Shown one piece after another: positions 1-64,000 of a stretch of 64,000 nt of DNA. This DNA is from Aquibaculum arenosum. GTDB taxonomy: Bacteria > Pseudomonadota > Alphaproteobacteria > Kiloniellales > DSM-21159. The notes below the pieces were generated by a model, which saw only the letters and a program-made list of their open reading frames with translations, made no database searches and had not been told where the DNA came from. The DNA lies in NCBI RefSeq assembly GCF_029222965.1, contig NZ_JARHUD010000004.1:248001-312000 (forward strand), in the 5' to 3' direction. Position 1 is the stretch's first letter. Each line of letters begins with the position of its first letter. The translations under genes were made by a program, and so were the position numbers.

Positions 1-2454
1 CTTGCGCAGCTTGGACAGTGCGTCCTGCCCCGCGGCGACCACCAGATCGCAGCCGAGCAGCAGGCGGGCGCCGCCGGCAGAGATGCGCACGGCGTGCAGA
101 TCCTCCGGCCGCTTGCCGATGCGCAGGTGGCTGAGCACCGCGCCGCCCTTCTGCGCGAGGCCGGCCATGTCCAGGATCGAGCAGCCCTTGCCCTCGATGT
201 GGGCGGCCATGCCCAAAAGGGCGCCGATGGTCACCACGCCGGTGCCGCCCACGCCGGTCACCAGGATGCCGTAGGGCTCCTCCTCGACCGACGGCAGCGT
301 CGGCTCAGGCAGCACGGCCCAGGCCGGTGCCTTCTCGGCCGCCGGGGTCAGGGCCTCCGGCTTGCGCAGGCTGCCGCCCTCCACCGTCACGAAGGAGGGG
401 CAGAAGCCCTTCAGGCAGGAATAGTCCTTGTTGCAGGAGGACTGGTCGATGGCGCGCTTGGTGCCGAACTCGGTGTCCTTGGGCACGACGGAAACGCAGT
501 TGGACTGGACTGAGCAGTCGCCGCAGCCTTCGCAGACCAGGTCGTTGATGAAGACGCGCTTGGCCGGATCGGGGAAGGTGCCGCGCTTGCGCCGGCGACG
601 CTTCTCGGCGGCGCAGGTCTGGTCGTAGACGATGACGGTGACACCGGGGTACTCGCGCAGTTCCTTCTGGATGCGGTCCAGTTCGTCGCGATGCTCCACC
701 GTCACGCCCTGGCCCCAGTCCGTGCCCAGGGGATACTTGTCGGGCTCGTCCGAGACGACGTAGATGCGCTTCACGCCCTCGGCCGCCACCTGGCGCGCGA
801 TCATCACCGGGTTCAGCGGCCCGTCGTGCGGCTGCCCGCCGGTCATGGCCACGGCGTCGTTGTAGAGGATCTTGTAGGTGATGTTCACCCCGGCAGCCAC
901 CGCCTGGCGGATGGCCATCAGTCCGGAGTGGAAGTAGGTGCCGTCGCCCAGGTTGACGAAGACGTGCTTGGTGCTGCTGAAGGGCGCCTGGCCGACCCAG
1001 GGCACACCTTCACCGCCCATCTGCGTGAAGGTCGCGGTGTTCCGGTCCATCCACTGCGCCATGTAGTGGCAGCCGATGCCGGCCATGGCGCGGGAGCCTT
1101 CGGGCACCTTCGTCGAGGTGTTGTGCGGGCAGCCGGAGCAGAAGTGCGGGATGCGCTTCATCGGCGCCTGCTCGCCCTGCAGGAGAGTTTCCAGTTCCTG
1201 CAGGAAGGCGAAGCGAGCCTCGATCCGCTCATTGGTGATGCCGTGGCGCTTCAGAAGTGCGCCGATGGCCCGTCCGATCTGGGCCGGGTTCAATTCGGCA
1301 TAGGAGGGCAGCAACCAGGTATCGGGCTCGTCCGGCAGGTTGCGGTCGTGCTTGCCGATGATGCGCGGGCGGCGGTCGGCCTGCCAGTTGTAGAGTTGCT
1401 CCTTGACCTGGCTTTCGATGATCGGGCGCTTTTCCTCGACGATCAGCACCTCGTCCAGCCCTTCGCAGAAGTCACGCACGCCCTGCGGTTCCAGGGGCCA
1501 GCTCATGGCGACCTTGTAGATCGACAGGCCGATGTCCCGGGCCATCTCCTCGCTGATGCCCAGATCGTCCAGCGCCTGGCGCACGTCGAGATAGGACTTG
1601 CCGGCGGTGATGATGCCCACCTTCCGATTGGGGGAGTCGATCACCCGCTTGTCGAGACCGTTTGCGCGCGCAAAAGCGATGGCCGCCGGCAGCTTGAAGC
1701 GATGGTGACGCTCTTCCTGCGCCAGCATGTCCAGCGCGCCGCCCCAACGCAGATTGAGGCCGCCTTCCGGCATCTCGAAGTCCGGCAGGACCGGCTCGAG
1801 GCGGTGCGGATCGACGTAGCAGGAGGCAGTGGCATCCACCGTCTCGGTGACGGTCTTGAAGCCGATCCAGCAGCCGGAATAGCGGCTCATGGCCCAGCCG
1901 AAGAGGCCGAGGTCCAAGAACTCCTGGACGCCCGCCGGATTGAGCACCGGCACCATGGCGTCCATGAAGGCGTATTCGCACTGATGCGCCGTGGTGGAGG
2001 ACTTGGCGGCATGGTCGTCACCGGCCAGCAGCAGCACGCCGCCGTTCTGGGATGCGCCGGCGAAGTTGCCGTGGCGGAAGACGTCGCCGCTGCGGTCCAC
2101 GCCCGGGCCCTTCCCGTACCACATCGAATAGATGCCGTCGTAGAGACAGTCGCCGAAGAGATTGGCCTGCTGCGTGCCCCAGATGGCGGTGGCGGCCAGG
2201 TCCTCGTTCACACCCGGCTGAAAATGGATGTGGTTGTCCTTGAGGTACTTGCGGGCCTTCCAGAGCTGCTGGTCCAGCGCGCCCAGGGGCGAGCCGCGGT
2301 AACCGGAAATGAAACAGGCGGTGTTCAGTCCGGCCCGTTCGTCGCGCTGGCGCTGCATCATGGGCAGGCGCACCAGTGCCTGGGTGCCGGTCAGAAAGAT
2401 CCGACCGCTGTCCAGAGTGTACTTGTCGTCGAGCGAAACGGCTCCGTCAGGCAT
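1..2454 (-). CDS. Indolepyruvate ferredoxin oxidoreductase, fused long form (3' end beyond window)
   Basis: About 818 residues are present; the C-terminus lies outside the left edge. The family oxidatively decarboxylates aryl- or branched-chain 2-oxoacids to acyl-CoA with ferredoxin, in the cytoplasm. The N-terminus carries the pyruvate-oxidoreductase/TPP part (early motif GYRGSPLG). Around residues 635-665 there are ferredoxin-like cysteine groups (CEGCGDC, then SVQSNC, then CNKDYSCLKGFC) for 4Fe-4S clusters. The gamma-like domain begins near residue 720 (VTGVGGTGVVT). Fused alphaproteobacterial members are usually around 1150-1180 residues, so roughly 340 are missing. The start ATG at 2454 is the first codon of the conserved N-terminus. 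No neighbour shares its strand closely, so it is probably transcribed alone. Confidence 0.9.
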   Translation of the reverse strand, partial: MPDGAVSLDDKYTLDSGRIFLTGTQALVRLPMMQRQRDERAGLNTACFISGYRGSPLGALDQQLWKARKYLKDNHIHFQPGVNEDLAATAIWGTQQANLFGDCLYDGIYSMWYGKGPGVDRSGDVFRHGNFAGASQNGGVLLLAGDDHAAKSSTTAHQCEYAFMDAMVPVLNPAGVQEFLDLGLFGWAMSRYSGCWIGFKTVTETVDATASCYVDPHRLEPVLPDFEMPEGGLNLRWGGALDMLAQEERHHRFKLPAAIAFARANGLDKRVIDSPNRKVGIITAGKSYLDVRQALDDLGISEEMARDIGLSIYKVAMSWPLEPQGVRDFCEGLDEVLIVEEKRPIIESQVKEQLYNWQADRRPRIIGKHDRNLPDEPDTWLLPSYAELNPAQIGRAIGALLKRHGITNERIEARFAFLQELETLLQGEQAPMKRIPHFCSGCPHNTSTKVPEGSRAMAGIGCHYMAQWMDRNTATFTQMGGEGVPWVGQAPFSSTKHVFVNLGDGTYFHSGLMAIRQAVAAGVNITYKILYNDAVAMTGGQPHDGPLNPVMIARQVAAEGVKRIYVVSDEPDKYPLGTDWGQGVTVEHRDELDRIQKELREYPGVTVIVYDQTCAAEKRRRRKRGTFPDPAKRVFINDLVCEGCGDCSVQSNCVSVVPKDTEFGTKRAIDQSSCNKDYSCLKGFCPSFVTVEGGSLRKPEALTPAAEKAPAWAVLPEPTLPSVEEEPYGILVTGVGGTGVVTIGALLGMAAHIEGKGCSILDMAGLAQKGGAVLSHLRIGKRPEDLHAVRISAGGARLLLGCDLVVAAGQDALSKLRK

Positions 2455-2477
2455 GTCTGACCCTCATCTCCTGAACC

Positions 2478-2500
2478 GATCGCGGACTGGCTCCGCGATC
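2478..2500. promoter_or_regulatory. Perfect inverted repeat upstream of the indolepyruvate oxidoreductase gene
   Basis: Arms GATCGCGG and CCGCGATC are separated by 7 bases (ACTGGCT), 24 bases upstream of the ATG at 2454. It could be a leader hairpin or an operator, or the 3' end of something read from tyrS, which ends at 2731 and is transcribed toward it. No T-run follows on either strand, so an intrinsic terminator is not supported. Function unknown. Confidence 0.4.
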
Positions 2501-2730
2501 TTGGCATCAAGTGGCGGCCTTGCTCCGGACCGTTCTTCTTGGCGTACGTCCTGCAAAGATGGCATTGGCAGGAGCCAGAAAAAGGTAGAGCAAACTGACC
2601 TATCTGTCGAGTGGAACTGGGCTAAGTCACTGACAGACATAAATTAACTTAGCTTACGGAAGGTACGAACTGGATATTGCGTCCGAACCCCCTGCAACGC
2701 AATGCCCCGACATGCGCGCGGCGCGGCGGG

Positions 2731-3984
2731 TCAGTCGGGGCGGATCAGGACGTGCCGCTTGCGGCCGGCCGAAAGTTTGATCACCCCCTGCTGGGTGAGC
2801 TGCGCCAGACCGAGCACCGCGGACTCGTCGGCCAGGCGCTCGTCGTTGACCCTGGCGCCGCCGCCCTTGATCAGCCGGCGAGCCTCGCCATTGGAAGTGC
2901 TGAGGCCGGCCTCGCGGAAGAGCTCGTAGGCTGGGACGCCGTTTTCCAGTCGCTGGCGGGGCACCGCGATCGTCGGCAGCGCCTCGTCCAGGGCATGCTC
3001 CTCGAAGGTGCGCCGCGCGGTTTCCGCCGCCTGCTGTGCGGCTTCCGTGCCGCGGCAGAGGCTGGTGGCGGCGTCGGCCAGCACCTTTTTGGCCTCGTTG
3101 ATCTCCGCCCCTTCCAGACGTTCCAGGCGCTCGATCTCGGTTAGCGGCAGCTCGGTGAAGAGGCGCAGGAAGCGGCCGACATCCGCATCCTCGGTGTTGC
3201 GCCAGAACTGCCAGTAGTCGTAAGCCGACAGCCGTTCCTCGTTCAGCCAGACCGCGCCGGCGGCCGTCTTACCCATCTTCTGGCCGGAGGCGGTGGTGAG
3301 CAGCGGCGTGGTCAGGCCGAAGAGCTCGCGCTGGTCCACCCGGCGACCCAGCTCGACGCCGTTGACGATGTTGCCCCACTGGTCGGAGCCGCCCATCTGC
3401 AGCCGGCAGTCGTGGCGCCGCGCCAGTTCCAGGAAGTCGTAGGCCTGGAGGATCATGTAGTTGAACTCCAGGAAGGTCAGCGGCTGCTCGCGATCCAGGC
3501 GCAGCTTTACGGAATCGAAGCTCAGCATACGATTGACCGAAAAGTGGCGGCCGTAGTCGCGCAGGAAGTCGATGTAGTGCAATTGGTCGAGCCAGTCGGC
3601 GTTGTTGACCATCACCGCATCGCTGGGCCCATCGCCAAAGGTCAGGAACTGCGCGAAAACCCGCTTGATGCTGGTCATGTTGCGCCCGATTTCTTCGTTC
3701 GTCAGCAGCGGTCGGGATTCGTCGCGGAAGGAGGGATCGCCAACCCGCGAGGTGCCGCCGCCCATCAGCACAATAGGCTTGTGCCCATTCTGCTGCAGCA
3801 CGCGCAGCATCATGATCGAGAGCAGGTGGCCCACGTGCAGCGAGTCCGCCGTGCAGTCATAGCCCACATAGGCCGCTACCGGCTGCTTGAGCGCCAGGGC
3901 GTCCAGTGCCTCCATGTCGGTACACTGATGGATGTATCCGCGCGCCGCCATGGTGCGCAGGAAATCGGATGCGGGGCTTGTCAT
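2731..3984 (-). CDS. tyrS: Tyrosyl-tRNA synthetase
   Basis: Class I aminoacyl-tRNA synthetase of 417 residues that charges tRNA-Tyr in the cytoplasm; the length is normal for the bacterial TyrS group. The Rossmann catalytic domain carries the HIGH-type motif as HVGH near residue 52, the tyrosine-pocket stretch [10 protein letters not shown] in mid-protein, and the KMSKS loop as KMGKT. The last 60 or so residues form an S4 RNA-binding domain ([12 protein letters not shown]). The ATG at 3984 gives the usual short N-terminal extension before the first helix. It stands alone on the minus strand between two unrelated genes. Confidence 0.97.
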
Positions 3985-4070
3985 GGGACCACTCGTGCAG
4001 TGCGTCTGCTGTCTTGGAAGAGGGCAGAGTTAGCACGCGCTGCCGGAAGGCTCAACGCGCCTCAGGCCGC

Positions 4071-5273
4071 TCAGCGCTCGGGCAGGCGCGGTGGCTGGTC
4101 GGGCGCCAGAATGCGGCCCAGGCGGACCGCCAGGCGATTGCTGGTCCGCAGGTCCGGCGATGTCTCGGGGCCGGCAGTGGCGGTGACGGCAAAGCCGATG
4201 TCCTGGTCCGGGAGATGAGCGGCAACCGCCGAGAAGCCGGCAAAAGCCGGCGTCTGGATCAGCCAGCCATCGCTGACCAGCAGGCCGAACGCGTAGTAAA
4301 TATCCTCGTCGAAGGGCCCGTAGCCGGCGGTGGTCGGGGCTAGAAGTTGCTCTTGGGATTCGGCTGAGAGCAACTCGCCGGGCCCGATGGCGGCAAAGGA
4401 GGCCATCGCGTCCTCCACCGTGGTGGTCATGATCGCCCCCTGGGCCAGAGTCCAGGAGGGGTTCCAGTAGGTGGAGTCCTCATAGAGACCGCGCTCGCTG
4501 GTGAAGGCGTGCAGCACTGGCTCCTGCATGCGGGCGGTGGCACCGCTGTGCGTGTCGGTGAGGCCGAGCGGCGCCAGAATCCGCTCCTGTAGCAGCTCCG
4601 CCAGTGGCTGCTCGGCCGCGGCTTCCAGCACCCGGCCCAGCAGGATGTAGTTGGTGTGGGCATAGGCGAAGCAACTGCCGGGGGCGCAGACCAGCGGCTC
4701 GGCGAAGGCGATGGCGAGCAACTCGTCTTCGCGCCACTGGCGGAAAACATCGTCGTAGAAGGGGAAGAGCGGCACGTAGTCGGCGTAGCCCGCGGTGCCA
4801 TCCGCCAGCATCCGCACGGTCATGCCTTCGGCCATGGGCAGATCGGGAAGCCACTGCGAAAGCGGATCATCCAGGGACAGCAGTCCCTCCTCCTGCAGCT
4901 GCAGGGCCAGCACGCCCATGTAGGCAATCGCGATCGCGCCGTTGCGAAAACGCATGTCCGCGGTGGCGGGGACCGCGGTCATCGTTTTGCCCCAGGCATG
5001 GGTGAGAACCGGCTTGCCCGCAACCTCCACCGCCAGAAGGACGGCCTTCAAGCCGTCCTCCTCAATGGCGTCCTGAACAGCCGCGGCCAGATCCTCGGCC
5101 ACCTCGGCGACAGCAACGCAGGCGCCGCGGAGCGGGACGGCATTGGCGTCGCAGTCGGCAGACTGGGCGCTTTGTCCGAAACCCGCGGCGAGGGAGATGG
5201 CGAGGCAGAAGGTGCTTGTCATCAGGGCGCGCCCGAGACCGCTGTCGACTTTCCCCGTGCGATGGAGCCCCAT
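4071..5273 (-). CDS. Secreted beta-lactamase-fold protein lacking the SxxK catalytic pair
   Basis: Resembles the class C beta-lactamase / serine hydrolase family over about 400 residues. The ATG at 5273 is chosen because it is followed by a good Sec signal peptide (hydrophobic run TFCLAISLAAGFG). Where active family members have F-R-x-G-S-x-x-K, this protein reads FRNGAIAIAY, so the nucleophile Ser and general-base Lys are replaced by Ala and Ile. The second motif Tyr is kept (CFAYAHTNY). The third motif, usually H/K-x-G, reads QTPAFAGFS. The reading frame is intact with normal codon use, which argues for a conserved non-catalytic (ligand- or peptidoglycan-binding) protein rather than a dead gene. 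No operon partner is seen; the divergent neighbour is an MFS transporter. Confidence 0.8.
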   Translation of the reverse strand: MGLHRTGKVDSGLGRALMTSTFCLAISLAAGFGQSAQSADCDANAVPLRGACVAVAEVAEDLAAAVQDAIEEDGLKAVLLAVEVAGKPVLTHAWGKTMTAVPATADMRFRNGAIAIAYMGVLALQLQEEGLLSLDDPLSQWLPDLPMAEGMTVRMLADGTAGYADYVPLFPFYDDVFRQWREDELLAIAFAEPLVCAPGSCFAYAHTNYILLGRVLEAAAEQPLAELLQERILAPLGLTDTHSGATARMQEPVLHAFTSERGLYEDSTYWNPSWTLAQGAIMTTTVEDAMASFAAIGPGELLSAESQEQLLAPTTAGYGPFDEDIYYAFGLLVSDGWLIQTPAFAGFSAVAAHLPDQDIGFAVTATAGPETSPDLRTSNRLAVRLGRILAPDQPPRLPER

Positions 5274-5401
5274 TGTCTTTCCCCCGGTTTGCGGCAGCGC
5301 CACCGCATCCGGTAATGCTATAGCGTGCCGCATAGCGGACCAAACGCTTTCCCGTTTGCCCCGCGATTTGCGAGCGGCGACCATGAGGACGAGGTAGTTG
5401 C

Positions 5402-6745
5402 ATGAGCACGACGCTGGGACCTGCCGCCAGCACGCTAAGCGAACGGCTCTACGGCGCCCTTACCGGCGACGGGCCGGAGGAGCGGGCCTGCAGTGCGATT
5501 CCCGACTCTGCCTGTACCGCCCTGCCGGGCAACTATCTGCTGAACCTCGGCAATGGAGCCTGCACCAAGCTCGCTGAACAGCTTGCCAGCCCGGGTCTGA
5601 CGCTGCCGTGGATGATGGCGGCCATCGGCGTGCCGGCATCGTTGGTCGCCTTCCTTTCGCCGATCAAGCAGGTGGGTTCGCTGCTGCCGCAAATGGCCGT
5701 GGCAGCGCGGATCCGCGGCATGGCCAGGCGCAAGTGGGTCTGGAGCGCCGCCGGCAGCTTTCAGGCCGTGACCTTGCTGCTCATCCTGCCCGCCGCTGCT
5801 TTTCTGCCGCCTCTGGCGGCGGGCATCACCATCCTGGCGCTCTTCACGCTCTTCAGCATCGCCAGCGGCGCCGGATCGGTCGCCTTCCAGGATGTAACCG
5901 GCAAGACCATTCCCAAGGGCCGTCGCGGCCGCCTGCTGTCGCACCGCGCGGCCGTCGGCGGCGGATTGACGCTGCTCGCCGGCCTGGGCCTGCGCTTCTG
6001 GCTGGGAGAGGACGCGGGTGTCACGCCCTACCTCTGGCTGGTGCTGGTGGCGGCGCTGCTCTGGGCGCTGGCGTCCCTGCTCTTCGCCCGCATCGAGGAG
6101 GAACCCGGCGCCAGCGAGGGCGGCCGCAACATGCTGGCCGAGGTGCGGCAGGGTTTCGGGCTGGTCAAACAGCAGAGTGGCTTTCGCCGCTATCTCTGGG
6201 CCCGGGCGGCGCTGACTTCGGTGGAGGTGGCCATGCCGCTCTTCGTGTTGCATGCGCACGGGCTGGTGGAGGGCGCGACGGCCCTGGGCGTCTTCATCGT
6301 CGCCGTGGGCCTGGCCAACGTTCTCTCCAGTCCGATCTGGGGCAAGCTGTCGGACCAGACGGCGCGCAGCGTGATGATGCAGGCGGGGTTGCTGGGCGCC
6401 GCCGCGGCTGCTTTGGCCCTGGCGATCGGGTTCTTTGCCGGCGAAGGCATCCCGGCGCTGGCCTACGCGCCGGCCTTCCTGCTGCTTGGCATCGCCGAAG
6501 CCGGCGCCCGGGTGGGCCGCAAGACCTATCTGGTGGATGCCGCACCCACCGAGGAGCGCCCGCTCTATGTCGCCTTCTCCAACTCGCTCATAGGCTTGGT
6601 GGCGCTGTCGCTCGGGGGGCTGGGCATCGTGGCTCAGTTTGCCGGCGCGCCAGTGGCCTTACTGATCTTTCTGCTGTTGGCGCTGGCGGCGGCATGGCTT
6701 TCAGCGGCCATGCCCGAGGCGAACCGGATGGTGGAGGCAGGCTGA
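5402..6745 (+). CDS. MFS transporter
   Basis: Membrane protein of 447 residues with about 12 hydrophobic segments separated by short basic loops, typical of the major facilitator superfamily. The cytoplasmic loop sequence RIRGMARRKWVW after the first helices and the charged central loop (RIEEEPGASEGG) fit the two six-helix bundles. A long soluble N-terminal stretch of about 70 residues precedes the first clear helix. The stop overlaps the anmK start (TGATG at 6743-6747), so the two are translationally coupled. A role in uptake of anhydro-muropeptides or sugars is a tempting inference from that coupling, but the substrate is not shown by the sequence. Confidence 0.85.
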   Translation: MSTTLGPAASTLSERLYGALTGDGPEERACSAIPDSACTALPGNYLLNLGNGACTKLAEQLASPGLTLPWMMAAIGVPASLVAFLSPIKQVGSLLPQMAVAARIRGMARRKWVWSAAGSFQAVTLLLILPAAAFLPPLAAGITILALFTLFSIASGAGSVAFQDVTGKTIPKGRRGRLLSHRAAVGGGLTLLAGLGLRFWLGEDAGVTPYLWLVLVAALLWALASLLFARIEEEPGASEGGRNMLAEVRQGFGLVKQQSGFRRYLWARAALTSVEVAMPLFVLHAHGLVEGATALGVFIVAVGLANVLSSPIWGKLSDQTARSVMMQAGLLGAAAAALALAIGFFAGEGIPALAYAPAFLLLGIAEAGARVGRKTYLVDAAPTEERPLYVAFSNSLIGLVALSLGGLGIVAQFAGAPVALLIFLLLALAAAWLSAAMPEANRMVEAG

Positions 6746-7815
6746 TGGCGCTCTATCTCGGCCTGATGAGCGGCACGTCGCTTGACGGGATCGACGCCGC
6801 GCTGCTGGAGACCGACGGGGCACAGCAGGTGAACCCCGGCGCCTCTCACAGCGTGCCCTATGACCCTGCATTTCGCGAGAGGCTGCGCGCCTTGCTGGGC
6901 GGCCGGCAGCCGGTGGCGGAAGTGGAGCAGGAACTGACCCATCGCCATGCCGAGGCGGTGGGAGGGCTGCTGGCGCTGGCCGGTATTGCGGCCGCTGAGG
7001 TGACGGCGCTGGGCTTTCACGGCCAGACCATCCTGCACGAGCCAGACGAGCGACGGACTTGGCAGATTGGGGATGGCGAGCTGTTGGCTCGCTTGACGGG
7101 CATTCCCGTGGTCTGTGACTTCCGCTCCGCCGACGTGGCGGCCGGGGGACAGGGCGCGCCCTTGGCACCGCTTTATCACGCAGCGCGCCTCGGCCCGCTG
7201 CCCCGTCCGGCAGCGGTGCTCAATCTGGGCGGTGTGGGCAATGTCACCTGGATTGGTGAGGAGGCCGAGGCCCTGCTGGCGTTCGACACCGGGCCCGGCA
7301 ATGCCCTGCTGGATGACTGGGCGCGCCGCCGTGCAGGGCAGCCCTGCGATCTCGACGGCGCCCTGGCCGCCGCAGGAAGGGTGGATCGACAAGCCCTGGC
7401 CAGCCTGTTGAACCACCCCTACTTCGACACAAGGCCGCCGAAATCCCTGGACCGGGACGCATTCGATCCCACGCCGGTCGAAAAACTCTCGAGCGAGGAC
7501 GGGGCGGCCACCCTGGCGGCCTTCACGGTGGAGAGTGTCGTGCGGGCCCTCGATCACTTTCCAGCCCCGCCGCGGCGCTGGTTGGTCACCGGTGGTGGGC
7601 GGCGCAACCCTGTCCTTATGCGCTGGCTGGCTGAGCGTTTGGGGGCGGCGGTGGAGCCGGTCGAGGCGTTGGGCTGGAACGGCGATGCCCTGGAAGCAGA
7701 GGCTTTCGCCTACCTGGCAGCGCGCAGCCTCGCCGGCCTTCCCCTGTCGCTGCCGGGCACCACCGGCGTGCCGAGCCCCACGACCGGCGGCCGCATTTAT
7801 CGGCCTCCGGTGTAG
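6745..7815 (+). CDS. anmK: Anhydro-N-acetylmuramic acid kinase
   Basis: Recycles cell-wall sugar: it phosphorylates 1,6-anhydro-MurNAc to MurNAc-6-phosphate with ring opening, in the cytoplasm. The 356-residue product starts with the family signature GLMSGTSLDGIDAAL, has FDTGPGNALLDDW in the middle and VTGGGRRNPVLM near the C-terminus, all features of the ASKHA-type AnmK fold. The length matches the family (about 365). The ATG overlaps the stop of the upstream MFS gene by one base, so expression is coupled. In many alphaproteobacteria anmK lies beside tyrS, as it nearly does here. Confidence 0.95.
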   Translation: MALYLGLMSGTSLDGIDAALLETDGAQQVNPGASHSVPYDPAFRERLRALLGGRQPVAEVEQELTHRHAEAVGGLLALAGIAAAEVTALGFHGQTILHEPDERRTWQIGDGELLARLTGIPVVCDFRSADVAAGGQGAPLAPLYHAARLGPLPRPAAVLNLGGVGNVTWIGEEAEALLAFDTGPGNALLDDWARRRAGQPCDLDGALAAAGRVDRQALASLLNHPYFDTRPPKSLDRDAFDPTPVEKLSSEDGAATLAAFTVESVVRALDHFPAPPRRWLVTGGGRRNPVLMRWLAERLGAAVEPVEALGWNGDALEAEAFAYLAARSLAGLPLSLPGTTGVPSPTTGGRIYRPPV

Positions 7816-7833
7816 GGTTCAGTTCCGGTCAAT

Positions 7834-8505
7834 TCAGGTTTCTGCAGCCTTGCTCGCGGCGGCCTGCTCGGCGAGGCCGCGCTTGATGTAGTCCTCGGCG
7901 GTCTTTTCCATCTGCTCCAGATAGCCCTGGAAGAAGTGGTTGGCGCCCTGAATCGTCTGGTAGTCAATGGTGATGTCGCGCTGGTGCGACAGCTTCTCGA
8001 CCAGCTTTTTTGAGGCGGCTTCCGGCACGATCTCATCCGCCGTGCCCTGGATCACCAATCCCGAGGAGGGGCAGGGGGCCAGGAAGCTGAAGTCGTAGAG
8101 ATTGGCCGGCGGCGCAACGGAAATGAAGGCTGCGATCTCCGGCCGGCGCATCAGCAACTGCATGCCGATCCAGGCCCCGAAGGAAAAGCCGCCGACCCAG
8201 CAGGCCGAGGCATTGGGGTTGTACATCTGCAGCCAGTCGAGCGCCGAGGCCGCATCGGCCAGTTCGCCTTCGCCCCGGTCGTAGTTGCCCTGGCTGCGCC
8301 CGACGCTGCGGAAATTGAAGCGCAGCACGGAGAAGCCTTGACGCACGAAGGCGTGGAACAGGCTGTAGACGATCTTGTTGTTCATGGTCCCGCCGTGCTG
8401 CGGGTGCGGATGCAGCACCAGCGCGATCGGCGCCGTGGAATCGGCCGCATGATGGTAGCGACCCTCGAGCCGGCCCGCCGGCCCGTTAAACATCACCTCT
8501 GGCAT
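7834..8505 (-). CDS. Alpha/beta hydrolase
   Basis: Cytoplasmic alpha/beta-fold hydrolase of about 223 residues from the preferred ATG at 8505; an upstream in-frame ATG at 8592 would add 29 poorly conserved residues. The oxyanion region reads LHPHPQHGGTMNN, the nucleophile elbow is GGFSFG, the acid is probably the Asp in GTADEIVP, and the catalytic His lies in GANHFFQG. This group, in which the loop HPHPxxGG is characteristic, is widespread in alphaproteobacteria and mostly uncharacterised; many are annotated as dienelactone-hydrolase-like. It converges on anmK with 18 bases between the stops. Substrate unknown. Confidence 0.85.
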   Translation of the reverse strand: MPEVMFNGPAGRLEGRYHHAADSTAPIALVLHPHPQHGGTMNNKIVYSLFHAFVRQGFSVLRFNFRSVGRSQGNYDRGEGELADAASALDWLQMYNPNASACWVGGFSFGAWIGMQLLMRRPEIAAFISVAPPANLYDFSFLAPCPSSGLVIQGTADEIVPEAASKKLVEKLSHQRDITIDYQTIQGANHFFQGYLEQMEKTAEDYIKRGLAEQAAASKAAET

Positions 8506-8603
8506 TCCTTGCGACTCACCTTCGTCTTGCTCGCCCCGGCAATCTGGCGCGAAGGCAGGCTGTTTCCGTACGTCCGGGCTGTGCTTCCGCACCAGGTCAA
8601 AAG

Positions 8604-8632
8604 TTGACCAATTTACTCAGGAAGCCTATATG
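8604..8632 (+). promoter_or_regulatory. Sigma-70-type promoter for cysE
   Basis: TTGACC (8604-8609) and TATATG (8627-8632) are separated by exactly 17 bases and lie 51 bases before the cysE ATG. The match is good for a vegetative promoter. The spacer holds the AT-rich stretch AATTTACTCAGG. Because an Rrf2/IscR-like regulator is encoded in the same cluster, this could overlap its binding site, but that is inference. Confidence 0.5.
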
Positions 8633-8682
8633 CCAGGTCGGAGAGCCCCCAGGGGCCGCGACAGTAGCCGACAGGTCGAGCC

Positions 8683-9450
8683 ATGTTCAAGACACTCCGC
8701 GCCGAGATCGAGGCCATCATGGCCCGCGATCCGGCCGCTCGTTCCGGGCTAGAGGTGGTGCTCTGCTACCCCGGTTTCCAGGCGATGATCTTCTATCGTC
8801 TGGCGCACGCGTGCTGGCGCCGCCGCTTCTACCTGCTCGGACGTTTCATTTCCCAGCTGGGTCGCTGGCTGACGGGAATAGAGATTCACCCCGGCGCACG
8901 TATCGGCAAGCGCTTCTTCATCGACCACGGCATGGGAGTCGTGATCGGTGAGACCGCCGAAGTGGGAGACGATGTCACCCTCTATCACGACGTCACCCTC
9001 GGCGGCGTGGCGCCCTCGGTGGACAGCGACTCCCAGCGCCAGCAGAAGCGCCATCCCACCCTGGAAGACCGGGTGATCGTGGGCTCCGGCGCACAGATCC
9101 TCGGCCCCATCACAGTGGGGCGCTGCGCCCGGGTCGGCGCCAACGCCGTGGTCACCAAGCCGGTGGAGGAGGGCGTCACCGTTGTGGGCATTCCCGCCCG
9201 ACCGGTGCAGCAGCCGGTGCGGCCGAGCGACGAGCGCTTCGTCGCCTACGGTACGCCGACCGGCGACATTCCCGACCCCATTGCCAGGGCGCTCGACGGC
9301 CTGCTGGACGAGGTGCAGCACCTGCGCGCCCGGGTCGCTGAGCTGGAACGTGAAGGCACAGGGGCAACATCCCTTGACCCTGGGCCGGAATCGGAGCGCG
9401 GGGAGTCGCAGCCGCGACCCTCGCACAATGGGCGCAATGGCAGCTGTTGA
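8683..9450 (+). CDS. cysE: Serine O-acetyltransferase
   Basis: Transfers acetyl from acetyl-CoA to serine to make O-acetylserine, the acceptor for sulfide in cysteine synthesis. The product has 255 residues. A short helical N-terminus (about 1-75) is followed by left-handed beta-helix hexapeptide repeats (about 75-180), with the catalytic segments [11 protein letters not shown] and LYHDVTLGG. The short N-terminus places it in the EpsC/SrpH-like type rather than the long enterobacterial CysE. The C-terminal 70 residues form a coiled-coil-like, polar tail ending in NGSC. It heads a co-directional cluster with an IscR-like regulator and a cysteine desulfurase, linking cysteine supply to Fe-S assembly. 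Confidence 0.93.
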
Positions 9451-9477
9451 GCGGCCTGCAGCCCTGGGAGTAGGACG

Positions 9478-9936
9478 ATGAAGCTGAGTACCAAGGGACG
9501 CTATGCCGTCATGGCTCTGGTCGACCTCGCCGCACACAGCGCGGGGGAGCCGGTGACCCTGGCGGAGATCGCCGAGCGGCAGGGCATCTCCCTGTCCTAT
9601 CTCGAGCAGCTCTTCGCCAAGCTGCGGCGTGCCGGACTGGTGGATGCCATCCGCGGACCAGGCGGCGGCTACCTGATGGCGCACCCCGCGGCGCAGACCC
9701 GGGTGGCGGACATCATTCTGGCGGTGGATGAGCCGATCCGTGCGACCCGCTGCACGCCGGGCAAGCCGGTGGGCTGTCGCGGCGACGTCGGACGCTGCAT
9801 GACCCACGACCTCTGGGAGGAACTGGGCAACCAGATCTATCTCTACCTCAGTGGGGTGAGTGTGGCTGACGTGGTCGCGGGACGGGTGGCGCCGCGCAGC
9901 GAGTCGCGACCGGCAACGCCGGTGGCAGCAGCCTAG
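9478..9936 (+). CDS. iscR: Rrf2-family transcriptional regulator, IscR-like
   Basis: Winged-helix repressor of 152 residues. The N-terminus MKLSTKGRYAVMALVDLA and the wing GPGGGYLMA are hallmarks of Rrf2 proteins. Three cysteines after residue 90 (CTPGKPVGC then CMTHDLW) match the position of the IscR 2Fe-2S ligands, with slightly wider spacing (C-x7-C-x6-C) than in E. coli. It therefore probably senses Fe-S cluster or iron status and controls the adjacent cysteine desulfurase and perhaps cysE. The gap to cysE is 27 bases and to the desulfurase 11 bases, consistent with one transcript. The symbol is by family; functional equivalence to E. coli IscR is inferred. Confidence 0.85.
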   Translation: MKLSTKGRYAVMALVDLAAHSAGEPVTLAEIAERQGISLSYLEQLFAKLRRAGLVDAIRGPGGGYLMAHPAAQTRVADIILAVDEPIRATRCTPGKPVGCRGDVGRCMTHDLWEELGNQIYLYLSGVSVADVVAGRVAPRSESRPATPVAAA

Positions 9937-9947
9937 CAGGCGTGGAC

Positions 9948-11084
9948 ATGGCTGGACGGATCTACCTGGACTACAACGCTACGGCCCCTGTGCGGCCGCA
10001 AGCGCGCGAGGTCATGACCGATGTCCTCTGCCGTGTGGGCAATCCCTCCTCGATCCATGCCGAGGGACGGGCAGCAAGAGCGGTGATGGAGCGGGCCCGC
10101 GCGGCTGTCGCTGGCCTGATCGCGGCGCGGCCCTCGGAAATCCTCTTCACCAGCGGCGGCAGCGAAGCCAACAACCTCGCCCTGCGCGGCAGTGGCCGCT
10201 CCGCGATCCTGCTGTCGGCCGGAGAACACGCCTCGGTTCTGGAGGCGGTGGAGGGCGCGCAGCTGATCCCGCTGGACAGTGATGGGCGTGTGGACTGCGC
10301 GGCGCTGGCCGACATGCTGTCGGCCGAAGCGCGGCCGGCGCTGGTGTCGGTGCAACTCGCCAACAACGAGACGGGGGTGATTCAGCCCATTGAACGGGTA
10401 GTGGAGGTCGCGCGCGCCGCCGGGGCGCTGGTCCATTGCGATGCCATCCAGGCTGCCGGCAAGCGGCCCTTGAATGTCGGTGCGTTGGACGTGGATCTTC
10501 TGAGCCTCTCTGCACACAAGCTGGGCGGGCCAGCCGGGGTTGGCGCGCTCTGGCTGCGTGGCGGCCTGGACCTCAGTCCCATGCTGCGCGGCGGTGGCCA
10601 GGAGCGGCGCCGGCGCGCCGGGACGGAAAACCTGCCCGGGATCGCCGGATTCGGTGCCGCGGCGCAGGCGGCAGCCGATGATCTGGAGCGGATGGCAGGG
10701 CTCGCCGCCTGGCGTGATGATTTGGAGGCGGCGCTGCTCGCCGCGGAGCCGGAGGCCCGGGTTTTCGGCCGGAACGTCCAGCGGCTGCCCAGCACCTCCT
10801 GCCTGGCCTCGCCGAGGCTTAGCGCCGAGCTGCAACTGATGGCGCTCGACCTGGAGGGTTTCGCCGTTTCCTCGGGCTCGGCCTGTTCCAGCGGCAAGGT
10901 CGGTCCTTCGCATGTGCTGGCGGCCATGGGCGTGCCCGAGCGCCTGGCGCAGAACGCGCTGCGCATTTCCTTCGGTTGGGCCAGCGAGGAGACCGAGCTT
11001 CACGCCTTCGCCGCGGCCTGGATCGCGCTGCACCGGCGCAGGGCCGAGAGGGGCAGCCCTTCGACAGCCGAGGTCGTGGCGTGA
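9948..11084 (+). CDS. Cysteine desulfurase (NifS/IscS-like)
   Basis: PLP enzyme that removes sulfur from cysteine for Fe-S cluster, thiamin and tRNA thiolation pathways. The product has 378 residues. Visible are IYLDYNATAPV at the N-terminus, HCDAIQAAGK, the PLP lysine in SAHKLGGPAG, and the persulfide-forming cysteine in SGSACSSGKVGPSHV. The ATG at 9948 sits 7 bases after an AGG; a GTG at 9942 is an alternative start adding two residues. No iscU or sufBCD follows, so the scaffold must be encoded elsewhere. It probably serves together with the neighbouring regulator and ferredoxin. Confidence 0.92.
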   Translation: MAGRIYLDYNATAPVRPQAREVMTDVLCRVGNPSSIHAEGRAARAVMERARAAVAGLIAARPSEILFTSGGSEANNLALRGSGRSAILLSAGEHASVLEAVEGAQLIPLDSDGRVDCAALADMLSAEARPALVSVQLANNETGVIQPIERVVEVARAAGALVHCDAIQAAGKRPLNVGALDVDLLSLSAHKLGGPAGVGALWLRGGLDLSPMLRGGGQERRRRAGTENLPGIAGFGAAAQAAADDLERMAGLAAWRDDLEAALLAAEPEARVFGRNVQRLPSTSCLASPRLSAELQLMALDLEGFAVSSGSACSSGKVGPSHVLAAMGVPERLAQNALRISFGWASEETELHAFAAAWIALHRRRAERGSPSTAEVVA

Positions 11085-11135
11085 CCCCGCGAGCGGCAGG
11101 CCGCGGCGGCGCGCCTTTACCTTTCCACTCCACTT

Positions 11136-11162
11136 CCCGGGCCGTGTCTGCTATGGCCCGGG
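11136..11162. promoter_or_regulatory. Perfect inverted repeat before the ferredoxin gene
   Basis: Arms CCCGGGCC and GGCCCGGG with an 11-base loop lie in the 107-base gap between the cysteine desulfurase and the ferredoxin, 29 bases before the ferredoxin ATG. It lacks a T-run. It may be a partial terminator or mRNA-processing hairpin that uncouples the two genes. Confidence 0.35.
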
Positions 11163-11191
11163 CCGATCTGTAACGAGGAGCGACTGGCTCT

Positions 11192-11524
11192 ATGCCGAAG
11201 ATGGTGTTCATCGAACGCGACGGGAACCGCAAGGAAGTCGAGGCGCCAACCGGACTTTCGGTCCTGGAGATCGCGCATCGCAACGATGTGGACATCGAGG
11301 GAGCCTGCGAGGGATCGCTGGCCTGCTCGACCTGCCATGTGATCGTCGAGGAATCCTGGTACGATCGCCTGCCGGAGGCGAGCGAGGACGAGGAGGACAT
11401 GCTCGACCTTGCCTTCGATCTGCAGAAGACCTCGCGGCTCGGCTGCCAACTCATCATCACCGATGAGCTCGACGGCCTAACCGTGCGCCTGCCAGGCGAA
11501 ACCCGCAACATGATGCTGGGCTGA
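11192..11524 (+). CDS. 2Fe-2S ferredoxin (adrenodoxin/Fdx type)
   Basis: Electron carrier of 110 residues. Cluster ligands are seen in the arrangement [10 protein letters not shown] (C-x5-C-x2-C) and a distal Cys in RLGCQLI, the pattern of vertebrate-type ferredoxins that support Fe-S cluster assembly. Acidic residues between the ligand loops ([10 protein letters not shown]) match the partner-docking helix of the family. The upstream GAGGAGCGAC acts as a ribosome-binding site. It follows the cysteine desulfurase by 107 bases and precedes tenA by only 4 bases, so it is probably co-transcribed with tenA. Confidence 0.93.
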
Positions 11525-11528
11525 GCCC

Positions 11529-12203
11529 ATGCTCTTCGAGGCGCTGAAGGCCGAATGCCCGCAGGAGTGGGAGGGCTACGTTACCCACCCCTTCGTGCGG
11601 CAACTGGCGGCGGGCAGGCTGCCGGAGTCCTGCTTCCGGCACTATCTGAAGCAGGACTACGTCTTCCTGCTGCACTACGCGCGGGCCTATGCCCTGGCGG
11701 TGGTGAAGTCCGACGCGGTGGAGGACCTGAAGCAGTCGGCGGCGCTGGTCGACCTGCTGCTCAACACGGAGGTGCCGCTGCACCTCAAGTTCTCGGCGCG
11801 CTGGGGCTTGAGCGAGTCGGAGCTTGCTGCCACCCCGGAGGCCGACGCCAACCGCCTCTACACCCGCTATGTGCTCGACCGCGGGATGAGCGGCGATCTG
11901 CTCGACCTGCTGGTGGCCCTGGCGCCCTGTGCCTTGGGCTATGCCGAAATCGGCCGGCGGCTGATGGCCGATCCCGACACGCGCCTGGAGGGCAATCCCT
12001 ACCGCGAGTGGCTCGAGCTCTACGCCGGGACGGAGTTTCAGGAAGGGGCGGCGGTCGCGGCCACGCAGCTCGACCGGGTGGCGGCCCGTCGTGGCATCGA
12101 GGGCGAGGTCACTCGCTCCGGACGCTGGCCCGATCTGGTAGCGACCTTCCGGACCGCAACGCGGCTGGAAATCGGCTTCTGGGAGATGGGTCTCAATCCC
12201 TGA
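11529..12203 (+). CDS. tenA: TenA-family thiaminase II / aminopyrimidine aminohydrolase
   Basis: Thiamin salvage enzyme that hydrolyses the amino group of degraded thiamin pyrimidines to give HMP. The product is 224 residues, all-helical, of normal length. Expected active-site residues are present: Asp in LKQDYVFL, the nucleophilic Cys in APCALGYAEIG, and a C-terminal Glu in IGFWEMG. It starts 4 bases after the ferredoxin stop. Its place behind a sulfur-mobilising cluster is notable because thiamin thiazole synthesis draws on the same cysteine desulfurase; a direct link is inference. Confidence 0.92.
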   Translation: MLFEALKAECPQEWEGYVTHPFVRQLAAGRLPESCFRHYLKQDYVFLLHYARAYALAVVKSDAVEDLKQSAALVDLLLNTEVPLHLKFSARWGLSESELAATPEADANRLYTRYVLDRGMSGDLLDLLVALAPCALGYAEIGRRLMADPDTRLEGNPYREWLELYAGTEFQEGAAVAATQLDRVAARRGIEGEVTRSGRWPDLVATFRTATRLEIGFWEMGLNP

Positions 12204-12305
12204 GCCGGGCCCCGCGCCGGAATTGTCGCAACGCGCGGCTTGGACTCGCGGCAACAGGGCGCTAAGGTGCCCGCATACAGCACGAACTAAACGGGAACGC
12301 AGACG

Positions 12306-12827
12306 ATGGCGGGCAGTGTCAACAAGGTCATTCTGGTCGGCAATCTGGGGCGCGACCCCGAGATCCGCACCATGCAAAGCGGCGGCCGGGTCTGCAACCT
12401 GGCTTTGGCCACTTCCGAGAACTGGCGCGACAAGCAGACTGGGGAGCGGCGGGAAAAGACCGAGTGGCACCGCATCGTCGTCTTCAACGACGGCCTGGTG
12501 ACCATCTGCGAGCGCTTCCTGCGCAAGGGCTCCAAGGTCTACATCGAGGGCCAGTTGGAGACCCGCAAGTGGCAGGACCAGTCCGGCCAGGAACGCTACA
12601 CCACCGAGATCGTGCTGCGTCCCTTCCGCGGTGAGCTCACCATGCTGGATTCCCGCGCCGATGGCGGTGGCGGCGGCGGCTATGGGGGCCAGGGCGGCAT
12701 GGGCTCGTCGGGCGCCGGCTACGAAGACCGCGGCTTCGGCGGCGGTGGCGGCTCCCCCGGCGGCGGCTCCTCCGGCGGCGGCTCCACCCCGCCCCCCAGC
12801 GATCTGGACGACGAAATTCCGTTCTGA
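12306..12827 (+). CDS. ssb: Single-stranded DNA-binding protein
   Basis: Coats single-stranded DNA in replication and repair and recruits partners. The product has 173 residues. The OB-fold occupies about residues 1-112 ([18 protein letters not shown], then WHRIVVFND). A Gly/Ser-rich flexible linker follows (about 115-160), and the tip DLDDEIPF is the conserved acidic partner-binding tail. Length and layout are normal. It stands upstream of gyrA on the same strand but separated by 418 bases that include a palindromic repeat, so they are probably separate transcripts. Confidence 0.96.
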
Positions 12828-13245
12828 GCCGGCGGCCGGCTTCGACATCGCAGCGCACGGCGGCCCCAAGTCCCGGTCACGGCGGCGTGGAGCATGCGGT
12901 GCGCCGGTCTGCATAGGCCGGCTGGCTCTAGCCCCGTCATTGCGAGGAGGCCGACAGGCCGATGCGGCAATCCAGGGCGGTTTGCCTTTGGCCCTGGATT
13001 GCCGCGCTCCCGCTGGTCGCTCGCAATGACGGCCTGGGGAATGCACAACCCCTGGACGCGGGCACACGTTCTGCATTTGTCCACGCAAGTTCCGCCTGCC
13101 AATGACTCTGCCAATGACGGGGGCACGGCTGCGGCGCCTCGCGAAGCGTTTGTTCGCATCTGCGGCCTCTGTTAAGCTACGCGGTGTGGGGCCGGTGGGC
13201 CTGACGGGGCTTTCCCTTCCTTGAACCTGCATTTCGGGTCCGATT
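12828..13245. other. Intergenic stretch between ssb and gyrA
   Basis: 418 bases with no convincing gene on either strand. The first half holds the palindromic repeat at 12934-13032. The second half should contain the gyrA promoter, but no clear -35/-10 pair was identified. Confidence 0.6.
12934..13032. repeat. Interspersed palindromic repeat (CGTCATTGCGAG type)
   Basis: Outer arms CCGTCATTGCGAG (12934-12946) and CTCGCAATGACGG (13020-13032) and inner arms GCGGCAATCCAGGGC (12964-12978) and GCCCTGGATTGCCGC (12991-13005) are exact reverse complements, giving a two-tier hairpin of 99 bases. Elements with the GTCATTGCGAG...GCAATCCAG core are a common intergenic repeat of alphaproteobacteria. Transcribed, it would fold into a long stable stem between ssb and gyrA. 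Confidence 0.85.
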
Positions 13246-16188
<2,943 letters not shown>

Positions 16189-16233
16189 GGCGAGCATGCC
16201 CGCGCAAGGGCCGGGTCGAGACATGGAGGGATC

Positions 16234-16782
16234 ATGGCGCTAGAGGCACAGCATCCGCCGCTCATCGGGGTCTATCCGGGCACCTTCGATCCCATCACCC
16301 TGGGCCATCTCGACATCATCCGCCGGGCCACCAAGGTGGTGGATCACCTGATCGTTGCGGTGGCGCGCAACGCCGGCAAGGGCCCCTTGTTCGTGACCGA
16401 TGAGCGGGTGGAACTGGTGCAGCACGAGCTCGACCGGCTCGTGGCCCAGAAGGAAACCAACCAGTGCCGGGTTGAGGTGCGCGCCTTCGACAGTCTGCTG
16501 ATGCATTTCTGCCAGTCGGTGAAGGCCCGGGTGATCGTGCGCGGCCTGCGCGCCGTTTCCGACTTCGAGTATGAGTTCCAGATGGCCGGTATGAACGCGC
16601 GGCTGGAGCCGAACATCGAAACGGTTTTCCTCATGGCCAGCGAGCGCCAGCAGTTCATCTCCTCGCGCTTCGTCAAGGAGATCGGCCAGCTCGGCGGTGA
16701 TGTGTCCTCCTTCGTCACCCCGCTGGTACACGAACGCCTGGACGAAAAGTTCGCCCGCAACCGGCGCGACGGCGAGGGCTGA
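16234..16782 (+). CDS. coaD: Phosphopantetheine adenylyltransferase
   Basis: Fourth step of coenzyme A synthesis: it transfers AMP from ATP to 4'-phosphopantetheine to make dephospho-CoA. The product has 182 residues, slightly longer than the usual 160-170 because of the N- and C-terminal ends. The nucleotidyltransferase motif YPGTFDPITLGHLDII (with T/HxGH), RGLRAVSDFEYE and the late ISSRFVKEI are all present. It follows gyrA by 45 bases on the same strand, and a gyrA-coaD order is common in alphaproteobacteria. Confidence 0.96.
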   Translation: MALEAQHPPLIGVYPGTFDPITLGHLDIIRRATKVVDHLIVAVARNAGKGPLFVTDERVELVQHELDRLVAQKETNQCRVEVRAFDSLLMHFCQSVKARVIVRGLRAVSDFEYEFQMAGMNARLEPNIETVFLMASERQQFISSRFVKEIGQLGGDVSSFVTPLVHERLDEKFARNRRDGEG

Positions 16783-16949
16783 GCGGCCGATTTCGCCGCA
16801 TCGCTGTTCGGCTCCGACCCTGCGACGGTTTCTTGCTGAGCCACCACCAACCCGTCGTTGACCCCTCGCCCCCGCCTCCCTATTGTCGCGCCCATCCTGC
16901 CGGCCGCCCCGTCAAGCGACACCCGTCCCCCGACACCTAGGCCGCCGCA

Positions 16950-17025
<76 letters not shown>

Positions 17026-17321
17026 TTTTTCTCTAGTAAATACAATAACGTAAAGCCCGCATTGATGTCCGGCTATGTATCGAAAGCTCTAAACGGGACA
17101 TCAACGGGACATCATTACGGAGATGTCGGACATCTGCCCCTCGAAAGGCCGGTGCCAGAAGTTGTTGCAGAAAGATCGAGAGTAAGCAGTTTGAACGCAA
17201 GAACATTGCTTATAATTGCCCATAACCAACTAGATTCACCGATCCAAGGTGGTGGTGTTTCCAAAGCGGTAGTGTTAAGGAGTAAAGCAACCTGCGCGTT
17301 CATAGGTTGTGACTTTGCGCG
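17026..17321. other. AT-richer non-coding stretch after tRNA-Lys
   Basis: About 296 bases with clearly lower GC than the surroundings and no recognisable protein. It contains a tandem direct repeat and a palindrome (17093-17135). It is best read as an old integration junction: a tRNA 3' end, repeats, and then a transposase remnant. No integrase gene is seen, and no second copy of the tRNA 3' end was spotted by eye. Confidence 0.5.
17093..17135. repeat. Tandem ACGGGACATCA repeats plus AGATGTC palindrome (possible attachment arm sites)
   Basis: ACGGGACATCA occurs twice in direct tandem (17093-17103 and 17104-17114), followed by the palindrome AGATGTC-G-GACATCT (17121-17135). The core GACATC/GATGTC also occurs at 17063. 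Short tandem sites next to a tRNA 3' end resemble arm-type binding sites of tRNA-targeting tyrosine recombinases. That interpretation is inference. Confidence 0.45.
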
Positions 17322-17885
17322 TCAACTTCTCCCAATGTTGAGATAGCGCGTGCCCTCCAGCCAGTTCTCATGGGTCTCGATCGCCAGCGCCCGGATCAGT
17401 CGCAGGCAGCTTTCACTGCTGGGAGAGATGCGCACCACGTGGGTGCGCCGCTTCAGCTCCTGGTTCAGGCGCTCCAGCATGTTGGTCGACTTCATGTGCT
17501 TGTGGTGCTGCTGCGGCAGCCGGTAGTAGATCAGGGTGTCCTCGATGTGCGCCTCGACCCAGTCGGTCAGCTTGGGGTACTTGGACGCCACTTGGTCAGC
17601 CGCCGGGCTGCAAAGGTCGCCAACTCCTTGTCCAGCCACGTGTTGATCTGGCTGATCGTCGGCGCCGAGAAGCTGTGGCCGCAGTGCTCATCGGTGATCG
17701 CTTTGACCTTCCCGATCGAAACACCCTGCACATACATCTCCCCCAGCGCCCCGCTAAGGCCTTCTCGGAGCGTTGGTAGCGCTCGAACAGCCGCGCCGAG
17801 AACAGCCTATCGCGGTGCTTACGGCACCCACAGCCCCAGCGTGCCGACCCGGGTCACCAGGCAAGAACGCCATCGACTGTAGCGT
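17322..17885 (-). pseudogene. Degenerate IS256-family transposase remnant
   Basis: The C-terminal piece (17322-17639 frame) matches the end of IS256/Transposase_mut enzymes: KSTNMLERLNQELKRR, then VVRISPSSESCLRL and RALAIETHENWLEG. Upstream on the same strand, in other frames, are N-terminal pieces (RVGTLGLWVP interrupted by a stop, then MYVQGVSIGKVKAITDEH and FSAPTISQINTWLDKEL). The central third, which carries two of the three DDE residues, is deleted, and there are frameshifts and stops. No terminal inverted repeats were recognised. It lies directly beside the end of the first TRAP permease gene. Confidence 0.85.
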
Positions 17886-17901
17886 CACTGCCCAATGGCG
17901 C

Positions 17902-19212
17902 CTAGCCAAAAAGAATATCCGGCAACCAGAGGGCGATGCCGGGGAAGATGGTCAGGATTGCGACGGCCAGGCACATCAGGAAAAAAAAGGGCATGGCGGC
18001 GCGGGCGACGCGCCCGATCGGGTGGCCGGTCAGCCCCTGGATGACGAAGAGGTTGAAGCCCACCGGTGGGGTGATCTGTGCAAGCTCGACCATGAGCACG
18101 AGATAGACGCCGAACCAGACAGGATCGAAGCCTGCCATGGTTGCCAGCGGCAGTGTGATCGGAAGGCTCATGACGATGATCGAGATGCCGTCGAGAAACA
18201 GGCCGAGAAGCACGTAGAAAAGCGACAGGACCAGGATCAGTGTGAAGGGCGTGAGGTTCAACTGGCTGATCGTTTGCGCGATGTTTTGCGGCACGTGGAG
18301 GTAGCCCATCGCGGTGGAGAGAAAGGCTGCTGCGATCAGGATGATGCAGACCATGCAGGAGGTCCGCACGGCGCCCATCAGGGACTCGACAAATATCTGC
18401 CAACTGAGCTGACGCATGACGGCGGCGACGAGGATGGCCGCGGCAACGCCGACGGCTGCCGCTTCTGATGGGGTTGCCAGGCCGCTGTAAATGGCGCCAA
18501 GGACCAGCACCATCAGGAAGAAGACCGGCAGGAGGTTGGCGACGCCGCGGAGCCTTTGGCCGAGGGACAGGCGCTTTTCTTCGGCCGGGGCCACCTCCTT
18601 CGACAAGAGGGACACGATCATGATGTAGCCGGAGTAGATGGCGGCGACGAGAAGTCCCGGCAGGATGCCCGCGGCGAAGAGGCGCGAGATCGATACCTCG
18701 GCAAGGATCCCGTACATGATCATGACGATGGACGGCGGAATCAGCAGGCCGAGGCTGCCGGCGCCGGCGAGGGATCCGATTGAGAGGTTGGTGTCGTACT
18801 TTCGGCGTGCCAGTTCCTCGGTGGTGATCTTGCCTACTGTTGCGGTGGTGGCGGCGCTGGACCCACTGACGGCCGCAAAGAGCGTGCAGCCGAGAATGTT
18901 AGTGTGGAGCAACCGGCCCGGCACGAAGTCAACCAGCGGGGCGAGGCCGCGGAAAAGGCGATCGGATATGTCCGTACGGAAGATGATCTCGCCCATCCAT
19001 ATGAACATGGGAATGGCGGCCAGTTCCCAGGCCGAGCCATAGCGGAAGATGATGCTGGTGCCGATCGATCCGATGCGCTGCATCGGCATATCCAGCAGAA
19101 GCGCCAGGCCCGACACGCTGACGAGGAAGAGCCCTGCAAACACCCATATGCCAAGGCCCAGGAAGAAGAGAATAAGGACCAGAATCACCAGCCCTGCGAT
19201 CAGTGCTTCCAT
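17902..19212 (-). CDS. TRAP transporter large permease subunit (DctM-like)
   Basis: Twelve-helix ion-coupled permease of 436 residues that carries the substrate delivered by the periplasmic binding protein. Family features seen are the repeated VSGSSAATTATVGKI and GLLIPPSI segments, an internal repeat with LGLFLDGISIIVMSLPI, and QITPPVGFNLFVIQG near the end. The length is normal and the gene is intact, although it abuts the IS256 remnant by only 16 bases. It forms a set with dctQ-like (15 bases upstream) and dctP-like genes and the hyuAB pair. The imported substrate is not indicated directly. Confidence 0.93.
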   Translation of the reverse strand: MEALIAGLVILVLILFFLGLGIWVFAGLFLVSVSGLALLLDMPMQRIGSIGTSIIFRYGSAWELAAIPMFIWMGEIIFRTDISDRLFRGLAPLVDFVPGRLLHTNILGCTLFAAVSGSSAATTATVGKITTEELARRKYDTNLSIGSLAGAGSLGLLIPPSIVMIMYGILAEVSISRLFAAGILPGLLVAAIYSGYIMIVSLLSKEVAPAEEKRLSLGQRLRGVANLLPVFFLMVLVLGAIYSGLATPSEAAAVGVAAAILVAAVMRQLSWQIFVESLMGAVRTSCMVCIILIAAAFLSTAMGYLHVPQNIAQTISQLNLTPFTLILVLSLFYVLLGLFLDGISIIVMSLPITLPLATMAGFDPVWFGVYLVLMVELAQITPPVGFNLFVIQGLTGHPIGRVARAAMPFFFLMCLAVAILTIFPGIALWLPDILFG

Positions 19213-19227
19213 GGCGCTAGCGCTGCC

Positions 19228-19770
19228 TCATTCTTGTTTGTCGGCGGCGCGTGCACCGCGCACGGCCAGGGGTCTAGCCTGATCAGAGGACCCGAACAGC
19301 ATCCTTAGCAGGTAAGCCAGCATCTGCAGCCAGAAGAGTCCCAGCCCGAGCAAAACGAGCCCCTCCGGAATCCACATCGGCACCTGTGCGATGGAACTGC
19401 TGACCGTGCCCCGTGTCACGTGGCGCATGACCCGAAACCAGAAGAACCAGCCAAGGAAAGTCAGAAGCGCGAGCGTGAAACTGGCGGCCAGCACCTCAAG
19501 CGCTCTTCGGGCCCAACCACGAGAACGTGAGAGGAGCAGGTTCACGCGGATCAGTTCGCCATGTTCCAGCGTATAGCCGAGGGACAGGAAGGTGATCGCC
19601 GCCACGCCGTAGCCCACGAACTCGTCCAGAACGAAGGTCGAGGTCGAAAAAAAGGCACGAAGAACGATCTCCAGAAGAATGTGGAGAACCATGGCCACAA
19701 GCAGAAGGCCGGCTAAGCCGCCGGCCAGTCGGGAGAGGGCAAATATTGCCGTCTGCAGGAGGCGCATCAT
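19228..19770 (-). CDS. TRAP transporter small permease subunit (DctQ-like)
   Basis: Four-helix membrane subunit of 180 residues that pairs with DctM. Hydrophobic segments lie at about 10-35, 50-70, 90-110 and 130-150, with the family-typical FLSLGYTLEHGELIRVNLLLSR between helices 2 and 3. The start is one of two adjacent ATGs (19770 or 19767); the GAGGAG stands better spaced for the second. It is separated from the dctP-like gene by 202 bases of hairpin repeats, so its translation and transcript level may differ from dctP. Confidence 0.88.
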   Translation of the reverse strand: MMRLLQTAIFALSRLAGGLAGLLLVAMVLHILLEIVLRAFFSTSTFVLDEFVGYGVAAITFLSLGYTLEHGELIRVNLLLSRSRGWARRALEVLAASFTLALLTFLGWFFWFRVMRHVTRGTVSSSIAQVPMWIPEGLVLLGLGLFWLQMLAYLLRMLFGSSDQARPLAVRGARAADKQE

Positions 19771-19839
19771 CGCTCCTCGCTTTTAGGGAAAGTGTCGGCG
19801 ACACGCACTGCCGTGCCGCCGACCACTGCAGAACCTGCT

Positions 19840-19971
19840 AGGGCGGATCACGTTTGATCTGTAACGCGCAGCGTTCAGAACAAACGCGTCAATCCGCTCT
19901 GAATCAAGAGTGTAGTGCAGATTCACGCTTCAAATCGCGTCGCTTCGCGAACCCGTTTTGAGGCGATCTGC
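19840..19971. repeat. Two palindromic elements between dctP-like and dctQ-like genes
   Basis: Element 1 (19840-19900) has imperfect arms starting AGGGCGGAT and ending AATCCGCTCT around an inner hairpin AACGC-GCA-GCGTT. Element 2 (19917-19971) has imperfect arms GCAGATTCACGC... and ...AGGCGATCTGC and begins 1 base after the dctP-like stop. On the minus strand both carry AGAGC(G/A)GAT. The same core appears in the element at 54301-54380, so these belong to one interspersed repeat family. Inside an operon such hairpins commonly stabilise the upstream message. Confidence 0.7.
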
Positions 19972-19972
19972 T

Positions 19973-20968
19973 CTAATTCTGCTGCCTTTCCTCGTACTCC
20001 CTGAGGATCACTGCGCCGCGTTCGCCGAGCTGTGAATTCCACTGCTCGATGGCCTCGGTACCCGCTTTCCGCAAAAGATCGAGAAACGCGGGATCGACTT
20101 CTTCGACAACGGTCATACCGTGGCTGCGCATCACTTCGTAGTTCTCCGCCACGCGTTCGCGCAGCGCTGACCAGCCGAATTCCTCACCCGCGCGTGCGGC
20201 TTCCAGCAGCCATTCCTTTTGTTCGTCGCTCAGCCGATCATACTCATCGCGGTTGATGTGCACGATCTGAAGCGGGCTGGCGTAGTTGACCTCGGTGAAG
20301 TGCGACTGCTGTTCCCAAAGGCTTGCGCCGACACCGCCATCCGCTGAGGTAAGCACGCCGTCCAGGCCGCCGGTGGTGAGCTGCGGCACGACGTCTGCCC
20401 AGCTCAGCTGGATGGGGGCCGCGCCGGCGGCACGCAGGGTGATCGTGCCGTTGGCGTCATAGGTGCGAATGCGGAGATTTTCCAGTGCATCCTGAGAGTC
20501 GATCGCCTGGTTCGCCCAGAGGCCGCTGGGCGGCCAGGGGGTCGCAAACAGCATCACCTGGTTGTTGTCCTCCAGCACCTGAGCATAGGCCGGCTTGGCA
20601 GCCTGATAGAGTTCCCAGACATCATCCGGTGTGGGGGTCAGGAAGGGTAGAGAGGAGAGCAGGAAAAGCGGGTCAATGCCGCCCCAGGGCCCCACGTAGC
20701 TGCTCGCGAGGGGAAGCGCTCCGTCTCCGACGGCATCGAACTGGTCGACCGACTTGTAGCCGAGGGACGAACCATGATGGCGCATGATCTGAATGTCGCC
20801 GCTTGAAAGCTCCTCGAGTCTTTCGGAGAAGGTTTCAGCCGCCTGGCCGTGGATCGAACCGATCTCGTACTCGTTGGCCAGATCCCAAGAAATGCTCTGT
20901 GCAGAGGCCGCTTGAGCGCCAAGCAGCAGGGCACCTGCCGCGAGCAAAGTGGTTGTGTATCTTGTCAT
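19973..20968 (-). CDS. TRAP transporter substrate-binding protein (DctP-like)
   Basis: Periplasmic receptor of 331 residues. The ATG at 20968 is preceded by AAGGGAG at good spacing and opens a Sec signal peptide (TTLLAAGALLLGAQAASAQS). The mature protein shows the DctP pattern, including the arginine motif ENLRIRTYD that clamps a carboxylate in this family, and VPQLTTGGLDGVLTS in the second lobe. The ligand is therefore probably an organic acid. Its gene follows hyuB by about 76 bases, suggesting that the ligand is the hyuAB substrate. Confidence 0.93.
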   Translation of the reverse strand: MTRYTTTLLAAGALLLGAQAASAQSISWDLANEYEIGSIHGQAAETFSERLEELSSGDIQIMRHHGSSLGYKSVDQFDAVGDGALPLASSYVGPWGGIDPLFLLSSLPFLTPTPDDVWELYQAAKPAYAQVLEDNNQVMLFATPWPPSGLWANQAIDSQDALENLRIRTYDANGTITLRAAGAAPIQLSWADVVPQLTTGGLDGVLTSADGGVGASLWEQQSHFTEVNYASPLQIVHINRDEYDRLSDEQKEWLLEAARAGEEFGWSALRERVAENYEVMRSHGMTVVEEVDPAFLDLLRKAGTEAIEQWNSQLGERGAVILREYEERQQN

Positions 20969-21044
20969 GACCGTCGAAGCTCCCTTGTTCCTGTTGGACG
21001 ACTTTTGAACGAGTGGAAAACGCAACCAGAAAGGAGGGTGTGAT

Positions 21045-22769
21045 TCATTCTCCGGAGAATGCAACATTCTCGTAATGTCGCTGCAGGTAACTTTTGCTGA
21101 ATTTGCCACTCTTCTGATCTTCAGCCAGTAGTTCACTCTGCCTTTGCTTCGGTTCACCGTACCCCCCACTTCCTGGTGTCTCTACAACGATGTGCTCATC
21201 GGGGCCGACATCGATTCCCGATGGCTTCACGTCGAGCACCTGGGTGCTGCCTTCGCCGTCAACGTGCTCGAAGCGACCTGAGCGGCCGGCCTGCCCGCCA
21301 AAAATGCCCCAGGGCTGATGGCGAAAGCGCTCGCCCGCGCCGTTGAAGAGGCAGGTGTGGTCCACCGGGCGGATGACCCGCCGCAAGCCCAGACCGCCAC
21401 GCCACTGGCCGGCGCCACCGGAGTCCTCCACGAATCCGTAGCTCTCGACCCGCAGCGGATACTCGGTTTCGATCGCCTCGATCGGCAGATTGGAGGTGTT
21501 GGTGATATGCACCTGCACCCCGTCCTTGCCGTCACGATCATTGCGCCCGCCAAAGCCGCCGCCCAGGGTCTCGAAATAGAGATAATGGTTGCCGTTGCGT
21601 GGGTCGCGACCGGCAAAAACCGCCGTGGTGTTGGCGCCGTTGGCGGCGCCGACCACATTTTCGGGCAGGGCCGCTGCAAGCGCGCCGATGATGACGTCGA
21701 TCACCCGCTGCGAGGTGTTGGCGCGCGCGGCGACGGGCGCCGGGAAGGTGCAGTCGAGCAGGGTGCCCGGTGTCGTTTTGATTTCGCAGCACTCGATGAT
21801 GCCCTGGTTGTTGGGCACGTCCGGATCGAGCAGCGCCTTGATGGCGTAGCAGACCGCGGCCTGGGTGGCATTGACGGGCAGGTTGATGTTGCCGCGCACT
21901 TGCGGTGCCGTCTCTCTGAAATCGAAAGTCAAGGCGCCGTTGCGGGCTGTGACCGTCAGACGGATCGGGATATCCACAGTGCCGGCCCCGTCGTCGTCCA
22001 TCACGTCTTCAAAGCTGTAGCTGCCATCGGGAATGGCTTTCAGCGCTGTGCGCAGCCGCTGTTCGGTGCGGACGACGATCTCGTCGAACGCCGCTTCCAG
22101 CAGCGAGATATCATGGGTCGCCACAATTTCGATCATGCGCCGCACACCAAGGCGGCAGGCAGCGATCTGGGCAAAGTAGTCGCCGCGCCGTTCCGTCGGA
22201 ATCCGTACGTTGAGCAGCAGCAGCTCGAATAAATCGGCCTGAATCTCGCCCCGGCGGAAGAGGCGAACCAGCGGAATGCGCAACCCCTCCTGATAGATCT
22301 CCGTCATTCCGCCGGCCATGGAACCTGGTGCCATCCCGCCCACGTCGGCGTGATGGGCGATGTTGCAGATGAAGCCCAGCAGGCGGCCGTCCACGAAGAC
22401 CGGGGCGGCCAGATTGATGTCCGGCAGGTGCGTTCCCCCTGCCACGTGGGGGTCGTTGGCGACGAAAACGTCACCTTCCTCGATCTCGGAGAGGTCGTAC
22501 TTCTCCAGGAGCGTGCGCATCAGCCCGGTCATGGAGGCAATGTGGATCGGCAGTGACTGCTCCGCCTGCACGATGAGGCGCCCGGCCCGATCGCAGAAGG
22601 CTGTCGAATGGTCGTGCCGTTCTTTGATGTTCGTCGAGTATGCGCTGCGCATAAGCGCCGCAAACATCTCGTCGGCAACGGAGCGAAGGGCATTCGAGAG
22701 GATCTCGAGGGTGATGGGGTCGAGCGCCTTTCGGGTGGCCTCGTCCGACAGCAGAGGGATGGATTTCAT
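21045..22769 (-). CDS. Hydantoinase B / oxoprolinase family subunit
   Basis: Beta subunit of ATP-dependent amidohydrolases (N-methylhydantoinase, 5-oxoprolinase, and related acetone/acetophenone carboxylases). The product has 574 residues, normal length. Seen are the N-terminal DPITLEILSNALRSVADEM, ATMTG-type MRSAYSTNIKERHDHSTAF, NDPHVAGGTHLPD (a putative metal-site region), and the C-terminal GGGFGGRNDRDG with PGSGGYGEP. It overlaps the hyuA-like gene by 4 bases (ATGA), so the subunits are co-produced. Substrate specificity within the family cannot be read from sequence. Confidence 0.93.
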   Translation of the reverse strand: MKSIPLLSDEATRKALDPITLEILSNALRSVADEMFAALMRSAYSTNIKERHDHSTAFCDRAGRLIVQAEQSLPIHIASMTGLMRTLLEKYDLSEIEEGDVFVANDPHVAGGTHLPDINLAAPVFVDGRLLGFICNIAHHADVGGMAPGSMAGGMTEIYQEGLRIPLVRLFRRGEIQADLFELLLLNVRIPTERRGDYFAQIAACRLGVRRMIEIVATHDISLLEAAFDEIVVRTEQRLRTALKAIPDGSYSFEDVMDDDGAGTVDIPIRLTVTARNGALTFDFRETAPQVRGNINLPVNATQAAVCYAIKALLDPDVPNNQGIIECCEIKTTPGTLLDCTFPAPVAARANTSQRVIDVIIGALAAALPENVVGAANGANTTAVFAGRDPRNGNHYLYFETLGGGFGGRNDRDGKDGVQVHITNTSNLPIEAIETEYPLRVESYGFVEDSGGAGQWRGGLGLRRVIRPVDHTCLFNGAGERFRHQPWGIFGGQAGRSGRFEHVDGEGSTQVLDVKPSGIDVGPDEHIVVETPGSGGYGEPKQRQSELLAEDQKSGKFSKSYLQRHYENVAFSGE

Positions 22770-24856
22770 GGCGCGATCTCGATCATCAGGTTGAGAGCGT
22801 CGTCGACGCGAGCGGTGTCACCCGGATAAACGAGGGTGGTGGCATCGAACTGGTCGATGACGGCAGGGCCGGGGATGATGCAGCCGGGGGCCAGCGCCTC
22901 GCGACGGTAGACCGGGGTGTCGTGCGAGTCTGCTTCATCGAACCAGACCGGCCGCCGCTCGACTGGCTCTGGGTGCAGGCTGGCTCCTTCCGGCGCAGAG
23001 GGAGCCCGTGGGGGCGGTAGCGCACCAAGGGCTGTCAGGCGCAGGTTGATCACCTCCACCGGATCCTCGGGATTGAAGAACCCATAGCTGCTTTCGTGCT
23101 CCTCGAAGAAGAGCTGCCGCAAGGCCTTCGCCTCGGGCAGGCGGGGCGCCGCGACGTCGACGTCGACGGGAACGCGCAATTCGAAATTCTGCCCTTCATA
23201 ACGCATGTCGAGGCTCACCTGGAGCAGTCGTGCCTCAACGGGTATCTCTTCCTGTTCAAACCATGGCTGTGCTTCGGCAGCGAGCTCCTCGAGGAGTGTC
23301 TGCAGCTCTGGCAGGCTGTCATCCACGACGGGCAGCCGCCGGCTGCGCACGAGATCTTCCTTGATGTCGGCGACGACCAGACCCTGGGCACAGAGGATGC
23401 CCGGGGCGAGCGGCACCAGGATTTCGTGGATCCCCAGGGCGCGTGCCACCGCGTTGGCATGAAGGGGGCCCGCTCCACCGAACGGCATCAAGGTGAACTG
23501 GCGCGGGTCGTGTCCGCGCTCGACCGAGATCGCCCGAATTGCCCGAACCATGTTGGCCGTCACGATTCCGAGCACGCCCTGAGCCGTTTTCTCGATGGAG
23601 AAGCCAAGTCGTTCCGCGATCGGTGCCGTGACGGCGCGGGAGGCAGCCACATCGAGCGACATCGATCCGCCAAGCAATCCGCGGGCGGAGAGACGTCCAA
23701 GCACGACGTTGGCGTCAGTCACCGTGAGTTGATCGCCGCCACGGCGGTAGCAGGCAGGGCCGGGGTCCGCCCCGGCGCTCAAGGGGCCGACCTTCAGCAG
23801 ACCGTCGCGCTCGAACCACGCAATCGAGCCGCCGCCGGCGCCGACCGTGTTGATATCGACCATGGGGAGGCGCACCGGGAAGCCGGCAACCTCACGATCG
23901 AAGGCGAGGCCTGCTTCGCAGTTCCGGATCAGGGCGACGTCCGCGCTTGTCCCTCCCATGTCGAGCGTGATGACATTGGGCCTCTGAGACTGGCGCGCGG
24001 TATGAATTGCCGCCATCACCCCGGCGGCTGGGCCGGACAGTGCGGTACGGATGGGAAAGCTGCGCGCCCGCGCAATCGACATCAGGCCACCGCTGGACTG
24101 GTTGATGCCGACGCGCGCCTTTGGCGTCAGTTCTGCCAACTCCTGCTCAAGGTGGCTCATATAGCCGGCGAAGATTGGCTGCAGGTAGGTGTTGAGGAGC
24201 GCGGTGGAGAAGCGCTCATACTCCCGGAACTCGGGCTGAACCTCGCTGGACAGGGAAACTGCGAGGGTCGGAAGGCGTTCTCTCAGCCAGGTCCCGATAC
24301 GCTCTTCGTGCGCAGGATTGATGTAGGAGAAGAGCAGGCATACCGCGCAGGCTTCTGCCTTGATCGCGGTGAGCGCTTGCGCAATCTCTTCCAGCTCCGT
24401 CTCATCGAGCGGCGTTATGATCTGTCCTTCCGGACCGACCCGCTCCGTGATCTCGAAACGATGCTCGCGCTTGGCCAGTGGAGCCGGGTAATCCGCCTTT
24501 AAGTCATACATTCGGGGGCGGACCTGACGCCCGATTTCCAGCAGATCACGAAAGCCGCGCGTGGTTATCACGGCCACCGTTCCACCTTTTCGCTGAATCA
24601 GGGCGTTTGTCGCGACCGTTGTGCCGTGCGCCAGGTTGGTTACCGCAGACAAGGGCAGCGCTTTGGATGCGCCCATATCCCGCAAGCCGGAAACAATCGC
24701 CTTGGCGGGATTGTCAGGGGTGGAAGGCGTCTTGTGCAGCTGAATCGTGCCGGTGGCCCTGTCGAAGCCATAGAAATCGGTAAAAGTTCCGCCGACGTCG
24801 ACGCCCACTATCCAGCCGGAGCCAGCATCCGATGCCTGCTTGATCCCGTCCGCCAT
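22766..24856 (-). CDS. Hydantoinase A / oxoprolinase family subunit
   Basis: Alpha subunit, 696 residues, with an ASKHA-type ATP site at the N-terminus (WIVGVDVGGTFTDFYGFD) and a second phosphate motif ITLDMGGTSADVALI. GAGGGSIAW and PFGGAGPLHA are further family signatures. Together with the B subunit it hydrolyses a cyclic amide such as a hydantoin or 5-oxoproline at the cost of ATP; an acetone-carboxylase-like role is possible but the third subunit is absent. The ATG at 24856 is preceded by AAGGGC and removes a 32-residue extension that would run into the operator. It is divergent from a GntR gene, with a palindromic operator 40 bases upstream. Confidence 0.92.
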   Translation of the reverse strand: MADGIKQASDAGSGWIVGVDVGGTFTDFYGFDRATGTIQLHKTPSTPDNPAKAIVSGLRDMGASKALPLSAVTNLAHGTTVATNALIQRKGGTVAVITTRGFRDLLEIGRQVRPRMYDLKADYPAPLAKREHRFEITERVGPEGQIITPLDETELEEIAQALTAIKAEACAVCLLFSYINPAHEERIGTWLRERLPTLAVSLSSEVQPEFREYERFSTALLNTYLQPIFAGYMSHLEQELAELTPKARVGINQSSGGLMSIARARSFPIRTALSGPAAGVMAAIHTARQSQRPNVITLDMGGTSADVALIRNCEAGLAFDREVAGFPVRLPMVDINTVGAGGGSIAWFERDGLLKVGPLSAGADPGPACYRRGGDQLTVTDANVVLGRLSARGLLGGSMSLDVAASRAVTAPIAERLGFSIEKTAQGVLGIVTANMVRAIRAISVERGHDPRQFTLMPFGGAGPLHANAVARALGIHEILVPLAPGILCAQGLVVADIKEDLVRSRRLPVVDDSLPELQTLLEELAAEAQPWFEQEEIPVEARLLQVSLDMRYEGQNFELRVPVDVDVAAPRLPEAKALRQLFFEEHESSYGFFNPEDPVEVINLRLTALGALPPPRAPSAPEGASLHPEPVERRPVWFDEADSHDTPVYRREALAPGCIIPGPAVIDQFDATTLVYPGDTARVDDALNLMIEIAP

Positions 24857-24895
24857 CTGCCCTTGGCCTTTCCCTGTGTCCTCAGAGGCAATACG

Positions 24896-24912
24896 GTATA
24901 CGTGACGTATAC
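24896..24912. promoter_or_regulatory. GntR-type operator between hyuA-like gene and its regulator
   Basis: GTATACG-TGA-CGTATAC is a perfect inverted repeat (7-base arms, 3-base centre) in the divergent gap. It has the size and GTAT...ATAC symmetry of FCD-GntR sites. It lies 40 bases from the hyuA ATG and 97 from the gntR ATG, placed to control both. Confidence 0.75.
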
Positions 24913-25008
24913 ACGGCGTCAAGCAGGTGCCGCGCGATGCGATCTGCACCATCCATCGCGGGACAGAGGCGTGTCGAATGGGCTAGAGACAACCTGGTGA
25001 AATGAGAC

Positions 25009-25731
25009 ATGGCAGCAGCAAAAGTGCATGACTTGACCAACGGGAGTGGCAGGCAGAGAGCCTATACGGAGATACGCGCCCGCATCTTGCGCCTGGAGTT
25101 TTCTCCCGGTGCGGAATTGGAGGAAGGAGCGCTTTGCACCTTGCTCGGCCTCTCGCGCACGCCCATCCGCGAGGCGCTCATCCGGCTGGCGTCAGAAGGG
25201 CTCGTCGTATTGCAACGCGGTCGCGGCGCCCGGGTTGCCCCGCTGGACATCAGCAACCTGCGGACCTTCTTTGAGGCACTCGACCTCTTGCAACGCGCGG
25301 TCAGCCGCTTGGCGGCCCTCCGACGCACAGGGGAGGATCTGGCGGCGATCGAGCCCCACATCCAGGCCTTCGAGGAAAGCGGAAAGCGGGTCGAGAGCCT
25401 GGATATGGCCGAGTCCAACTATCGCTTCCACATGGCAATCGCCGTGGCCGCTCACAGCGAGTACCTGGAGCGGTCCTACAGCCGCGTCATGACAGAAGGC
25501 CTGCGTGTCGCACGGGTTTGCTTCAGCGAGGAGAACGACAGGGAGGCTCCGCCCCTGAGCGCGCATGTGGACCGCACAACCTCGGAGCATCACGCGCTCT
25601 ACAACGCGCTACTACAACAGGATGCCGACGAGGCAGAGCGACTTGCAGCAGAACACACTATCCTCTTCCGCAATCGGGTCGCCCAGACCCTGATCCCGAT
25701 TGACGGCTTGCTCTCACATCTGCGCGTATGA
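25009..25731 (+). CDS. GntR-family regulator, FCD domain
   Basis: DNA-binding regulator of 240 residues. The winged helix (about 15-80) shows LGLSRTPIREALIRLASEGLV, the GntR recognition segment. The helical FCD ligand domain follows (about 90-225), with metal/ligand-type residues in NYRFHMAIA and a late SEHHALYNAL. It is transcribed away from the hyuAB-TRAP operon across a perfect palindrome and so is the likely local repressor, released by the substrate or a product. Confidence 0.9.
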   Translation: MAAAKVHDLTNGSGRQRAYTEIRARILRLEFSPGAELEEGALCTLLGLSRTPIREALIRLASEGLVVLQRGRGARVAPLDISNLRTFFEALDLLQRAVSRLAALRRTGEDLAAIEPHIQAFEESGKRVESLDMAESNYRFHMAIAVAAHSEYLERSYSRVMTEGLRVARVCFSEENDREAPPLSAHVDRTTSEHHALYNALLQQDADEAERLAAEHTILFRNRVAQTLIPIDGLLSHLRV

Positions 25732-26057
25732 TGCCCAACCCATCCTGACCAAAAGGAGAAGCATTTGGGTTGCCATGCCCGCCACACATTCCGAGTGGTG
25801 ACAGGATCCAGAATCCGAGGCTCCGCTCAAGCAGGATCCAGGCTCATGGAGTAGCGCTCATGACCACTATCTGTGTGCCGATGGTACTTTGGGTATCAGA
25901 TCGGCCAGGCCCTCAGCCGGCAGATGTCCTTTTTTGGCGCCTCCCCCTCTTGTGTCGAATCCCGCTTGGAGGCCTCCGTACCAGCTTTTCAGCCGGAGCT
26001 GTGTTAACCTGAAGTTTCCCTTCGTGCACAGGGTGCTGGCCCGGTTCAAATCTGCAT
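25732..26057. other. Intergenic stretch between GntR and LysR genes
   Basis: 326 bases without a supported gene. CAGGATCCA occurs twice (25802-25810 and 25832-25840) within a GC-poorer stretch of uncertain origin. The promoter of the LysR gene should lie in the right half, where CTGTGTTAACCTGAAG is AT-rich, but no convincing -35/-10 pair was found. Confidence 0.5.
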
Positions 26058-27056
26058 ATGCGTGACATCAATTTGAGAGCCACCGAGTACTTTGAGGCTG
26101 TGGCGCGTTTGGGAACCGTGACCAAGGCTGCGGCGGAACTGGCCGTGTCTCCCTCGGCGGTCAGTCAACAGATCCGCATTCTTGAAGAGCAATTTGGCGT
26201 GCGCCTGTTTCGGCGGGAAAAGCGCAGGCTCGTGCTGACCTTGGATGGCGACCGCCTGTTCCAGACCACCACTCAGGCGTTCAGGGCAATCCGCAACGCG
26301 CGCAGCGCTATATCGCTGCAGAGAAACGTGCGCACTCTCGTCATTCGGGTCAGCCCCAGCTTCGGAGTACGCTGGCTGGGCCCGCGCATTGCCGACTTCG
26401 CAGCACAAAATCGTGACTGGAACATCCGGATAGATGCCACGCCGGATTTCACGGCCTTTGAAACGGAATCTGTCGATTTCGATCTACGCTACGGCCTGGG
26501 CGGTTGGGCAGGGCTTACAGTCAATAAGGTCATGAATGACCTGGTCTTGCCGCTTTGCAGTCCCGACTATCTTGCGCAGCTTCGAACTGTTTCTGACGAT
26601 CCCGTTGAGCAGTTGCGCGCCGCGCGTCTGATCGACAGCGTAAAGATGCTCTACCGCTGGGATATATGGCTGGCGGCACATCGGGTCGAAGTCGCCAACC
26701 TCAGCTACCCCTTTCGTTTCGATCGCTCTTCCATGTCCATCGAACTCGCCAAACAGGGGGGCGGATTGGCGCTCGACAGCGTCACGCTCTGTTTGCCTGA
26801 GCTTCAGCGGGGAGAACTGGTGCCTTTTTCGACTGAGTTTGAAGTGATCGACTTCCCGGCCTACTGGCTCGTCTGTCCGCCCCGGCATTTCAACCGGCGC
26901 ATTGTGGGCCGCTTTGCCGATTGGTTGGCGGAGGTGGCCAGCAGCCATGATGCAGCAGCGCGCCGCCTGCTGGTGGATCTTGGCTGCCGTTTCCGTCCGG
27001 AAAGTGGGCCGAGCGGGCCGGAGTCCGAGGAGGGCGCCGAGACGGAGACAGGCTGA
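26058..27056 (+). CDS. LysR-family transcriptional regulator (GcvA-like)
   Basis: LysR-type regulator of 332 residues. The N-terminal helix-turn-helix reads YFEAVARLGTVTKAAAELAV then SPSAVSQQIRILEEQFG, and the effector domain (about 90-300) has the periplasmic-binding fold. The order SPSAVSQQI and the VRLFRR ending resemble the GcvA subgroup. The C-terminal 25 residues are Glu/Gly/Ser-rich and probably disordered. It converges on the TRAP/transketolase operon (24 bases between stops) rather than diverging from it, so a regulatory link to that operon is plausible but not shown. Confidence 0.9.
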   Translation: MRDINLRATEYFEAVARLGTVTKAAAELAVSPSAVSQQIRILEEQFGVRLFRREKRRLVLTLDGDRLFQTTTQAFRAIRNARSAISLQRNVRTLVIRVSPSFGVRWLGPRIADFAAQNRDWNIRIDATPDFTAFETESVDFDLRYGLGGWAGLTVNKVMNDLVLPLCSPDYLAQLRTVSDDPVEQLRAARLIDSVKMLYRWDIWLAAHRVEVANLSYPFRFDRSSMSIELAKQGGGLALDSVTLCLPELQRGELVPFSTEFEVIDFPAYWLVCPPRHFNRRIVGRFADWLAEVASSHDAAARRLLVDLGCRFRPESGPSGPESEEGAETETG

Positions 27057-27080
27057 TGCGCCCGCCGCCGCCTCGCCAAA

Positions 27081-28337
27081 TCAATAGATAGTGAGCGCTG
27101 GAACGTAGGAGATGAGCGCCAGGACCACCAGGGCCACCAAATAGAAGGGAATCAGCGCCTTTACCGTTTCCCCGATCTTGGCGCCGGAGATTGCGGCTGA
27201 GATGAACAAGGTTGTTCCAACGGGCGGCGTGAAGAGACCGATCGACAGGTTCACCACCATTATAAGTCCCAACTGCACCGGGTCGAGCCCGATCGCCTGC
27301 GCGATGGTCACGAACAGAGGCCCGAGCAGGAGGACGGCGGCGGGCAGATCGAGGAATGCCCCCACGATGATCATCGCGATGTTGAGCGCGAGGATGACCA
27401 TCCAGGGCTCCGAAAAGCTCGCCTGCACCCACATGGCAAGCTCCTGCGGCACCCGTTCGGCGGTCAACAACCACTGCACGGTGGAGGAGGCCATGATGAT
27501 GATCATGACCGCCCCGGTCATCAGGGCTGTATCCACCGAAGCGGACCAGATGCCGCGCCAAGTGAGGTCGCGGTAGATAAGGCCGCTGATTGCCAGGGCG
27601 TAGGCAACAGCAAGCACACTGACTTCCGTCGGCGTGGCCAGCCCGAATCGCAACGTCCCGATGATGAAGACCGGCATCAACAGCGCGGGTATGGCCGACA
27701 GGATCTGCGGTTTGAACGCCCGAAACCCGCCTTCCAATGGAGAGCGTGGCAGGTTGCGCACCTGGGCCACGACAGCGACGGCCAGCAGCAATCCCAGGCC
27801 CAGAAGAAGTCCCGGAAGGATCCCAGCGATGAAAAGGTTGACGATGGAAACGTTGGAGATCAGGCCGTAAAGGATCAGCGGGATGGACGGTGGAATCAGC
27901 ACCGAAACGGACGCTGAGGAGGCCGTTATCGCGGATGCGAAGGCTCGGGGGTAGCCCTGTTTGATCTGCACCGGGATGAGCGCGTTGCCCAATGCCGAAG
28001 CGTCCGCAACTGCCGATCCGGAAACGCCGCCAAACATCACCGATCCCATGATGGAAACGTGTCCCAGGCCACCCTTGAGACGCCCGACGATCAATCGTGC
28101 AATGTTCACGAGGTAGACGCCAAACTTGCCCGACATCATGAGGTTGCCCGCCAGAATGAAGAAGGGAATGGCGAGCATGGGGAAGCTTTGCGTGGGCGTG
28201 TATAGGCGCTGGGCGATGGCCGCCATCGGCTTCCCATCCAGCCAAAGCGCGACGGCGACGCCTCCAAGCATGGCGTGGGCTACCGGCACCGCGATCACCA
28301 GAAGCAGGAAGAACACCAGAACGAAGGGCGCAGTCAT
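27081..28337 (-). CDS. TRAP transporter large permease subunit (DctM-like), second system
   Basis: Twelve-helix permease of 418 residues. Family signatures are FFILAGNLMMSGKFG, GGVSGSAVADASALGNALIP, SVLIPPSIPLILYG and LFTPPVGTTLFISAAI. It is complete and is the last gene of the transketolase operon, 9 bases after the dctQ-like gene. Sequence divergence from the first DctM copy in this window is large, so the two systems did not arise by recent duplication and probably carry different substrates. Confidence 0.94.
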   Translation of the reverse strand: MTAPFVLVFFLLLVIAVPVAHAMLGGVAVALWLDGKPMAAIAQRLYTPTQSFPMLAIPFFILAGNLMMSGKFGVYLVNIARLIVGRLKGGLGHVSIMGSVMFGGVSGSAVADASALGNALIPVQIKQGYPRAFASAITASSASVSVLIPPSIPLILYGLISNVSIVNLFIAGILPGLLLGLGLLLAVAVVAQVRNLPRSPLEGGFRAFKPQILSAIPALLMPVFIIGTLRFGLATPTEVSVLAVAYALAISGLIYRDLTWRGIWSASVDTALMTGAVMIIIMASSTVQWLLTAERVPQELAMWVQASFSEPWMVILALNIAMIIVGAFLDLPAAVLLLGPLFVTIAQAIGLDPVQLGLIMVVNLSIGLFTPPVGTTLFISAAISGAKIGETVKALIPFYLVALVVLALISYVPALTIY

Positions 28338-28346
28338 GATGGCCTC

Positions 28347-28916
28347 TTAACTCAGGCTTGCTTCGGGGGTCTGGCTCGCAGGCGGCTTGCCCGCGAGAAT
28401 CTGCAGGATATCAAGGCCAGCGATCACCGCCATGGCGCCGAAGGCATAGGCGAGGCTCGAGTAGCCCCAGACCTGCTTGATCCCGAGTGTGGCGAGAGTC
28501 TGGAATGTGGATGCCTTCAGGATCGGCTGGCTCGACCAGAGGATGCTGAGCGAGATGACGAGGATTGCCGCCTGAATGATCAGAACAAGAACCGACAGCG
28601 CGCGACCGGTCAGCAGGTTCGACAGTAGGCTCACCGCGACGTGACGCCCGCGCGCCGTGGCGATGACGATGCCGCCGGCCACCAGCCAGGGCAACAGGAT
28701 GGCATGGATTTCGTAGGCCCAGGTTATGCCCGAGCCCAGCGTATAGCGAAGGACAACGTTGACGAACAGGGCTGCAAACATGACGCCGAGACAGACCACG
28801 GCGATGAGACGGCCACTCCAGTCGAGAGCCGAGACCAGTCCCTCAGCCACGGCGAGGAAGAGGCCTTTCGGCCTCTTCCCGCCTTCCTGTCGGCTGTCAT
28901 CGGAGCCGAAGGACAT
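28347..28916 (-). CDS. TRAP transporter small permease subunit (DctQ-like), second system
   Basis: Membrane subunit of 189 residues with four hydrophobic segments (about 35-55, 68-88, 105-130, 150-170) and a charged N-terminal tail of about 20 residues. VNVVLRYTLGSGITWAYEI after helix 1 is typical of DctQ. Its ATG overlaps the stop of the dctP-like gene by one base (TAATG), giving translational coupling. Confidence 0.9.
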   Translation of the reverse strand: MSFGSDDSRQEGGKRPKGLFLAVAEGLVSALDWSGRLIAVVCLGVMFAALFVNVVLRYTLGSGITWAYEIHAILLPWLVAGGIVIATARGRHVAVSLLSNLLTGRALSVLVLIIQAAILVISLSILWSSQPILKASTFQTLATLGIKQVWGYSSLAYAFGAMAVIAGLDILQILAGKPPASQTPEASLS

Positions 28917-29881
28917 TAGTGACCCGCCGCTTCCCGAAGGGCTGCGACCAGTTCCGGATAACGCTCGGCGTAGGCGTCATACACAGCCTGCGTAGCCGAC
29001 TGATAGGCTGCCTTGTCGGCTTCGGCAAAGATGGCGCCTTCTTCCTCCATCTTCGGCCGCAGCTCCTCGTCCGCTGCCAGAGACAGACTCCGCTGCAACT
29101 CACCGGCCTCTGCCGTCGCCTGCAGAGCGCAGTTCTGCGTCGCCTCATCGAGGCCGGACCACCAGGCCAGCCCGGCAGCAACTGGCGTGGCTTCGTACAT
29201 GTGACCGGTCAGGGTGATGTAGGGCGTGATCTCGTGGAGGTTCGCCGTATAGATATTGGTAAGCGGGTTTTCCTGACCATCGAAGACGCCCGACTGCAGG
29301 GCGGAAGGAACCTCGGACCAGGCAAGCGGCGCCGGAGATGCACCCAGCTCCTCAAAGATCGCGATCGCCATTTCACCCGGTGGGGTGCGGATCTTCATGC
29401 CGGCCAGATCGGCAGGCTCGGAGACGTGCTTGTTCAGATGGGTGACATTGCGGATGCCGTTGTCCCAGTAGCCGAGGATCTTCAGGCCGGCACTCTGGGC
29501 GCGCTCATCGATCATGGCGCCCACGTCACCGTCGAGCACCTCCCAGGCAGTCGGCAGATCCTCGAACAGGAAGGGCAAACCAAGCAGACCGATCTCCGGA
29601 ACCATCTGGCTCATGGCGCCCTGGCTGTTGGCAGTGATGTGAATTACCCCCGCAGAGGCGGAGGTCAGCATTTCCGAGTCATCGCCCAGCGTGGCTGAGG
29701 CGGCGACATTGACCGTATGGGCGCCTTCGCTGCAGGCGGTAAAGATTTCTGCCCACTCTTCCGCAGCGACGTAGCGCGGGTTGCCCGGGTTCTCGCCGTG
29801 CGCAAAAATCACTTCCTCGGCCTGAGCAGCGCCGGCCAGGATGGTGGTTGATGCCAAAACGGCCCAAAGCGACGTCTTCAT
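28916..29881 (-). CDS. TRAP transporter substrate-binding protein (DctP-like), second system
   Basis: Periplasmic receptor of 321 residues. The ATG at 29881 follows a purine-rich AGGAGAGGAAAC site and begins a signal peptide (SLWAVLASTTILAGAAQAEE). The mature sequence has the DctP core, including LAGMKIRTPPGEM with the ligand-binding Arg and SGVFDGQENPLTNI with the second-lobe contact. It sits between the SDR gene and its permease genes. The neighbouring transketolase and SDR suggest a hydroxylated acid or sugar-acid ligand (inference). Confidence 0.94.
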   Translation of the reverse strand: MKTSLWAVLASTTILAGAAQAEEVIFAHGENPGNPRYVAAEEWAEIFTACSEGAHTVNVAASATLGDDSEMLTSASAGVIHITANSQGAMSQMVPEIGLLGLPFLFEDLPTAWEVLDGDVGAMIDERAQSAGLKILGYWDNGIRNVTHLNKHVSEPADLAGMKIRTPPGEMAIAIFEELGASPAPLAWSEVPSALQSGVFDGQENPLTNIYTANLHEITPYITLTGHMYEATPVAAGLAWWSGLDEATQNCALQATAEAGELQRSLSLAADEELRPKMEEEGAIFAEADKAAYQSATQAVYDAYAERYPELVAALREAAGH

Positions 29882-29949
29882 AGTGTTTCCTCTCCTATTT
29901 TTGAGCAACAAGTACAAGCGGCGCCTTTTGCCGTGGCGCCGCCGGCATA

Positions 29950-30702
29950 TCAGTGGATCAGGGATCCACCGTTCACATCGACCTCGGTTCCTGTGCAGTA
30001 GGCTGACAGATCCGAGCCGAGAAAGAGAGCGCAACCTGCCACATCTGAAGCTGCGCCAGCCCGACCCATGGGAATGTCGGCCAGAATTTGCTCGTGCATT
30101 TCCGGGGTGAGTTTCCCGGCAGTGATGTCAGTCGCGATAAAGCCGGGACAGATCGCGTTCACGCGGACATTGTCCGGCGCCAGTTCGCGCGCCATGGCCT
30201 TCGTGAGGCCAAGCACTCCAGCCTTGGCAGCGGAGTAATGCGGGCCGCCAAAGATGCCACCGCCGCGCTGGGCGGAAACGGACGACAGATTGACGATACT
30301 GCCGTACTTGCGTGCCCGCATGCCAGGCACCACCGCTTGGCTCATGTAAAGCGTGCCACGCAGGTTCACGTCGAGAACGGCCTCGTAGTTCTCTGGAGCG
30401 ATCTCCATGAACTTCAGGGGCTGGGTGATCCCGGCGTTGTTGACGAGCACGTCGATGCGTCCCCATTCGCCTTCGAGATCTCGGGCAGCTGCTTCGCAAG
30501 CCGCCTTGTCGGTGACGTCGCAGGCTAGGCCTCGGTGCCCCTCACCCAAATCAGCAGCGGCGGCTTCGGCTGCCGCGGCATCGAGGTCGAGGATGGCGAC
30601 GGTCGCGCCCTGCTCGGCAAAGAGCTGCGCTGTTGCCTTGCCCAGACCACGCGCGCTCGCCGCGCCAGTCACAATTACAAACTTATTGTCCATCAGGCCC
30701 AT
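29950..30702 (-). CDS. SDR-family NAD(P)-dependent oxidoreductase
   Basis: Short-chain dehydrogenase of 250 residues. The nucleotide motif is TGAASARGLGKATA, followed by DLDAAAAEAAA (an acidic residue favouring NAD), NNAG, and the catalytic Ser/Tyr/Lys set with YSAAKAG. The C-terminal GTEVDVNGGSLIH is classic SDR. FabG-like by sequence, but its place between transketolase subunits and a TRAP transporter points to catabolism: it probably oxidises a polyol or hydroxyacid to the keto compound used by the transketolase. It lies 45 bases after the transketolase C-subunit. Confidence 0.92.
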   Translation of the reverse strand: MGLMDNKFVIVTGAASARGLGKATAQLFAEQGATVAILDLDAAAAEAAAADLGEGHRGLACDVTDKAACEAAARDLEGEWGRIDVLVNNAGITQPLKFMEIAPENYEAVLDVNLRGTLYMSQAVVPGMRARKYGSIVNLSSVSAQRGGGIFGGPHYSAAKAGVLGLTKAMARELAPDNVRVNAICPGFIATDITAGKLTPEMHEQILADIPMGRAGAASDVAGCALFLGSDLSAYCTGTEVDVNGGSLIH

Positions 30703-30747
30703 GGCCGACTGTCTCCGCTTCGTTGAATGCGTCGGATCATGCTGAGG

Positions 30748-31791
30748 TCAGAGCCAACTTTTGATCTGTTCGATTACCCGATCCACACTCAGTCCATACA
30801 TTTCGTGGAGTGTCGGCAGGGCTCCTGCTTCCAGGAACTGGTCCGGCAGGCCGATCATGTGGAATGAAGGTGTGACGCGGTTCGTGAGCAGGGTGCTGGC
30901 CACGGCTTCTCCAAGACCTCCCACGACGCTGTGATTTTCTGCCGTGACGACCAGCCGCCCCTCCTTGCGGGCTTCGGCCAGGATCGTCTCGATGTCGAGA
31001 GGTTTGATGGTCGGCACGTGCAGCACGGCGGCTTCGATCCGATCTGCCGCGAGCCGTTCGGCTGCATCGAGCGCGCGCATGGTCATGAAGCCGGTGGAGA
31101 TGATGAGGACGTCCTGGCCGTCTCGGATCACTTGTGCTTTGCCCAGCTGAAACTTGTAGTCTGGCTTATGACGGGTCAGGACCGAAGGAACCTTGCCGCG
31201 CAGGAGGCGGGAGTAGACCGGCCCGTCGTGCGCGGCGATCTGCGGCACCATGCCCATGATGTCGTCCGCATCACAGGGGTCGATGATCGTCATGTTGGGC
31301 AGACCGCGGAAGATCGCCAGGTCCTCCGTCGCCTGATGGCTGGGGCCATATCCGGTGGTCAGGCCCGGGAGCGCGCAGACGATCTTAACCGGGAGGTTTT
31401 CCTCCGCGATGGCCATGGCGATGAAGTCATAGGCCCGCCGCGCTGCGAAGACGGCATAGGTGGTGGCGAATGGGTTGAAGCCCTCGCGCGCAAGCCCGGC
31501 CGCGGCCGACATCAGGAGCTGCTCGGCCATCCCCATCTGGTGGAAGCGATCAGGCATGGCTCGAGCAAAGATGTGCAGATCAGTGTACTTCGCCAGGTCC
31601 GCGCTCAGGCCGACGATCTTCTCGTCCTTGCGCGCCATTTCCACCAAAGCGTGACCGAAGGGCGCGGCGACGGTGTCGTAGCCTTCCGCAGAGAGGGAGG
31701 CGATCATCGCCGAGGTGGCGATCGGCTTGCCGTCTGGACCCAGTTTGACCCGGCGCGGCTCGTACTTGCGCTTCATCGATGCGAGAGTCAT
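30748..31791 (-). CDS. Transketolase-like C-terminal subunit (Pyr and C domains)
   Basis: Second half of a split transketolase, 347 residues. GMAEQLLMSAAAGLA carries the Glu that activates TPP. The pyrimidine-binding domain is about 45-210, and the C-terminal domain with ISTGFMTMRALDAAERL follows. The ATG at 31791 is chosen by the GGGGAAGC site and by its 4-base overlap with the N-subunit gene. Split transketolases next to transporters usually serve a specialised pathway rather than the pentose phosphate cycle. The acceptor and donor here are unknown. Confidence 0.92.
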   Translation of the reverse strand: MTLASMKRKYEPRRVKLGPDGKPIATSAMIASLSAEGYDTVAAPFGHALVEMARKDEKIVGLSADLAKYTDLHIFARAMPDRFHQMGMAEQLLMSAAAGLAREGFNPFATTYAVFAARRAYDFIAMAIAEENLPVKIVCALPGLTTGYGPSHQATEDLAIFRGLPNMTIIDPCDADDIMGMVPQIAAHDGPVYSRLLRGKVPSVLTRHKPDYKFQLGKAQVIRDGQDVLIISTGFMTMRALDAAERLAADRIEAAVLHVPTIKPLDIETILAEARKEGRLVVTAENHSVVGGLGEAVASTLLTNRVTPSFHMIGLPDQFLEAGALPTLHEMYGLSVDRVIEQIKSWL

Positions 31792-32639
31792 AGCGGCTTC
31801 CCCTTCTCCAGCACCGCAAGCGCCTTGGCCCACTCGTCAGGCTCGACGCGTACGAAGTGGGTGATCTCTCGGCTCTCCAGGAAATCGACGCCCTTGCACA
31901 TGGTGGTGTCGAAGATGATCACGCGGGGGCCCGGGTGGTCCGTTTCCCGGGCTGCATCGAAGGCGGCGACGACGGCTTCCAGGTCATTGCCGTCCACGCG
32001 CTGGGCATGCCAGCCGAAGGCTTCCCACTTCTTCGCTTCCTCGCCCTGTGCCAACGCGTCGGTCGGCTTGCCGTCGGCCTGCTGGTTGTTGAAGTCCACG
32101 AGGCAGATCAGGTTGTCCAGTTTCCACTGGACCGCCGACATCACAGCTTCCCAGGTCGAGCCTTCTCCCAACTCGCCGTCGGACATGAGGTTATAGACGA
32201 AGGCCGGGCTCTGCTTGCGCTTGAGCCCCAATGCCATACCCACGGCGACGCCCAGTCCATGACCCAGCGAACCGCCGGTGATCTCCATGCCGGGGGTATA
32301 GGATGCCATGCCGGACATGGGCATCCGACTGTCATCCATGCCGTAGGTCTCGTACTCCTCTTCCGGCAGGATGCCGGCTTCCATAAGCACGGCGTAGAGC
32401 GCGATTGCGTAGTGGCCGATCGAGAGCAGAAAGCGGTCACGCCCCTCCCACTCGGGATCTTCCGCTCGGTACTCCAAGGCGTGGAAATAGCTGGCGGCGA
32501 GAACATCGGCTATGCCGAGGGCTTGGCCGATGTAGCCTTGGCCCTGAACCTCACCCATAAGAAGTGCCTTGCGGCGAATGTTCCACGCTCGCAGCTCGAG
32601 CGATACGTTGGATGCCGCGCTGGCGCGCCCTGCTGGCAT
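31788..32639 (-). CDS. Transketolase-like N-terminal subunit (TPP-binding)
   Basis: First half of the split enzyme, 283 residues. The TPP/metal-binding motif is seen as SDGELGEGSTWEA followed by DFNNQQADG (GDG...NN type). The substrate-pocket His stretch GGSLGHGLGVAVGMALG precedes it. The ATG at 32639 has AGGGAG upstream. It is the first gene of a six-gene leftward operon: two transketolase subunits, SDR, and dctP, dctQ and dctM homologues. Two palindromes upstream are likely control sites. Confidence 0.93.
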   Translation of the reverse strand: MPAGRASAASNVSLELRAWNIRRKALLMGEVQGQGYIGQALGIADVLAASYFHALEYRAEDPEWEGRDRFLLSIGHYAIALYAVLMEAGILPEEEYETYGMDDSRMPMSGMASYTPGMEITGGSLGHGLGVAVGMALGLKRKQSPAFVYNLMSDGELGEGSTWEAVMSAVQWKLDNLICLVDFNNQQADGKPTDALAQGEEAKKWEAFGWHAQRVDGNDLEAVVAAFDAARETDHPGPRVIIFDTTMCKGVDFLESREITHFVRVEPDEWAKALAVLEKGKPL

Positions 32640-32700
32640 CTAAGGGTCTCCCTTTTGGCATCTTGACCGTTTCCACACGCATAACATGCGATGCCGCGGG

Positions 32701-32745
32701 AGAAATTTATTATTTCTTTCAGGGTTTGTTAGGTGAGCTAACAAA
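32701..32745. promoter_or_regulatory. Twin palindromes upstream of the transketolase operon
   Basis: AGAAAT-TTATT-ATTTCT (32701-32717) and TTTGTTAG-GTGAG-CTAACAAA (32725-32745) are both perfect inverted repeats with 5-base centres, 62-106 bases before the N-subunit ATG. The AT-rich first one may overlap the -10 region and the second is the better operator candidate. The regulator is not identified; the GntR and LysR genes in the block are candidates. Confidence 0.65.
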
Positions 32746-32895
32746 GTGTGCTCGGTCTGCCCGAACTTGACCGCGCTCGATCGCCACCACGGCGGCCGGC
32801 ACGCGGGTGCGCGTCGATCGAACCGCTTCTCGCCGGGCAACCAAACCTCTGCGAGCAGGCCGTTGCTCAAGTAGTGGCGCTACTCATTCTCCCCT

Positions 32896-33585
32896 TCACC
32901 CCGCCGCCTTTCCAGGCTCCCTCTCCCCCACCGCGGCCTCACCTTTTGGCGCCGCATAGTCGAGATGCGGTCGCAACGCGCGCATTTTGGCAGCCAGCTC
33001 CCGGGCGGCGGTCGAGGGCTGCTTGGCGAGGTGATTGGCGACCGCAACGTGGTCCGCATCGGGCTTGTGGTGGTTCAGTTTGGATTGCCCTTCTATACGA
33101 TCGACAGCGATCTCGACCACCCGAATGCCGTTCAGCATGGTCTCGCGCTTGCCAGGCTCCATGGAGCTGAGTGACCAGGGCGCCTTCGGCAGGCGCGCTT
33201 CGGCAACGGCAAGGAGGTCGTCGCCGTGGTTGCGGTTGTCCGTCAGGGGGCGCTGGCTGGCGACGCCAGACAGATGCACCGCTTCGTAGAGCCAAGTAGA
33301 GACCTGATCGGCGGAAACGTACCAGTCGTTGGAGACGTAAGAATCGCCACCTGTCACGGCCAGCAGGAAGCGACGCCGGCCGTCGGCCAGGGCGATCAAG
33401 GGGTTCTGGGCCGTGAAGTGCATCTGCGCGACCACGCCATGCGCCTCTTCGCGGAGCACAAAGGGAACATGCGAGCCGACCGGGCCGTCGGGCCCGGCTG
33501 TAACCACCAGGCCGAAGCCCCGCTCAGCGGCAAACGCGAGCGCCGCCTGTTCTTCCATCCGGAAGGCTGGACGAACGATGTGCAT
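32896..33585 (-). CDS. PaiB-like FMN-binding protein
   Basis: Product of 229 residues from the ATG at 33585, which gives the usual short N-terminus before the flavin-reductase-like split barrel. Resembles the PaiB/FMN-binding negative regulator family: FGLVVTAGPDGPVGSHVPF, NDWYVSADQVSTWLYEAVH and SQRPLTDNRNH. In Bacillus, PaiB affects sporulation and protease genes, but in proteobacteria the role is unknown and a flavin-dependent enzyme role is equally possible. It is last in the leftward dehydrogenase operon, after a 199-base gap, so membership of that operon is uncertain. Confidence 0.85.
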   Translation of the reverse strand: MHIVRPAFRMEEQAALAFAAERGFGLVVTAGPDGPVGSHVPFVLREEAHGVVAQMHFTAQNPLIALADGRRRFLLAVTGGDSYVSNDWYVSADQVSTWLYEAVHLSGVASQRPLTDNRNHGDDLLAVAEARLPKAPWSLSSMEPGKRETMLNGIRVVEIAVDRIEGQSKLNHHKPDADHVAVANHLAKQPSTAARELAAKMRALRPHLDYAAPKGEAAVGEREPGKAAG

Positions 33586-33784
33586 GAGTCTCGGTGCTCC
33601 GCTTTCTTGGTCCAGTCCAGCCATAGCATCGAACGGCGTGAGGGTCGAAGCCGAGCGCCGATGCCGCCGACATCTCCAAGTACATCATCCAGGGCTTCCA
33701 GTCTGGCGGCTTGTGCTCGCAAAGCTGCCAACCTGAGTCAGTGCCATTGCCATCAACGGGGAATCAGCGCGGTTTTGCCTTTGG

Positions 33785-34633
33785 TTATCGTGCAGACATG
33801 AGCTCAAGCAGCCTTGCCCCAAGCGCGCTGTTTCTATCCCCAAGTTCGAGCAGGATGTTCATGTGGTTGCAGCCTGGCAGGGCCAGAAGCTCCGCCGGTT
33901 GCCCTTGTGCAGCGAGCCTGTCGTGCAGGGCGCCAGCTTGTTCGTGGAAGGGCGGCGTTTCTTCGGCGCCATAGGCGATGATGCGGTGCGGTCCCTCATG
34001 CTGTTTAGCGTCGAGTGGTGACCAGGCGGCTGCTTCCTCGCGGCTCATCTCGGCCTCGTTCTTGAGGAAGCTGTCGGGAATGCCCGAGAGGTCGTAGATC
34101 CCACTGAGCAGCAGCAGACCCTTGAGATGGGGCAGGGCAGGTGTGACCTCCTCGACGCCGGTCGCCGCGAGATAGGAGGCAAGGTGAGCGCCGGCTGAGT
34201 GGCCGCTGACGGTGATGCGTTCCGCTGCGGCACCCAGTTCCGCCGCGTGGTTTTGCAGCCAGAGCAGTGCGCGCCGGACCTGATCGACCAGGGTTGGGAG
34301 TCGCTGCCCCGGCATAAGGTCATATTCCACCAGCGCGGCTATCCCGCCGGCAGCCAGCACCGGTTCGGCGACGAAGCGGTAGTCCGCCTTTTCGCCCGAG
34401 CGCCAATAGCCGCCGTGTACGAAGACATGCAGCGGTGCGTCGCTGGGAGAGGTCTCGGGAAAGATGATGTCCAGCGTCTCACGTGGACGACTGCCATAGG
34501 CGATGTCGCTGCGCATCGTCGCGTGGCGCTCGAGGGCGCGGCTGCGCGCCGAGAATTCGGCGGCGATCTCGTCGAACTCAGGTACGAAATCGCGAATGCG
34601 GTACAAGTCGGTTTTGGTCACATGGCCCCCCAA
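33785..34633 (-). CDS. Alpha/beta hydrolase, kynurenine-formamidase-like
   Basis: Esterase-type hydrolase of 282 residues. The oxyanion motif is HGGYWRSG, the nucleophile elbow GHSAGAHLASY and the catalytic His in GCNHMNIL. The acid position appears to be Glu (YGAEETPPF), as in several arylformamidase-like proteins. In the context of an alcohol, aldehyde and lactate-type dehydrogenase operon it may open a lactone or ester of the pathway substrate (inference). It follows the aldehyde dehydrogenase by 58 bases. Confidence 0.87.
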   Translation of the reverse strand: MGGHVTKTDLYRIRDFVPEFDEIAAEFSARSRALERHATMRSDIAYGSRPRETLDIIFPETSPSDAPLHVFVHGGYWRSGEKADYRFVAEPVLAAGGIAALVEYDLMPGQRLPTLVDQVRRALLWLQNHAAELGAAAERITVSGHSAGAHLASYLAATGVEEVTPALPHLKGLLLLSGIYDLSGIPDSFLKNEAEMSREEAAAWSPLDAKQHEGPHRIIAYGAEETPPFHEQAGALHDRLAAQGQPAELLALPGCNHMNILLELGDRNSALGARLLELMSAR

Positions 34634-34691
34634 AAGATGTAAGCGGTCTCGGCACGGCCAGCGGAATTGGCGCTCGACCGTGCCGCCCGCG

Positions 34692-36155
34692 CTAAAACTC
34701 TACAGCGTAGTACTTGGCTTCCACAAACTCCTGAATGCCCGTCACGCCGCCCTCGCGGCCGATACCGCTTTGCTTGACCCCACCGAAAGGCGCGGCGGGG
34801 TCGGACATCAAGCCGCGATTGATGCCGAGCATGCCGCTGTCGATCCGGCTGCCGACACGCATCGCGCGCCCGAGATCCTGGCTGTAGACATAGGCGGCGA
34901 GGCCGTAGTCGGTGTTGTTTGCAAGGCGGATGGCCTCCCCCTCGGTCTCGAAGCGGTAGATCGGCGCGACCGGCCCGAAGATTTCCTCGCTGGCGATGGC
35001 GGCATCGACCGGCACGTTCTCCAGAACCGTTGGCGGATAGAAATACCCGCTGCCGGGCAGCGGCGCGCCGCCGGTCGTCGCCCGCGCACCAAGGGCGATG
35101 GCGTCCCCGACCAGCCGGTTGATCTTCTCCACCGCCTTTGGGGTGATCATCGGTCCGCACTGGGTCTCCGGATCATAACCTGCACCGATTTTCAGAGCTG
35201 CCATACGCTCTGTGAGACCCGCGACAAAGGCGTCGTGAATGCCGGCCTGCACGTAGAAACGATTGGCCGCGGTGCAGGCCTCGCCCGCGTTGCGCATCTT
35301 GGCGACCATCGCACCATCAAGCGCGGCCTCGAGATCCGCATCGTCGAAAACAAGGAAGGGCGCATTGCCCCCAAGCTCCATCGAGCAACTCACCACCGTC
35401 TTTGCCGCCTCCGCAAGCAACAGACGGCCCACCCCGGTGGACCCGGTGAAGGAGAGTTTGCGCACCCGCGGATCGGCAAGCACGGCGCTGGTGACGGGCC
35501 CGGGACTGGTGGTGGTCAGCACATTAACGACCCCTGGGGGCACGCCGGCCTCTTCGCCCAGACGCGCCATGGCATAGGCTGTCAGCGGCGTTTCCGAGGC
35601 GGGCTTCAGGATGACGGTGCAGCCTGCCGCCAGCGCGGGCCCGATCTTGCGCGTGGCCATGGCTGCCGGGAAGTTCCAGGGCGTGATCAGCAGCGAGATG
35701 CCAATGGGTTCGTGATCAACCAGAATCTGGTGCGAGCCCGAGGGCGTATGCCTGTACTCCCCGGGAAGGCGGGTGGCCTCCTCCGCGTACCAGCGGAAGA
35801 ACTCGGCCGCATAGGCGACCTCGCCGCACGCATCAGAAAGGGCCTTGCCGTTCTCAAGCGAGATCAAAGTGGCAAGCTCTTCGGCGTGCTCGCTCATCAA
35901 CTGGAACCAGCGGCGCAGGATTTCGGAGCGTTGCCGGGGCGCGGTCGCGCGCCAGCCGGACGCGGCAGCCTCGGCCGCGTCGACGGCGCGAAGTGCGTCC
36001 TCAACCGAGGCGTCCGGCACGTCGGCCAGACTGTCGCCGCTTGAGGGATCGACGACGGCGATGCCGGAACCCTTTTCCCACTTGCCGCCGATATAGAGCC
36101 CCTGGGCGTGCAGGGAAGGATCGGCATAGCCGGATGTTCTTGTCTTTATTGTCAT
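34692..36155 (-). CDS. NAD(P)-dependent aldehyde dehydrogenase (succinate-semialdehyde dehydrogenase-like)
   Basis: ALDH-superfamily enzyme of 487 residues. Seen are LLITPWNFPAAMATRKI, the NAD-loop FTGSTGVGRLL, the general-base Glu in MELGGNAPFLV, and the nucleophile in NAGEACTAANRF. Closest in style to GabD-type succinate-semialdehyde dehydrogenases, but glycolaldehyde or lactaldehyde oxidation is common in the same group. It lies 19 bases after the iron alcohol dehydrogenase gene, suggesting that it takes the aldehyde made by that enzyme. Confidence 0.93.
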   Translation of the reverse strand: MTIKTRTSGYADPSLHAQGLYIGGKWEKGSGIAVVDPSSGDSLADVPDASVEDALRAVDAAEAAASGWRATAPRQRSEILRRWFQLMSEHAEELATLISLENGKALSDACGEVAYAAEFFRWYAEEATRLPGEYRHTPSGSHQILVDHEPIGISLLITPWNFPAAMATRKIGPALAAGCTVILKPASETPLTAYAMARLGEEAGVPPGVVNVLTTTSPGPVTSAVLADPRVRKLSFTGSTGVGRLLLAEAAKTVVSCSMELGGNAPFLVFDDADLEAALDGAMVAKMRNAGEACTAANRFYVQAGIHDAFVAGLTERMAALKIGAGYDPETQCGPMITPKAVEKINRLVGDAIALGARATTGGAPLPGSGYFYPPTVLENVPVDAAIASEEIFGPVAPIYRFETEGEAIRLANNTDYGLAAYVYSQDLGRAMRVGSRIDSGMLGINRGLMSDPAAPFGGVKQSGIGREGGVTGIQEFVEAKYYAVEF

Positions 36156-36174
36156 TATTCCGGACCTCTGGAAA

Positions 36175-37374
36175 TCAGTTGAGCAGTGAGACGTCGCCGC
36201 TGTAGGCGGCGGCGACCAGCCTGCGCATGTCGGGCTGGGGCAGAGGGCGCGGGTTGTTTTCGATCAGCCGTGCGATGCCGCAGCTCTGTTCGGCGACCCA
36301 GTCGACGCGGTTTTCCTCGAGGCCCAGTTCGCGCAACGTCGTGGGAATGCCGATGCGGGCGAATAAGGCCGCGATGGCGGGAATCACCTCCTCTGCGCTG
36401 CCAAGTCCGGTAACCGCGGCGATTTCGGCGAGCTCGGGCGTGATCTCAGGCGCATTCCATCTCATGACATAGGGCATGAGACAGGCCACCCCGGCTCCGT
36501 GGGCCGTGTGGGTGAGGGCGCCCACGGGGTATTGGATGGCGTGGGCTGCGGCGGTGCCGGCGACGCCGAAGGCAAGCCCTGCCAGGGTGGCGCCCATCAT
36601 CACCTTCTCCCGGGCGGCGGCGTCGGCGCCGTTCGTGCAGGCGGCTTCCAGACCCTGCCACAGCAGGGAGATGGCTCTGAGCGCGAAATGATCCGAGAAG
36701 GCGTTCTTGCCGACGAAAACGCGCTCCTGTGCGATGCCGGGGACCGCTTCACGGCGTACGGCGGTGAAAGCTTCAAGCGCGTGTGTCATCGCATCCGCGC
36801 CGGCGATCGCGGTCAGGCTCGGCGGGCAGGTGAGTGTCAGGTCGGGATCGCAGATCGAGGTCGCCGGAATGATATAGGGGCTCGAGATGCCGACCTTGAG
36901 GTTGCGCTCGCTGTCGGAGAGCACCGCCACCGGGGTGACCTCCGAACCCGTGCCGGCGGTGGTGGGAACGGCGATGATCGGCATCACCGCGCCTGGGACG
37001 TTATACTCGCCGAAATAGTCTTGCGGCTTGCCGCCGTGGGTCAGCAGAACGGCAACGGCCTTCGCCATGTCGAGACAGGACCCGCCACCGACACCGATAA
37101 CCAGATCCGGCGAGAAGTCGCGCGCGGCGCCCGCGCTGGCGAGAGCCGCCTCGACCGGGACGTCCGGAGGCGTCGAGCCGTCGACCCGCACTGCAAGGCC
37201 CGCCTTCTCGAGCTGCGCCACCATGTCCTGGAACTGCGCATCCGCCACCAGCCGAGCATCGGTTATGACGAGTGCTCGCTCGCCAAACTTCTTGGCAATC
37301 CTGCCCAAGGACCGTCGTTGGCCCGAACCGAAAACCAGTTCACCCGGGGCCCGGATGGTGCCGAATAGGGTCAT
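36175..37374 (-). CDS. Iron-containing alcohol dehydrogenase (group III)
   Basis: Fe-dependent NAD(P) alcohol dehydrogenase, 399 residues. The dinucleotide motif is GVGGGSCLDMAKA and the metal ligands are in ADAMTHALEAF (Asp, His), AHAIQYPVGALTH (His) and TAHGAGVACLMP (His). The start at 37374 is preferred because GGAAGG lies 10 bases upstream; an ATG at 37392 is possible. Family members include 1,2-propanediol/lactaldehyde oxidoreductase and 4-hydroxybutyrate dehydrogenase, both of which would suit the next-door ALDH. Confidence 0.93.
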   Translation of the reverse strand: MTLFGTIRAPGELVFGSGQRRSLGRIAKKFGERALVITDARLVADAQFQDMVAQLEKAGLAVRVDGSTPPDVPVEAALASAGAARDFSPDLVIGVGGGSCLDMAKAVAVLLTHGGKPQDYFGEYNVPGAVMPIIAVPTTAGTGSEVTPVAVLSDSERNLKVGISSPYIIPATSICDPDLTLTCPPSLTAIAGADAMTHALEAFTAVRREAVPGIAQERVFVGKNAFSDHFALRAISLLWQGLEAACTNGADAAAREKVMMGATLAGLAFGVAGTAAAHAIQYPVGALTHTAHGAGVACLMPYVMRWNAPEITPELAEIAAVTGLGSAEEVIPAIAALFARIGIPTTLRELGLEENRVDWVAEQSCGIARLIENNPRPLPQPDMRRLVAAAYSGDVSLLN

Positions 37375-37399
37375 CTCATTTTTTCCTTCCATCAAGAGT

Positions 37400-38404
37400 T
37401 CAGGCGGCCGCGAGGGCCGAAAGTCTGTCCAAGAGCGCATCGGGCACGTGGATGCCGGATGAGAGCGCTTTGGTGCGCCGCGCGCGCGATCCGTCTCCGG
37501 GAATGGCGACCGGTCTTTCGGGATCGGCGGGGCGGGATGAGCGCAGCTGATCGAGATAGGCGGCCAATGTCGCGGCGTTGCCCGCGCCGGCCCTCGGGTC
37601 GATGAGGATCAGCAGGTCGCCTTTGGTCGCCGGGTGCCTATCGTCCAGCGTGCCCCGTACTTCAGGCGCGACGTTGGAACCGGCCAGCGTGGCCACGAGG
37701 AGCTCGAAGGCGAGGCCGAGACCGTAGCCTTTGGCGCCACCGAAGGGAGCGATGGCGCCGAATTTCGCTGCTTCGGGGTCGGTCGTCGGGCGGCCGGCCG
37801 CATCGACTGCCCAACCGGCAGGGATGGGAGCGCCACGCAGGGCGTGATTGTGGATCTTGCCCATCGACACGACGCTGGTGGCGAGATCGAGGATGAAGGG
37901 TTCCTTGCCCGCCGGGATGCCAACGGCAATCGGATTGGTCCCCAACATTGCCTGTGTGCCACCGTGAGGATGCACCAGAGCTTCGCTGGTCGAGATGATG
38001 ATGCCGATCAATCCGGCCGTTGCAGCCGCCTCGGCGTAGTAGGCGAGCATGCCGATATGGTTGGCGTTGCGGATCGCAGCGACGGCGATGCCACAGGTGG
38101 CGACGGCATCCTCGAGTTCGCGCATGGCCTCCATCATGACCACCGGTCCCAGGCCCCTTTGTCCGTCCATGGTCAGGAAGCCTTGCCCGCTCCAGGATTT
38201 TGCGCCCCTGGCGCGGGGATCCGCGAGCTTCCTGTCGATCCGCACCAGTAGGCGCGGCAGCCGTTGCAGCCCGTGTGAGGGCAGGCCGCGCAGCTCGGCT
38301 TCGATCAAGAGGTCAGCCTGCAGTTGCGCCATTTCATAGGGTGCACCACGCCTTTCCAATGAGGTGACGGCAAGCTGTCTGAGCGCGTCGGCAGATCGCA
38401 ACAT
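37400..38404 (-). CDS. Ldh2-type malate/L-lactate dehydrogenase family oxidoreductase
   Basis: NAD(P)-dependent 2-hydroxyacid dehydrogenase of 334 residues in the Ldh2/YlbC/YbiC family. The catalytic His region reads NANHIGMLAYY, and SEALVHPHGG, LGTNPIAVGIP and GGAKGYGLGLAFELL are family signatures. It would oxidise a 2-hydroxyacid to a 2-oxoacid, possibly the last step after the alcohol and aldehyde dehydrogenases downstream. Its ATG lies 24 bases from a perfect palindrome shared with the divergent GntR gene, and it leads the leftward operon. Confidence 0.92.
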   Translation of the reverse strand: MLRSADALRQLAVTSLERRGAPYEMAQLQADLLIEAELRGLPSHGLQRLPRLLVRIDRKLADPRARGAKSWSGQGFLTMDGQRGLGPVVMMEAMRELEDAVATCGIAVAAIRNANHIGMLAYYAEAAATAGLIGIIISTSEALVHPHGGTQAMLGTNPIAVGIPAGKEPFILDLATSVVSMGKIHNHALRGAPIPAGWAVDAAGRPTTDPEAAKFGAIAPFGGAKGYGLGLAFELLVATLAGSNVAPEVRGTLDDRHPATKGDLLILIDPRAGAGNAATLAAYLDQLRSSRPADPERPVAIPGDGSRARRTKALSSGIHVPDALLDRLSALAAA

Positions 38405-38427
38405 AACAAAACCCTATATCAAATCAT

Positions 38428-38441
38428 ATACGATATCGTAT
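38428..38441. promoter_or_regulatory. GntR-type operator between the divergent catabolic operons
   Basis: ATACGATATCGTAT is a perfect 14-base palindrome in an AT-rich 73-base gap; a GATATC half-site recurs at 38451-38456. It sits 24 bases from the Ldh2-type ATG and 37 from the GntR ATG, ideal for one regulator to control both directions. Confidence 0.75.
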
Positions 38442-38477
38442 TTGACATTCGATATCCTACGTGCAATTGCTTGGTGT

Positions 38478-39194
38478 ATGTCAAGAAGGTCTTCGAGAGA
38501 GCCGGGTGTGACCTCTTCAGCGCAACGCGAGGGCAGACGGGCCAGTGTCAGGCCGAGCAGCGTGGTCGACGGCGTCCATGACGTCATCTACCACCGGCTG
38601 ATGGCGCTGGAGATCGCGCCAGGGGCGCGCATCCCGATCGATGCGCTCGCCCGCGAGCTCGATGTATCGCAAACGCCGGTGCGCGAAGCGCTCAGCCGGC
38701 TGGAGCGGGAAGGCTTGGTGCGAAAGGAGCACCTCATCGGCTACAGCGCCGCGCCACAATGGACGCGCAAGCAGTTCGAGGATCTCTATGCCTTTCGCCT
38801 GTTGCTAGAGCCCGAGGCCGCGCGGCTGGCTGTGCACAACATGACGCCGGAGGCCCTGGCGCTGTTGGAGGGGACAGCCGCCGACATGGGGCACGATGGG
38901 GCTCCGGAAGACAGGAATGCCCGCTATTCTCGCTTTGCGCGCGCAGACGCCCAGTTTCATGATGACATCATGCGGCTTTCCGGAAACGAGGTGATTCGCA
39001 GCACGCTGTTCAGCCAGCATGTGCACCTGCACATTTTCCGGCTGATGTTCCACACCCGGGTCACTCAGGAGGCGCTTGAGGAGCACGAGGAGCTGCTCGC
39101 AGCCTTCCGGGCACAGGATCCAGACGCGGCCTCCCGGGCTATGCGCGAGCACATTGAACGCTCACGCGACCGTATCCTCTGGGCCTTCGAATGA
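38478..39194 (+). CDS. GntR-family regulator, FCD domain (second)
   Basis: Regulator of about 238 residues from ATG 38478; a GTG at 38508 with GAGAG upstream is an alternative. The winged helix shows ELDVSQTPVREALSRLEREGLV, and the FCD domain (about 110-230) has DAQFHDDIMRLSGN and a late HIFRLMFHTR. It diverges from the dehydrogenase operon over a perfect palindrome and its stop overlaps the ABC ATPase start by 4 bases (ATGA), so it is co-transcribed with the transporter and probably autoregulated. Confidence 0.9.
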   Translation: MSRRSSREPGVTSSAQREGRRASVRPSSVVDGVHDVIYHRLMALEIAPGARIPIDALARELDVSQTPVREALSRLEREGLVRKEHLIGYSAAPQWTRKQFEDLYAFRLLLEPEAARLAVHNMTPEALALLEGTAADMGHDGAPEDRNARYSRFARADAQFHDDIMRLSGNEVIRSTLFSQHVHLHIFRLMFHTRVTQEALEEHEELLAAFRAQDPDAASRAMREHIERSRDRILWAFE

Positions 39195-40783
39195 ACTCAC
39201 TCGCGCACAGGGCAGCAACCAAGAATGCGCGTGCGCCAGCCGCTGAGGTGCTCCGCGCGGAAGGGCTGAGCAAGGCCTACGGAGCGATCACGGTCCTGTC
39301 CGATGTGACGCTCGATATCCGCGCCGGCGAGATACACGCGATCATCGGCGAGAACGGCGCGGGCAAGTCCACCTTGATGAAGCTGTTGTCAGGGCATGTG
39401 ACGCCCACGGCCGGCGACCTGCTCATGGAGGGACAGCCGCTCGCCTTTGCGGACTCCGTTGAGGCGGAGAACGCGGGAATTGTCCTCGTTCATCAGGAGA
39501 TTCTGCTCGCCGATGATCTGACGGTCGCCGAGAACATCTTTCTTGGCCGCGAGCTTCGCCGTGGGTTCATGGTCGACGACCGGGCGATGAACCGCCGTGC
39601 TGCCGAACTGCTGGCGCGGATCGGCTCTGTCGCGCGACCACGCCATCGGGTCGGGGATCTGCCGCTGGCGCAGCGACAACTGGTGCAGATCGCCCGCGCG
39701 CTTCTGGATGAGCGCAAGGTCGTGATCTTTGACGAACCGACCGCGGTGCTGGCCAATGACGAGGTCGCGGCATTGCTCGACATCATTCGCGGCCTTCGCG
39801 AACACGGCGTTGCGGTGCTCTACATCTCCCATCGTCTCGACGAGATTCAAACGCTCGCCGATCGGGTGACGGTGCTGCGCGACGGGCGGATGATCGGCAC
39901 CTGGCCTGCAGCCGAACTGAACCAGCGTCAGATGGCGGAACTCATGGTCGGGCGAGAGCTCGATATGCTTTACCCAAACAAGCGCGCGGCCACGTCGGAG
40001 GAACCTCTGCTTTCGGTCACCGATCTGGAGGTGGATCAGGGCGCGCAGAAGGCCTCCTTCGCCGTTCGTCCCGGCGAGGTGCTCGGCCTCGGTGGCATGA
40101 TCGGATCCGGCCGCACCGAGTTGATCGAGGGTCTGATGGGGCTGCGCTCGTCGCAGGCGGCAAGCGTCGTCGTGAACGGCCGCGAGATCTCCCATCGCTC
40201 TGTCGCTTCGATGATGGAGGCCGGACTTGTCTATCTGACCGAAGACCGCAAGGGCAAAGGCCTGCTCCTCGACGAGAAGCTTGCGCCGAACCTGACCTTG
40301 CAGGCGCTGGAGGCCGTCAATCCGGCAACCATACTTGACCGGCGCGCCGAGTTGGCGGCCCTGCGCAAGGCGGTCGCGGATTATGACATCCGTGTTCGCT
40401 CCTTAACGCTCGAAGCCGGCAAGCTTTCCGGAGGCAACCAGCAGAAGCTGCTTCTGGCCAAGCTTATGATGACCGATCCCTCCGTGGTGATCATCGATGA
40501 GCCGACGCGCGGCATCGACATCGGCAACAAGAGTCAGATCTACGATTTCATCGACGCGATGGTGCGTGCCGGCAAAGCCTGCATCGTTATCTCGTCGGAA
40601 ATGCAGGAACTGGTGGGGCTTGCCGACCGGGTCCTGGTGATGCGCGCGGGGAGAATCGTCGCCGAGCTGTCGGGTGGCGAAATCAACGAAGGGAATGTTG
40701 TCTACGCCGCCACCTCAGGCGCGCACGGCAGCACAGGGGAGGATTTACATGACCACAGCGGCCGCACCCGTCGCGACAGCTGA
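39191..40783 (+). CDS. Sugar ABC transporter ATP-binding protein (RbsA/MglA-like, two domains)
   Basis: Tandem ATPase of 530 residues powering a ribose-type importer. Domain 1 has Walker A GENGAGKST (about 53-61), the sugar-family signature LPLAQRQLVQIARAL and Walker B VVIFDEPT. Domain 2 has the degenerate Walker A GMIGSGRTEL, signature LSGGNQQKLLLAK and VVIIDEPTRGID. Asymmetry of the two sites is normal in this family. The end of the gene overlaps the permease start by 35 bases, forcing tight coupling. Confidence 0.95.
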   Translation: MNSLAHRAATKNARAPAAEVLRAEGLSKAYGAITVLSDVTLDIRAGEIHAIIGENGAGKSTLMKLLSGHVTPTAGDLLMEGQPLAFADSVEAENAGIVLVHQEILLADDLTVAENIFLGRELRRGFMVDDRAMNRRAAELLARIGSVARPRHRVGDLPLAQRQLVQIARALLDERKVVIFDEPTAVLANDEVAALLDIIRGLREHGVAVLYISHRLDEIQTLADRVTVLRDGRMIGTWPAAELNQRQMAELMVGRELDMLYPNKRAATSEEPLLSVTDLEVDQGAQKASFAVRPGEVLGLGGMIGSGRTELIEGLMGLRSSQAASVVVNGREISHRSVASMMEAGLVYLTEDRKGKGLLLDEKLAPNLTLQALEAVNPATILDRRAELAALRKAVADYDIRVRSLTLEAGKLSGGNQQKLLLAKLMMTDPSVVIIDEPTRGIDIGNKSQIYDFIDAMVRAGKACIVISSEMQELVGLADRVLVMRAGRIVAELSGGEINEGNVVYAATSGAHGSTGEDLHDHSGRTRRDS

Positions 40784-41744
40784 AGAGAAACGTCGCATCC
40801 GCTGGGCCGACCTGGCGCCCTTCATTGCGCTGGGCGTGATCGTGTTCATTGGCATTCTGATCAACTCGAATTTTGCCTCTTCGGCCAATCTGATCAACGT
40901 CATCACCCGCAGTGCCTTCATCACCATCATCGCGGTGGGCGCAACCTTTGTGATCTCATCAGGTGGCCTTGATCTGTCGGTTGGGTCGATGATGGCCTTC
41001 GTTACCGGCATCATGATCATGACAATGAACGGCTTGGCACCGTCCTATGGCAGTTGGGCCATTGTCATGGGGGCCGGCGTCGCGCTGGTGGTGGGGGGGC
41101 TCTGCGGGCTCTTCAACGGCCTCATCATTACCGTTGGACGAATAGAACCCTTCATCGTCACGCTCGGGACGATGGGTATCTTTCGCGCCTTTATCACTTT
41201 CATGTCCGACGGCGGCTCGCTGCCGATCGACCGCAGCCTGCGCGAGGCCTACCGGCCGGTCTATTTCGGTGATTTCCTGGGTATTCCCTATCCTGTTCTC
41301 ATCACGCTCGCCGTCGTCCTGCTGGGCGCCTTCCTGCTTTACCGCACGAAGTACGGTCGCCGCCTGACCTCGGTCGGCTCGAACGCCGAAGTGGCACGTT
41401 TCTCGGGGGTCAACGTCAGCCGGGTGCGAACCCTTGCCTATGTGATCCAGGGACTTTGCGTCGGTGTTGCGGCGATCTGCTACGTCCCGCGCCTAGGCGC
41501 TGCCACGCCGACGACGGGTCAGCTCTGGGAGCTTCAAGTCATCACGGCCGTCGTCATCGGCGGCACTCTTTTGCGCGGCGGCAGGGGGCGAATCTGGGGC
41601 TCCGTCGCCGGCGCGCTCATCCTCGAGGTTATCGCGAACGTCATGGTCCTATCGGACATGGTCTCCGAATACCTCGTGGCCGCGGTGCAGGGCGCGATCA
41701 TCATCATCGCCATGCTTGCGCACCGTTTTACCAGCAGTCGCTGA
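40749..41744 (+). CDS. Sugar ABC transporter permease (RbsC-like)
   Basis: Inner-membrane permease of 331 residues with about 8-10 helices. The ATG at 40749 has AGGGGAGG upstream and lies inside the end of the ATPase gene. Family motifs are VISSGGLDLSVGSMM, the EAA-like region VGSNAEVARFSGVNV, and VIGGTLLRGGRG. One permease with one double ATPase and one binding protein is the complete CUT2 arrangement. Confidence 0.94.
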   Translation: MTTAAAPVATAEEKRRIRWADLAPFIALGVIVFIGILINSNFASSANLINVITRSAFITIIAVGATFVISSGGLDLSVGSMMAFVTGIMIMTMNGLAPSYGSWAIVMGAGVALVVGGLCGLFNGLIITVGRIEPFIVTLGTMGIFRAFITFMSDGGSLPIDRSLREAYRPVYFGDFLGIPYPVLITLAVVLLGAFLLYRTKYGRRLTSVGSNAEVARFSGVNVSRVRTLAYVIQGLCVGVAAICYVPRLGAATPTTGQLWELQVITAVVIGGTLLRGGRGRIWGSVAGALILEVIANVMVLSDMVSEYLVAAVQGAIIIIAMLAHRFTSSR

Positions 41745-41775
41745 CAACAGCGGCACGACCACAAGGGAGGAAAAG

Positions 41776-42744
41776 ATGAAGTATGCCACCACAAGGACGG
41801 GAACACTTGTTTCCGTCATCGCTCTCACCTGCGCCATGTCGTTCGGAGCGGCCAGCGCACAGGAGAGTGATATCACGATCGCCGTGTCGATCCCCGCGGC
41901 GACGCATGGCTGGACCGGCGGTGTCGTCTATCACGCCGAACAGGCCGAAAAGGAAATCGAGGCCGCGTTCCCCAACATCGACATTGTCTTGTCGACCGCC
42001 TCCTCGGCGACGGCACAGGTCTCGTCACTGGAAGACCTCTCCGCCACCCGGGATCTGGACGCCCTCGTCATCCTGCCGTTCACCTCGGAGGAGTTGACCG
42101 GACCGGTCGAGCAGGTGAAGTCCAACGGCACCTTCATCACCGTCGTGGATCGTGGGCTGAGCGACACCTCGGTCCAGGATCTTTATGTTGCGGGCGACAA
42201 CATCGCCGTGGGCGCCAACACGGCGCATTGGCTTGCCGATCAACTCGGCGGCGAGGGCGAGATCGTGGTGCTGCGCGGCATTCCGACGGTCATCGACGAC
42301 GAGCGCATTCAGGGTTTCTCTGAGGTTATTGCCGAGACGGACATTGAAATCCTCGACATCCAGTACGCCAACTGGAACCAGGACGAGGCGTTCACCCTGA
42401 TGCAGGACTACCTCGCCAAGTACCCGAACATCGACGCCGTTTGGGCCAACGACGATGATATGCTCCTGGGCGTCATCGAGGCCGTCGATCAGGCCGAACG
42501 GGATGACATCAAGTTCGCGCTTGGCGGCAACGGCATGAAGGAGGTTATCGAACTGGTGATGGCGGAAGACGAGCGCACACCGATCTCGACGCCCTATCCG
42601 CCGTCCATGATCAAGTCGGCAATCTACATGACTGTCGGCCAGTTCAACGGCCAGGCGCCGATGCGCGGTTCCTTCCTGCTGGATGCGCCACTGATCACGC
42701 CGGAGAATGCGGAGCAGTTCTACTTCCCCGATTCTCCGTTCTGA
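41776..42744 (+). CDS. Sugar ABC transporter substrate-binding protein
   Basis: Periplasmic binding protein of 322 residues, type I (ribose/galactose-binding) fold. The ATG at 41776 follows AAGGGAGGAAAAG and opens a signal peptide (VSVIALTCAMSFGAASAQE). ISIP-type VSIPAATHGWTGGVVYHAE starts the first lobe, VDRGLSD and NDDDMLLGVIEAV are hinge and ligand contacts. The ligand is probably a pentose, polyol or related small hydroxylated compound, not identifiable further. A strong hairpin follows the stop. Confidence 0.93.
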   Translation: MKYATTRTGTLVSVIALTCAMSFGAASAQESDITIAVSIPAATHGWTGGVVYHAEQAEKEIEAAFPNIDIVLSTASSATAQVSSLEDLSATRDLDALVILPFTSEELTGPVEQVKSNGTFITVVDRGLSDTSVQDLYVAGDNIAVGANTAHWLADQLGGEGEIVVLRGIPTVIDDERIQGFSEVIAETDIEILDIQYANWNQDEAFTLMQDYLAKYPNIDAVWANDDDMLLGVIEAVDQAERDDIKFALGGNGMKEVIELVMAEDERTPISTPYPPSMIKSAIYMTVGQFNGQAPMRGSFLLDAPLITPENAEQFYFPDSPF

Positions 42745-42754
42745 ACCAACCCGA

Positions 42755-42782
42755 GTGACACCCGGCTCCGGCCGGGTGTCAC
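42755..42782 (+). terminator. Strong hairpin between binding-protein and DJ-1/PfpI genes
   Basis: GTGACACCCGGC and GCCGGGTGTCAC pair perfectly (12 bp) around TCCG. No T-run follows, so it is more likely an mRNA-stabilising or attenuating hairpin after the highly expressed binding-protein gene than a full terminator. Confidence 0.65.
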
Positions 42783-42811
42783 CCTATCCGACACTTGATG
42801 GGAGATCCGCG

Positions 42812-43399
42812 ATGAGCGGCAAGAAGATCCTGATGCTCACGGGTGAGTTCACCGAGGAGTATGAGATTTACGTATTCCAGCAGGGCATGGAGGCCGTGGG
42901 GCACACCGTCCATGTCGTCTGCCCCGACAAGAAGGCAGGTGACCTCATCAAGACGTCGCTGCACGATTTCGAGGGCGACCAGACCTACACCGAGAAGCTC
43001 GGTCATTACGCCGAGATCAATAAAACCTTCTCGGAAGTGAATCTCGCGGAGTATGACGCCGTCTACGCTGCGGGCGGTCGCGGTCCCGAATACATCCGGA
43101 CCGACAAGCGGATTCAGGATATGGTTCGCCACTTCCACGAGACCGGCAAGCCCATCTTCACGATCTGCCACGGCGTGCAGATTCTGATGGCGGTACCGGG
43201 CGTTCTCGAAGGACGGAAGGTTGCGGGTCTCGGAGCGTGCGAACCCGAGGTCACGGCCGTGGGCGGCATTTTCATCGATGTCGGACCGACGGAAGCCTAT
43301 GTCGATGGCAACATGGTCTCAGCCAAGGGCTGGACCGGTCTGGCGGCTTTCATGCGCGAATGCCTGAACGTGCTGGGGACCAAGATCACCCATAGCTGA
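42812..43399 (+). CDS. DJ-1/PfpI family protein
   Basis: Class I glutamine-amidotransferase-like protein of 195 residues. The nucleophile elbow is TICHGVQ with the catalytic-type Cys, and an N-terminal Glu (GEFTEEYE) is placed to polarise it, as in DJ-1/PfpI proteins. YAAGGRGPEYIR precedes the elbow. The family includes proteases, glyoxalases and deglycases, and the true activity is not readable. The ATG at 42812 follows GGGAG. It is last in the transporter operon, so it probably acts on the imported compound or a reactive aldehyde made from it (inference). Confidence 0.9.
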   Translation: MSGKKILMLTGEFTEEYEIYVFQQGMEAVGHTVHVVCPDKKAGDLIKTSLHDFEGDQTYTEKLGHYAEINKTFSEVNLAEYDAVYAAGGRGPEYIRTDKRIQDMVRHFHETGKPIFTICHGVQILMAVPGVLEGRKVAGLGACEPEVTAVGGIFIDVGPTEAYVDGNMVSAKGWTGLAAFMRECLNVLGTKITHS

Positions 43400-43748
43400 G
43401 CGGCCTCGCCCTCGATGGGCCATTCCAGCTGATCTGCCTCCAACCACCCTCACCCAATCAAGCAAGCCCCTCGCGGACCCCCGCAAGGGGCTTTTTGATT
43501 TGTTCACGCTGATTTCGCCGAGACACCGATAATGTCCGGTCCCCCTACACCCCCGCCTCGCTCAGCGCCAGGATGCCCACTGGTGGGGGTATCGCCGTTG
43601 GAGGTGCTGATGACCCTCGACGGGCCAGTGGTTGCTAGAGACGCTGCGCTTGTCACGGAACCTTCCGCGCGAATCTCCGTCTGATTTATGTGCCCGTAGA
43701 ATGCGGGCAGTGGACCGATAAGCGGTCCCGAACGAACGGAGGCTTGCT
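43400..43748. other. Intergenic stretch after the ABC operon
   Basis: 349 bases. It contains the terminator at 43464-43496 and then about 250 bases with no recognisable gene. This may be the right edge of the accessory block, but no repeat of the tRNA-Lys 3' end was seen. Confidence 0.5.
43464..43496 (+). terminator. Rho-independent terminator
   Basis: AAGCCCCTCGCGG pairs with CCGCAAGGGGCTT (one imperfect position) around a short C-rich loop and is followed by TTTTTG. It ends the GntR-ABC-DJ-1 operon about 65 bases after the last stop. Confidence 0.85.
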
Positions 43749-43991
43749 ATGCGAGGCATCATTTTCACGTCCGCCTTTGTGCTTGCACTGTCCGGCGGCG
43801 CCGCCCTGGCGCATCAGTGTCCCTCGATGATGGAGGAGATCGACCAGGCACTGCCGAGCGCGGACCTGTCCGAGGACGAGCGTCAGCGCGTGACGGAGCT
43901 CCGGCAGGAAGGCGAGGAACTGCACGAGGCCGGCGACCACGCCGGCTCCGAGGCCGCTCTCGGCGAGGCCAAGGACATCCTCGGGCTGTAA
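43749..43991 (+). CDS. Small secreted protein of unknown function
   Basis: 80 residues. A clear Sec signal peptide (IIFTSAFVLALSGGAALAHQ) is followed by a short, acidic, all-helical mature domain with one Cys (HQCPSMMEEID) and heptad-like ELRQEGEELHEAGDHAG. A strong GGAGG lies 7 bases before the ATG, supporting translation. Small alphaproteobacterial proteins of this style are common. No function is known to me; a periplasmic four-helix or metal-responsive role would be a guess. Confidence 0.7.
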   Translation: MRGIIFTSAFVLALSGGAALAHQCPSMMEEIDQALPSADLSEDERQRVTELRQEGEELHEAGDHAGSEAALGEAKDILGL

Positions 43992-44193
43992 GACTTGACG
44001 CAAAGACTTGACGCACGTCCCGGAGTGGAGCGGCCACCAACTCTGCTCCGGGGCGTTGCTCCCGCGTGAAATGATCCGGGCGCCTCGGGGGCAGCCTGGT
44101 TGAGGCTTGTGTGAAGTCGCCCGGGGCCCCGCGTCCCGTTAAACTCCCATCACTTTGAATGAGACAGGCTCCACCGGCAGGAGAACCGAGATC

Positions 44194-44688
44194 ATGGACA
44201 TCGCGGCGATGTTCTTTCAGGACTGGGAAGGGATTGTCCGGACCGTGCTGGTGGGCGCGCTCGCCTATGTGACGCTGGTGCTGTTCCTGCGCATCTCGGG
44301 AAAGCGGACGCTCGCCAAGCTCAACGCCTTCGACCTCGTGGTGACGGTGGCGCTCGGCTCGACCCTGTCGGCCATCGTGCTGCAGGAATCGGTCGCTCTC
44401 GCCGAGGGGGCGACGGCGCTCGCCCTGCTGATCCTCGCCCAGTACCTCGTCGCCTCCTTTTCGGTGCGCTCACAGCGCTTTGCCGCCGCGGTGCGCTCGG
44501 AGCCGGCGCTGCTTGCGCGCAACGGCGCGTTTTGCGCGCAGTCCATGAAGCGCGAGCGCGTGACGCAGGATGAGGCGATCAGCGCCATTCGCTCCCAGGG
44601 CGGGCACTCGGTTTCCGAAGTGGAGAGCCTCGTGCTCGAAAGCGACGGCACGATCAGCGTGAGTTTCTTGGCAGCGTCAGCCTCCTGA
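44194..44688 (+). CDS. DUF421 membrane protein (YetF-like)
   Basis: 164 residues. Two or three N-terminal hydrophobic segments (about 12-35, 45-65, 72-90) precede a soluble domain. RISGKRTLAKLNAFDLVVTVALGS is the DUF421 signature, and the C-terminal domain has QSMKRERVTQDEAISAIRSQG. The ATG at 44194 follows AGGAG with 10-base spacing; an upstream ATG at 44155 is less likely. Bacillus YetF-type proteins are longer; short alphaproteobacterial versions like this are common. Function unknown. Confidence 0.88.
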   Translation: MDIAAMFFQDWEGIVRTVLVGALAYVTLVLFLRISGKRTLAKLNAFDLVVTVALGSTLSAIVLQESVALAEGATALALLILAQYLVASFSVRSQRFAAAVRSEPALLARNGAFCAQSMKRERVTQDEAISAIRSQGGHSVSEVESLVLESDGTISVSFLAASAS

Positions 44689-44694
44689 CCCCCT

Positions 44695-45357
44695 TCACTG
44701 CTCCTCCTCATCCTTCCCGGCCTTAGCGCGCTCGCGGGCGGAGAAATGCCCGACCGGCAGGCGCCAGGCGTAGCGGATGGCCATGAAGCGCAGGGTGAAG
44801 CACAGCAGCCCGCCGGCCAGCGCCGCGACGCCGTAGGGCAGGGCCAGTTCGTGCCCGATGACGACGACGGCGGCGCCGGCCAGGGCGGCAAGCGCGTAGA
44901 GGTCCGAGCGCAGGACCTGCGGGATTTCCATCAGCAGCAGGTCGCGCATCATGCCGCCGCCGATCCCGGTCACCATGCCCAGCAGCGCGGCCATCACGGG
45001 GTTGAGCCCGAACTCGATCGCCTTCCCGGCGCCGGCAACCGCGAAGACCGATAGCCCCACCGCATCGAAAAGCAGCACCGGGCTGCGCAGGCGCTTGACA
45101 CCGGAGTAGGAGAAGAAGGTGATCAGCCCGGCCATGATTGAGGCCAGCAGATAGCGTTCGTGGCTGAGCGCGGCGGGCGGCACGGCGCCGATCAGCAGAT
45201 CGCGGGTGATCCCCCCGAAGTTGCCGGCGACGAAGGCCAGCACCAGGATGCCGAAGATATCGAGCCGGCGATTGACCGCCGCCAGCGCACCGCTGATCGC
45301 GAACACGAAGGTGCCGCCCAGGTCGAGCAGATTGACCAGAGTCTCAATGCCGATCAT
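44695..45357 (-). CDS. TRIC-type membrane protein (UPF0126/YadS-like)
   Basis: 220 residues with seven hydrophobic segments in two homologous halves. FVFAISGALAAVNRRLDIFG then GNFGGITRDLLIGAVPPA, and the second-half counterpart VTGIGGGMMRDLLL, are the two GGxxRD repeats that define the family. Related prokaryotic TRIC proteins are cation channels. It converges with the DUF421 gene with 6 bases between stops. Physiological role here unknown. Confidence 0.9.
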   Translation of the reverse strand: MIGIETLVNLLDLGGTFVFAISGALAAVNRRLDIFGILVLAFVAGNFGGITRDLLIGAVPPAALSHERYLLASIMAGLITFFSYSGVKRLRSPVLLFDAVGLSVFAVAGAGKAIEFGLNPVMAALLGMVTGIGGGMMRDLLLMEIPQVLRSDLYALAALAGAAVVVIGHELALPYGVAALAGGLLCFTLRFMAIRYAWRLPVGHFSARERAKAGKDEEEQ

Positions 45358-45587
45358 CAGGCCCCCGCTTCCACTGCCACGGCGGTTTCTCCCTTGCTCT
45401 AGCCGGGCGCTTCTTACCAGGCGAGCTTGCCCGCAGCATACACACCGTCAGGTCGAAAAGGTGGCTACACTTTTGCGCCGTAAAGCCTTACCTTGCCTGA
45501 CGATCCGGCGCTTTGCACCCGGCCCCGGAAGGGCGGAGTTTACGGCCGGGGGAGCCGATCAAAGCGACAGTGGAGCGGGCAGGGACG

Positions 45588-47627
45588 ATGAGCAGGGACG
45601 AAGCGGACATCCGGAGCCTGGACTCCTTCGTCTGGTCGGTGGCGGAGATCCTGCGCGGCGACTTCAAGCAGTCGGAGTACGGCAAGGTCATCCTGCCCTT
45701 CGTGGTGCTGCGCCGGCTGGATTGTCTGCTGGAGGGCAGTAAGGAGGCAGTGCGCGCGACTGACGCCTCCCTGCCCGAGGACATCGATCCCGACAGCCGC
45801 GACCTGATCCTCTTCGAGGCGGCGGGCGCGCGCATCCGCGCCTACAACACCAGCCGCTTCACCTTCGAAAGCCTGAAGGGGCAGGACCCGACCCAGCTCC
45901 ACGACAACCTGCTGGACTACATCACGAAGTTCTCGCCCAACATCCGCGACATCTTCCTCGACAAGTTCCTCTTCACCGACCAGCTCAAGCGCCTGAAGGA
46001 GGCCGGGCTGCTCTGGCAGGTCTTCGAGCGCTTTTGCCAGATCGACCTGCACCCGGAGGTGATCTCCAACATCGAGATGGGCTACCTCTTCGAAGGGCTG
46101 ATCCGGCGTTTTTCGGAAATTTCCAACGAGACCGCCGGTGAGCACTTCACGCCGCGCGAGGTGGTGCGCCTCATGGTGGAGCTGTTGATTGCCGGCGACG
46201 AGGGCTTGAGCGGCAGCGGCGTCATCCGCCGGGTCTATGATCCGGCCTGCGGCACCGGCGGCATGCTGGCGCTCGCCGAAGAAGCCATCGCCAAGGCCAA
46301 TGCGCGCAAGGTCCGGGTCGAGCTCTACGGCCAGGAGCTGAACCCGGAATCCTTCGCCATCTGCAAGTCCGACATGCTGGTGACCGGCCACAACCCGCAG
46401 CAGATCGCGTTTGGCAACACGCTGACCAACGACGCCCACGCCGGCACCGACTTCCACTACATGCTCTCCAATCCGCCCTATGGTGTGGACTGGAAGAAGT
46501 ATCAGGACGCGATCAAGACCGAGGCGGCGGAGCAGGGCTTTGCCGGCCGCTTCGGCGCCGGCCTGCCGCGCGTGTCCGATGGGCAGCTTCTCTTCCTGCA
46601 GCACATGATCTCCAAGATGCGTGTCGACGAGACCGGCTCGCGCATCGGCATCGTCATGAACGGCTCGCCGCTCTTTACCGGCGGCGCCGGCTCGGGCGAG
46701 AGCGAGATCCGCCGCTGGATGCTGGAGGAGGATTGGGTCGAGGCGATCATCGCCCTGCCCACCGACCTCTTCTACAACACCGGCATCCAGACCTACGTCT
46801 GGCTGCTGAGCAACCGCAAGGCGCCCGAGCGCAAGGGCAAGGTGCAGCTCATCGACGCCAGTGGGGAGCGCTTTTGGAAGCCGCTGCGCAAGTCGCTGGG
46901 CTCCAAGCGCCGGGAGATTCCCGAGGAGGCGCGGCGGGAGATTTTGCGGCTCTACAACGAAATGCCAGAAGGCGAGGGCGCGGAGGGCGAGGGCGCAGAC
47001 CGGGCGGTCTCCAAGGTCTTTGCCACCACCGACTTCGGCTATCGCGAGATCCGGGTGGAGCGGCCCCTGCGCCTGAACTTCCGGGCCAGCCCCGAGCGCA
47101 TCGCCCGCCTGCGGGAAGAGAAGGCCTTCCTCAAGCTCTCCGAAGACGAGCGCGAGGAGATCGAGGTGATCCTGCTGGCCCTGGGCGACAGGCTCTTCAC
47201 CCAGCGGCCGGCTTTCGAAAAGGCCCTGAAGAAGGCCCTGGCGGCCGAGGGCGTGAAGCTCGCCGCGCCAACCCGCAAGGCCATCCTCTCCGCGCTTTCG
47301 GAGCGCGACGAGGAGGCCGAGGTTTGCACAGACAAAGACGGCAACCCGGAGCCTGACCCCGAACTGCGGGACAGCGAGCTGGTGCCGCTGACCGAGGACT
47401 GGCGCGACTACATGGCGCGCGAGGTGACACCCTTCGTGCCCGACGCCTGGGTCGACGAAAGCCACCGCGACGCCCGCGACGGCGATGTGGGGCGCGTCGG
47501 CTACGAGATCAACTTCAACCGCTATTTCTATCAGTACGTCCCGCCGCGGCCGCTGGCGGAGATCGACGCCGAACTGAAGCAGCTCGAAGCCGAGATCGCC
47601 GGGCTGCTGAAGGAGGTGGCGGCGTGA
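45588..47627 (+). CDS. hsdM: Type I restriction-modification system, methyltransferase subunit
   Basis: 679 residues from the ATG at 45588 (GGCAGGGAC upstream); an in-frame ATG at 45513 is poorer. It adds methyl groups to adenine N6 as an M2S complex and joins HsdR for restriction. The helical N-domain is about 1-160, then the SAM motif DPACGTGGML, the catalytic SNPPYG (NPPY) and a long C-terminal region (about 480-679) that is typical of larger HsdM forms. The final coiled coil (EIDAELKQLEAEIAGLL) likely contacts HsdS. The stop overlaps the hsdS GTG start by 4 bases. Confidence 0.95.
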   Translation: MSRDEADIRSLDSFVWSVAEILRGDFKQSEYGKVILPFVVLRRLDCLLEGSKEAVRATDASLPEDIDPDSRDLILFEAAGARIRAYNTSRFTFESLKGQDPTQLHDNLLDYITKFSPNIRDIFLDKFLFTDQLKRLKEAGLLWQVFERFCQIDLHPEVISNIEMGYLFEGLIRRFSEISNETAGEHFTPREVVRLMVELLIAGDEGLSGSGVIRRVYDPACGTGGMLALAEEAIAKANARKVRVELYGQELNPESFAICKSDMLVTGHNPQQIAFGNTLTNDAHAGTDFHYMLSNPPYGVDWKKYQDAIKTEAAEQGFAGRFGAGLPRVSDGQLLFLQHMISKMRVDETGSRIGIVMNGSPLFTGGAGSGESEIRRWMLEEDWVEAIIALPTDLFYNTGIQTYVWLLSNRKAPERKGKVQLIDASGERFWKPLRKSLGSKRREIPEEARREILRLYNEMPEGEGAEGEGADRAVSKVFATTDFGYREIRVERPLRLNFRASPERIARLREEKAFLKLSEDEREEIEVILLALGDRLFTQRPAFEKALKKALAAEGVKLAAPTRKAILSALSERDEEAEVCTDKDGNPEPDPELRDSELVPLTEDWRDYMAREVTPFVPDAWVDESHRDARDGDVGRVGYEINFNRYFYQYVPPRPLAEIDAELKQLEAEIAGLLKEVAA

Positions 47628-48931
47628 GGGACATTATGACTCTGCACGAGCCCCGAGGATGGCGCCTCTATCGCCTGGGGCAGTTATTTGACGAGCGCAA
47701 GGAGAAAGTCAGCGACAAAGATTTTCCACCGCTTTCCGTAACCATGAATGGCATCGTCCCACAGCTCGAAACTGCTGCTAAGTCAGATGACGGCGATAAT
47801 CGGAAACTGGTGAAGACCGGAGACTACGTCATCAACAGCCGATCTGACCGCAAAGGCTCAGGAGGAGTTTCAGATTACGACGGATCGGTATCGTTGATCA
47901 GTATCGTACTCAAGCCGAAGGGTGTTCATCCGAGCTTCGCACACCACTTACTGCGCTCACGGGCATTTCAAGAGGAGTTCTACCGCTGGGGGCACGGTAT
48001 CGTTGCCGATCTTTGGACAACGCGTTACGCAGACATGAAGAACATCCGACTGTTCTTGCCTGATCTCCCCACCCAAAAGGCCATCGCGGATTTCCTCGAC
48101 CGCGAGACCGCCCGCATCGATCAGTTGATCGAGAAGAAGCAGCGGTTTCTAAGCATTGCCGATGAACATTGGTCTGCGACACTGAATCACATCATCTTTC
48201 CCCAAAGTCCAGACTGGGAGCATTTGCCTCGCGAGTGGCGCAAGGTGCGCCTAAAGTACCTTACTGACCCAAAGCGCCCGATCATGTACGGCATAGTGCT
48301 GCCGGGACCAAACATGGAAGATGGTCCCATGATCGTTAAGGGAGGCGATGTGAAGCCGGGGCGGCTTCACCCGGCCCGCCTTTGCCGAACAACAGTTGAG
48401 ATTGAGAGCGCCTACGCTCGGTCGCGTTTGAAATCAGGCGATCTTGTTATTTCTATCCGCGGCGGTATCGGGGACGTTGAAATTGTACCTCCGGAGATTC
48501 ATGGCGCCAATCTGACTCAGGACGCCGCTCGTATTGCACCAAGAGACGGCGTAGACCATGAATGGCTGCGCTTTGCTCTGCTTTCCTCGGCAGTCTTCCA
48601 CCCGCTTGAAGCACGCTCGCTTGGTGCTGCTGTTCGGGGGATCAACATCTTCGATCTTAAGCGCGTGTTCGTTCCGACGCCGCCGGAGGATCTACAGCGG
48701 AAAATCGCAGGCCGGCTAAAGCAACAGGAAGCTAAGCGCTCCCAACTTCGCAGTAAGGTCGAGTTGCATACTAACCGCCTCCGCGAGTTCCGCTCCGCGC
48801 TCATCACCGCCGCCGTCACCGGCCAGATCGACGTTGCCACCTGGGGCCGGCGCGGTGAGGCGGATCGGCGGCTGGACGAGATTCAAAAAGATATGACGGC
48901 AGGGCTGAGCGTTGCGACCGCTCCGGCCTGA
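47624..48931 (+). CDS. hsdS: Type I restriction-modification system, specificity subunit
   Basis: 435 residues. Two target-recognition domains (about 1-160 and 205-365) are each followed by a conserved coiled-coil spacer (LPTQKAIADFLDRETARIDQL, and EDLQRKIAGRLKQQEAKRSQL). The C-terminus ALITAAVTGQIDVATW is classic. The start is GTG 47624 overlapping the hsdM stop, with AAGGAGG 7 bases upstream; an ATG at 47636 is possible. The TRD coding sequence is visibly less GC-rich and has different codon use from hsdM and hsdR, as expected for DNA swapped in by recombination. The target sequence cannot be predicted. Confidence 0.94.
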   Translation: MRDIMTLHEPRGWRLYRLGQLFDERKEKVSDKDFPPLSVTMNGIVPQLETAAKSDDGDNRKLVKTGDYVINSRSDRKGSGGVSDYDGSVSLISIVLKPKGVHPSFAHHLLRSRAFQEEFYRWGHGIVADLWTTRYADMKNIRLFLPDLPTQKAIADFLDRETARIDQLIEKKQRFLSIADEHWSATLNHIIFPQSPDWEHLPREWRKVRLKYLTDPKRPIMYGIVLPGPNMEDGPMIVKGGDVKPGRLHPARLCRTTVEIESAYARSRLKSGDLVISIRGGIGDVEIVPPEIHGANLTQDAARIAPRDGVDHEWLRFALLSSAVFHPLEARSLGAAVRGINIFDLKRVFVPTPPEDLQRKIAGRLKQQEAKRSQLRSKVELHTNRLREFRSALITAAVTGQIDVATWGRRGEADRRLDEIQKDMTAGLSVATAPA

Positions 48932-49078
48932 CGGGAGACGTGAGGCAATCTGATCAGGTTTTGATTGGAACAAAGACTACAGGGAAACGGGGGCTAGAAT
49001 GAGTAGAAAATATCAACAGTCTCAATTGCTTGTGCCTCTGTATCGTTCTTGATCGTGTTTTGATCGGGGGAGGGGGAG
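48932..49078. promoter_or_regulatory. 147-base gap between hsdS and hsdR
   Basis: AT-richer than its surroundings, with TTGATCG repeated at 49049-49055 and 49061-49067. No gene is supported. A separate hsdR promoter could lie here, allowing methylation to precede restriction, but no convincing -35/-10 pair was identified. Confidence 0.35.
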
Positions 49079-52054
49079 ATGAGAGCACGAAGCGCCAGCA
49101 GCATCCATCGCGAGGCGGTGCTGGAAGACCATATCCTGGACCGGCTGGTGGCGGAGCAGGGTTATGAGGCGCGGCCGCCCGAGGTCTTCGACCGGGCGCT
49201 GGCCCTGGACCGGGAGCTGGTGCTGCGCTTCCTGCAGGCGACCCAGCCGGAGGCCTGGGAGAAGCTCACGGCGCAGTACGGCGCCAGCGCCGAGGCCGAG
49301 TTCTTCAAGCAGCTCGAACGCGCGCTGAAGGATCGCGGGACGCTGGGGGTGCTGCGCCACGGCCTGAAGCTGGTGCCCAACATTCGTTTTGCGCTCTGCT
49401 TCTTCCAGCCGGCCTCCAACCTCAACCCGGCGCTCACCCGGCTCTACGAGGCGAACATCCTGAGCGTAATGTCCCAGGTGCGCTACAGCCGCCGGAACGA
49501 GAACGCCATCGACCTGGCGCTCTTCGTCAATGGCCTGCCGGTTGCGACCCTGGAGCTGAAGAACCTGCCCACCGGCTCGAGCTTCAGGAACGCCGAAAAG
49601 CAGTACAGAAGCGATCGCTCGCCGGCCGGGGAGCCGCTGCTCACCTTCAAGCGCGGCGCGTTGGTGCACTTCGCGGCCGATGAAGACAATGTCTCCATGA
49701 CCACGCGCCTGTTGAACGGGCGCACGCGCTTCCTGCCGTTCAACCGCGGCAGCGCGGAGGGCGGGGCCGGCAACCCGCCGGTGGCGGACGAATTCCGCAT
49801 CGCCTACCTCTACCGCGATCTGCCCGAGGGCAAGGCTGTCTTCGGGCGGGAGACCTGGCTGTCGATCATCGGCCGCTTCCTCCATTTGGAGAAGGACGGC
49901 AAGGAAACCCTGATCTTCCCGCGCTTTCAGCAGCTCGACGCGGTGACGAAGCTGCTGGCCCACGCGCGGGCCCAGGGGCCGGGGCAGAACTATCTGATCC
50001 AGCACTCCGCCGGCTCCGGCAAGTCCAACACCATCGGCTGGACCGCGCACCAGCTCATCACGCTGCACGACGAAGCAGACCAACCAATCTTCAACACGGT
50101 CATCATCATCACCGACCGCATCGTGCTCGACCGCCAGCTTCAGAACACCGTCGCCCAGTTCGAGCAGACCAAGGGCGTGGTCAAGAAGATCGACGGCACC
50201 TCGCGCCAGCTCAAGCAGGCGATCCAGCAGGGCGCGCGCATCATCATCACCACGATCCAGAAATTCGGCACCAAACACCTTGAGGAGGTGTCGGGGCAGC
50301 AGGACCGCCGCTTCGCCATCCTGGTGGACGAGGCGCACAGCTCTCAATCGGGCAAGAGCGCCCAGGCCCTCTCAGAAGCGCTGACCCGCGAGGCGGACTC
50401 CAGCGAGGATGTGGAGGACATGATCGCGGCCTATCAGCAGAGCCGCGGGCCGCAGCCCAACATCAGCTACTTCGCCTTCACCGCCACGCCGCGCAACGTG
50501 ACGCTGGAGCGCTTCGGCACGCCGGGCCCCGACGGGCTGCCCCGGCCCTTCCACCTCTATTCCATGCGCCAGGCCATCGAGGAGGGCTTCATCCTCGACG
50601 TGCTGCAGAACTACATGACCTACAAGGCCTACTACGAGCTGGAAAAGGCCATCGAGGACGACCCCGAGCTGCAAGGCCGCAAGGCGCAGCGCCGGGTCGC
50701 CCGCTTCGCCTCCCTGCATCCCACCGCGATCGCGCAGAAGGTCGAGGTCATCGTCGAACACTTCCGCCGCCATGTGCAGCGCGAACTCCAGGGTGCCGCC
50801 AAGGCGATGGTGGTCACGCAAAGCCGCGAGCACGCCCTGCGCTTCTACTTCAGCCTGCGCGACTACATCGCCGAGCAGGGCTATGGCGACCTGCAGGCGT
50901 TGGTGGCCTTCTCCGGCGAGCAGACGCTGGACGGGGAGGTCTGGACCGAGGCCGCCGTGAACGGCTTTGCCGAGACGGAACTGCCGCGCCGCTTCGGTGG
51001 GATGGAGTATCAGATCCTGGTGGTGGCGGAGAAGTACCAGACCGGCTTCGACCAGCCCAAACTCTGCGCCATGTACGTCGACCGCAAGCTGGCCGGCCTG
51101 CAGGCGGTGCAGACGCTCTCCCGCCTCAACCGCACGATGGCGGGCAAGCAGCGGACCTACATCCTCGACTTCCAGAACTCCATCGAGGACATCCAGGAAG
51201 CCTTCAAACCCTTCTTCGAGGCCGCCGCGCTGGAAGAAACCTCGGATCCCAACCAGGTCTACGCCCTGGAGGCGCGGCTGCGCCGCTTCGGGATCATCGA
51301 CCGCGCGGAGGTGGAGCGCTTTGCCCAGAACTTTTTTAAGGGACTGCTGGATAGCAGCGACCGCGCCCGCCTGAGCGGGCTGGTGCGCCACGCGGTGCAG
51401 CGATTCGAGATGGAGGAGGACGAGGGGCGGCAGGAGGAGTTCCGCCAGCTTCTCAAGAGCTTCACGCGCTACTACAGCTTCGTGGCCCAGGTGGTGCGCC
51501 TGCAGGACACGGACCTGGAAAAGCTTCACGCCTATGGCCACCTGCTCCTGACACTGCTGCCCGACCGCGAGGTGCCGCCGGACATCGAGATCACCGACGA
51601 GATGCTGCGCCTGCACGCCTTCAAGGTGGAGCAGCAGGAAGCCGGCAACGCCTCACTCGCCCGCGGCATGGCGGAACCCCTGCCGCCCATCACCGAATTC
51701 GGCGCCAAGCCCTACAGCGAAGACGAAAAGCGCTCCCTCTCGGACATCATCCAGGCCTTCAATGAGCGGCACGGGGCGCAGTTCAGCGAGGAGGACTTTC
51801 TGCGCTACGAGACGGTGAAGCGCGACGTCCTCGACGCGGACATGACAGAGATGCTGCGCAACAATCCACCCGACGTGGTCTACAGCGCCTTCGACCAGGC
51901 CTTCTTCCGCGGCCTCATCCAGCTCTTTCAGCGCGACGGCGAGATGAAGAATATCCTGCTGTCCGACCCAGAAGTCCGCGGCCAACTCACCCGCCACTTC
52001 TTCGCCCGCGCCCTGCGCGAGGTGCGCGAGGAACCGGGGCGGCCCGATGCTTGA
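49079..52054 (+). CDS. hsdR: Type I restriction-modification system, restriction/translocase subunit
   Basis: 991 residues, normal for HsdR. The N-terminal PD-(D/E)xK nuclease has LALFVNGLPVATLELKN (about 145-165). The SF2 motor follows with HSAGSGKSNTIGW (motif I), LVDEAHSSQSG (DEAH), YFAFTATPRN (motif III) and QTLSRLNRTMAGKQ (motif VI); the C-terminal helical domain binds the methylase. A GGGGGAG site precedes the ATG. The frame is intact with all motifs present, so restriction is probably active. Confidence 0.95.
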   Translation: MRARSASSIHREAVLEDHILDRLVAEQGYEARPPEVFDRALALDRELVLRFLQATQPEAWEKLTAQYGASAEAEFFKQLERALKDRGTLGVLRHGLKLVPNIRFALCFFQPASNLNPALTRLYEANILSVMSQVRYSRRNENAIDLALFVNGLPVATLELKNLPTGSSFRNAEKQYRSDRSPAGEPLLTFKRGALVHFAADEDNVSMTTRLLNGRTRFLPFNRGSAEGGAGNPPVADEFRIAYLYRDLPEGKAVFGRETWLSIIGRFLHLEKDGKETLIFPRFQQLDAVTKLLAHARAQGPGQNYLIQHSAGSGKSNTIGWTAHQLITLHDEADQPIFNTVIIITDRIVLDRQLQNTVAQFEQTKGVVKKIDGTSRQLKQAIQQGARIIITTIQKFGTKHLEEVSGQQDRRFAILVDEAHSSQSGKSAQALSEALTREADSSEDVEDMIAAYQQSRGPQPNISYFAFTATPRNVTLERFGTPGPDGLPRPFHLYSMRQAIEEGFILDVLQNYMTYKAYYELEKAIEDDPELQGRKAQRRVARFASLHPTAIAQKVEVIVEHFRRHVQRELQGAAKAMVVTQSREHALRFYFSLRDYIAEQGYGDLQALVAFSGEQTLDGEVWTEAAVNGFAETELPRRFGGMEYQILVVAEKYQTGFDQPKLCAMYVDRKLAGLQAVQTLSRLNRTMAGKQRTYILDFQNSIEDIQEAFKPFFEAAALEETSDPNQVYALEARLRRFGIIDRAEVERFAQNFFKGLLDSSDRARLSGLVRHAVQRFEMEEDEGRQEEFRQLLKSFTRYYSFVAQVVRLQDTDLEKLHAYGHLLLTLLPDREVPPDIEITDEMLRLHAFKVEQQEAGNASLARGMAEPLPPITEFGAKPYSEDEKRSLSDIIQAFNERHGAQFSEEDFLRYETVKRDVLDADMTEMLRNNPPDVVYSAFDQAFFRGLIQLFQRDGEMKNILLSDPEVRGQLTRHFFARALREVREEPGRPDA

Positions 52055-52079
52055 CTATGACTGAGAAGGAAGCCGCCTC

Positions 52080-52364
52080 ATGCTCATGAGAGCCGTGCAC
52101 CCCGGCGAGGTCCTCAAGGAGGAGCTGGAAGCCGCCGATGTTACGTCCACGGAGTTCGCGCGCCAGATCGAGGTGCCGCCGAACCGCATTTCGCAGATCA
52201 TCGCCGGCAAGCGCGCGATCACCGGCGATACGGCGCTGCGCTTTGGTCACTGGTTCGGCGTGGACCCGCAGTTCTGGCTGAACCTGCAAGCGCAATTCGA
52301 GCTGGCCGTCGCGCAGCGGGAAAAGGGCGCGGCCATCCGGCAGTTGCCGACCAGGGCTGCGTAA
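52080..52364 (+). CDS. HigA-like antitoxin (XRE family), no adjacent toxin
   Basis: 94 residues. HPGEVLKEELEAADVTSTEF leads a helix-turn-helix with VPPNRISQIIAGKRAITGDT, then RFGHWFGVDPQFWLNLQAQ, all typical of HigA/VapI addiction-module antitoxins. HigB toxins normally lie just upstream, but here the upstream gene is hsdR (25 bases away) and nothing toxin-like follows. It is co-directional with the restriction operon and may now act as its regulator or as a leftover of a toxin-antitoxin pair. Confidence 0.88.
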   Translation: MLMRAVHPGEVLKEELEAADVTSTEFARQIEVPPNRISQIIAGKRAITGDTALRFGHWFGVDPQFWLNLQAQFELAVAQREKGAAIRQLPTRAA

Positions 52365-52448
52365 AGCGGATCTGCCTTTAGGAGAATTGCTCGATGTACA
52401 GCAATCACCCCCGCCGACCGTACCATCAAGCCGGCGGGGGCGTGGGCG

Positions 52449-53207
52449 TCACTGCATGCGCATGCCGCCGTCGAGGCGGATGTTGTCGGCGTTGAGCATG
52501 GGGTTGGCCAGGATGTGCATGACCAGGCTGGAGAACTCCTCCTCCTTGCCGAAGCGCTTGGGGAAGGGCACCTGGTTGGCGAGGTTTTCCTGCACCTCTT
52601 CGGGCATATTGAGCAGCATCGGCGTGGCGAAGAGCCCCGGCGCGATGGTCATGACGCGCACGCCGGACTTGGCGAACTCGCGCGCGGCCGGCAGCATCAT
52701 GCCGACCACACCGGCCTTGGAGGCGGCATAGGCGACCTGGCCCAACTGGCCCTCGCCGGCGGCGATGGAGGCGGTGTTGACGATCAGGCCGCGCTCGCCG
52801 TCCTCGTTCACCGGCTCGGCGCCCAGCATCTCGGCGGCGGCCAGGCGCAGCATGTTGAAGCTGCCCACCAGGTTGATCTCGACGGCCTTGCGGAAGTCCT
52901 CCAGCGGCATGGGGCCGTTGCGCCCGACGATGCGCTTGGCCGGGGCGACGCCGGCGCAGTTGACCAGCACCCGGGCCGGCCCGTGCTTCTCGCGCGCTTC
53001 GGCCATCACCGCCTCGGCCTGCTCGGCGCTGGTGACGTCGCAGCGGAAGCCGAGGCCGCCGATCTCCTCGGCCACGCGCTTGACGCCTTCCTCGTTGATG
53101 TCGAGTACCGCCACCTTGGCGCCGGCCTTTGCCAAGGCCCGGGCGGTGGTCGCCCCCATGCCGGAGCCGCCGCCGGTGACGATCGCGGCCAGTCCTTTCA
53201 CGTCCAT
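52449..53207 (-). CDS. SDR oxidoreductase, type II 3-hydroxyacyl-CoA dehydrogenase-like
   Basis: 252 residues. The NAD motif is TGGGSGMGATTA followed by AVLDINEEG (Asp selecting NAD), and the catalytic set includes NTASIAAGEGQLGQVAYAASKAG. The gap region NGPMPLEDFRKAVEINLVGS and the ending HILANPMLNADNIRLDGGMRM match the HSD10/3-hydroxy-2-methylbutyryl-CoA dehydrogenase group, which works in isoleucine and branched fatty-acid degradation. It is transcribed alone, toward the restriction system. Confidence 0.92.
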   Translation of the reverse strand: MDVKGLAAIVTGGGSGMGATTARALAKAGAKVAVLDINEEGVKRVAEEIGGLGFRCDVTSAEQAEAVMAEAREKHGPARVLVNCAGVAPAKRIVGRNGPMPLEDFRKAVEINLVGSFNMLRLAAAEMLGAEPVNEDGERGLIVNTASIAAGEGQLGQVAYAASKAGVVGMMLPAAREFAKSGVRVMTIAPGLFATPMLLNMPEEVQENLANQVPFPKRFGKEEEFSSLVMHILANPMLNADNIRLDGGMRMQ

Positions 53208-53308
53208 GAGCTGTCTTCCTTATCCTGTGGGAAAGTTCCTGCAAAAAGCTGGCCGCGCCTATAGCACGCCCCCGGCCATCCGGTCACGCCTGTGCAAGGG
53301 GGATGGCC

Positions 53309-54244
53309 TCACACCCCCAGCAGCAAAAAGAGCAGGGACAGCGTGACCAGAGAGAGCAGGGTGGAGAGCAGAATGGCCGAGGTGGCGCGCTGGACATAGA
53401 CCTCGTAGCTCGAAGCCAGCACGAACATCAGCGCACCGATGGGCAGGGCCGCCTGGATGATCGCGGAGAAGGCCCAGACCCGCTCCAGCTCGAAAACCAC
53501 CAGCGCCAGCCAGGCCACCAGGGCCGGCAAGGCCACCAGCTTCAGCAGGCAGATCCACAAGACCTCACCCAGCCCGGCGCGCAGCGACTTGCCCACCATG
53601 AAGAGCCCGATGGCAAAAAGCGCGCAAGGGCCCGCGGCGGCGCCCAGGATGTCCATGAAGTTGCCCACCGAGGCGGGCAGGGGCAGCCCGCCCCAGGACC
53701 AGAGCAAACCGGCGGCGGCTGAGAGGAAGAGTGGGTTCTTACCCACCCCGGCGCCGGCCTTGCGCACCACCTGCAGGGCGCCTTGGCCCTGAGCGCGCAC
53801 CACCTCCAGCACCACCACCCCGGCGACGATCACCAGGGCACCGTTGATGATGGTGGTGATCACCGCCGGCAGCACCCCCTCCTGCCCGAAGGCGAGCTGC
53901 AGCAGCGGCACGCCCATGTAGCCGGTGTTGGAGAAGATGGCCGAAAAGCCGTGCATGGCGTTGAACTCGATCCCACCGGGAAAGGCGAAGCGGGCGATGA
54001 TCGCGGCCAGGAAGAAGATCGCCAGCAGGCCGAGGCCGAAAACGGCGATGAAGTCCCAGTAGAAAACGTCGGCCAGGGGCGTGCGCGCCAGCGAGCCGAA
54101 GAAAAGCGCGGGCAGGGCGGCGTAGTAGACGAATCCGTTCAGCGCCTGGCTGGAGTCCTGCCCCAGGATGCCGGCGCGACCGCTGAGATAGCCGGCGGCC
54201 ATGATGGCAAAGACCGGCAGGACGACATTGACGATGGCTTCCAT
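53309..54244 (-). CDS. AEC-family transporter (auxin-efflux-carrier-like)
   Basis: Membrane protein of 311 residues with about ten helices. The preferred ATG at 54244 begins at the first helix (MEAIVNVVLPVFAIMAAGYL); longer upstream frames are not conserved. FSAIFSNTGYMGVPLLQLAFG is the family signature with the unwound helix crossover, matched in the second half by ALFAIGLFMVGKSL. Members export organic acids such as malonate or malate. It lies on its own between the SDR gene and an interspersed repeat. Confidence 0.88.
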   Translation of the reverse strand: MEAIVNVVLPVFAIMAAGYLSGRAGILGQDSSQALNGFVYYAALPALFFGSLARTPLADVFYWDFIAVFGLGLLAIFFLAAIIARFAFPGGIEFNAMHGFSAIFSNTGYMGVPLLQLAFGQEGVLPAVITTIINGALVIVAGVVVLEVVRAQGQGALQVVRKAGAGVGKNPLFLSAAAGLLWSWGGLPLPASVGNFMDILGAAAGPCALFAIGLFMVGKSLRAGLGEVLWICLLKLVALPALVAWLALVVFELERVWAFSAIIQAALPIGALMFVLASSYEVYVQRATSAILLSTLLSLVTLSLLFLLLGV

Positions 54245-54300
54245 GACGCGGCGCAGACTGTCGCTGCAACGCCCGGCTGTCCAGACATGAAGCAGACGAC

Positions 54301-54380
54301 GAGACCGGATCGCAATTAATCTGAACCACTCCTGGTTCAGATTAATTGCGTGAATCCGCTCTCCAACAAAGAGATAGAGC
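54301..54380. repeat. Interspersed palindromic element with 18-bp perfect hairpin
   Basis: CGCAATTAATCTGAACCA (54311-54328) and its exact reverse complement (54333-54350) enclose CTCC. To the right, ATCCGCTCT and a short imperfect repeat GCTCT...AGAGC (54358-54380) extend it. AGAGCGGATT on the minus strand matches the elements at 19840-19971. It lies 32 bases after the RND permease stop and may serve as its transcript end. Confidence 0.75.
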
Positions 54381-54411
54381 CATGCAAGCGGTGCAAGTGC
54401 ACCGGGAGTGT

Positions 54412-57400
54412 TCACTCCGCTGCCCGGCGCAGCCGTGCCACCCCGCCGGGCGGGCTTTCCTGTTTCCGCGCTTGCCGCCGTGCGCGCCAGCTCTGGATGT
54501 TGGCCCGGAACATCAGGGCGCAGGGCGTGAAGATCAGCGTCAGCAGCGTGGAAAAGGCGAGCCCGAAGGCAATCGCGGTGGCAAGCTGCTGCCACCACTG
54601 GGTCGAGGGTGCGCCGAACTGCACGTTGCGGCCGAAAAAGTCGACATTGACCCCCAGCACCATGGGCATGAGGCCCAGGATGGTGGTGATGGTGGTCAGC
54701 AGCACCGGCCGCAGGCGCTGCGCCCCGGTGCGCAGAATCGCCTCGAAGGGTTCGGAAGCCTCCTGCTTCAGGCGATCGAAGGTGTCGATCAGCACGATGT
54801 TGTTGTTCACCACGATGCCAGCCAGCGCGATCACACCGATGCCGCTCATCACGATACCAAAGGGCTGGCCGGTGATCAGCAGGCCCAGCATCACGCCGAT
54901 GGTGGACATGACGACGGCGGAGAGGATCAACCCGGTGCTGTAGAAGGAGTTGAACTGCGTGACCAGGATGATGGCCATGAGGAAAAGCGCCACCAGGAAG
55001 GCCTTGCTGAGGAACTCGCCGGCGGCGCGCTGCTCCTCATCCTCGCCGCGGAAGGTCACGCTGACCATCGGGTCGAGCTCTACGCCCGCCAGCGCGGCGC
55101 GCAGCTCCTGCACCTTGTCGTCGGCCAGAATGCCCGGTGCCACGTCACTGCGGATGGTCATGGCGCGGTTGCCATCGACCCGGCGCAGCAGGGAAGTCTT
55201 GGGCTCTGGGCGCAGGGTGATGAAGTTGGCGATGGGGACCAGGCCGTTCTCGGTCTGCACACGGATGCGGTCCAGGTGGCTGGTGTTGCGATAGTCCTCG
55301 GGCAGGCGCACGACGATATCGATTTCCTCATCAGCCCGGTCCGGCCGGTAGTTGCCGATCTCCAGCCCGCGGGTGGCCATCTGGACGTAGGAGCCGACGA
55401 GCTGCACGTCGGCATCGAACTTGGCCGCCTGGGCACGGTCGACCCGCATCTCCCACTCGATGCCCGGGACCGGCCGCCCATCCTCCAGGTCGATAAAGCC
55501 GCCCAGGTCAGCCATCACCCCCAGGATGCGATCGATGGTGGGTTCGATGCGCGCCGGGTCGGAGGAGGAGACCTGAATCTGGATCGGCTTGCCCACCGGC
55601 GGGCCCGCTTCCTGCTCGCGCAGCTCGATGGAGATGCCGGCCAGATGCGCGCTGCGCTCGCGGATCTCCGCCAGGATTTCCTCGGCGCCGCGCCGTGCGA
55701 ACCAGTCGACGAACTCGAGCTGGATCGTGCCCACCAGATCCTCCGGCTCCTCGTCGTTCGTCTGTCCCGAACTGGCGACGGAACGGGCATAGATGGAATG
55801 AAACTCGCCGCGCTCGGCTTGGAGTTCGAGCACCTGCTGCTCCACCTCGCGCAGCAAGGCATCGCGCTCGTGAATCGAGAGGTTGCCGCGGCCGTGGACC
55901 CAAAGCGAGACATTCTCCGGCTCGACACTGGGGAAGAACTCGACCCCGCGCCCGAATGTGGCATAGGCGAACTGCACGGCCACCAGCAGCGCCACCGAAG
56001 CCAGCAGGATCTTGCCAGGATGGCGCAAGGTGGCGCGCAGCACCCGGATGTAGGCCCCGGTGACGCCTCCCAGGCGGCTGAGGTCCCCACTTTCGCCCGC
56101 TGCCAGCGCACGCATGCGGCTGGCCTCCACAGGCGCACCCGACTTGCCGACCAGGGACCCTAGGGTCGGCACGAAGATCAGCGCCATGAACAGCGACGCG
56201 GTGAGCGTGGCCAGCAGAGTGATCGGCAGGAACTTCATGAACTCACCCACCAGCCCCGGCCAGAAGAGCAGCGGGAGGAAGGCGGCCAGAGTGGTGGCGG
56301 TGGCGGCAATGATCGGCCAGGCCATGCGCTTGGCGGCCAGCGCATAGGCTTCGCGCCGCGGCAGCCCCTCGACCAGCTTACGATCGGCATACTCGGTCAC
56401 GACGATGGCGCCGTCCACCAGCATGCCCACGGCGAGGATCAGGCTGAACAGCACCACGATGTTGACCGTCAGTCCGGCGACCGCCAGCACCAGGATGCCG
56501 GTGAGGAAGGAGCCCGGGATGGCCACGCCCACCAGTCCGGCCGAGCGAAGCCCCAGCGCGGCGACGATCACCACCATCACCAGGATGATCGCGCTTAGCA
56601 CATTGTTCTGCAGGTCGCTCAGCATGGTGGCGATCTGGGTCGACTTGTCCTGGCTGTAGCTGACCTCGAGCCCAGCCGGCCAGGAGGCGCGCTCGCGCTC
56701 GATCAGCGCCTTCACCGCCTCGATGGTTTCGATGATGTTCGTGCCGGTGCGCTTGGAAATCTCGAGCGCCAGCGCCGGCTTGCCGTTGACCCGCGCGAAA
56801 TCCTCCGGGTCCTTGAAGGTGGCGTTCAGGTGGCCGACGTCGCGAAACCGGATCACCGCATCGCCCTCGGTCTTCACCGGCATGTTGAGGATGTCGTTCA
56901 CGTCCTCGAAGAGCCCCGGCACTGTAACCGGGAAGCGTCCGCGGCCCGTGTCCATCTCGCCCGCAGCGACGACCCGGTTGTTGCGGCTGACTGATTCCAG
57001 GATGCCCGGGGCGTTCAGGCCATAGCTTTCCAGCACCAGCGGATCGACGATCAGTTCCACCAGTTCCTCGCGGTCGCCGCCGATCTCAGCTTCCAGGACC
57101 GTGGGGATGCCCTCGATCCGGTCGCGCAGCTCGCGGGCGATGCGCAGCAGGCTGCGCTCCGGCACCTTGCCGCCCAGGGTCACCACCAGCACCGGAAAGA
57201 GGCTGAGGTTGACCTCGTGCACTCGCGGTTCGTCGGCATCGCCGGGCAGCTCGGCCTTGGCGATGTCCACCTTCTCGCGCACGTCCGCCATGGCTGTTGC
57301 GACATCGAAGCCCGCCTCGAACTCCAGCAGCACCATGCCGCCGCCGAGATAGGCGGTGGAGCGCATCTCCTTCTTGCCCTCGATGGCAGTCAGTTCCTGC

Positions 57401-57606
57401 TCCATCGGGCGGATCAGCAGGCGCTCCGCATCCTCGGGCGAAATGCCCGACTGGCTGAGGGAGACATAGACGATCGGGATGTTGACGTCGGGCTCTGCCT
57501 CCTTGGGAATGCTCAGGTAGGCATAGGTTCCCGCGATCAGCAGCAGCGTCAGCGTCGCCAGCACGGTGCGGGCATGACCGAGCGCCGCATCGATCAGGCT
57601 GTTCAT
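54412..57606 (-). CDS. RND-family efflux permease (AcrB-like)
   Basis: 1064 residues, a full-length RND pump with 12 helices and two large periplasmic loops (about 35-330 and 555-860). Seen are an N-terminal SIPKEAEPDVNIPIVYVSL, proton-relay segment VNIVVLFSLILAVGMLVDG ADD-like (GAIVVTEYADR), and late VVNNNIVLIDTFDRL. The start overlaps the adaptor stop by 4 bases, so the pair is coupled. Proton-driven export of drugs, metals or lipids is expected; the substrate is not predictable. It is controlled with the adaptor by the upstream PadR gene (inferred). Confidence 0.94.
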   Translation of the reverse strand: MNSLIDAALGHARTVLATLTLLLIAGTYAYLSIPKEAEPDVNIPIVYVSLSQSGISPEDAERLLIRPMEQELTAIEGKKEMRSTAYLGGGMVLLEFEAGFDVATAMADVREKVDIAKAELPGDADEPRVHEVNLSLFPVLVVTLGGKVPERSLLRIARELRDRIEGIPTVLEAEIGGDREELVELIVDPLVLESYGLNAPGILESVSRNNRVVAAGEMDTGRGRFPVTVPGLFEDVNDILNMPVKTEGDAVIRFRDVGHLNATFKDPEDFARVNGKPALALEISKRTGTNIIETIEAVKALIERERASWPAGLEVSYSQDKSTQIATMLSDLQNNVLSAIILVMVVIVAALGLRSAGLVGVAIPGSFLTGILVLAVAGLTVNIVVLFSLILAVGMLVDGAIVVTEYADRKLVEGLPRREAYALAAKRMAWPIIAATATTLAAFLPLLFWPGLVGEFMKFLPITLLATLTASLFMALIFVPTLGSLVGKSGAPVEASRMRALAAGESGDLSRLGGVTGAYIRVLRATLRHPGKILLASVALLVAVQFAYATFGRGVEFFPSVEPENVSLWVHGRGNLSIHERDALLREVEQQVLELQAERGEFHSIYARSVASSGQTNDEEPEDLVGTIQLEFVDWFARRGAEEILAEIRERSAHLAGISIELREQEAGPPVGKPIQIQVSSSDPARIEPTIDRILGVMADLGGFIDLEDGRPVPGIEWEMRVDRAQAAKFDADVQLVGSYVQMATRGLEIGNYRPDRADEEIDIVVRLPEDYRNTSHLDRIRVQTENGLVPIANFITLRPEPKTSLLRRVDGNRAMTIRSDVAPGILADDKVQELRAALAGVELDPMVSVTFRGEDEEQRAAGEFLSKAFLVALFLMAIILVTQFNSFYSTGLILSAVVMSTIGVMLGLLITGQPFGIVMSGIGVIALAGIVVNNNIVLIDTFDRLKQEASEPFEAILRTGAQRLRPVLLTTITTILGLMPMVLGVNVDFFGRNVQFGAPSTQWWQQLATAIAFGLAFSTLLTLIFTPCALMFRANIQSWRARRQARKQESPPGGVARLRRAAE

Positions 57607-58706
57607 GCGCCCGCTCCAGGCTGCCCGGCTGCCACCTCGGCCTCATCCACGGGCGTCACCTGCTGGCCATCCAGCACGAACTCCTGACCCACGGTGATCA
57701 GCGTCACCTCGTCCGGCAAGCCGGCGACCCAAAGCCCCTCGGGCCGCTGCTCGATGATGGTGACGGGGTGGAAGACGACGCGATCCTCCTCGTCAACGGC
57801 GCGCACGCCGACCGTCCCGTCATCGGCCAGCACCAGAATGGCCGGGGACACCAAGTGGGCCGGCACCACCTCCAGCGGCAGGCGCAACTCGGCCGTCACG
57901 CCCGCGGGAAAGAGGTTGCTCGGGTTGGGAATGGCCAGCTCCACCCGGAAGGTGCGGGTGGTCTCTTCGGCGGTGCGGGCGATGTAGCGCAGCCGGCCTT
58001 CGGCCTCTCGCCCGTCGGCCAGGCGTGCCGTCCCCCGGTCTCCCACCGAGAGATCGCCGATGTCACGCTCATTGACCATCGCGACCACAAGAAGGGGATC
58101 GAGATCCACCAGGCGGGCCACGCTATCGCCCTCGCGCAGAAAATCGCCCAACTCGGCGGAGCGCTCCTCCAGCACACCGGCAAAGGGGGCGCGGACCTCG
58201 AGCTGTTCCAGGGCGAGTTCCGCCCGGCGCAGCGCAGCGCGCGCCTGCTGCATCTCCGCCCGCGCGGCAGCGTGCTGGGTTTCGGCGGTATGGCCGCGCT
58301 GGAGGAGGCGATCGGCAGCGTTGAATTCCAGCTCTCGCGAAGCCAGGCGCGCGCGGGCTTCTTCGACCGCTGCGCTGCGGTCGCGGTCGGCAAGGCGTGC
58401 GATCAAGGCGCCTTCCTCCAGCACCTCGCCCTTCTCCCCGGGCAGTTCGACGACCGCGCCCGACTGTTCGGCGCGGATCTGCACCTCGCGCGTCATTTCG
58501 GTGCGCCCGTTGATGACCAACTCGAGGGTGTGGGGCTCGGCCTGCTGTGTGCGTACGCGTACGTCCGGCCGCTGCTCGCTACGGTCGAGCGTGGCCGGCG
58601 CCTTCTGCATGTCGGGTCCGCCGTCCTGACTCAACAGCGGACCGGAGACCACCCAGAGGGTGGCGCCGACGGCGATCAGGATGGCAAGAAGAAGCGAGCG
58701 GTTCAT
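57603..58706 (-). CDS. RND efflux periplasmic adaptor (membrane fusion protein)
   Basis: 367 residues. An N-terminal hydrophobic anchor (LLAILIAVGATLWVVSG) leads into barrel-sandwich lipoyl halves (QAEPHTLELVINGRTEMTRE and later RAPFAGVLEERSAELGDFL) around a helical hairpin (about 110-170), and then the beta-barrel and membrane-proximal domains. It connects the RND pump with an outer-membrane channel, which is not encoded here. It lies 28 bases after padR. Confidence 0.92.
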   Translation of the reverse strand: MNRSLLLAILIAVGATLWVVSGPLLSQDGGPDMQKAPATLDRSEQRPDVRVRTQQAEPHTLELVINGRTEMTREVQIRAEQSGAVVELPGEKGEVLEEGALIARLADRDRSAAVEEARARLASRELEFNAADRLLQRGHTAETQHAAARAEMQQARAALRRAELALEQLEVRAPFAGVLEERSAELGDFLREGDSVARLVDLDPLLVVAMVNERDIGDLSVGDRGTARLADGREAEGRLRYIARTAEETTRTFRVELAIPNPSNLFPAGVTAELRLPLEVVPAHLVSPAILVLADDGTVGVRAVDEEDRVVFHPVTIIEQRPEGLWVAGLPDEVTLITVGQEFVLDGQQVTPVDEAEVAAGQPGAGA

Positions 58707-58734
58707 CTGTGGTCTCTTTAAGCCGCGTTCGGCG

Positions 58735-59289
58735 CTATTCGGCGGCGCGCTTGCTGCTGGGCGCGGAGGCTGCGTTCAGGTCCCTGGCCAGCTTGGAGCG
58801 GTTGCGACGGAGGTAGTCGAGACAGCCGCCGTAATGGGTCCGACCCAGACCATGCAGGAAGACGGCACAAGGCGAGTCCGCGCGGGGCTCGCAGGCCTCT
58901 ACCTGGGAAAGTTTCGCTTCGAGCTCGGCGATTCGGGCATCGATCATCTCCAGAACCAGGTCGGGCGGCAGCAGGTCCCCGTGCAAGAGCGTGAAGAGAA
59001 AGTCCGAGCGCAGGCGATCTGGAGAGGGGGCCTGGCTCAGCGCCTCCAGCAGGCGGCTGCGGCCTTCGTCGGTCAGCGCGTGAATTCGCTTCGCCGGGCG
59101 CCTGGTCGGGGTGCAATCCGTCGTGGCGACAGCCCCATCCTCGTTCAGCCGCTGCAGCGCCGGGTAAATCGAGCCGAAGCCGGTGTCCTGGAACAGGCAA
59201 TAGGGCGGCTGCTCCAGAGTTTTCTTGATCTCGTAGCCGCTGGCTGGCCCGCGGGAGAGGACGGCAAGGCACAGGGTTTTGGTGTCCAT
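58735..59289 (-). CDS. PadR-family transcriptional regulator
   Basis: 184 residues from the ATG at 59289, with AGGAGG 8 bases upstream; an ATG at 59316 is less likely. The winged helix has LAVLSRGPASGYEIKKTLEQ and GSIYPALQRLNEDGAV, typical of PadR, and the C-terminal helical dimerisation domain follows. It contains Cys residues late (VEACEPRADSPCAV) of unknown meaning. It is the first gene of the efflux operon and probably represses it through a palindrome near 59364. Confidence 0.92.
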   Translation of the reverse strand: MDTKTLCLAVLSRGPASGYEIKKTLEQPPYCLFQDTGFGSIYPALQRLNEDGAVATTDCTPTRRPAKRIHALTDEGRSRLLEALSQAPSPDRLRSDFLFTLLHGDLLPPDLVLEMIDARIAELEAKLSQVEACEPRADSPCAVFLHGLGRTHYGGCLDYLRRNRSKLARDLNAASAPSSKRAAE

Positions 59290-59363
59290 CGGGCGGCCCT
59301 CCTGAGGCAACTCCATCGAGGAGCAACAGCCCTGCAGGGGCGCGCTAACCTCTCGGCCCGATA

Positions 59364-59380
59364 TATATCAGATCGATATA
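59364..59380. promoter_or_regulatory. Candidate PadR operator
   Basis: TATATC-AGATC-GATATA is a perfect inverted repeat in a strongly AT-rich stretch, 75 bases upstream of the padR ATG. It is probably also near the promoter -10/-35 region of the padR-adaptor-RND operon. Confidence 0.6.
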
Positions 59381-59449
59381 ATATTCGAGTGCGGAATGAT
59401 CCCGGTTTCCGCAAGATCCCTGCGATCCAGACGGCCACACGCAGGATTC

Positions 59450-60250
59450 TTACTCGCTTCTGCCGCCGCTTGTCCCTGCACCGCCGCTGAGGCCTTGCAC
59501 CAGGTTCATCAGGTCGCCCGGAAGCGGGAATATGATGGTGTTGGAGCGCTCGTTGGCAACGCTGTAGAGCGTGGAGAAGTAGCGCAGCGTCATGGCTTCC
59601 GGCCGTCCGCCGAGGATCTCCGCCGCCTCGAGCAGCTTGGCGGCGGCCTGCTGCTCGCCTTCGGCGTCGATGATGCGTGCCCGGCGGTTGCGCTCGGCCT
59701 CGGCCTGGCGGGCGATGGCCCGCACCATGGACTCATCGATGTCCACATGCTTGATCTCGACGTTCGACACCTTGATGCCCCAGGAGTCGGTCTGAGAGTC
59801 GAGGATCCCCTGGATGTCGTCGTTGAGTTTGTCCCGCTCCGAGAGCATCTCGTCGAGCTCGTGCTTGCCCAGCACGGAGCGCAGGGTGGTCTGGGCCAGT
59901 TCGCTGGTGGCCTGCAGGTAGTTTTCGACCTGGATGGTGGCGCGGTCCGGGGCGATCACCCGGGCATAGATCACCGCGTTGACCTTCACCGAGACATTGT
60001 CGTGGCTGATCACGTCCTGGCTCGGCACGTCGAGCACCACGGTGCGCATGTCCACCCGCACCATCTGCTGGACGTAGGGAATGAGCAGGATCAGGCCGGG
60101 GCCCTTCACGCCGGTGAAGCGGCCCAGGGTGAAGACCACCGCGCGCTCGTACTCCCGCATGATCTTGATCGCTGCTGAGAGGAAGAGGATCAGCAGGAAG
60201 AGCAACGCGACATAGGTGATGAGGTCGAAGGGCAGGTCCATGGTCTTCAC
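59450..60250 (-). CDS. Slipin/stomatin-like SPFH protein
   Basis: 266 residues. One N-terminal hydrophobic segment ([19 protein letters not shown]) anchors the protein, followed by the SPFH/Band 7 domain ([20 protein letters not shown], then [20 protein letters not shown]) and a helical oligomerisation region ([20 protein letters not shown]). It forms large membrane-associated rings. Its start overlaps the nfeD-like gene by 4 bases; such pairs are conserved, and the partner protease is known in Pyrococcus to cleave the stomatin C-terminus. Confidence 0.95.
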
Positions 60251-61707
60251 TCCCCTGTGCGGGTGTCGGGTTCAACGGTCAGGGTCAGGCCATCGAGGGC
60301 CGTAATGCGGACCTTCTGTCCGGGTGTCAGAGGCCCGGAGGCCCGCGCCTGCCAGATCTCACCGTGGGCGTGGACGCGCCCGTGCGTGCCCTTCCACCGG
60401 CGCACCTCGCCGCGGCTGCCGATCAACTCCTCACGGCCGGAAACCACCGGTCGGCGGAAGGAGCGGGCGGCGAGGCGCAGCACCACTGCGAGCAGCAGCA
60501 GCGACAGGCCGGTCATGGCGCCGATGGTCCAGTAGGAGAGCTCGAAGCCGGGGACATCCGCGCCGTCGAACAGCATCGCCGCCCCCAGCGCGAAGGAGAC
60601 CGCGCCGCCGATGCCCAGCACCCCGAAGGAGGGCACGAAGGCCTCGGCGGTCATCAGCACCACGCCCAGGAGCAGCAGACCGAGCCCGGCATAGTCGATG
60701 GGCAGGATGGTCAGCGAGAAGAGGCCGAGCAGGAGGCTGATGGCCCCCACGGTGCCGGGGTAGAGCGCGCCGGGGTTGGAGAACTCGAAGATCAGGCCGT
60801 AGATGCCGATCATCATCAGCACCAGCGCCAGGTTGGGGTTGCTGATGATCGCTAGAAGCTGCGCGCGCCAGTCCGGCGCCTGCTCCTCAATCGTCATGCT
60901 TTCGGTGGACAGCGCCCTGGTCTCGCCGCGCTCCATGACCACCGAGCGGCTGTCGAGTTGTTCGAGCAGGTCTGCCGGATCCTCGGCGATCACATCCACG
61001 ACATTCTCGGCCAGCGCTTCCGTCGCCGGCAGGCTGGCAGCCTCGCGCACCGCCTTCTCCGCCCACTCGGCGTTGCGGCCATGCAGATCGGCCAGGCCAC
61101 GGATGTAGGCCACGGCGTCTTCGACCATCTTGGCCGACATGGCATCGGGTGCGTTCTCGCTGGAGCCGCCTTCCGCCGTTTCCTCGCCCGCTTCCTCTTC
61201 CGGCTCCGGGCTGTCACCATCGCTTTGCAGCGAGACGCTGGCGCCGACGCGCACTGGTGTGGCGGCGCCCAGAGTGGTGCCCGGGGCCATGGCGGCAACG
61301 TGACTTGCATAGAGCAGGTAGGTGCCGGCGCTGGCGGCTCGCGCGCCGCGCGGCCAGACCCAGGTGGCCACCGGCACCGGCGAGGCCAGGATCTCCCGGA
61401 TCATCTGGCGCATGGAACTGTCGAGCCCGCCGGGTGTGTCCAGGCGCAGGATGACGAGGTCATGCCCCTCGTCGCGGGCGTCGGCGAGGCTGCGGGACAG
61501 ATAGTCGGCACTGGCCGGGCCGATCGCGCCGTCCCAGCTCAACAAGAGCGCGCTGGTGGGGCGGCCCGCGTCAGCAGTTTCCGCTTCCTGGCCGACCCCT
61601 GGGAGCGCGGGCAACAGGAGAGCCAGCAGGAGCAGCAGCGACCAGAGCAGCACGAGCGGGGCGCGGGGCCCCCGCTTTCCAAGCCTTACCGGTCGATCCG
61701 GCTGCAT
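60247..61707 (-). CDS. NfeD-family membrane serine protease (ClpP-like)
   Basis: 486 residues. A signal anchor ([18 protein letters not shown]) precedes a ClpP-type protease domain (about 50-260) with [16 protein letters not shown], the nucleophile Ser in [10 protein letters not shown], and a candidate catalytic Lys in [12 protein letters not shown]. Between them is an acidic insertion (about 170-200, [17 protein letters not shown]). Four helices follow (about 290-430), then a C-terminal OB-fold NfeD domain ([17 protein letters not shown]). The full-length three-part layout is the ancestral form. It works with the overlapping slipin gene. Confidence 0.94.
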
Positions 61708-61773
61708 GCTGGACTCCTTCCGCTCTGCTGTCTCAGGGCACCCTTTGAGAGATTTTGTTTCTGCGTGCCCCGA

Positions 61774-63114
61774 TCAAGCTGATTCTCCCCGATGGCTAGG
61801 CTCGCGCACGCCCCAGAGCAGTGCAAAGCCCAGGATCAGGAACAGCATGATGGACGCCATGCCCGCGCGCTGGCTCTCGAAGAGCCCGGTTGTGAAGGCC
61901 AGCACGGCGGGGCCGAGAAAGGCAATGGCCTTGCCGGACAGCGCATAAAGCCCGAACATTTCTCCTTCCAGACCCTGCGGCGCAAGCTGCGCCATCAAGG
62001 CCCGGCTGGCCGCCTGCACCGGCCCGAAGAAGATGCCCAGCATCAGGCCGAAGACCCAGAACCAGAACACCGATTGCAGCAACACCAGCACGATGCCGAT
62101 CAGCAACATCCCGACAAGGGAGATCTGGATGCTTCGCTTGCTGCCGATCATGTCGATGATCCAGGCAAAGGCGAAGGCGCCGAGACCGGCGGTGATATTG
62201 AGTCCGATGCCAAACAGCACGATCTGATCGAAACCCATGCCGAAGGTACCGGCAGCATAGATGGCGCCGAAAGCAAAGACGGTGTTCAGCCCGTCGTTGT
62301 AGAGCATGCGCGCGAGCAGGAAGCGGGCGACGTTGCGATAGCGCGGCAGGTTGCGCGCGGTTTGCAGCAGCTGCCGCAGTCCGCGCCGCACCGCCTGGCC
62401 CAGGGGCACGCCTGTCGCTTTGCGGTCGGGCACAAAGAAGAACAGCGGCAGGCCGAAGAGGAACCACCAGCCTGCAACGACCAGCGCGGAGACGCGCACG
62501 TGTTCCGATGTCTCCCGGTCGAGCCCGAAAAGCGGCTGCTCAGGCTGAACGAACAGCACCAGGATCAGCACCAGCGAGGCCAGCCCACCAGCGTAGCCTG
62601 CCGACCAGCCCCAGCCGGACAGCCGCCCCAGGCGACCGGGAGGCGCCACGTCCGGCAGCATGGCGTTGTAGAAGATCAGGGAGAACTCATAGGTCGCCGA
62701 GCCCAGCGCGAAGAAGACCAGCGCCCAGAGGACGTAGTCATTGGATGGCTGGGTGAACCAGAGCATGGCGCAAGCAGCCATGCACAGGCCGGAAAAGCCG
62801 GCCAGCCACGGCTTGCGCCGGCCGCCCTGGTCAGCCACGGCCCCGAAGATCGGGCTCAGCAGGATGATGAAAAGTCCGGCGATCGAGAGGGCATAGCCCC
62901 ACTGTGCCGTACCCTCCACCTCGTTGATGGCCACCACCTGGGTAAAGAAGGTGGCGAAGATGAAGGTCTCGATGATGGTGGGATAGCCCTGGTTGGCCCA
63001 ATCGTAGAGGCACCAGGCCGCCTGCGCGCGTCGGCTCGTGGGCGGGCGCTGCTGCGCCGAGTATGGATTGCCTGGTGCTAGCTCGCTTGGTGGTGCCTCG
63101 CCTTTCTGGGCCAT
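61774..63114 (-). CDS. MFS transporter, UMF1-like
   Basis: 446 residues with 12 helices. AAWCLYDWANQGYPTIIETF at the N-terminus is the UMF1/Atg22-like signature, followed by LLSPIFGAVADQGGRRKPWL. The ATG at 63114 follows AAGGGATGGC; a longer frame to 63168 is less likely. Related proteins in yeast vacuoles export amino acids, but bacterial substrates are unknown. It is transcribed alone, divergent from the YheT-like gene. Confidence 0.9.
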   Translation of the reverse strand: MAQKGEAPPSELAPGNPYSAQQRPPTSRRAQAAWCLYDWANQGYPTIIETFIFATFFTQVVAINEVEGTAQWGYALSIAGLFIILLSPIFGAVADQGGRRKPWLAGFSGLCMAACAMLWFTQPSNDYVLWALVFFALGSATYEFSLIFYNAMLPDVAPPGRLGRLSGWGWSAGYAGGLASLVLILVLFVQPEQPLFGLDRETSEHVRVSALVVAGWWFLFGLPLFFFVPDRKATGVPLGQAVRRGLRQLLQTARNLPRYRNVARFLLARMLYNDGLNTVFAFGAIYAAGTFGMGFDQIVLFGIGLNITAGLGAFAFAWIIDMIGSKRSIQISLVGMLLIGIVLVLLQSVFWFWVFGLMLGIFFGPVQAASRALMAQLAPQGLEGEMFGLYALSGKAIAFLGPAVLAFTTGLFESQRAGMASIMLFLILGFALLWGVREPSHRGESA

Positions 63115-63271
63115 TTGCCATCCCTTGGTGGTGTTACGCGCTGAGCTATAGCAGACCTCCGGCGGCACGGGCCAAACCTTCCGCTCTGCTGCTGCACAGC
63201 GGCTCGACGTGCAGTCGCGTCACCCCTATCTAGCGGAGGGGAAGTGATGACGAGCGAGAGGTGAGCACAAT

Positions 63272-64000
63272 ATGCCAACGATCCCCGATTTTCCGCGCTT
63301 TCGACCGCGCGCGCCCTGGTGGGGCGGGGATCTGCAAACCCTGCGCAACACGCTGCTTCGCCGTGCGCCCAGTCTGGAGCACTGGCCGGGCGAGCCCCTG
63401 CGGGTAGCGCTGTCCGACGGCGACCAGCTCTTTGCCACCCGCCATTGTCCTGAGCATGGCGAGGCCCGGCCCACCGTGGTGCTGATCCACGGGCTGACCG
63501 GAAGCGAGGACTCAACCTATATCCGCGCCTCGGCCGCTTACTTTCTGGAGCGCGGCTGGCCGGTCATCCGTATGAACCTGCGTGGCGCCGGGCCGTCGGC
63601 GCCCTATTGCCGCAGCGCCTACCACGCCGGGCGCAGCGAAGACTTGCGTGCCTTCCTGGCCGGACTTACGCAGCAGGACCCGCAGATCCGCCGCCACGGC
63701 GTGCTGCCGCTCGCCTATTCGCTGGGGGCCAACATGCTGCTCAAGTTCCTGGCCGAGCGGGATTTTCCCGTACCGCTGCCTGGTGCCGTAGCGGTTTCCG
63801 CTCCCATCGATCTCGAAGCGGCATCGCGGGCGATTGCCCGGCCGCGCAACGCACTCTATCAGCGTTATCTTCTCGCCTGCCTGCGCGCCGAGTTCCGCCG
63901 CTGGCCGCTCGACTTGAGCGTGGAGGAGCGTCGGGAGGTGCTGTCCGCGCGCACGCTGCTGGCGTTCGACGAGGTCTGGACCGCCCGGCGCAACGGCTTC
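63272..64000 (+). CDS. YheT-like alpha/beta hydrolase (3' end beyond window)
   Basis: The first 243 residues are present; family members have about 320-350. HGLTGSEDSTYIRASA is the oxyanion/cap region, MNLRGAGPSAPYCRSAYHAG is typical of YheT/ABHD1-3 proteins, and the nucleophile elbow reads AYSLGAN, with Ala in place of the usual first Gly. The catalytic Asp and His would lie beyond the edge. The ATG at 63272 is preceded by GAGAGGTGAG. Substrate unknown, probably an ester or lipid. Confidence 0.9.
   Translation, partial: MPTIPDFPRFRPRAPWWGGDLQTLRNTLLRRAPSLEHWPGEPLRVALSDGDQLFATRHCPEHGEARPTVVLIHGLTGSEDSTYIRASAAYFLERGWPVIRMNLRGAGPSAPYCRSAYHAGRSEDLRAFLAGLTQQDPQIRRHGVLPLAYSLGANMLLKFLAERDFPVPLPGAVAVSAPIDLEAASRAIARPRNALYQRYLLACLRAEFRRWPLDLSVEERREVLSARTLLAFDEVWTARRNGF

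Follow-up and report, generated by a model that had tools for sequence, protein, structure and literature searches.

A candidate sugar-acid catabolic operon built around a split transketolase

Six leftward genes in the 64,000-nucleotide stretch of Aquibaculum arenosum DNA analysed here (the window) probably make up an operon, under LysR control, that serves the breakdown of a sugar acid (an aldonic acid), and in which a split transketolase would carry out ketol cleavage of an unphosphorylated compound. A preliminary description of this DNA had proposed that an imported hydroxyacid or polyol is oxidised and then cleaved in a non-phosphorylated transketolase reaction. As judged by sequence, oxidation followed by cleavage is the best fit to the recurring pairing of a short-chain dehydrogenase (SDR) with the split enzyme, to its changed phosphate positions and to engineered variants of E. 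coli TktA. For the imported compound, an acid is more likely than a polyol because of an arginine pair in DctP, galactonate-type MFS transporters, and lactonase-like, tetronate and glycerate genes in related loci. If true, the proposal would add a route of sugar-acid catabolism not described before, in the form of a common catabolic module, and a reaction class, ketol transfer from an unphosphorylated keto-aldonate. It would also give a name to proteins whose present labels go no further than ‘transketolase’, ‘glucose 1-dehydrogenase’ or ‘TRAP transporter’. Searches of the open-licence PMC literature listed no paper describing the gene set, and the main text of one paper on catabolic gap-filling, as far as it was available, does not mention transketolase.

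Layout and regulation of the operon

Open reading frames and Pfam/family profile scans place the six genes at 27081-32639 (Table 1), in agreement with the coordinates and domains first given for a tightly spaced two-subunit transketolase, a dehydrogenase and a TRAP importer. The TKN and TKC genes overlap by 4 bases (ATGA), gaps of 45 and 68 bases separate TKC from SDR and SDR from DctP, DctP and DctQ overlap by 1 base and 9 bases lie between DctQ and DctM. This spacing suggests that the six genes are expressed as a single unit; in a consensus scan, promoter- and terminator-like sites were no commoner than in shuffles. Since DctP, DctQ and DctM were all detected by profile scans, the TRAP transporter is full.

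Table 1. Features of the operon and its regulatory elements in the window
Feature	Position	Strand	Details
LysR-family (GcvA-like) regulator, convergent	26058..27056	+	24 bases beyond DctM; conserved with the operon in relatives
TRAP large permease DctM	27081..28337	-	Pfam profile match
TRAP small permease DctQ	28347..28916	-	Pfam profile match
TRAP solute-binding protein DctP	28916..29881	-	321 aa; R144, R165 conserved
Short-chain dehydrogenase (SDR)	29950..30702	-	250 aa; adh_short_C2 2.3e-69; PDB 7krk, 311 bits
Split transketolase C subunit (TKC; pyrimidine-binding + C-terminal)	30748..31791	-	347 aa from ATG 31791; Transket_pyr 2.3e-31, Transketolase_C 1.5e-28
Split transketolase N subunit (TKN; ThDP pyrophosphate-binding)	31788..32639	-	283 aa; Transketolase_N, E 2e-36
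LysR-type box TTAGCTCACCTAA, T-N11-A dyad	32729..32741	-	90-102 bases upstream of TKN start

The LysR gene and the box belong with the operon. The core pattern of the box recurs in 15 of 42 loci of the window's clade, at -93 to -112, and in 19 of 101 loci overall; of 4040 random 250-mers, 13 contain it. The pattern was derived from the same upstream regions in which it was counted. A stricter pattern matched just 3 of 101 loci, and the looser core is the form reported here. Neither the convergent regulator gene nor the dyad featured in the preliminary description.

The genes further upstream (32896-38404) encode FMN-binding, esterase, and aldehyde and alcohol dehydrogenase proteins. They were rejected as members of the system and give no hint of the substrate, because homologues (E 1e-20) occur in only 0, 1, 4, 2 and 0 of 93 related loci.

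Active site of the split transketolase

Transketolase_N, Transket_pyr and Transketolase_C all score over their gathering thresholds, which places the pair in the ThDP-dependent transketolase superfamily. The metal/ThDP ligands D154 and N184 are present in 107 of 107 sequences and the equivalent of the catalytic Glu, E411 of E. coli TktA, in 104 of 106 (one has R, one lacks the residue); Ser replaces the first Gly of GDG in 105 of 107. With TktA equivalents in brackets, the window TKN retains H76 (H66) and H261 and has Y36 and S109 in place of H26 and H100. TKC retains E90 (E411), H152 (H473) and R198 (R520) and carries Y69, Y112 and Y148 at S385, F434 and D469. The same pattern holds in every one of the 101 rows of the family alignment: Tyr at H26, S385, F434 and D469, Ser at H100 and no His at H461, with H66, H261, E411, H473 and R520 kept. 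From the canonical phosphate set R358, S385, H461 and R520 the sole survivor is R520. R358 falls in an alignment gap, and its ungapped counterpart, residue 42, is Arg in one of 102 loci (L090) and missing from another.

On these residues the enzyme is not a canonical pentose-phosphate transketolase, its predicted phosphate-binding set having been largely replaced, and its active site appears to have given up most of its hold on sugar phosphates. We do not accept this loss as proof of an unphosphorylated substrate, because AptAB (below) has also lost the motif. A predicted structure of the C subunit (mean pLDDT 67) was too poor and was used for no claim.

Engineers have altered TktA at these positions for use of non-phosphorylated aldehydes, and the family's tyrosines at H26, S385 and D469 match the engineered H26Y, S385Y and D469Y exactly. 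With propanal, both H26Y and D469Y yield the opposite stereochemistry, and D469Y also raises the activity 8-fold. S385Y/D469T/R520Q accepts non-phosphorylated aromatic aldehydes, and R358I/H461S/R520Q performs better on 5-keto-D-gluconate, which is itself an unphosphorylated keto-aldonate and so supports the main reading. A natural enzyme bearing the three tyrosines that engineers reached independently is a ready biocatalyst candidate.

Five known systems come closest, four of them split transketolases and the fifth the L-threonate/tetronate pathway (below). The sulfo-transketolase SqwGH, in the available part of its description (PMC11659671), is likewise a two-subunit enzyme that passes a C2 unit from an unphosphorylated acidic ketose to glyceraldehyde 3-phosphate. 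Its partner is an isomerase, whereas the window unit has an SDR, and its motif RAFDR keeps the first Arg, whereas in the window family, compared by motif alone, the first Arg is unalignable and is followed by Y, Y, A/L and R. No sulfoquinovose isomerase or sulfonate gene was recognised among the named proteins of the window unit and its surroundings. Membership of the SqwGH group was rejected on these motif letters and the lack of recognised sulfo-genes in the unit.

AptA/AptB of the D-apiose pathway (E. coli SE15 genes; PMC13001218, available in part) resemble the window pair in being a split transketolase encoded within a cluster for sugar catabolism. As in the window family, the phosphate motif is missing from AptAB and Tyr stands in place of D469. 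Its substrate is presumably phosphorylated, apulose 4-phosphate. Close kinship with this enzyme had been named in advance as grounds for abandoning the proposed route, and it was not found: the SE15 pair is 31% identical to the window pair, keeps H26 and H100, and is encoded with a kinase that the window unit lacks, so membership was rejected. Rif15a/Rif15b, as likened by the accessible part of their description (PMC6002545), are two overlapping genes for a split transketolase with a non-standard substrate, serving antibiotic tailoring in Amycolatopsis. The split transketolase of Carboxydothermus hydrogenoformans (6yak, 6yaj; PMC7661550, seen in part) is, for each of the two subunits, the solved structure nearest in sequence. 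HMMER alignments show it with the standard His and Asp where the window family has other residues, and the part of PMC11659671 at hand gives it an RSFHR phosphate motif.

Spread of the gene set and its partners

The split transketolase and an NAD-type SDR form a recurring core, an SDR at least 45% identical being found in 96 of 105 loci with both transketolase subunits. The whole order TKN-TKC-SDR-DctPQM with the convergent LysR gene lies also on a mobilizable Sulfitobacter plasmid (TKN 88% identical); because it recurs in relatives in this way, the arrangement is not a matter of chance. Pantoea and Acinetobacter have a unit of SDR, MFS, TKN and TKC, with LysR adjoining. The N subunit is found at E 1e-30 or better in 285 plasmid records, and of the 596 pattern-matched genome stretches among the matches listed, at least 571 code for relatives. 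Plant-associated, marine and clinical genera are among the hosts, and the gene set appears to be a widespread, transferable bacterial module.

With S141, Y156, K160 and D39 at least 98% conserved (95 rows), the SDR is, by its predicted Ser-Tyr-x3-Lys and acidic D39, a classical NAD-type enzyme. Its PDB match 7krk, which we take to come from A. baumannii, was not usable as a substrate clue. In the available part of a paper on an A. baumannii SDR, that enzyme's substrate is ambiguous and 7krk is unmentioned (PMC10889901). The transporter type swaps between loci (TRAP, fused TRAP, MFS, CUT2 ABC). All four MFS proteins scanned had the D-galactonate transporter subfamily as top model, at 250-350 bits and below the cut-off of 395, and the CUT2 ABC loci carry a lactonase-like amidohydrolase. 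Where a locus has a DctP match, R144 is always present (59 of 59) and R165 nearly always (58 of 59); the two are candidates for pairing with a ligand carboxylate. In a fold search with DctP, 7bbr, whose title names the sugar acid binding protein DctPAm, scored Z 39, within the range of Z 35.6-40.5 reached by many TRAP proteins; most of the entry titles end before the ligand.

No kinase or isomerase was detected by open reading frames and Pfam scans within the six-gene unit. Their absence, claimed earlier, thus holds for the window and not for the family: a TIM-barrel isomerase-like gene lies near 18 of 93 loci and a DhaKL kinase near 16 of 93, counts that are approximate, as the loci are related rather than independent and the mechanical reading frames include some shadow frames and miss some genes (the clusters miss, for example, D-2-hydroxyacid dehydrogenases annotated in L030 and L034). 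The TIM-barrel protein matched no NCBIfam family at E 1e-3 and gave a weak PDB match only (Art22, 5.6e-7).

Proposed route and chain length of the substrate

We propose that TRAP DctPQM would import the aldonic acid and that the SDR would oxidise the secondary alcohol beside the terminal CH2OH; the product would be an unphosphorylated keto-aldonate ending in HOCH2-CO-CHOH-. The split transketolase would take the two-carbon ketol unit onto thiamine diphosphate and release a shortened aldehyde-acid, which would be glyoxylate from a C4 donor, tartronate semialdehyde from C5 and tartrate semialdehyde from C6. The acceptor would be a host aldehyde, with glyceraldehyde 3-phosphate the natural candidate, yielding xylulose 5-phosphate. 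The remainder could be finished by host enzymes or by the products of relatives' neighbouring genes (D-2-hydroxyacid dehydrogenase with glycerate 2-kinase, or an HIBADH-type dehydrogenase).

The likeliest chain length is C4 or C5. Our tentative best guess is a C4 acid, with 3-oxo-tetronate cleaved to glyoxylate. The L-threonate/tetronate pathway (LtnD, OtnI, OtnK, OtnC) degrades C4 acid sugars via 3-oxo-tetronate, a possible donor for the split transketolase. That pathway uses a kinase and a decarboxylase and no transketolase, and is absent from the window operon; it adjoins the split transketolase in some Rhodobacterales-type loci. LtnD (L064, L096), OtnK (L091) and OtnC (L063) score over curated cut-offs. 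The C4 choice is weakened by OtnK and OtnC lying elsewhere on the window's contig.

Closely behind stands the possibility of a C5 acid, in which the SDR would make 4-oxo-pentonate and the split transketolase tartronate semialdehyde, which isomerisation or HIBADH-type reduction would turn into glycerate, the precursor of 2-phosphoglycerate. L084 argues for it with TKN-TKC-SDR-D-2-hydroxyacid dehydrogenase-glycerate 2-kinase-DctPQM on one strand and a full-length transketolase adjoining, the two enzyme names being taken from L045 and L055, both below their cut-offs. L045, L055, L059, L111 and L115 have one or both of these genes, and HIBADH-type genes are near 25 of 93 loci. However, six of seven HIBADH proteins score best against L-threonate dehydrogenase (two over the cut-off of 350, four at 296-314) and just one against tartronate semialdehyde reductase (156, cut-off 397). 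A C5 substrate also leaves OtnK, OtnC and OtnI unexplained, and the nearest DctP profile matches include 4p9k, 4pdd, 4pdh and 4nq8, which we take to be binders of D-erythronate or pantoate, that is, of C4 chains. In this genome the choice is weakened by a best match to the L084 dehydrogenase of just 39% identity. Because the neighbour modules disagree (tetronate genes for C4; glycerate, a C3 product, for C5; DhaKL for a dihydroxyacetone-type product), the family may have several substrates.

A bolder version of the sugar-acid route, which we consider rather unlikely, sees in it what the sulfo-transketolase route would be for carboxylates. A pair of specialised transketolases, the split enzyme and, in some relatives, the neighbouring full-length one, would dismantle sugar acids without kinases, each removing C2 from a keto-aldonate (for example 5-keto-hexonate to a C4 acid and 3-oxo-tetronate to glyoxylate). 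The phosphate pocket is altered as well in 19 of 20 such full-length neighbours, in its own manner (R358 to I/V/Y, S385 to P/A, D469 to N); the window would have the second half only.

Less probable still is cleavage of a branched C5 ketol with a tertiary alcohol, either unphosphorylated apulose (to dihydroxyacetone, used by DhaKL) or 3-oxo-isoapionate (to hydroxypyruvate, used by D-2-hydroxyacid dehydrogenase and glycerate kinase). This would account jointly for DhaKL with the TIM-barrel gene and for the glycerate genes, and is in keeping with an OiaK-like kinase in L064 (416 bits, cut-off 700) and a DXR-like (DRL) oxidoreductase gene divergent to TKN, which is largely a feature of a single clade (11 of 75 loci, 3 changes). 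Yet it offers no good role for the SDR, the most conserved partner; the apulose 4-phosphate enzyme keeps the H26 and H100 that the window family has lost, and the window has no apiose isomerase or kinase.

Two further readings are improbable. In one, the SDR would act as a hexonate 5-dehydrogenase and the transketolase would convert a 5-keto-aldonate into a four-carbon semialdehyde. Engineered TktA does so with 5-keto-D-gluconate, which R358I/H461S/R520Q cleaves better; the family lacks the H461 His and an alignable R358 Arg but keeps R520. The SDR lends no support, scoring 177 bits against the gluconate 5-dehydrogenase model (cut-off 279), behind FabG-type models at 261. No typical tartrate-metabolism neighbour was recognised among the named clusters, and tyrosines at H26 and D469 would be expected to strip contacts to the donor's extra hydroxyls. 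In the other, equally doubtful, the split enzyme would transfer acyl rather than ketol groups, as DXP synthase does, from a methyl ketone or 2-oxoacid. The altered H100 position makes a donor without a C1 hydroxyl conceivable: it is Ser in every row, and TktA H100L + D469T can use pyruvate. DXR-like genes adjoin one clade, and the C subunit scores 197 bits for dxs, behind only a transketolase model at 227. Against this, Ser remains able to hold a hydroxyl, the N subunit scores 193 bits for transketolase and 28 for dxs, the neighbours are polyhydroxy-acid enzymes and DRL is largely confined to that clade.

Finally, an ordinary spare pentose phosphate transketolase lying by chance beside a TRAP transporter is very improbable: superfamily and ThDP ligands are shared, but the pair is 27% identical to the genome's own full-length enzyme, which keeps all twelve TktA positions checked, its phosphate pocket is altered throughout the family, and SDR and LysR are conserved alongside it.

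Operon organisation and the active site of the split transketolase

The best reading of the operon, which we favour with modest confidence, is that an aldonic acid would be imported and oxidised to a keto-aldonate, from which a specialised split transketolase would carry out ketol transfer. The preliminary description of six tightly spaced leftward genes is borne out, with the order TKN and TKC (N and C subunits of the split transketolase), SDR, DctP, DctQ and DctM; the TKN and TKC reading frames overlap by 4 bases. The window corresponds to bases 248001-312000 of contig 24 in a genome of 3.49 Mb. Elsewhere in that genome TKN has a single further strong match, a full-length transketolase encoded on contig 1 (E 6e-30, 35% identity). 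No second TKN match was found within the 64-kb window. A second TRAP operon and its adjoining regulator also lie in the window, and conservation with the split transketolase was not seen for the genes upstream of it.

Features of the window and of related loci (prefix L)
Feature	Position	Strand	Remark
Six-gene operon	27081-32639	-	
TKN	31788-32639	-	
TKC	30748-31791	-	
SDR	29950-30702	-	
LysR gene	26058-27056	+	convergent with DctM, 24 bases apart
Second TRAP operon	17902-24952	-	DctM, DctQ and DctP, followed by hydantoinases B and A of the oxoprolinase family
GntR/FCD regulator	25009-25731	+	divergent, adjoins second TRAP operon
Genes upstream of split transketolase	32896-38404	-	co-directional; FMN-binding protein, esterase-like hydrolase, SSADH-like aldehyde dehydrogenase, iron alcohol dehydrogenase, malate/L-lactate dehydrogenase family gene
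Altered-pocket full-length transketolase	L041:6653-8644		adjoins split one; 18 further loci alike
DXR-like oxidoreductase (DRL, PF21135)	L064:8521-9861		divergent from TKN; also in about 12 other Rhodobacterales-type loci
TIM-barrel protein, 271-272 aa	L095:12774-13592		
TIM-barrel protein, 271-272 aa	L101:12713-13528		
Sulfitobacter plasmid module	L022:5398-11892		

Active-site positions were numbered on TktA of E. coli MG1655 and compared over 101 family rows: the window itself plus 100 loci, 102 having been available before the short pieces L028 and L058 were dropped (sister families were left out). Every row has Y at the positions of H26, S385, F434 and D469, the last preceded by a one-residue deletion, and S at H100. 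At H461 there is A in 100 rows and G in one; other alignments place L141 there, and none has His. R358 falls in an alignment gap for the family rows and, judged from sequence, is probably changed. H66, H261, E411, H473 and R520 are retained in all 101 rows, and the full-length transketolase of the same genome keeps all twelve TktA residues. We read the pocket as one that would suit short unphosphorylated acids, with the retained R520 as a possible carboxylate contact. D469 of transketolase is commonly described as contacting the alpha-hydroxyl of the acceptor, and its loss would fit a product without an alpha-hydroxyl, such as glyoxylate.

Comparison with other transketolases

Close kinship to the apulose-phosphate transketolase had been named in the preliminary description as one finding that would tell against a new route; by the features tested the split enzyme is not AptAB (gene names as in an excerpt of PMC13001218). 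In AptAB of E. coli SE15, H26, H66, H100, H261, E411 and H473 are all retained (H26 and H100 are the two of these that the split family has changed), and the residues at S385, F434, D469 and R520 are T, A, Y and G, respectively. AptAB also lacks the phosphate motif, and therefore loss of this motif does not by itself exclude phosphate substrates. Judged by the motif letters and by the genes named in and around the unit, the split enzyme is not the sulfo-transketolase SqwGH either.

Several of the family's residues recur in engineered TktA. With propanal, H26Y gave 88% and D469Y 68% R product versus 58% S for wild type, and D469Y had 8-fold activity (passages of PMC3657141). Excerpts of PMC5073344 and PMC10787763 describe S385Y/D469T/R520Q as evolved from phosphorylated towards non-phosphorylated aldehydes, and suggest that the carboxylate of 3-formylbenzoate may be bound by R520; in the latter, pyruvate was accepted as donor once a stabilised background carried both H100L and D469T. 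For R358I/H461S/R520Q, an excerpt of PMC12016104 cites activity on 5-keto-D-gluconate as 55.3% higher. The natural split family holds exactly H26Y, S385Y and D469Y together with changes at H100 and H461, but keeps R520.

Full-length transketolases adjoining the split one are themselves altered in 19 of 20 cases (R358 to I, V or Y; S385 to P or A; F434Y; D469N), with H26, H100 and H461 unchanged; only that of L080 has the standard letters. This subfamily probably has a specialised role that its housekeeping label conceals.

Neighbouring genes, transporter and substrate

Neighbours were counted, approximately, in the fetched flanks of 93 loci (80 retained from scanned genome stretches and 13 annotated plasmid loci; plasmid locus L035, with SDR and no annotated transketolase, was left out): HIBADH 25, full-length transketolase 20, TIM-barrel protein 18, DhaKL 16, lactonase-like amidohydrolase 9, OtnK 8, OtnI 6, OtnC 6, D2HADH 4 and glycerate kinase 4. 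At a distance of up to about 10 kb from the split transketolase, OtnK and DhaKL are far above chance, with relatedness allowed for, because among 115 class-level genomes OtnK occurs in only 13 and the DhaKL family in 11 (one above cut-off).

Curated models were run on scanned representatives (bits, cut-off in brackets). OtnK (532; 350), OtnC (278; 250), DhaKL (634 and 734; 492) and LtnD in L064 and L096 (399 and 400; 350) exceed their cut-offs. Four other HIBADH proteins (296-314) fall below that of LtnD, and one is nearer tartronate semialdehyde reductase (156; 397). Also under cut-off are OtnI (267; 325), the lactonase-like protein (104; 400), glycerate 2-kinase (229; 550), 2-hydroxyacid dehydrogenase (330; 448) and the MFS protein against the D-galactonate transporter subfamily (250-350; 395).

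The neighbours belong mostly to sugar-acid routes, of tetronate (C4) and glycerate (C3), and DhaKL points to a hydroxymethyl ketone. The clearest locus for a sugar-acid route is L084, with TKN, TKC, SDR, D2HADH, glycerate 2-kinase, DctP, DctQ and DctM on one strand; LysR and a full-length transketolase come next. A four-carbon substrate is a tentative assignment and a five-carbon one slightly more doubtful still. The window's own genome encodes OtnK and OtnC at another place on contig 24, and its glycerate kinase shares 55% identity with the L045 copy; its closest D2HADH is only 39% identical to that of L084. Host gene content therefore settles neither length. The DRL is perhaps the uncharacterised DLO type mentioned in an excerpt of PMC3847144. 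The TIM-barrel protein accompanies DhaKL in many loci, and its L095 copy had no NCBIfam match at 1e-3.

In DctP, R144 is conserved in 59/59 loci and R165 in 58/59. A profile of 23 DctP sequences best matched 4p47, 4p9k, 4nq8, 7bbr, 4pdd and 4pdh, and the predicted structure (pLDDT 86) gave Z scores of 35.6-40.5 against numerous TRAP binding proteins, none of them standing out as best. The title of 7bbr names a sugar acid binding protein; we take the ligand of 4p9k, 4pdd and 4pdh to be D-erythronate and that of 4nq8 pantoate. A candidate LysR-type dyad is present upstream of the window's TKN, at a distance of 90-102 bases. Within the window clade, 15 of 42 loci carry its core pattern between -93 and -112; overall it occurs in 19/101 loci versus 13/4040 random stretches, a somewhat flattering contrast because the pattern was drawn up from these same upstream regions.

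Spread of the gene set and turnover of its partners

TKC was matched at E 1e-60 or better in 13 of 98 related genomes, the window's own included; two of these carry an additional distant copy (47% identity), and in one a distant copy (44%) is all there is. The plasmid collection has 285 records matching TKN at 1e-30 and 187 matching SDR at 1e-60, and a genome-contig scan with 14 aligned TKN sequences gave at least 571 relatives among the 596 stretches listed. Both subunits were found by tblastn in 105 loci, a set enlarged by short loci from the related-genome search, some of which duplicate others, and by three sister-family loci; 96 of them have, anywhere in the locus, an SDR at least 45% identical. 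The sister families (L019, L020, L021) share the GxGY signature; for L019 and L021, identity across the two subunits is 39-46%. Among the open-licence PMC papers listed, none was seen to describe the gene set.

The conserved core is TKN, TKC, SDR and usually LysR, and transporter type varies: three-part TRAP in the window, fused-type TRAP in Bosea and Azoarcus, MFS in Pantoea, Acinetobacter, Klebsiella and Paraburkholderia, and CUT2 ABC with an amidohydrolase in Aminobacter and others. Parsimony was run on a 106-row tree, scoring the partners that lie no more than 6.5 kb away in the 75 loci with long flanks. Loci and changes were 40 and 16 for window-type TRAP, 12 and 5 for second-type TRAP, 6 and 4 for CUT2, 2 and 2 for MFS, 18 and 4 for TIM-barrel/DhaKL, 18 and 9 for HIBADH, 12 and 9 for full-length transketolase, 11 and 3 for DRL, 6 and 2 for OtnK/OtnC, 4 and 2 for lactonase-like and 3 and 3 for D2HADH/glycerate kinase. 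These counts, from a quick tree with 35 of 100 forks weak, therefore indicate repeated gain and loss of partners around a stable core. In Sulfitobacter the module is carried by a mobilizable plasmid, next to an integrase and to transposition genes of the TniB/TniQ/Mu type, a sign of transfer.
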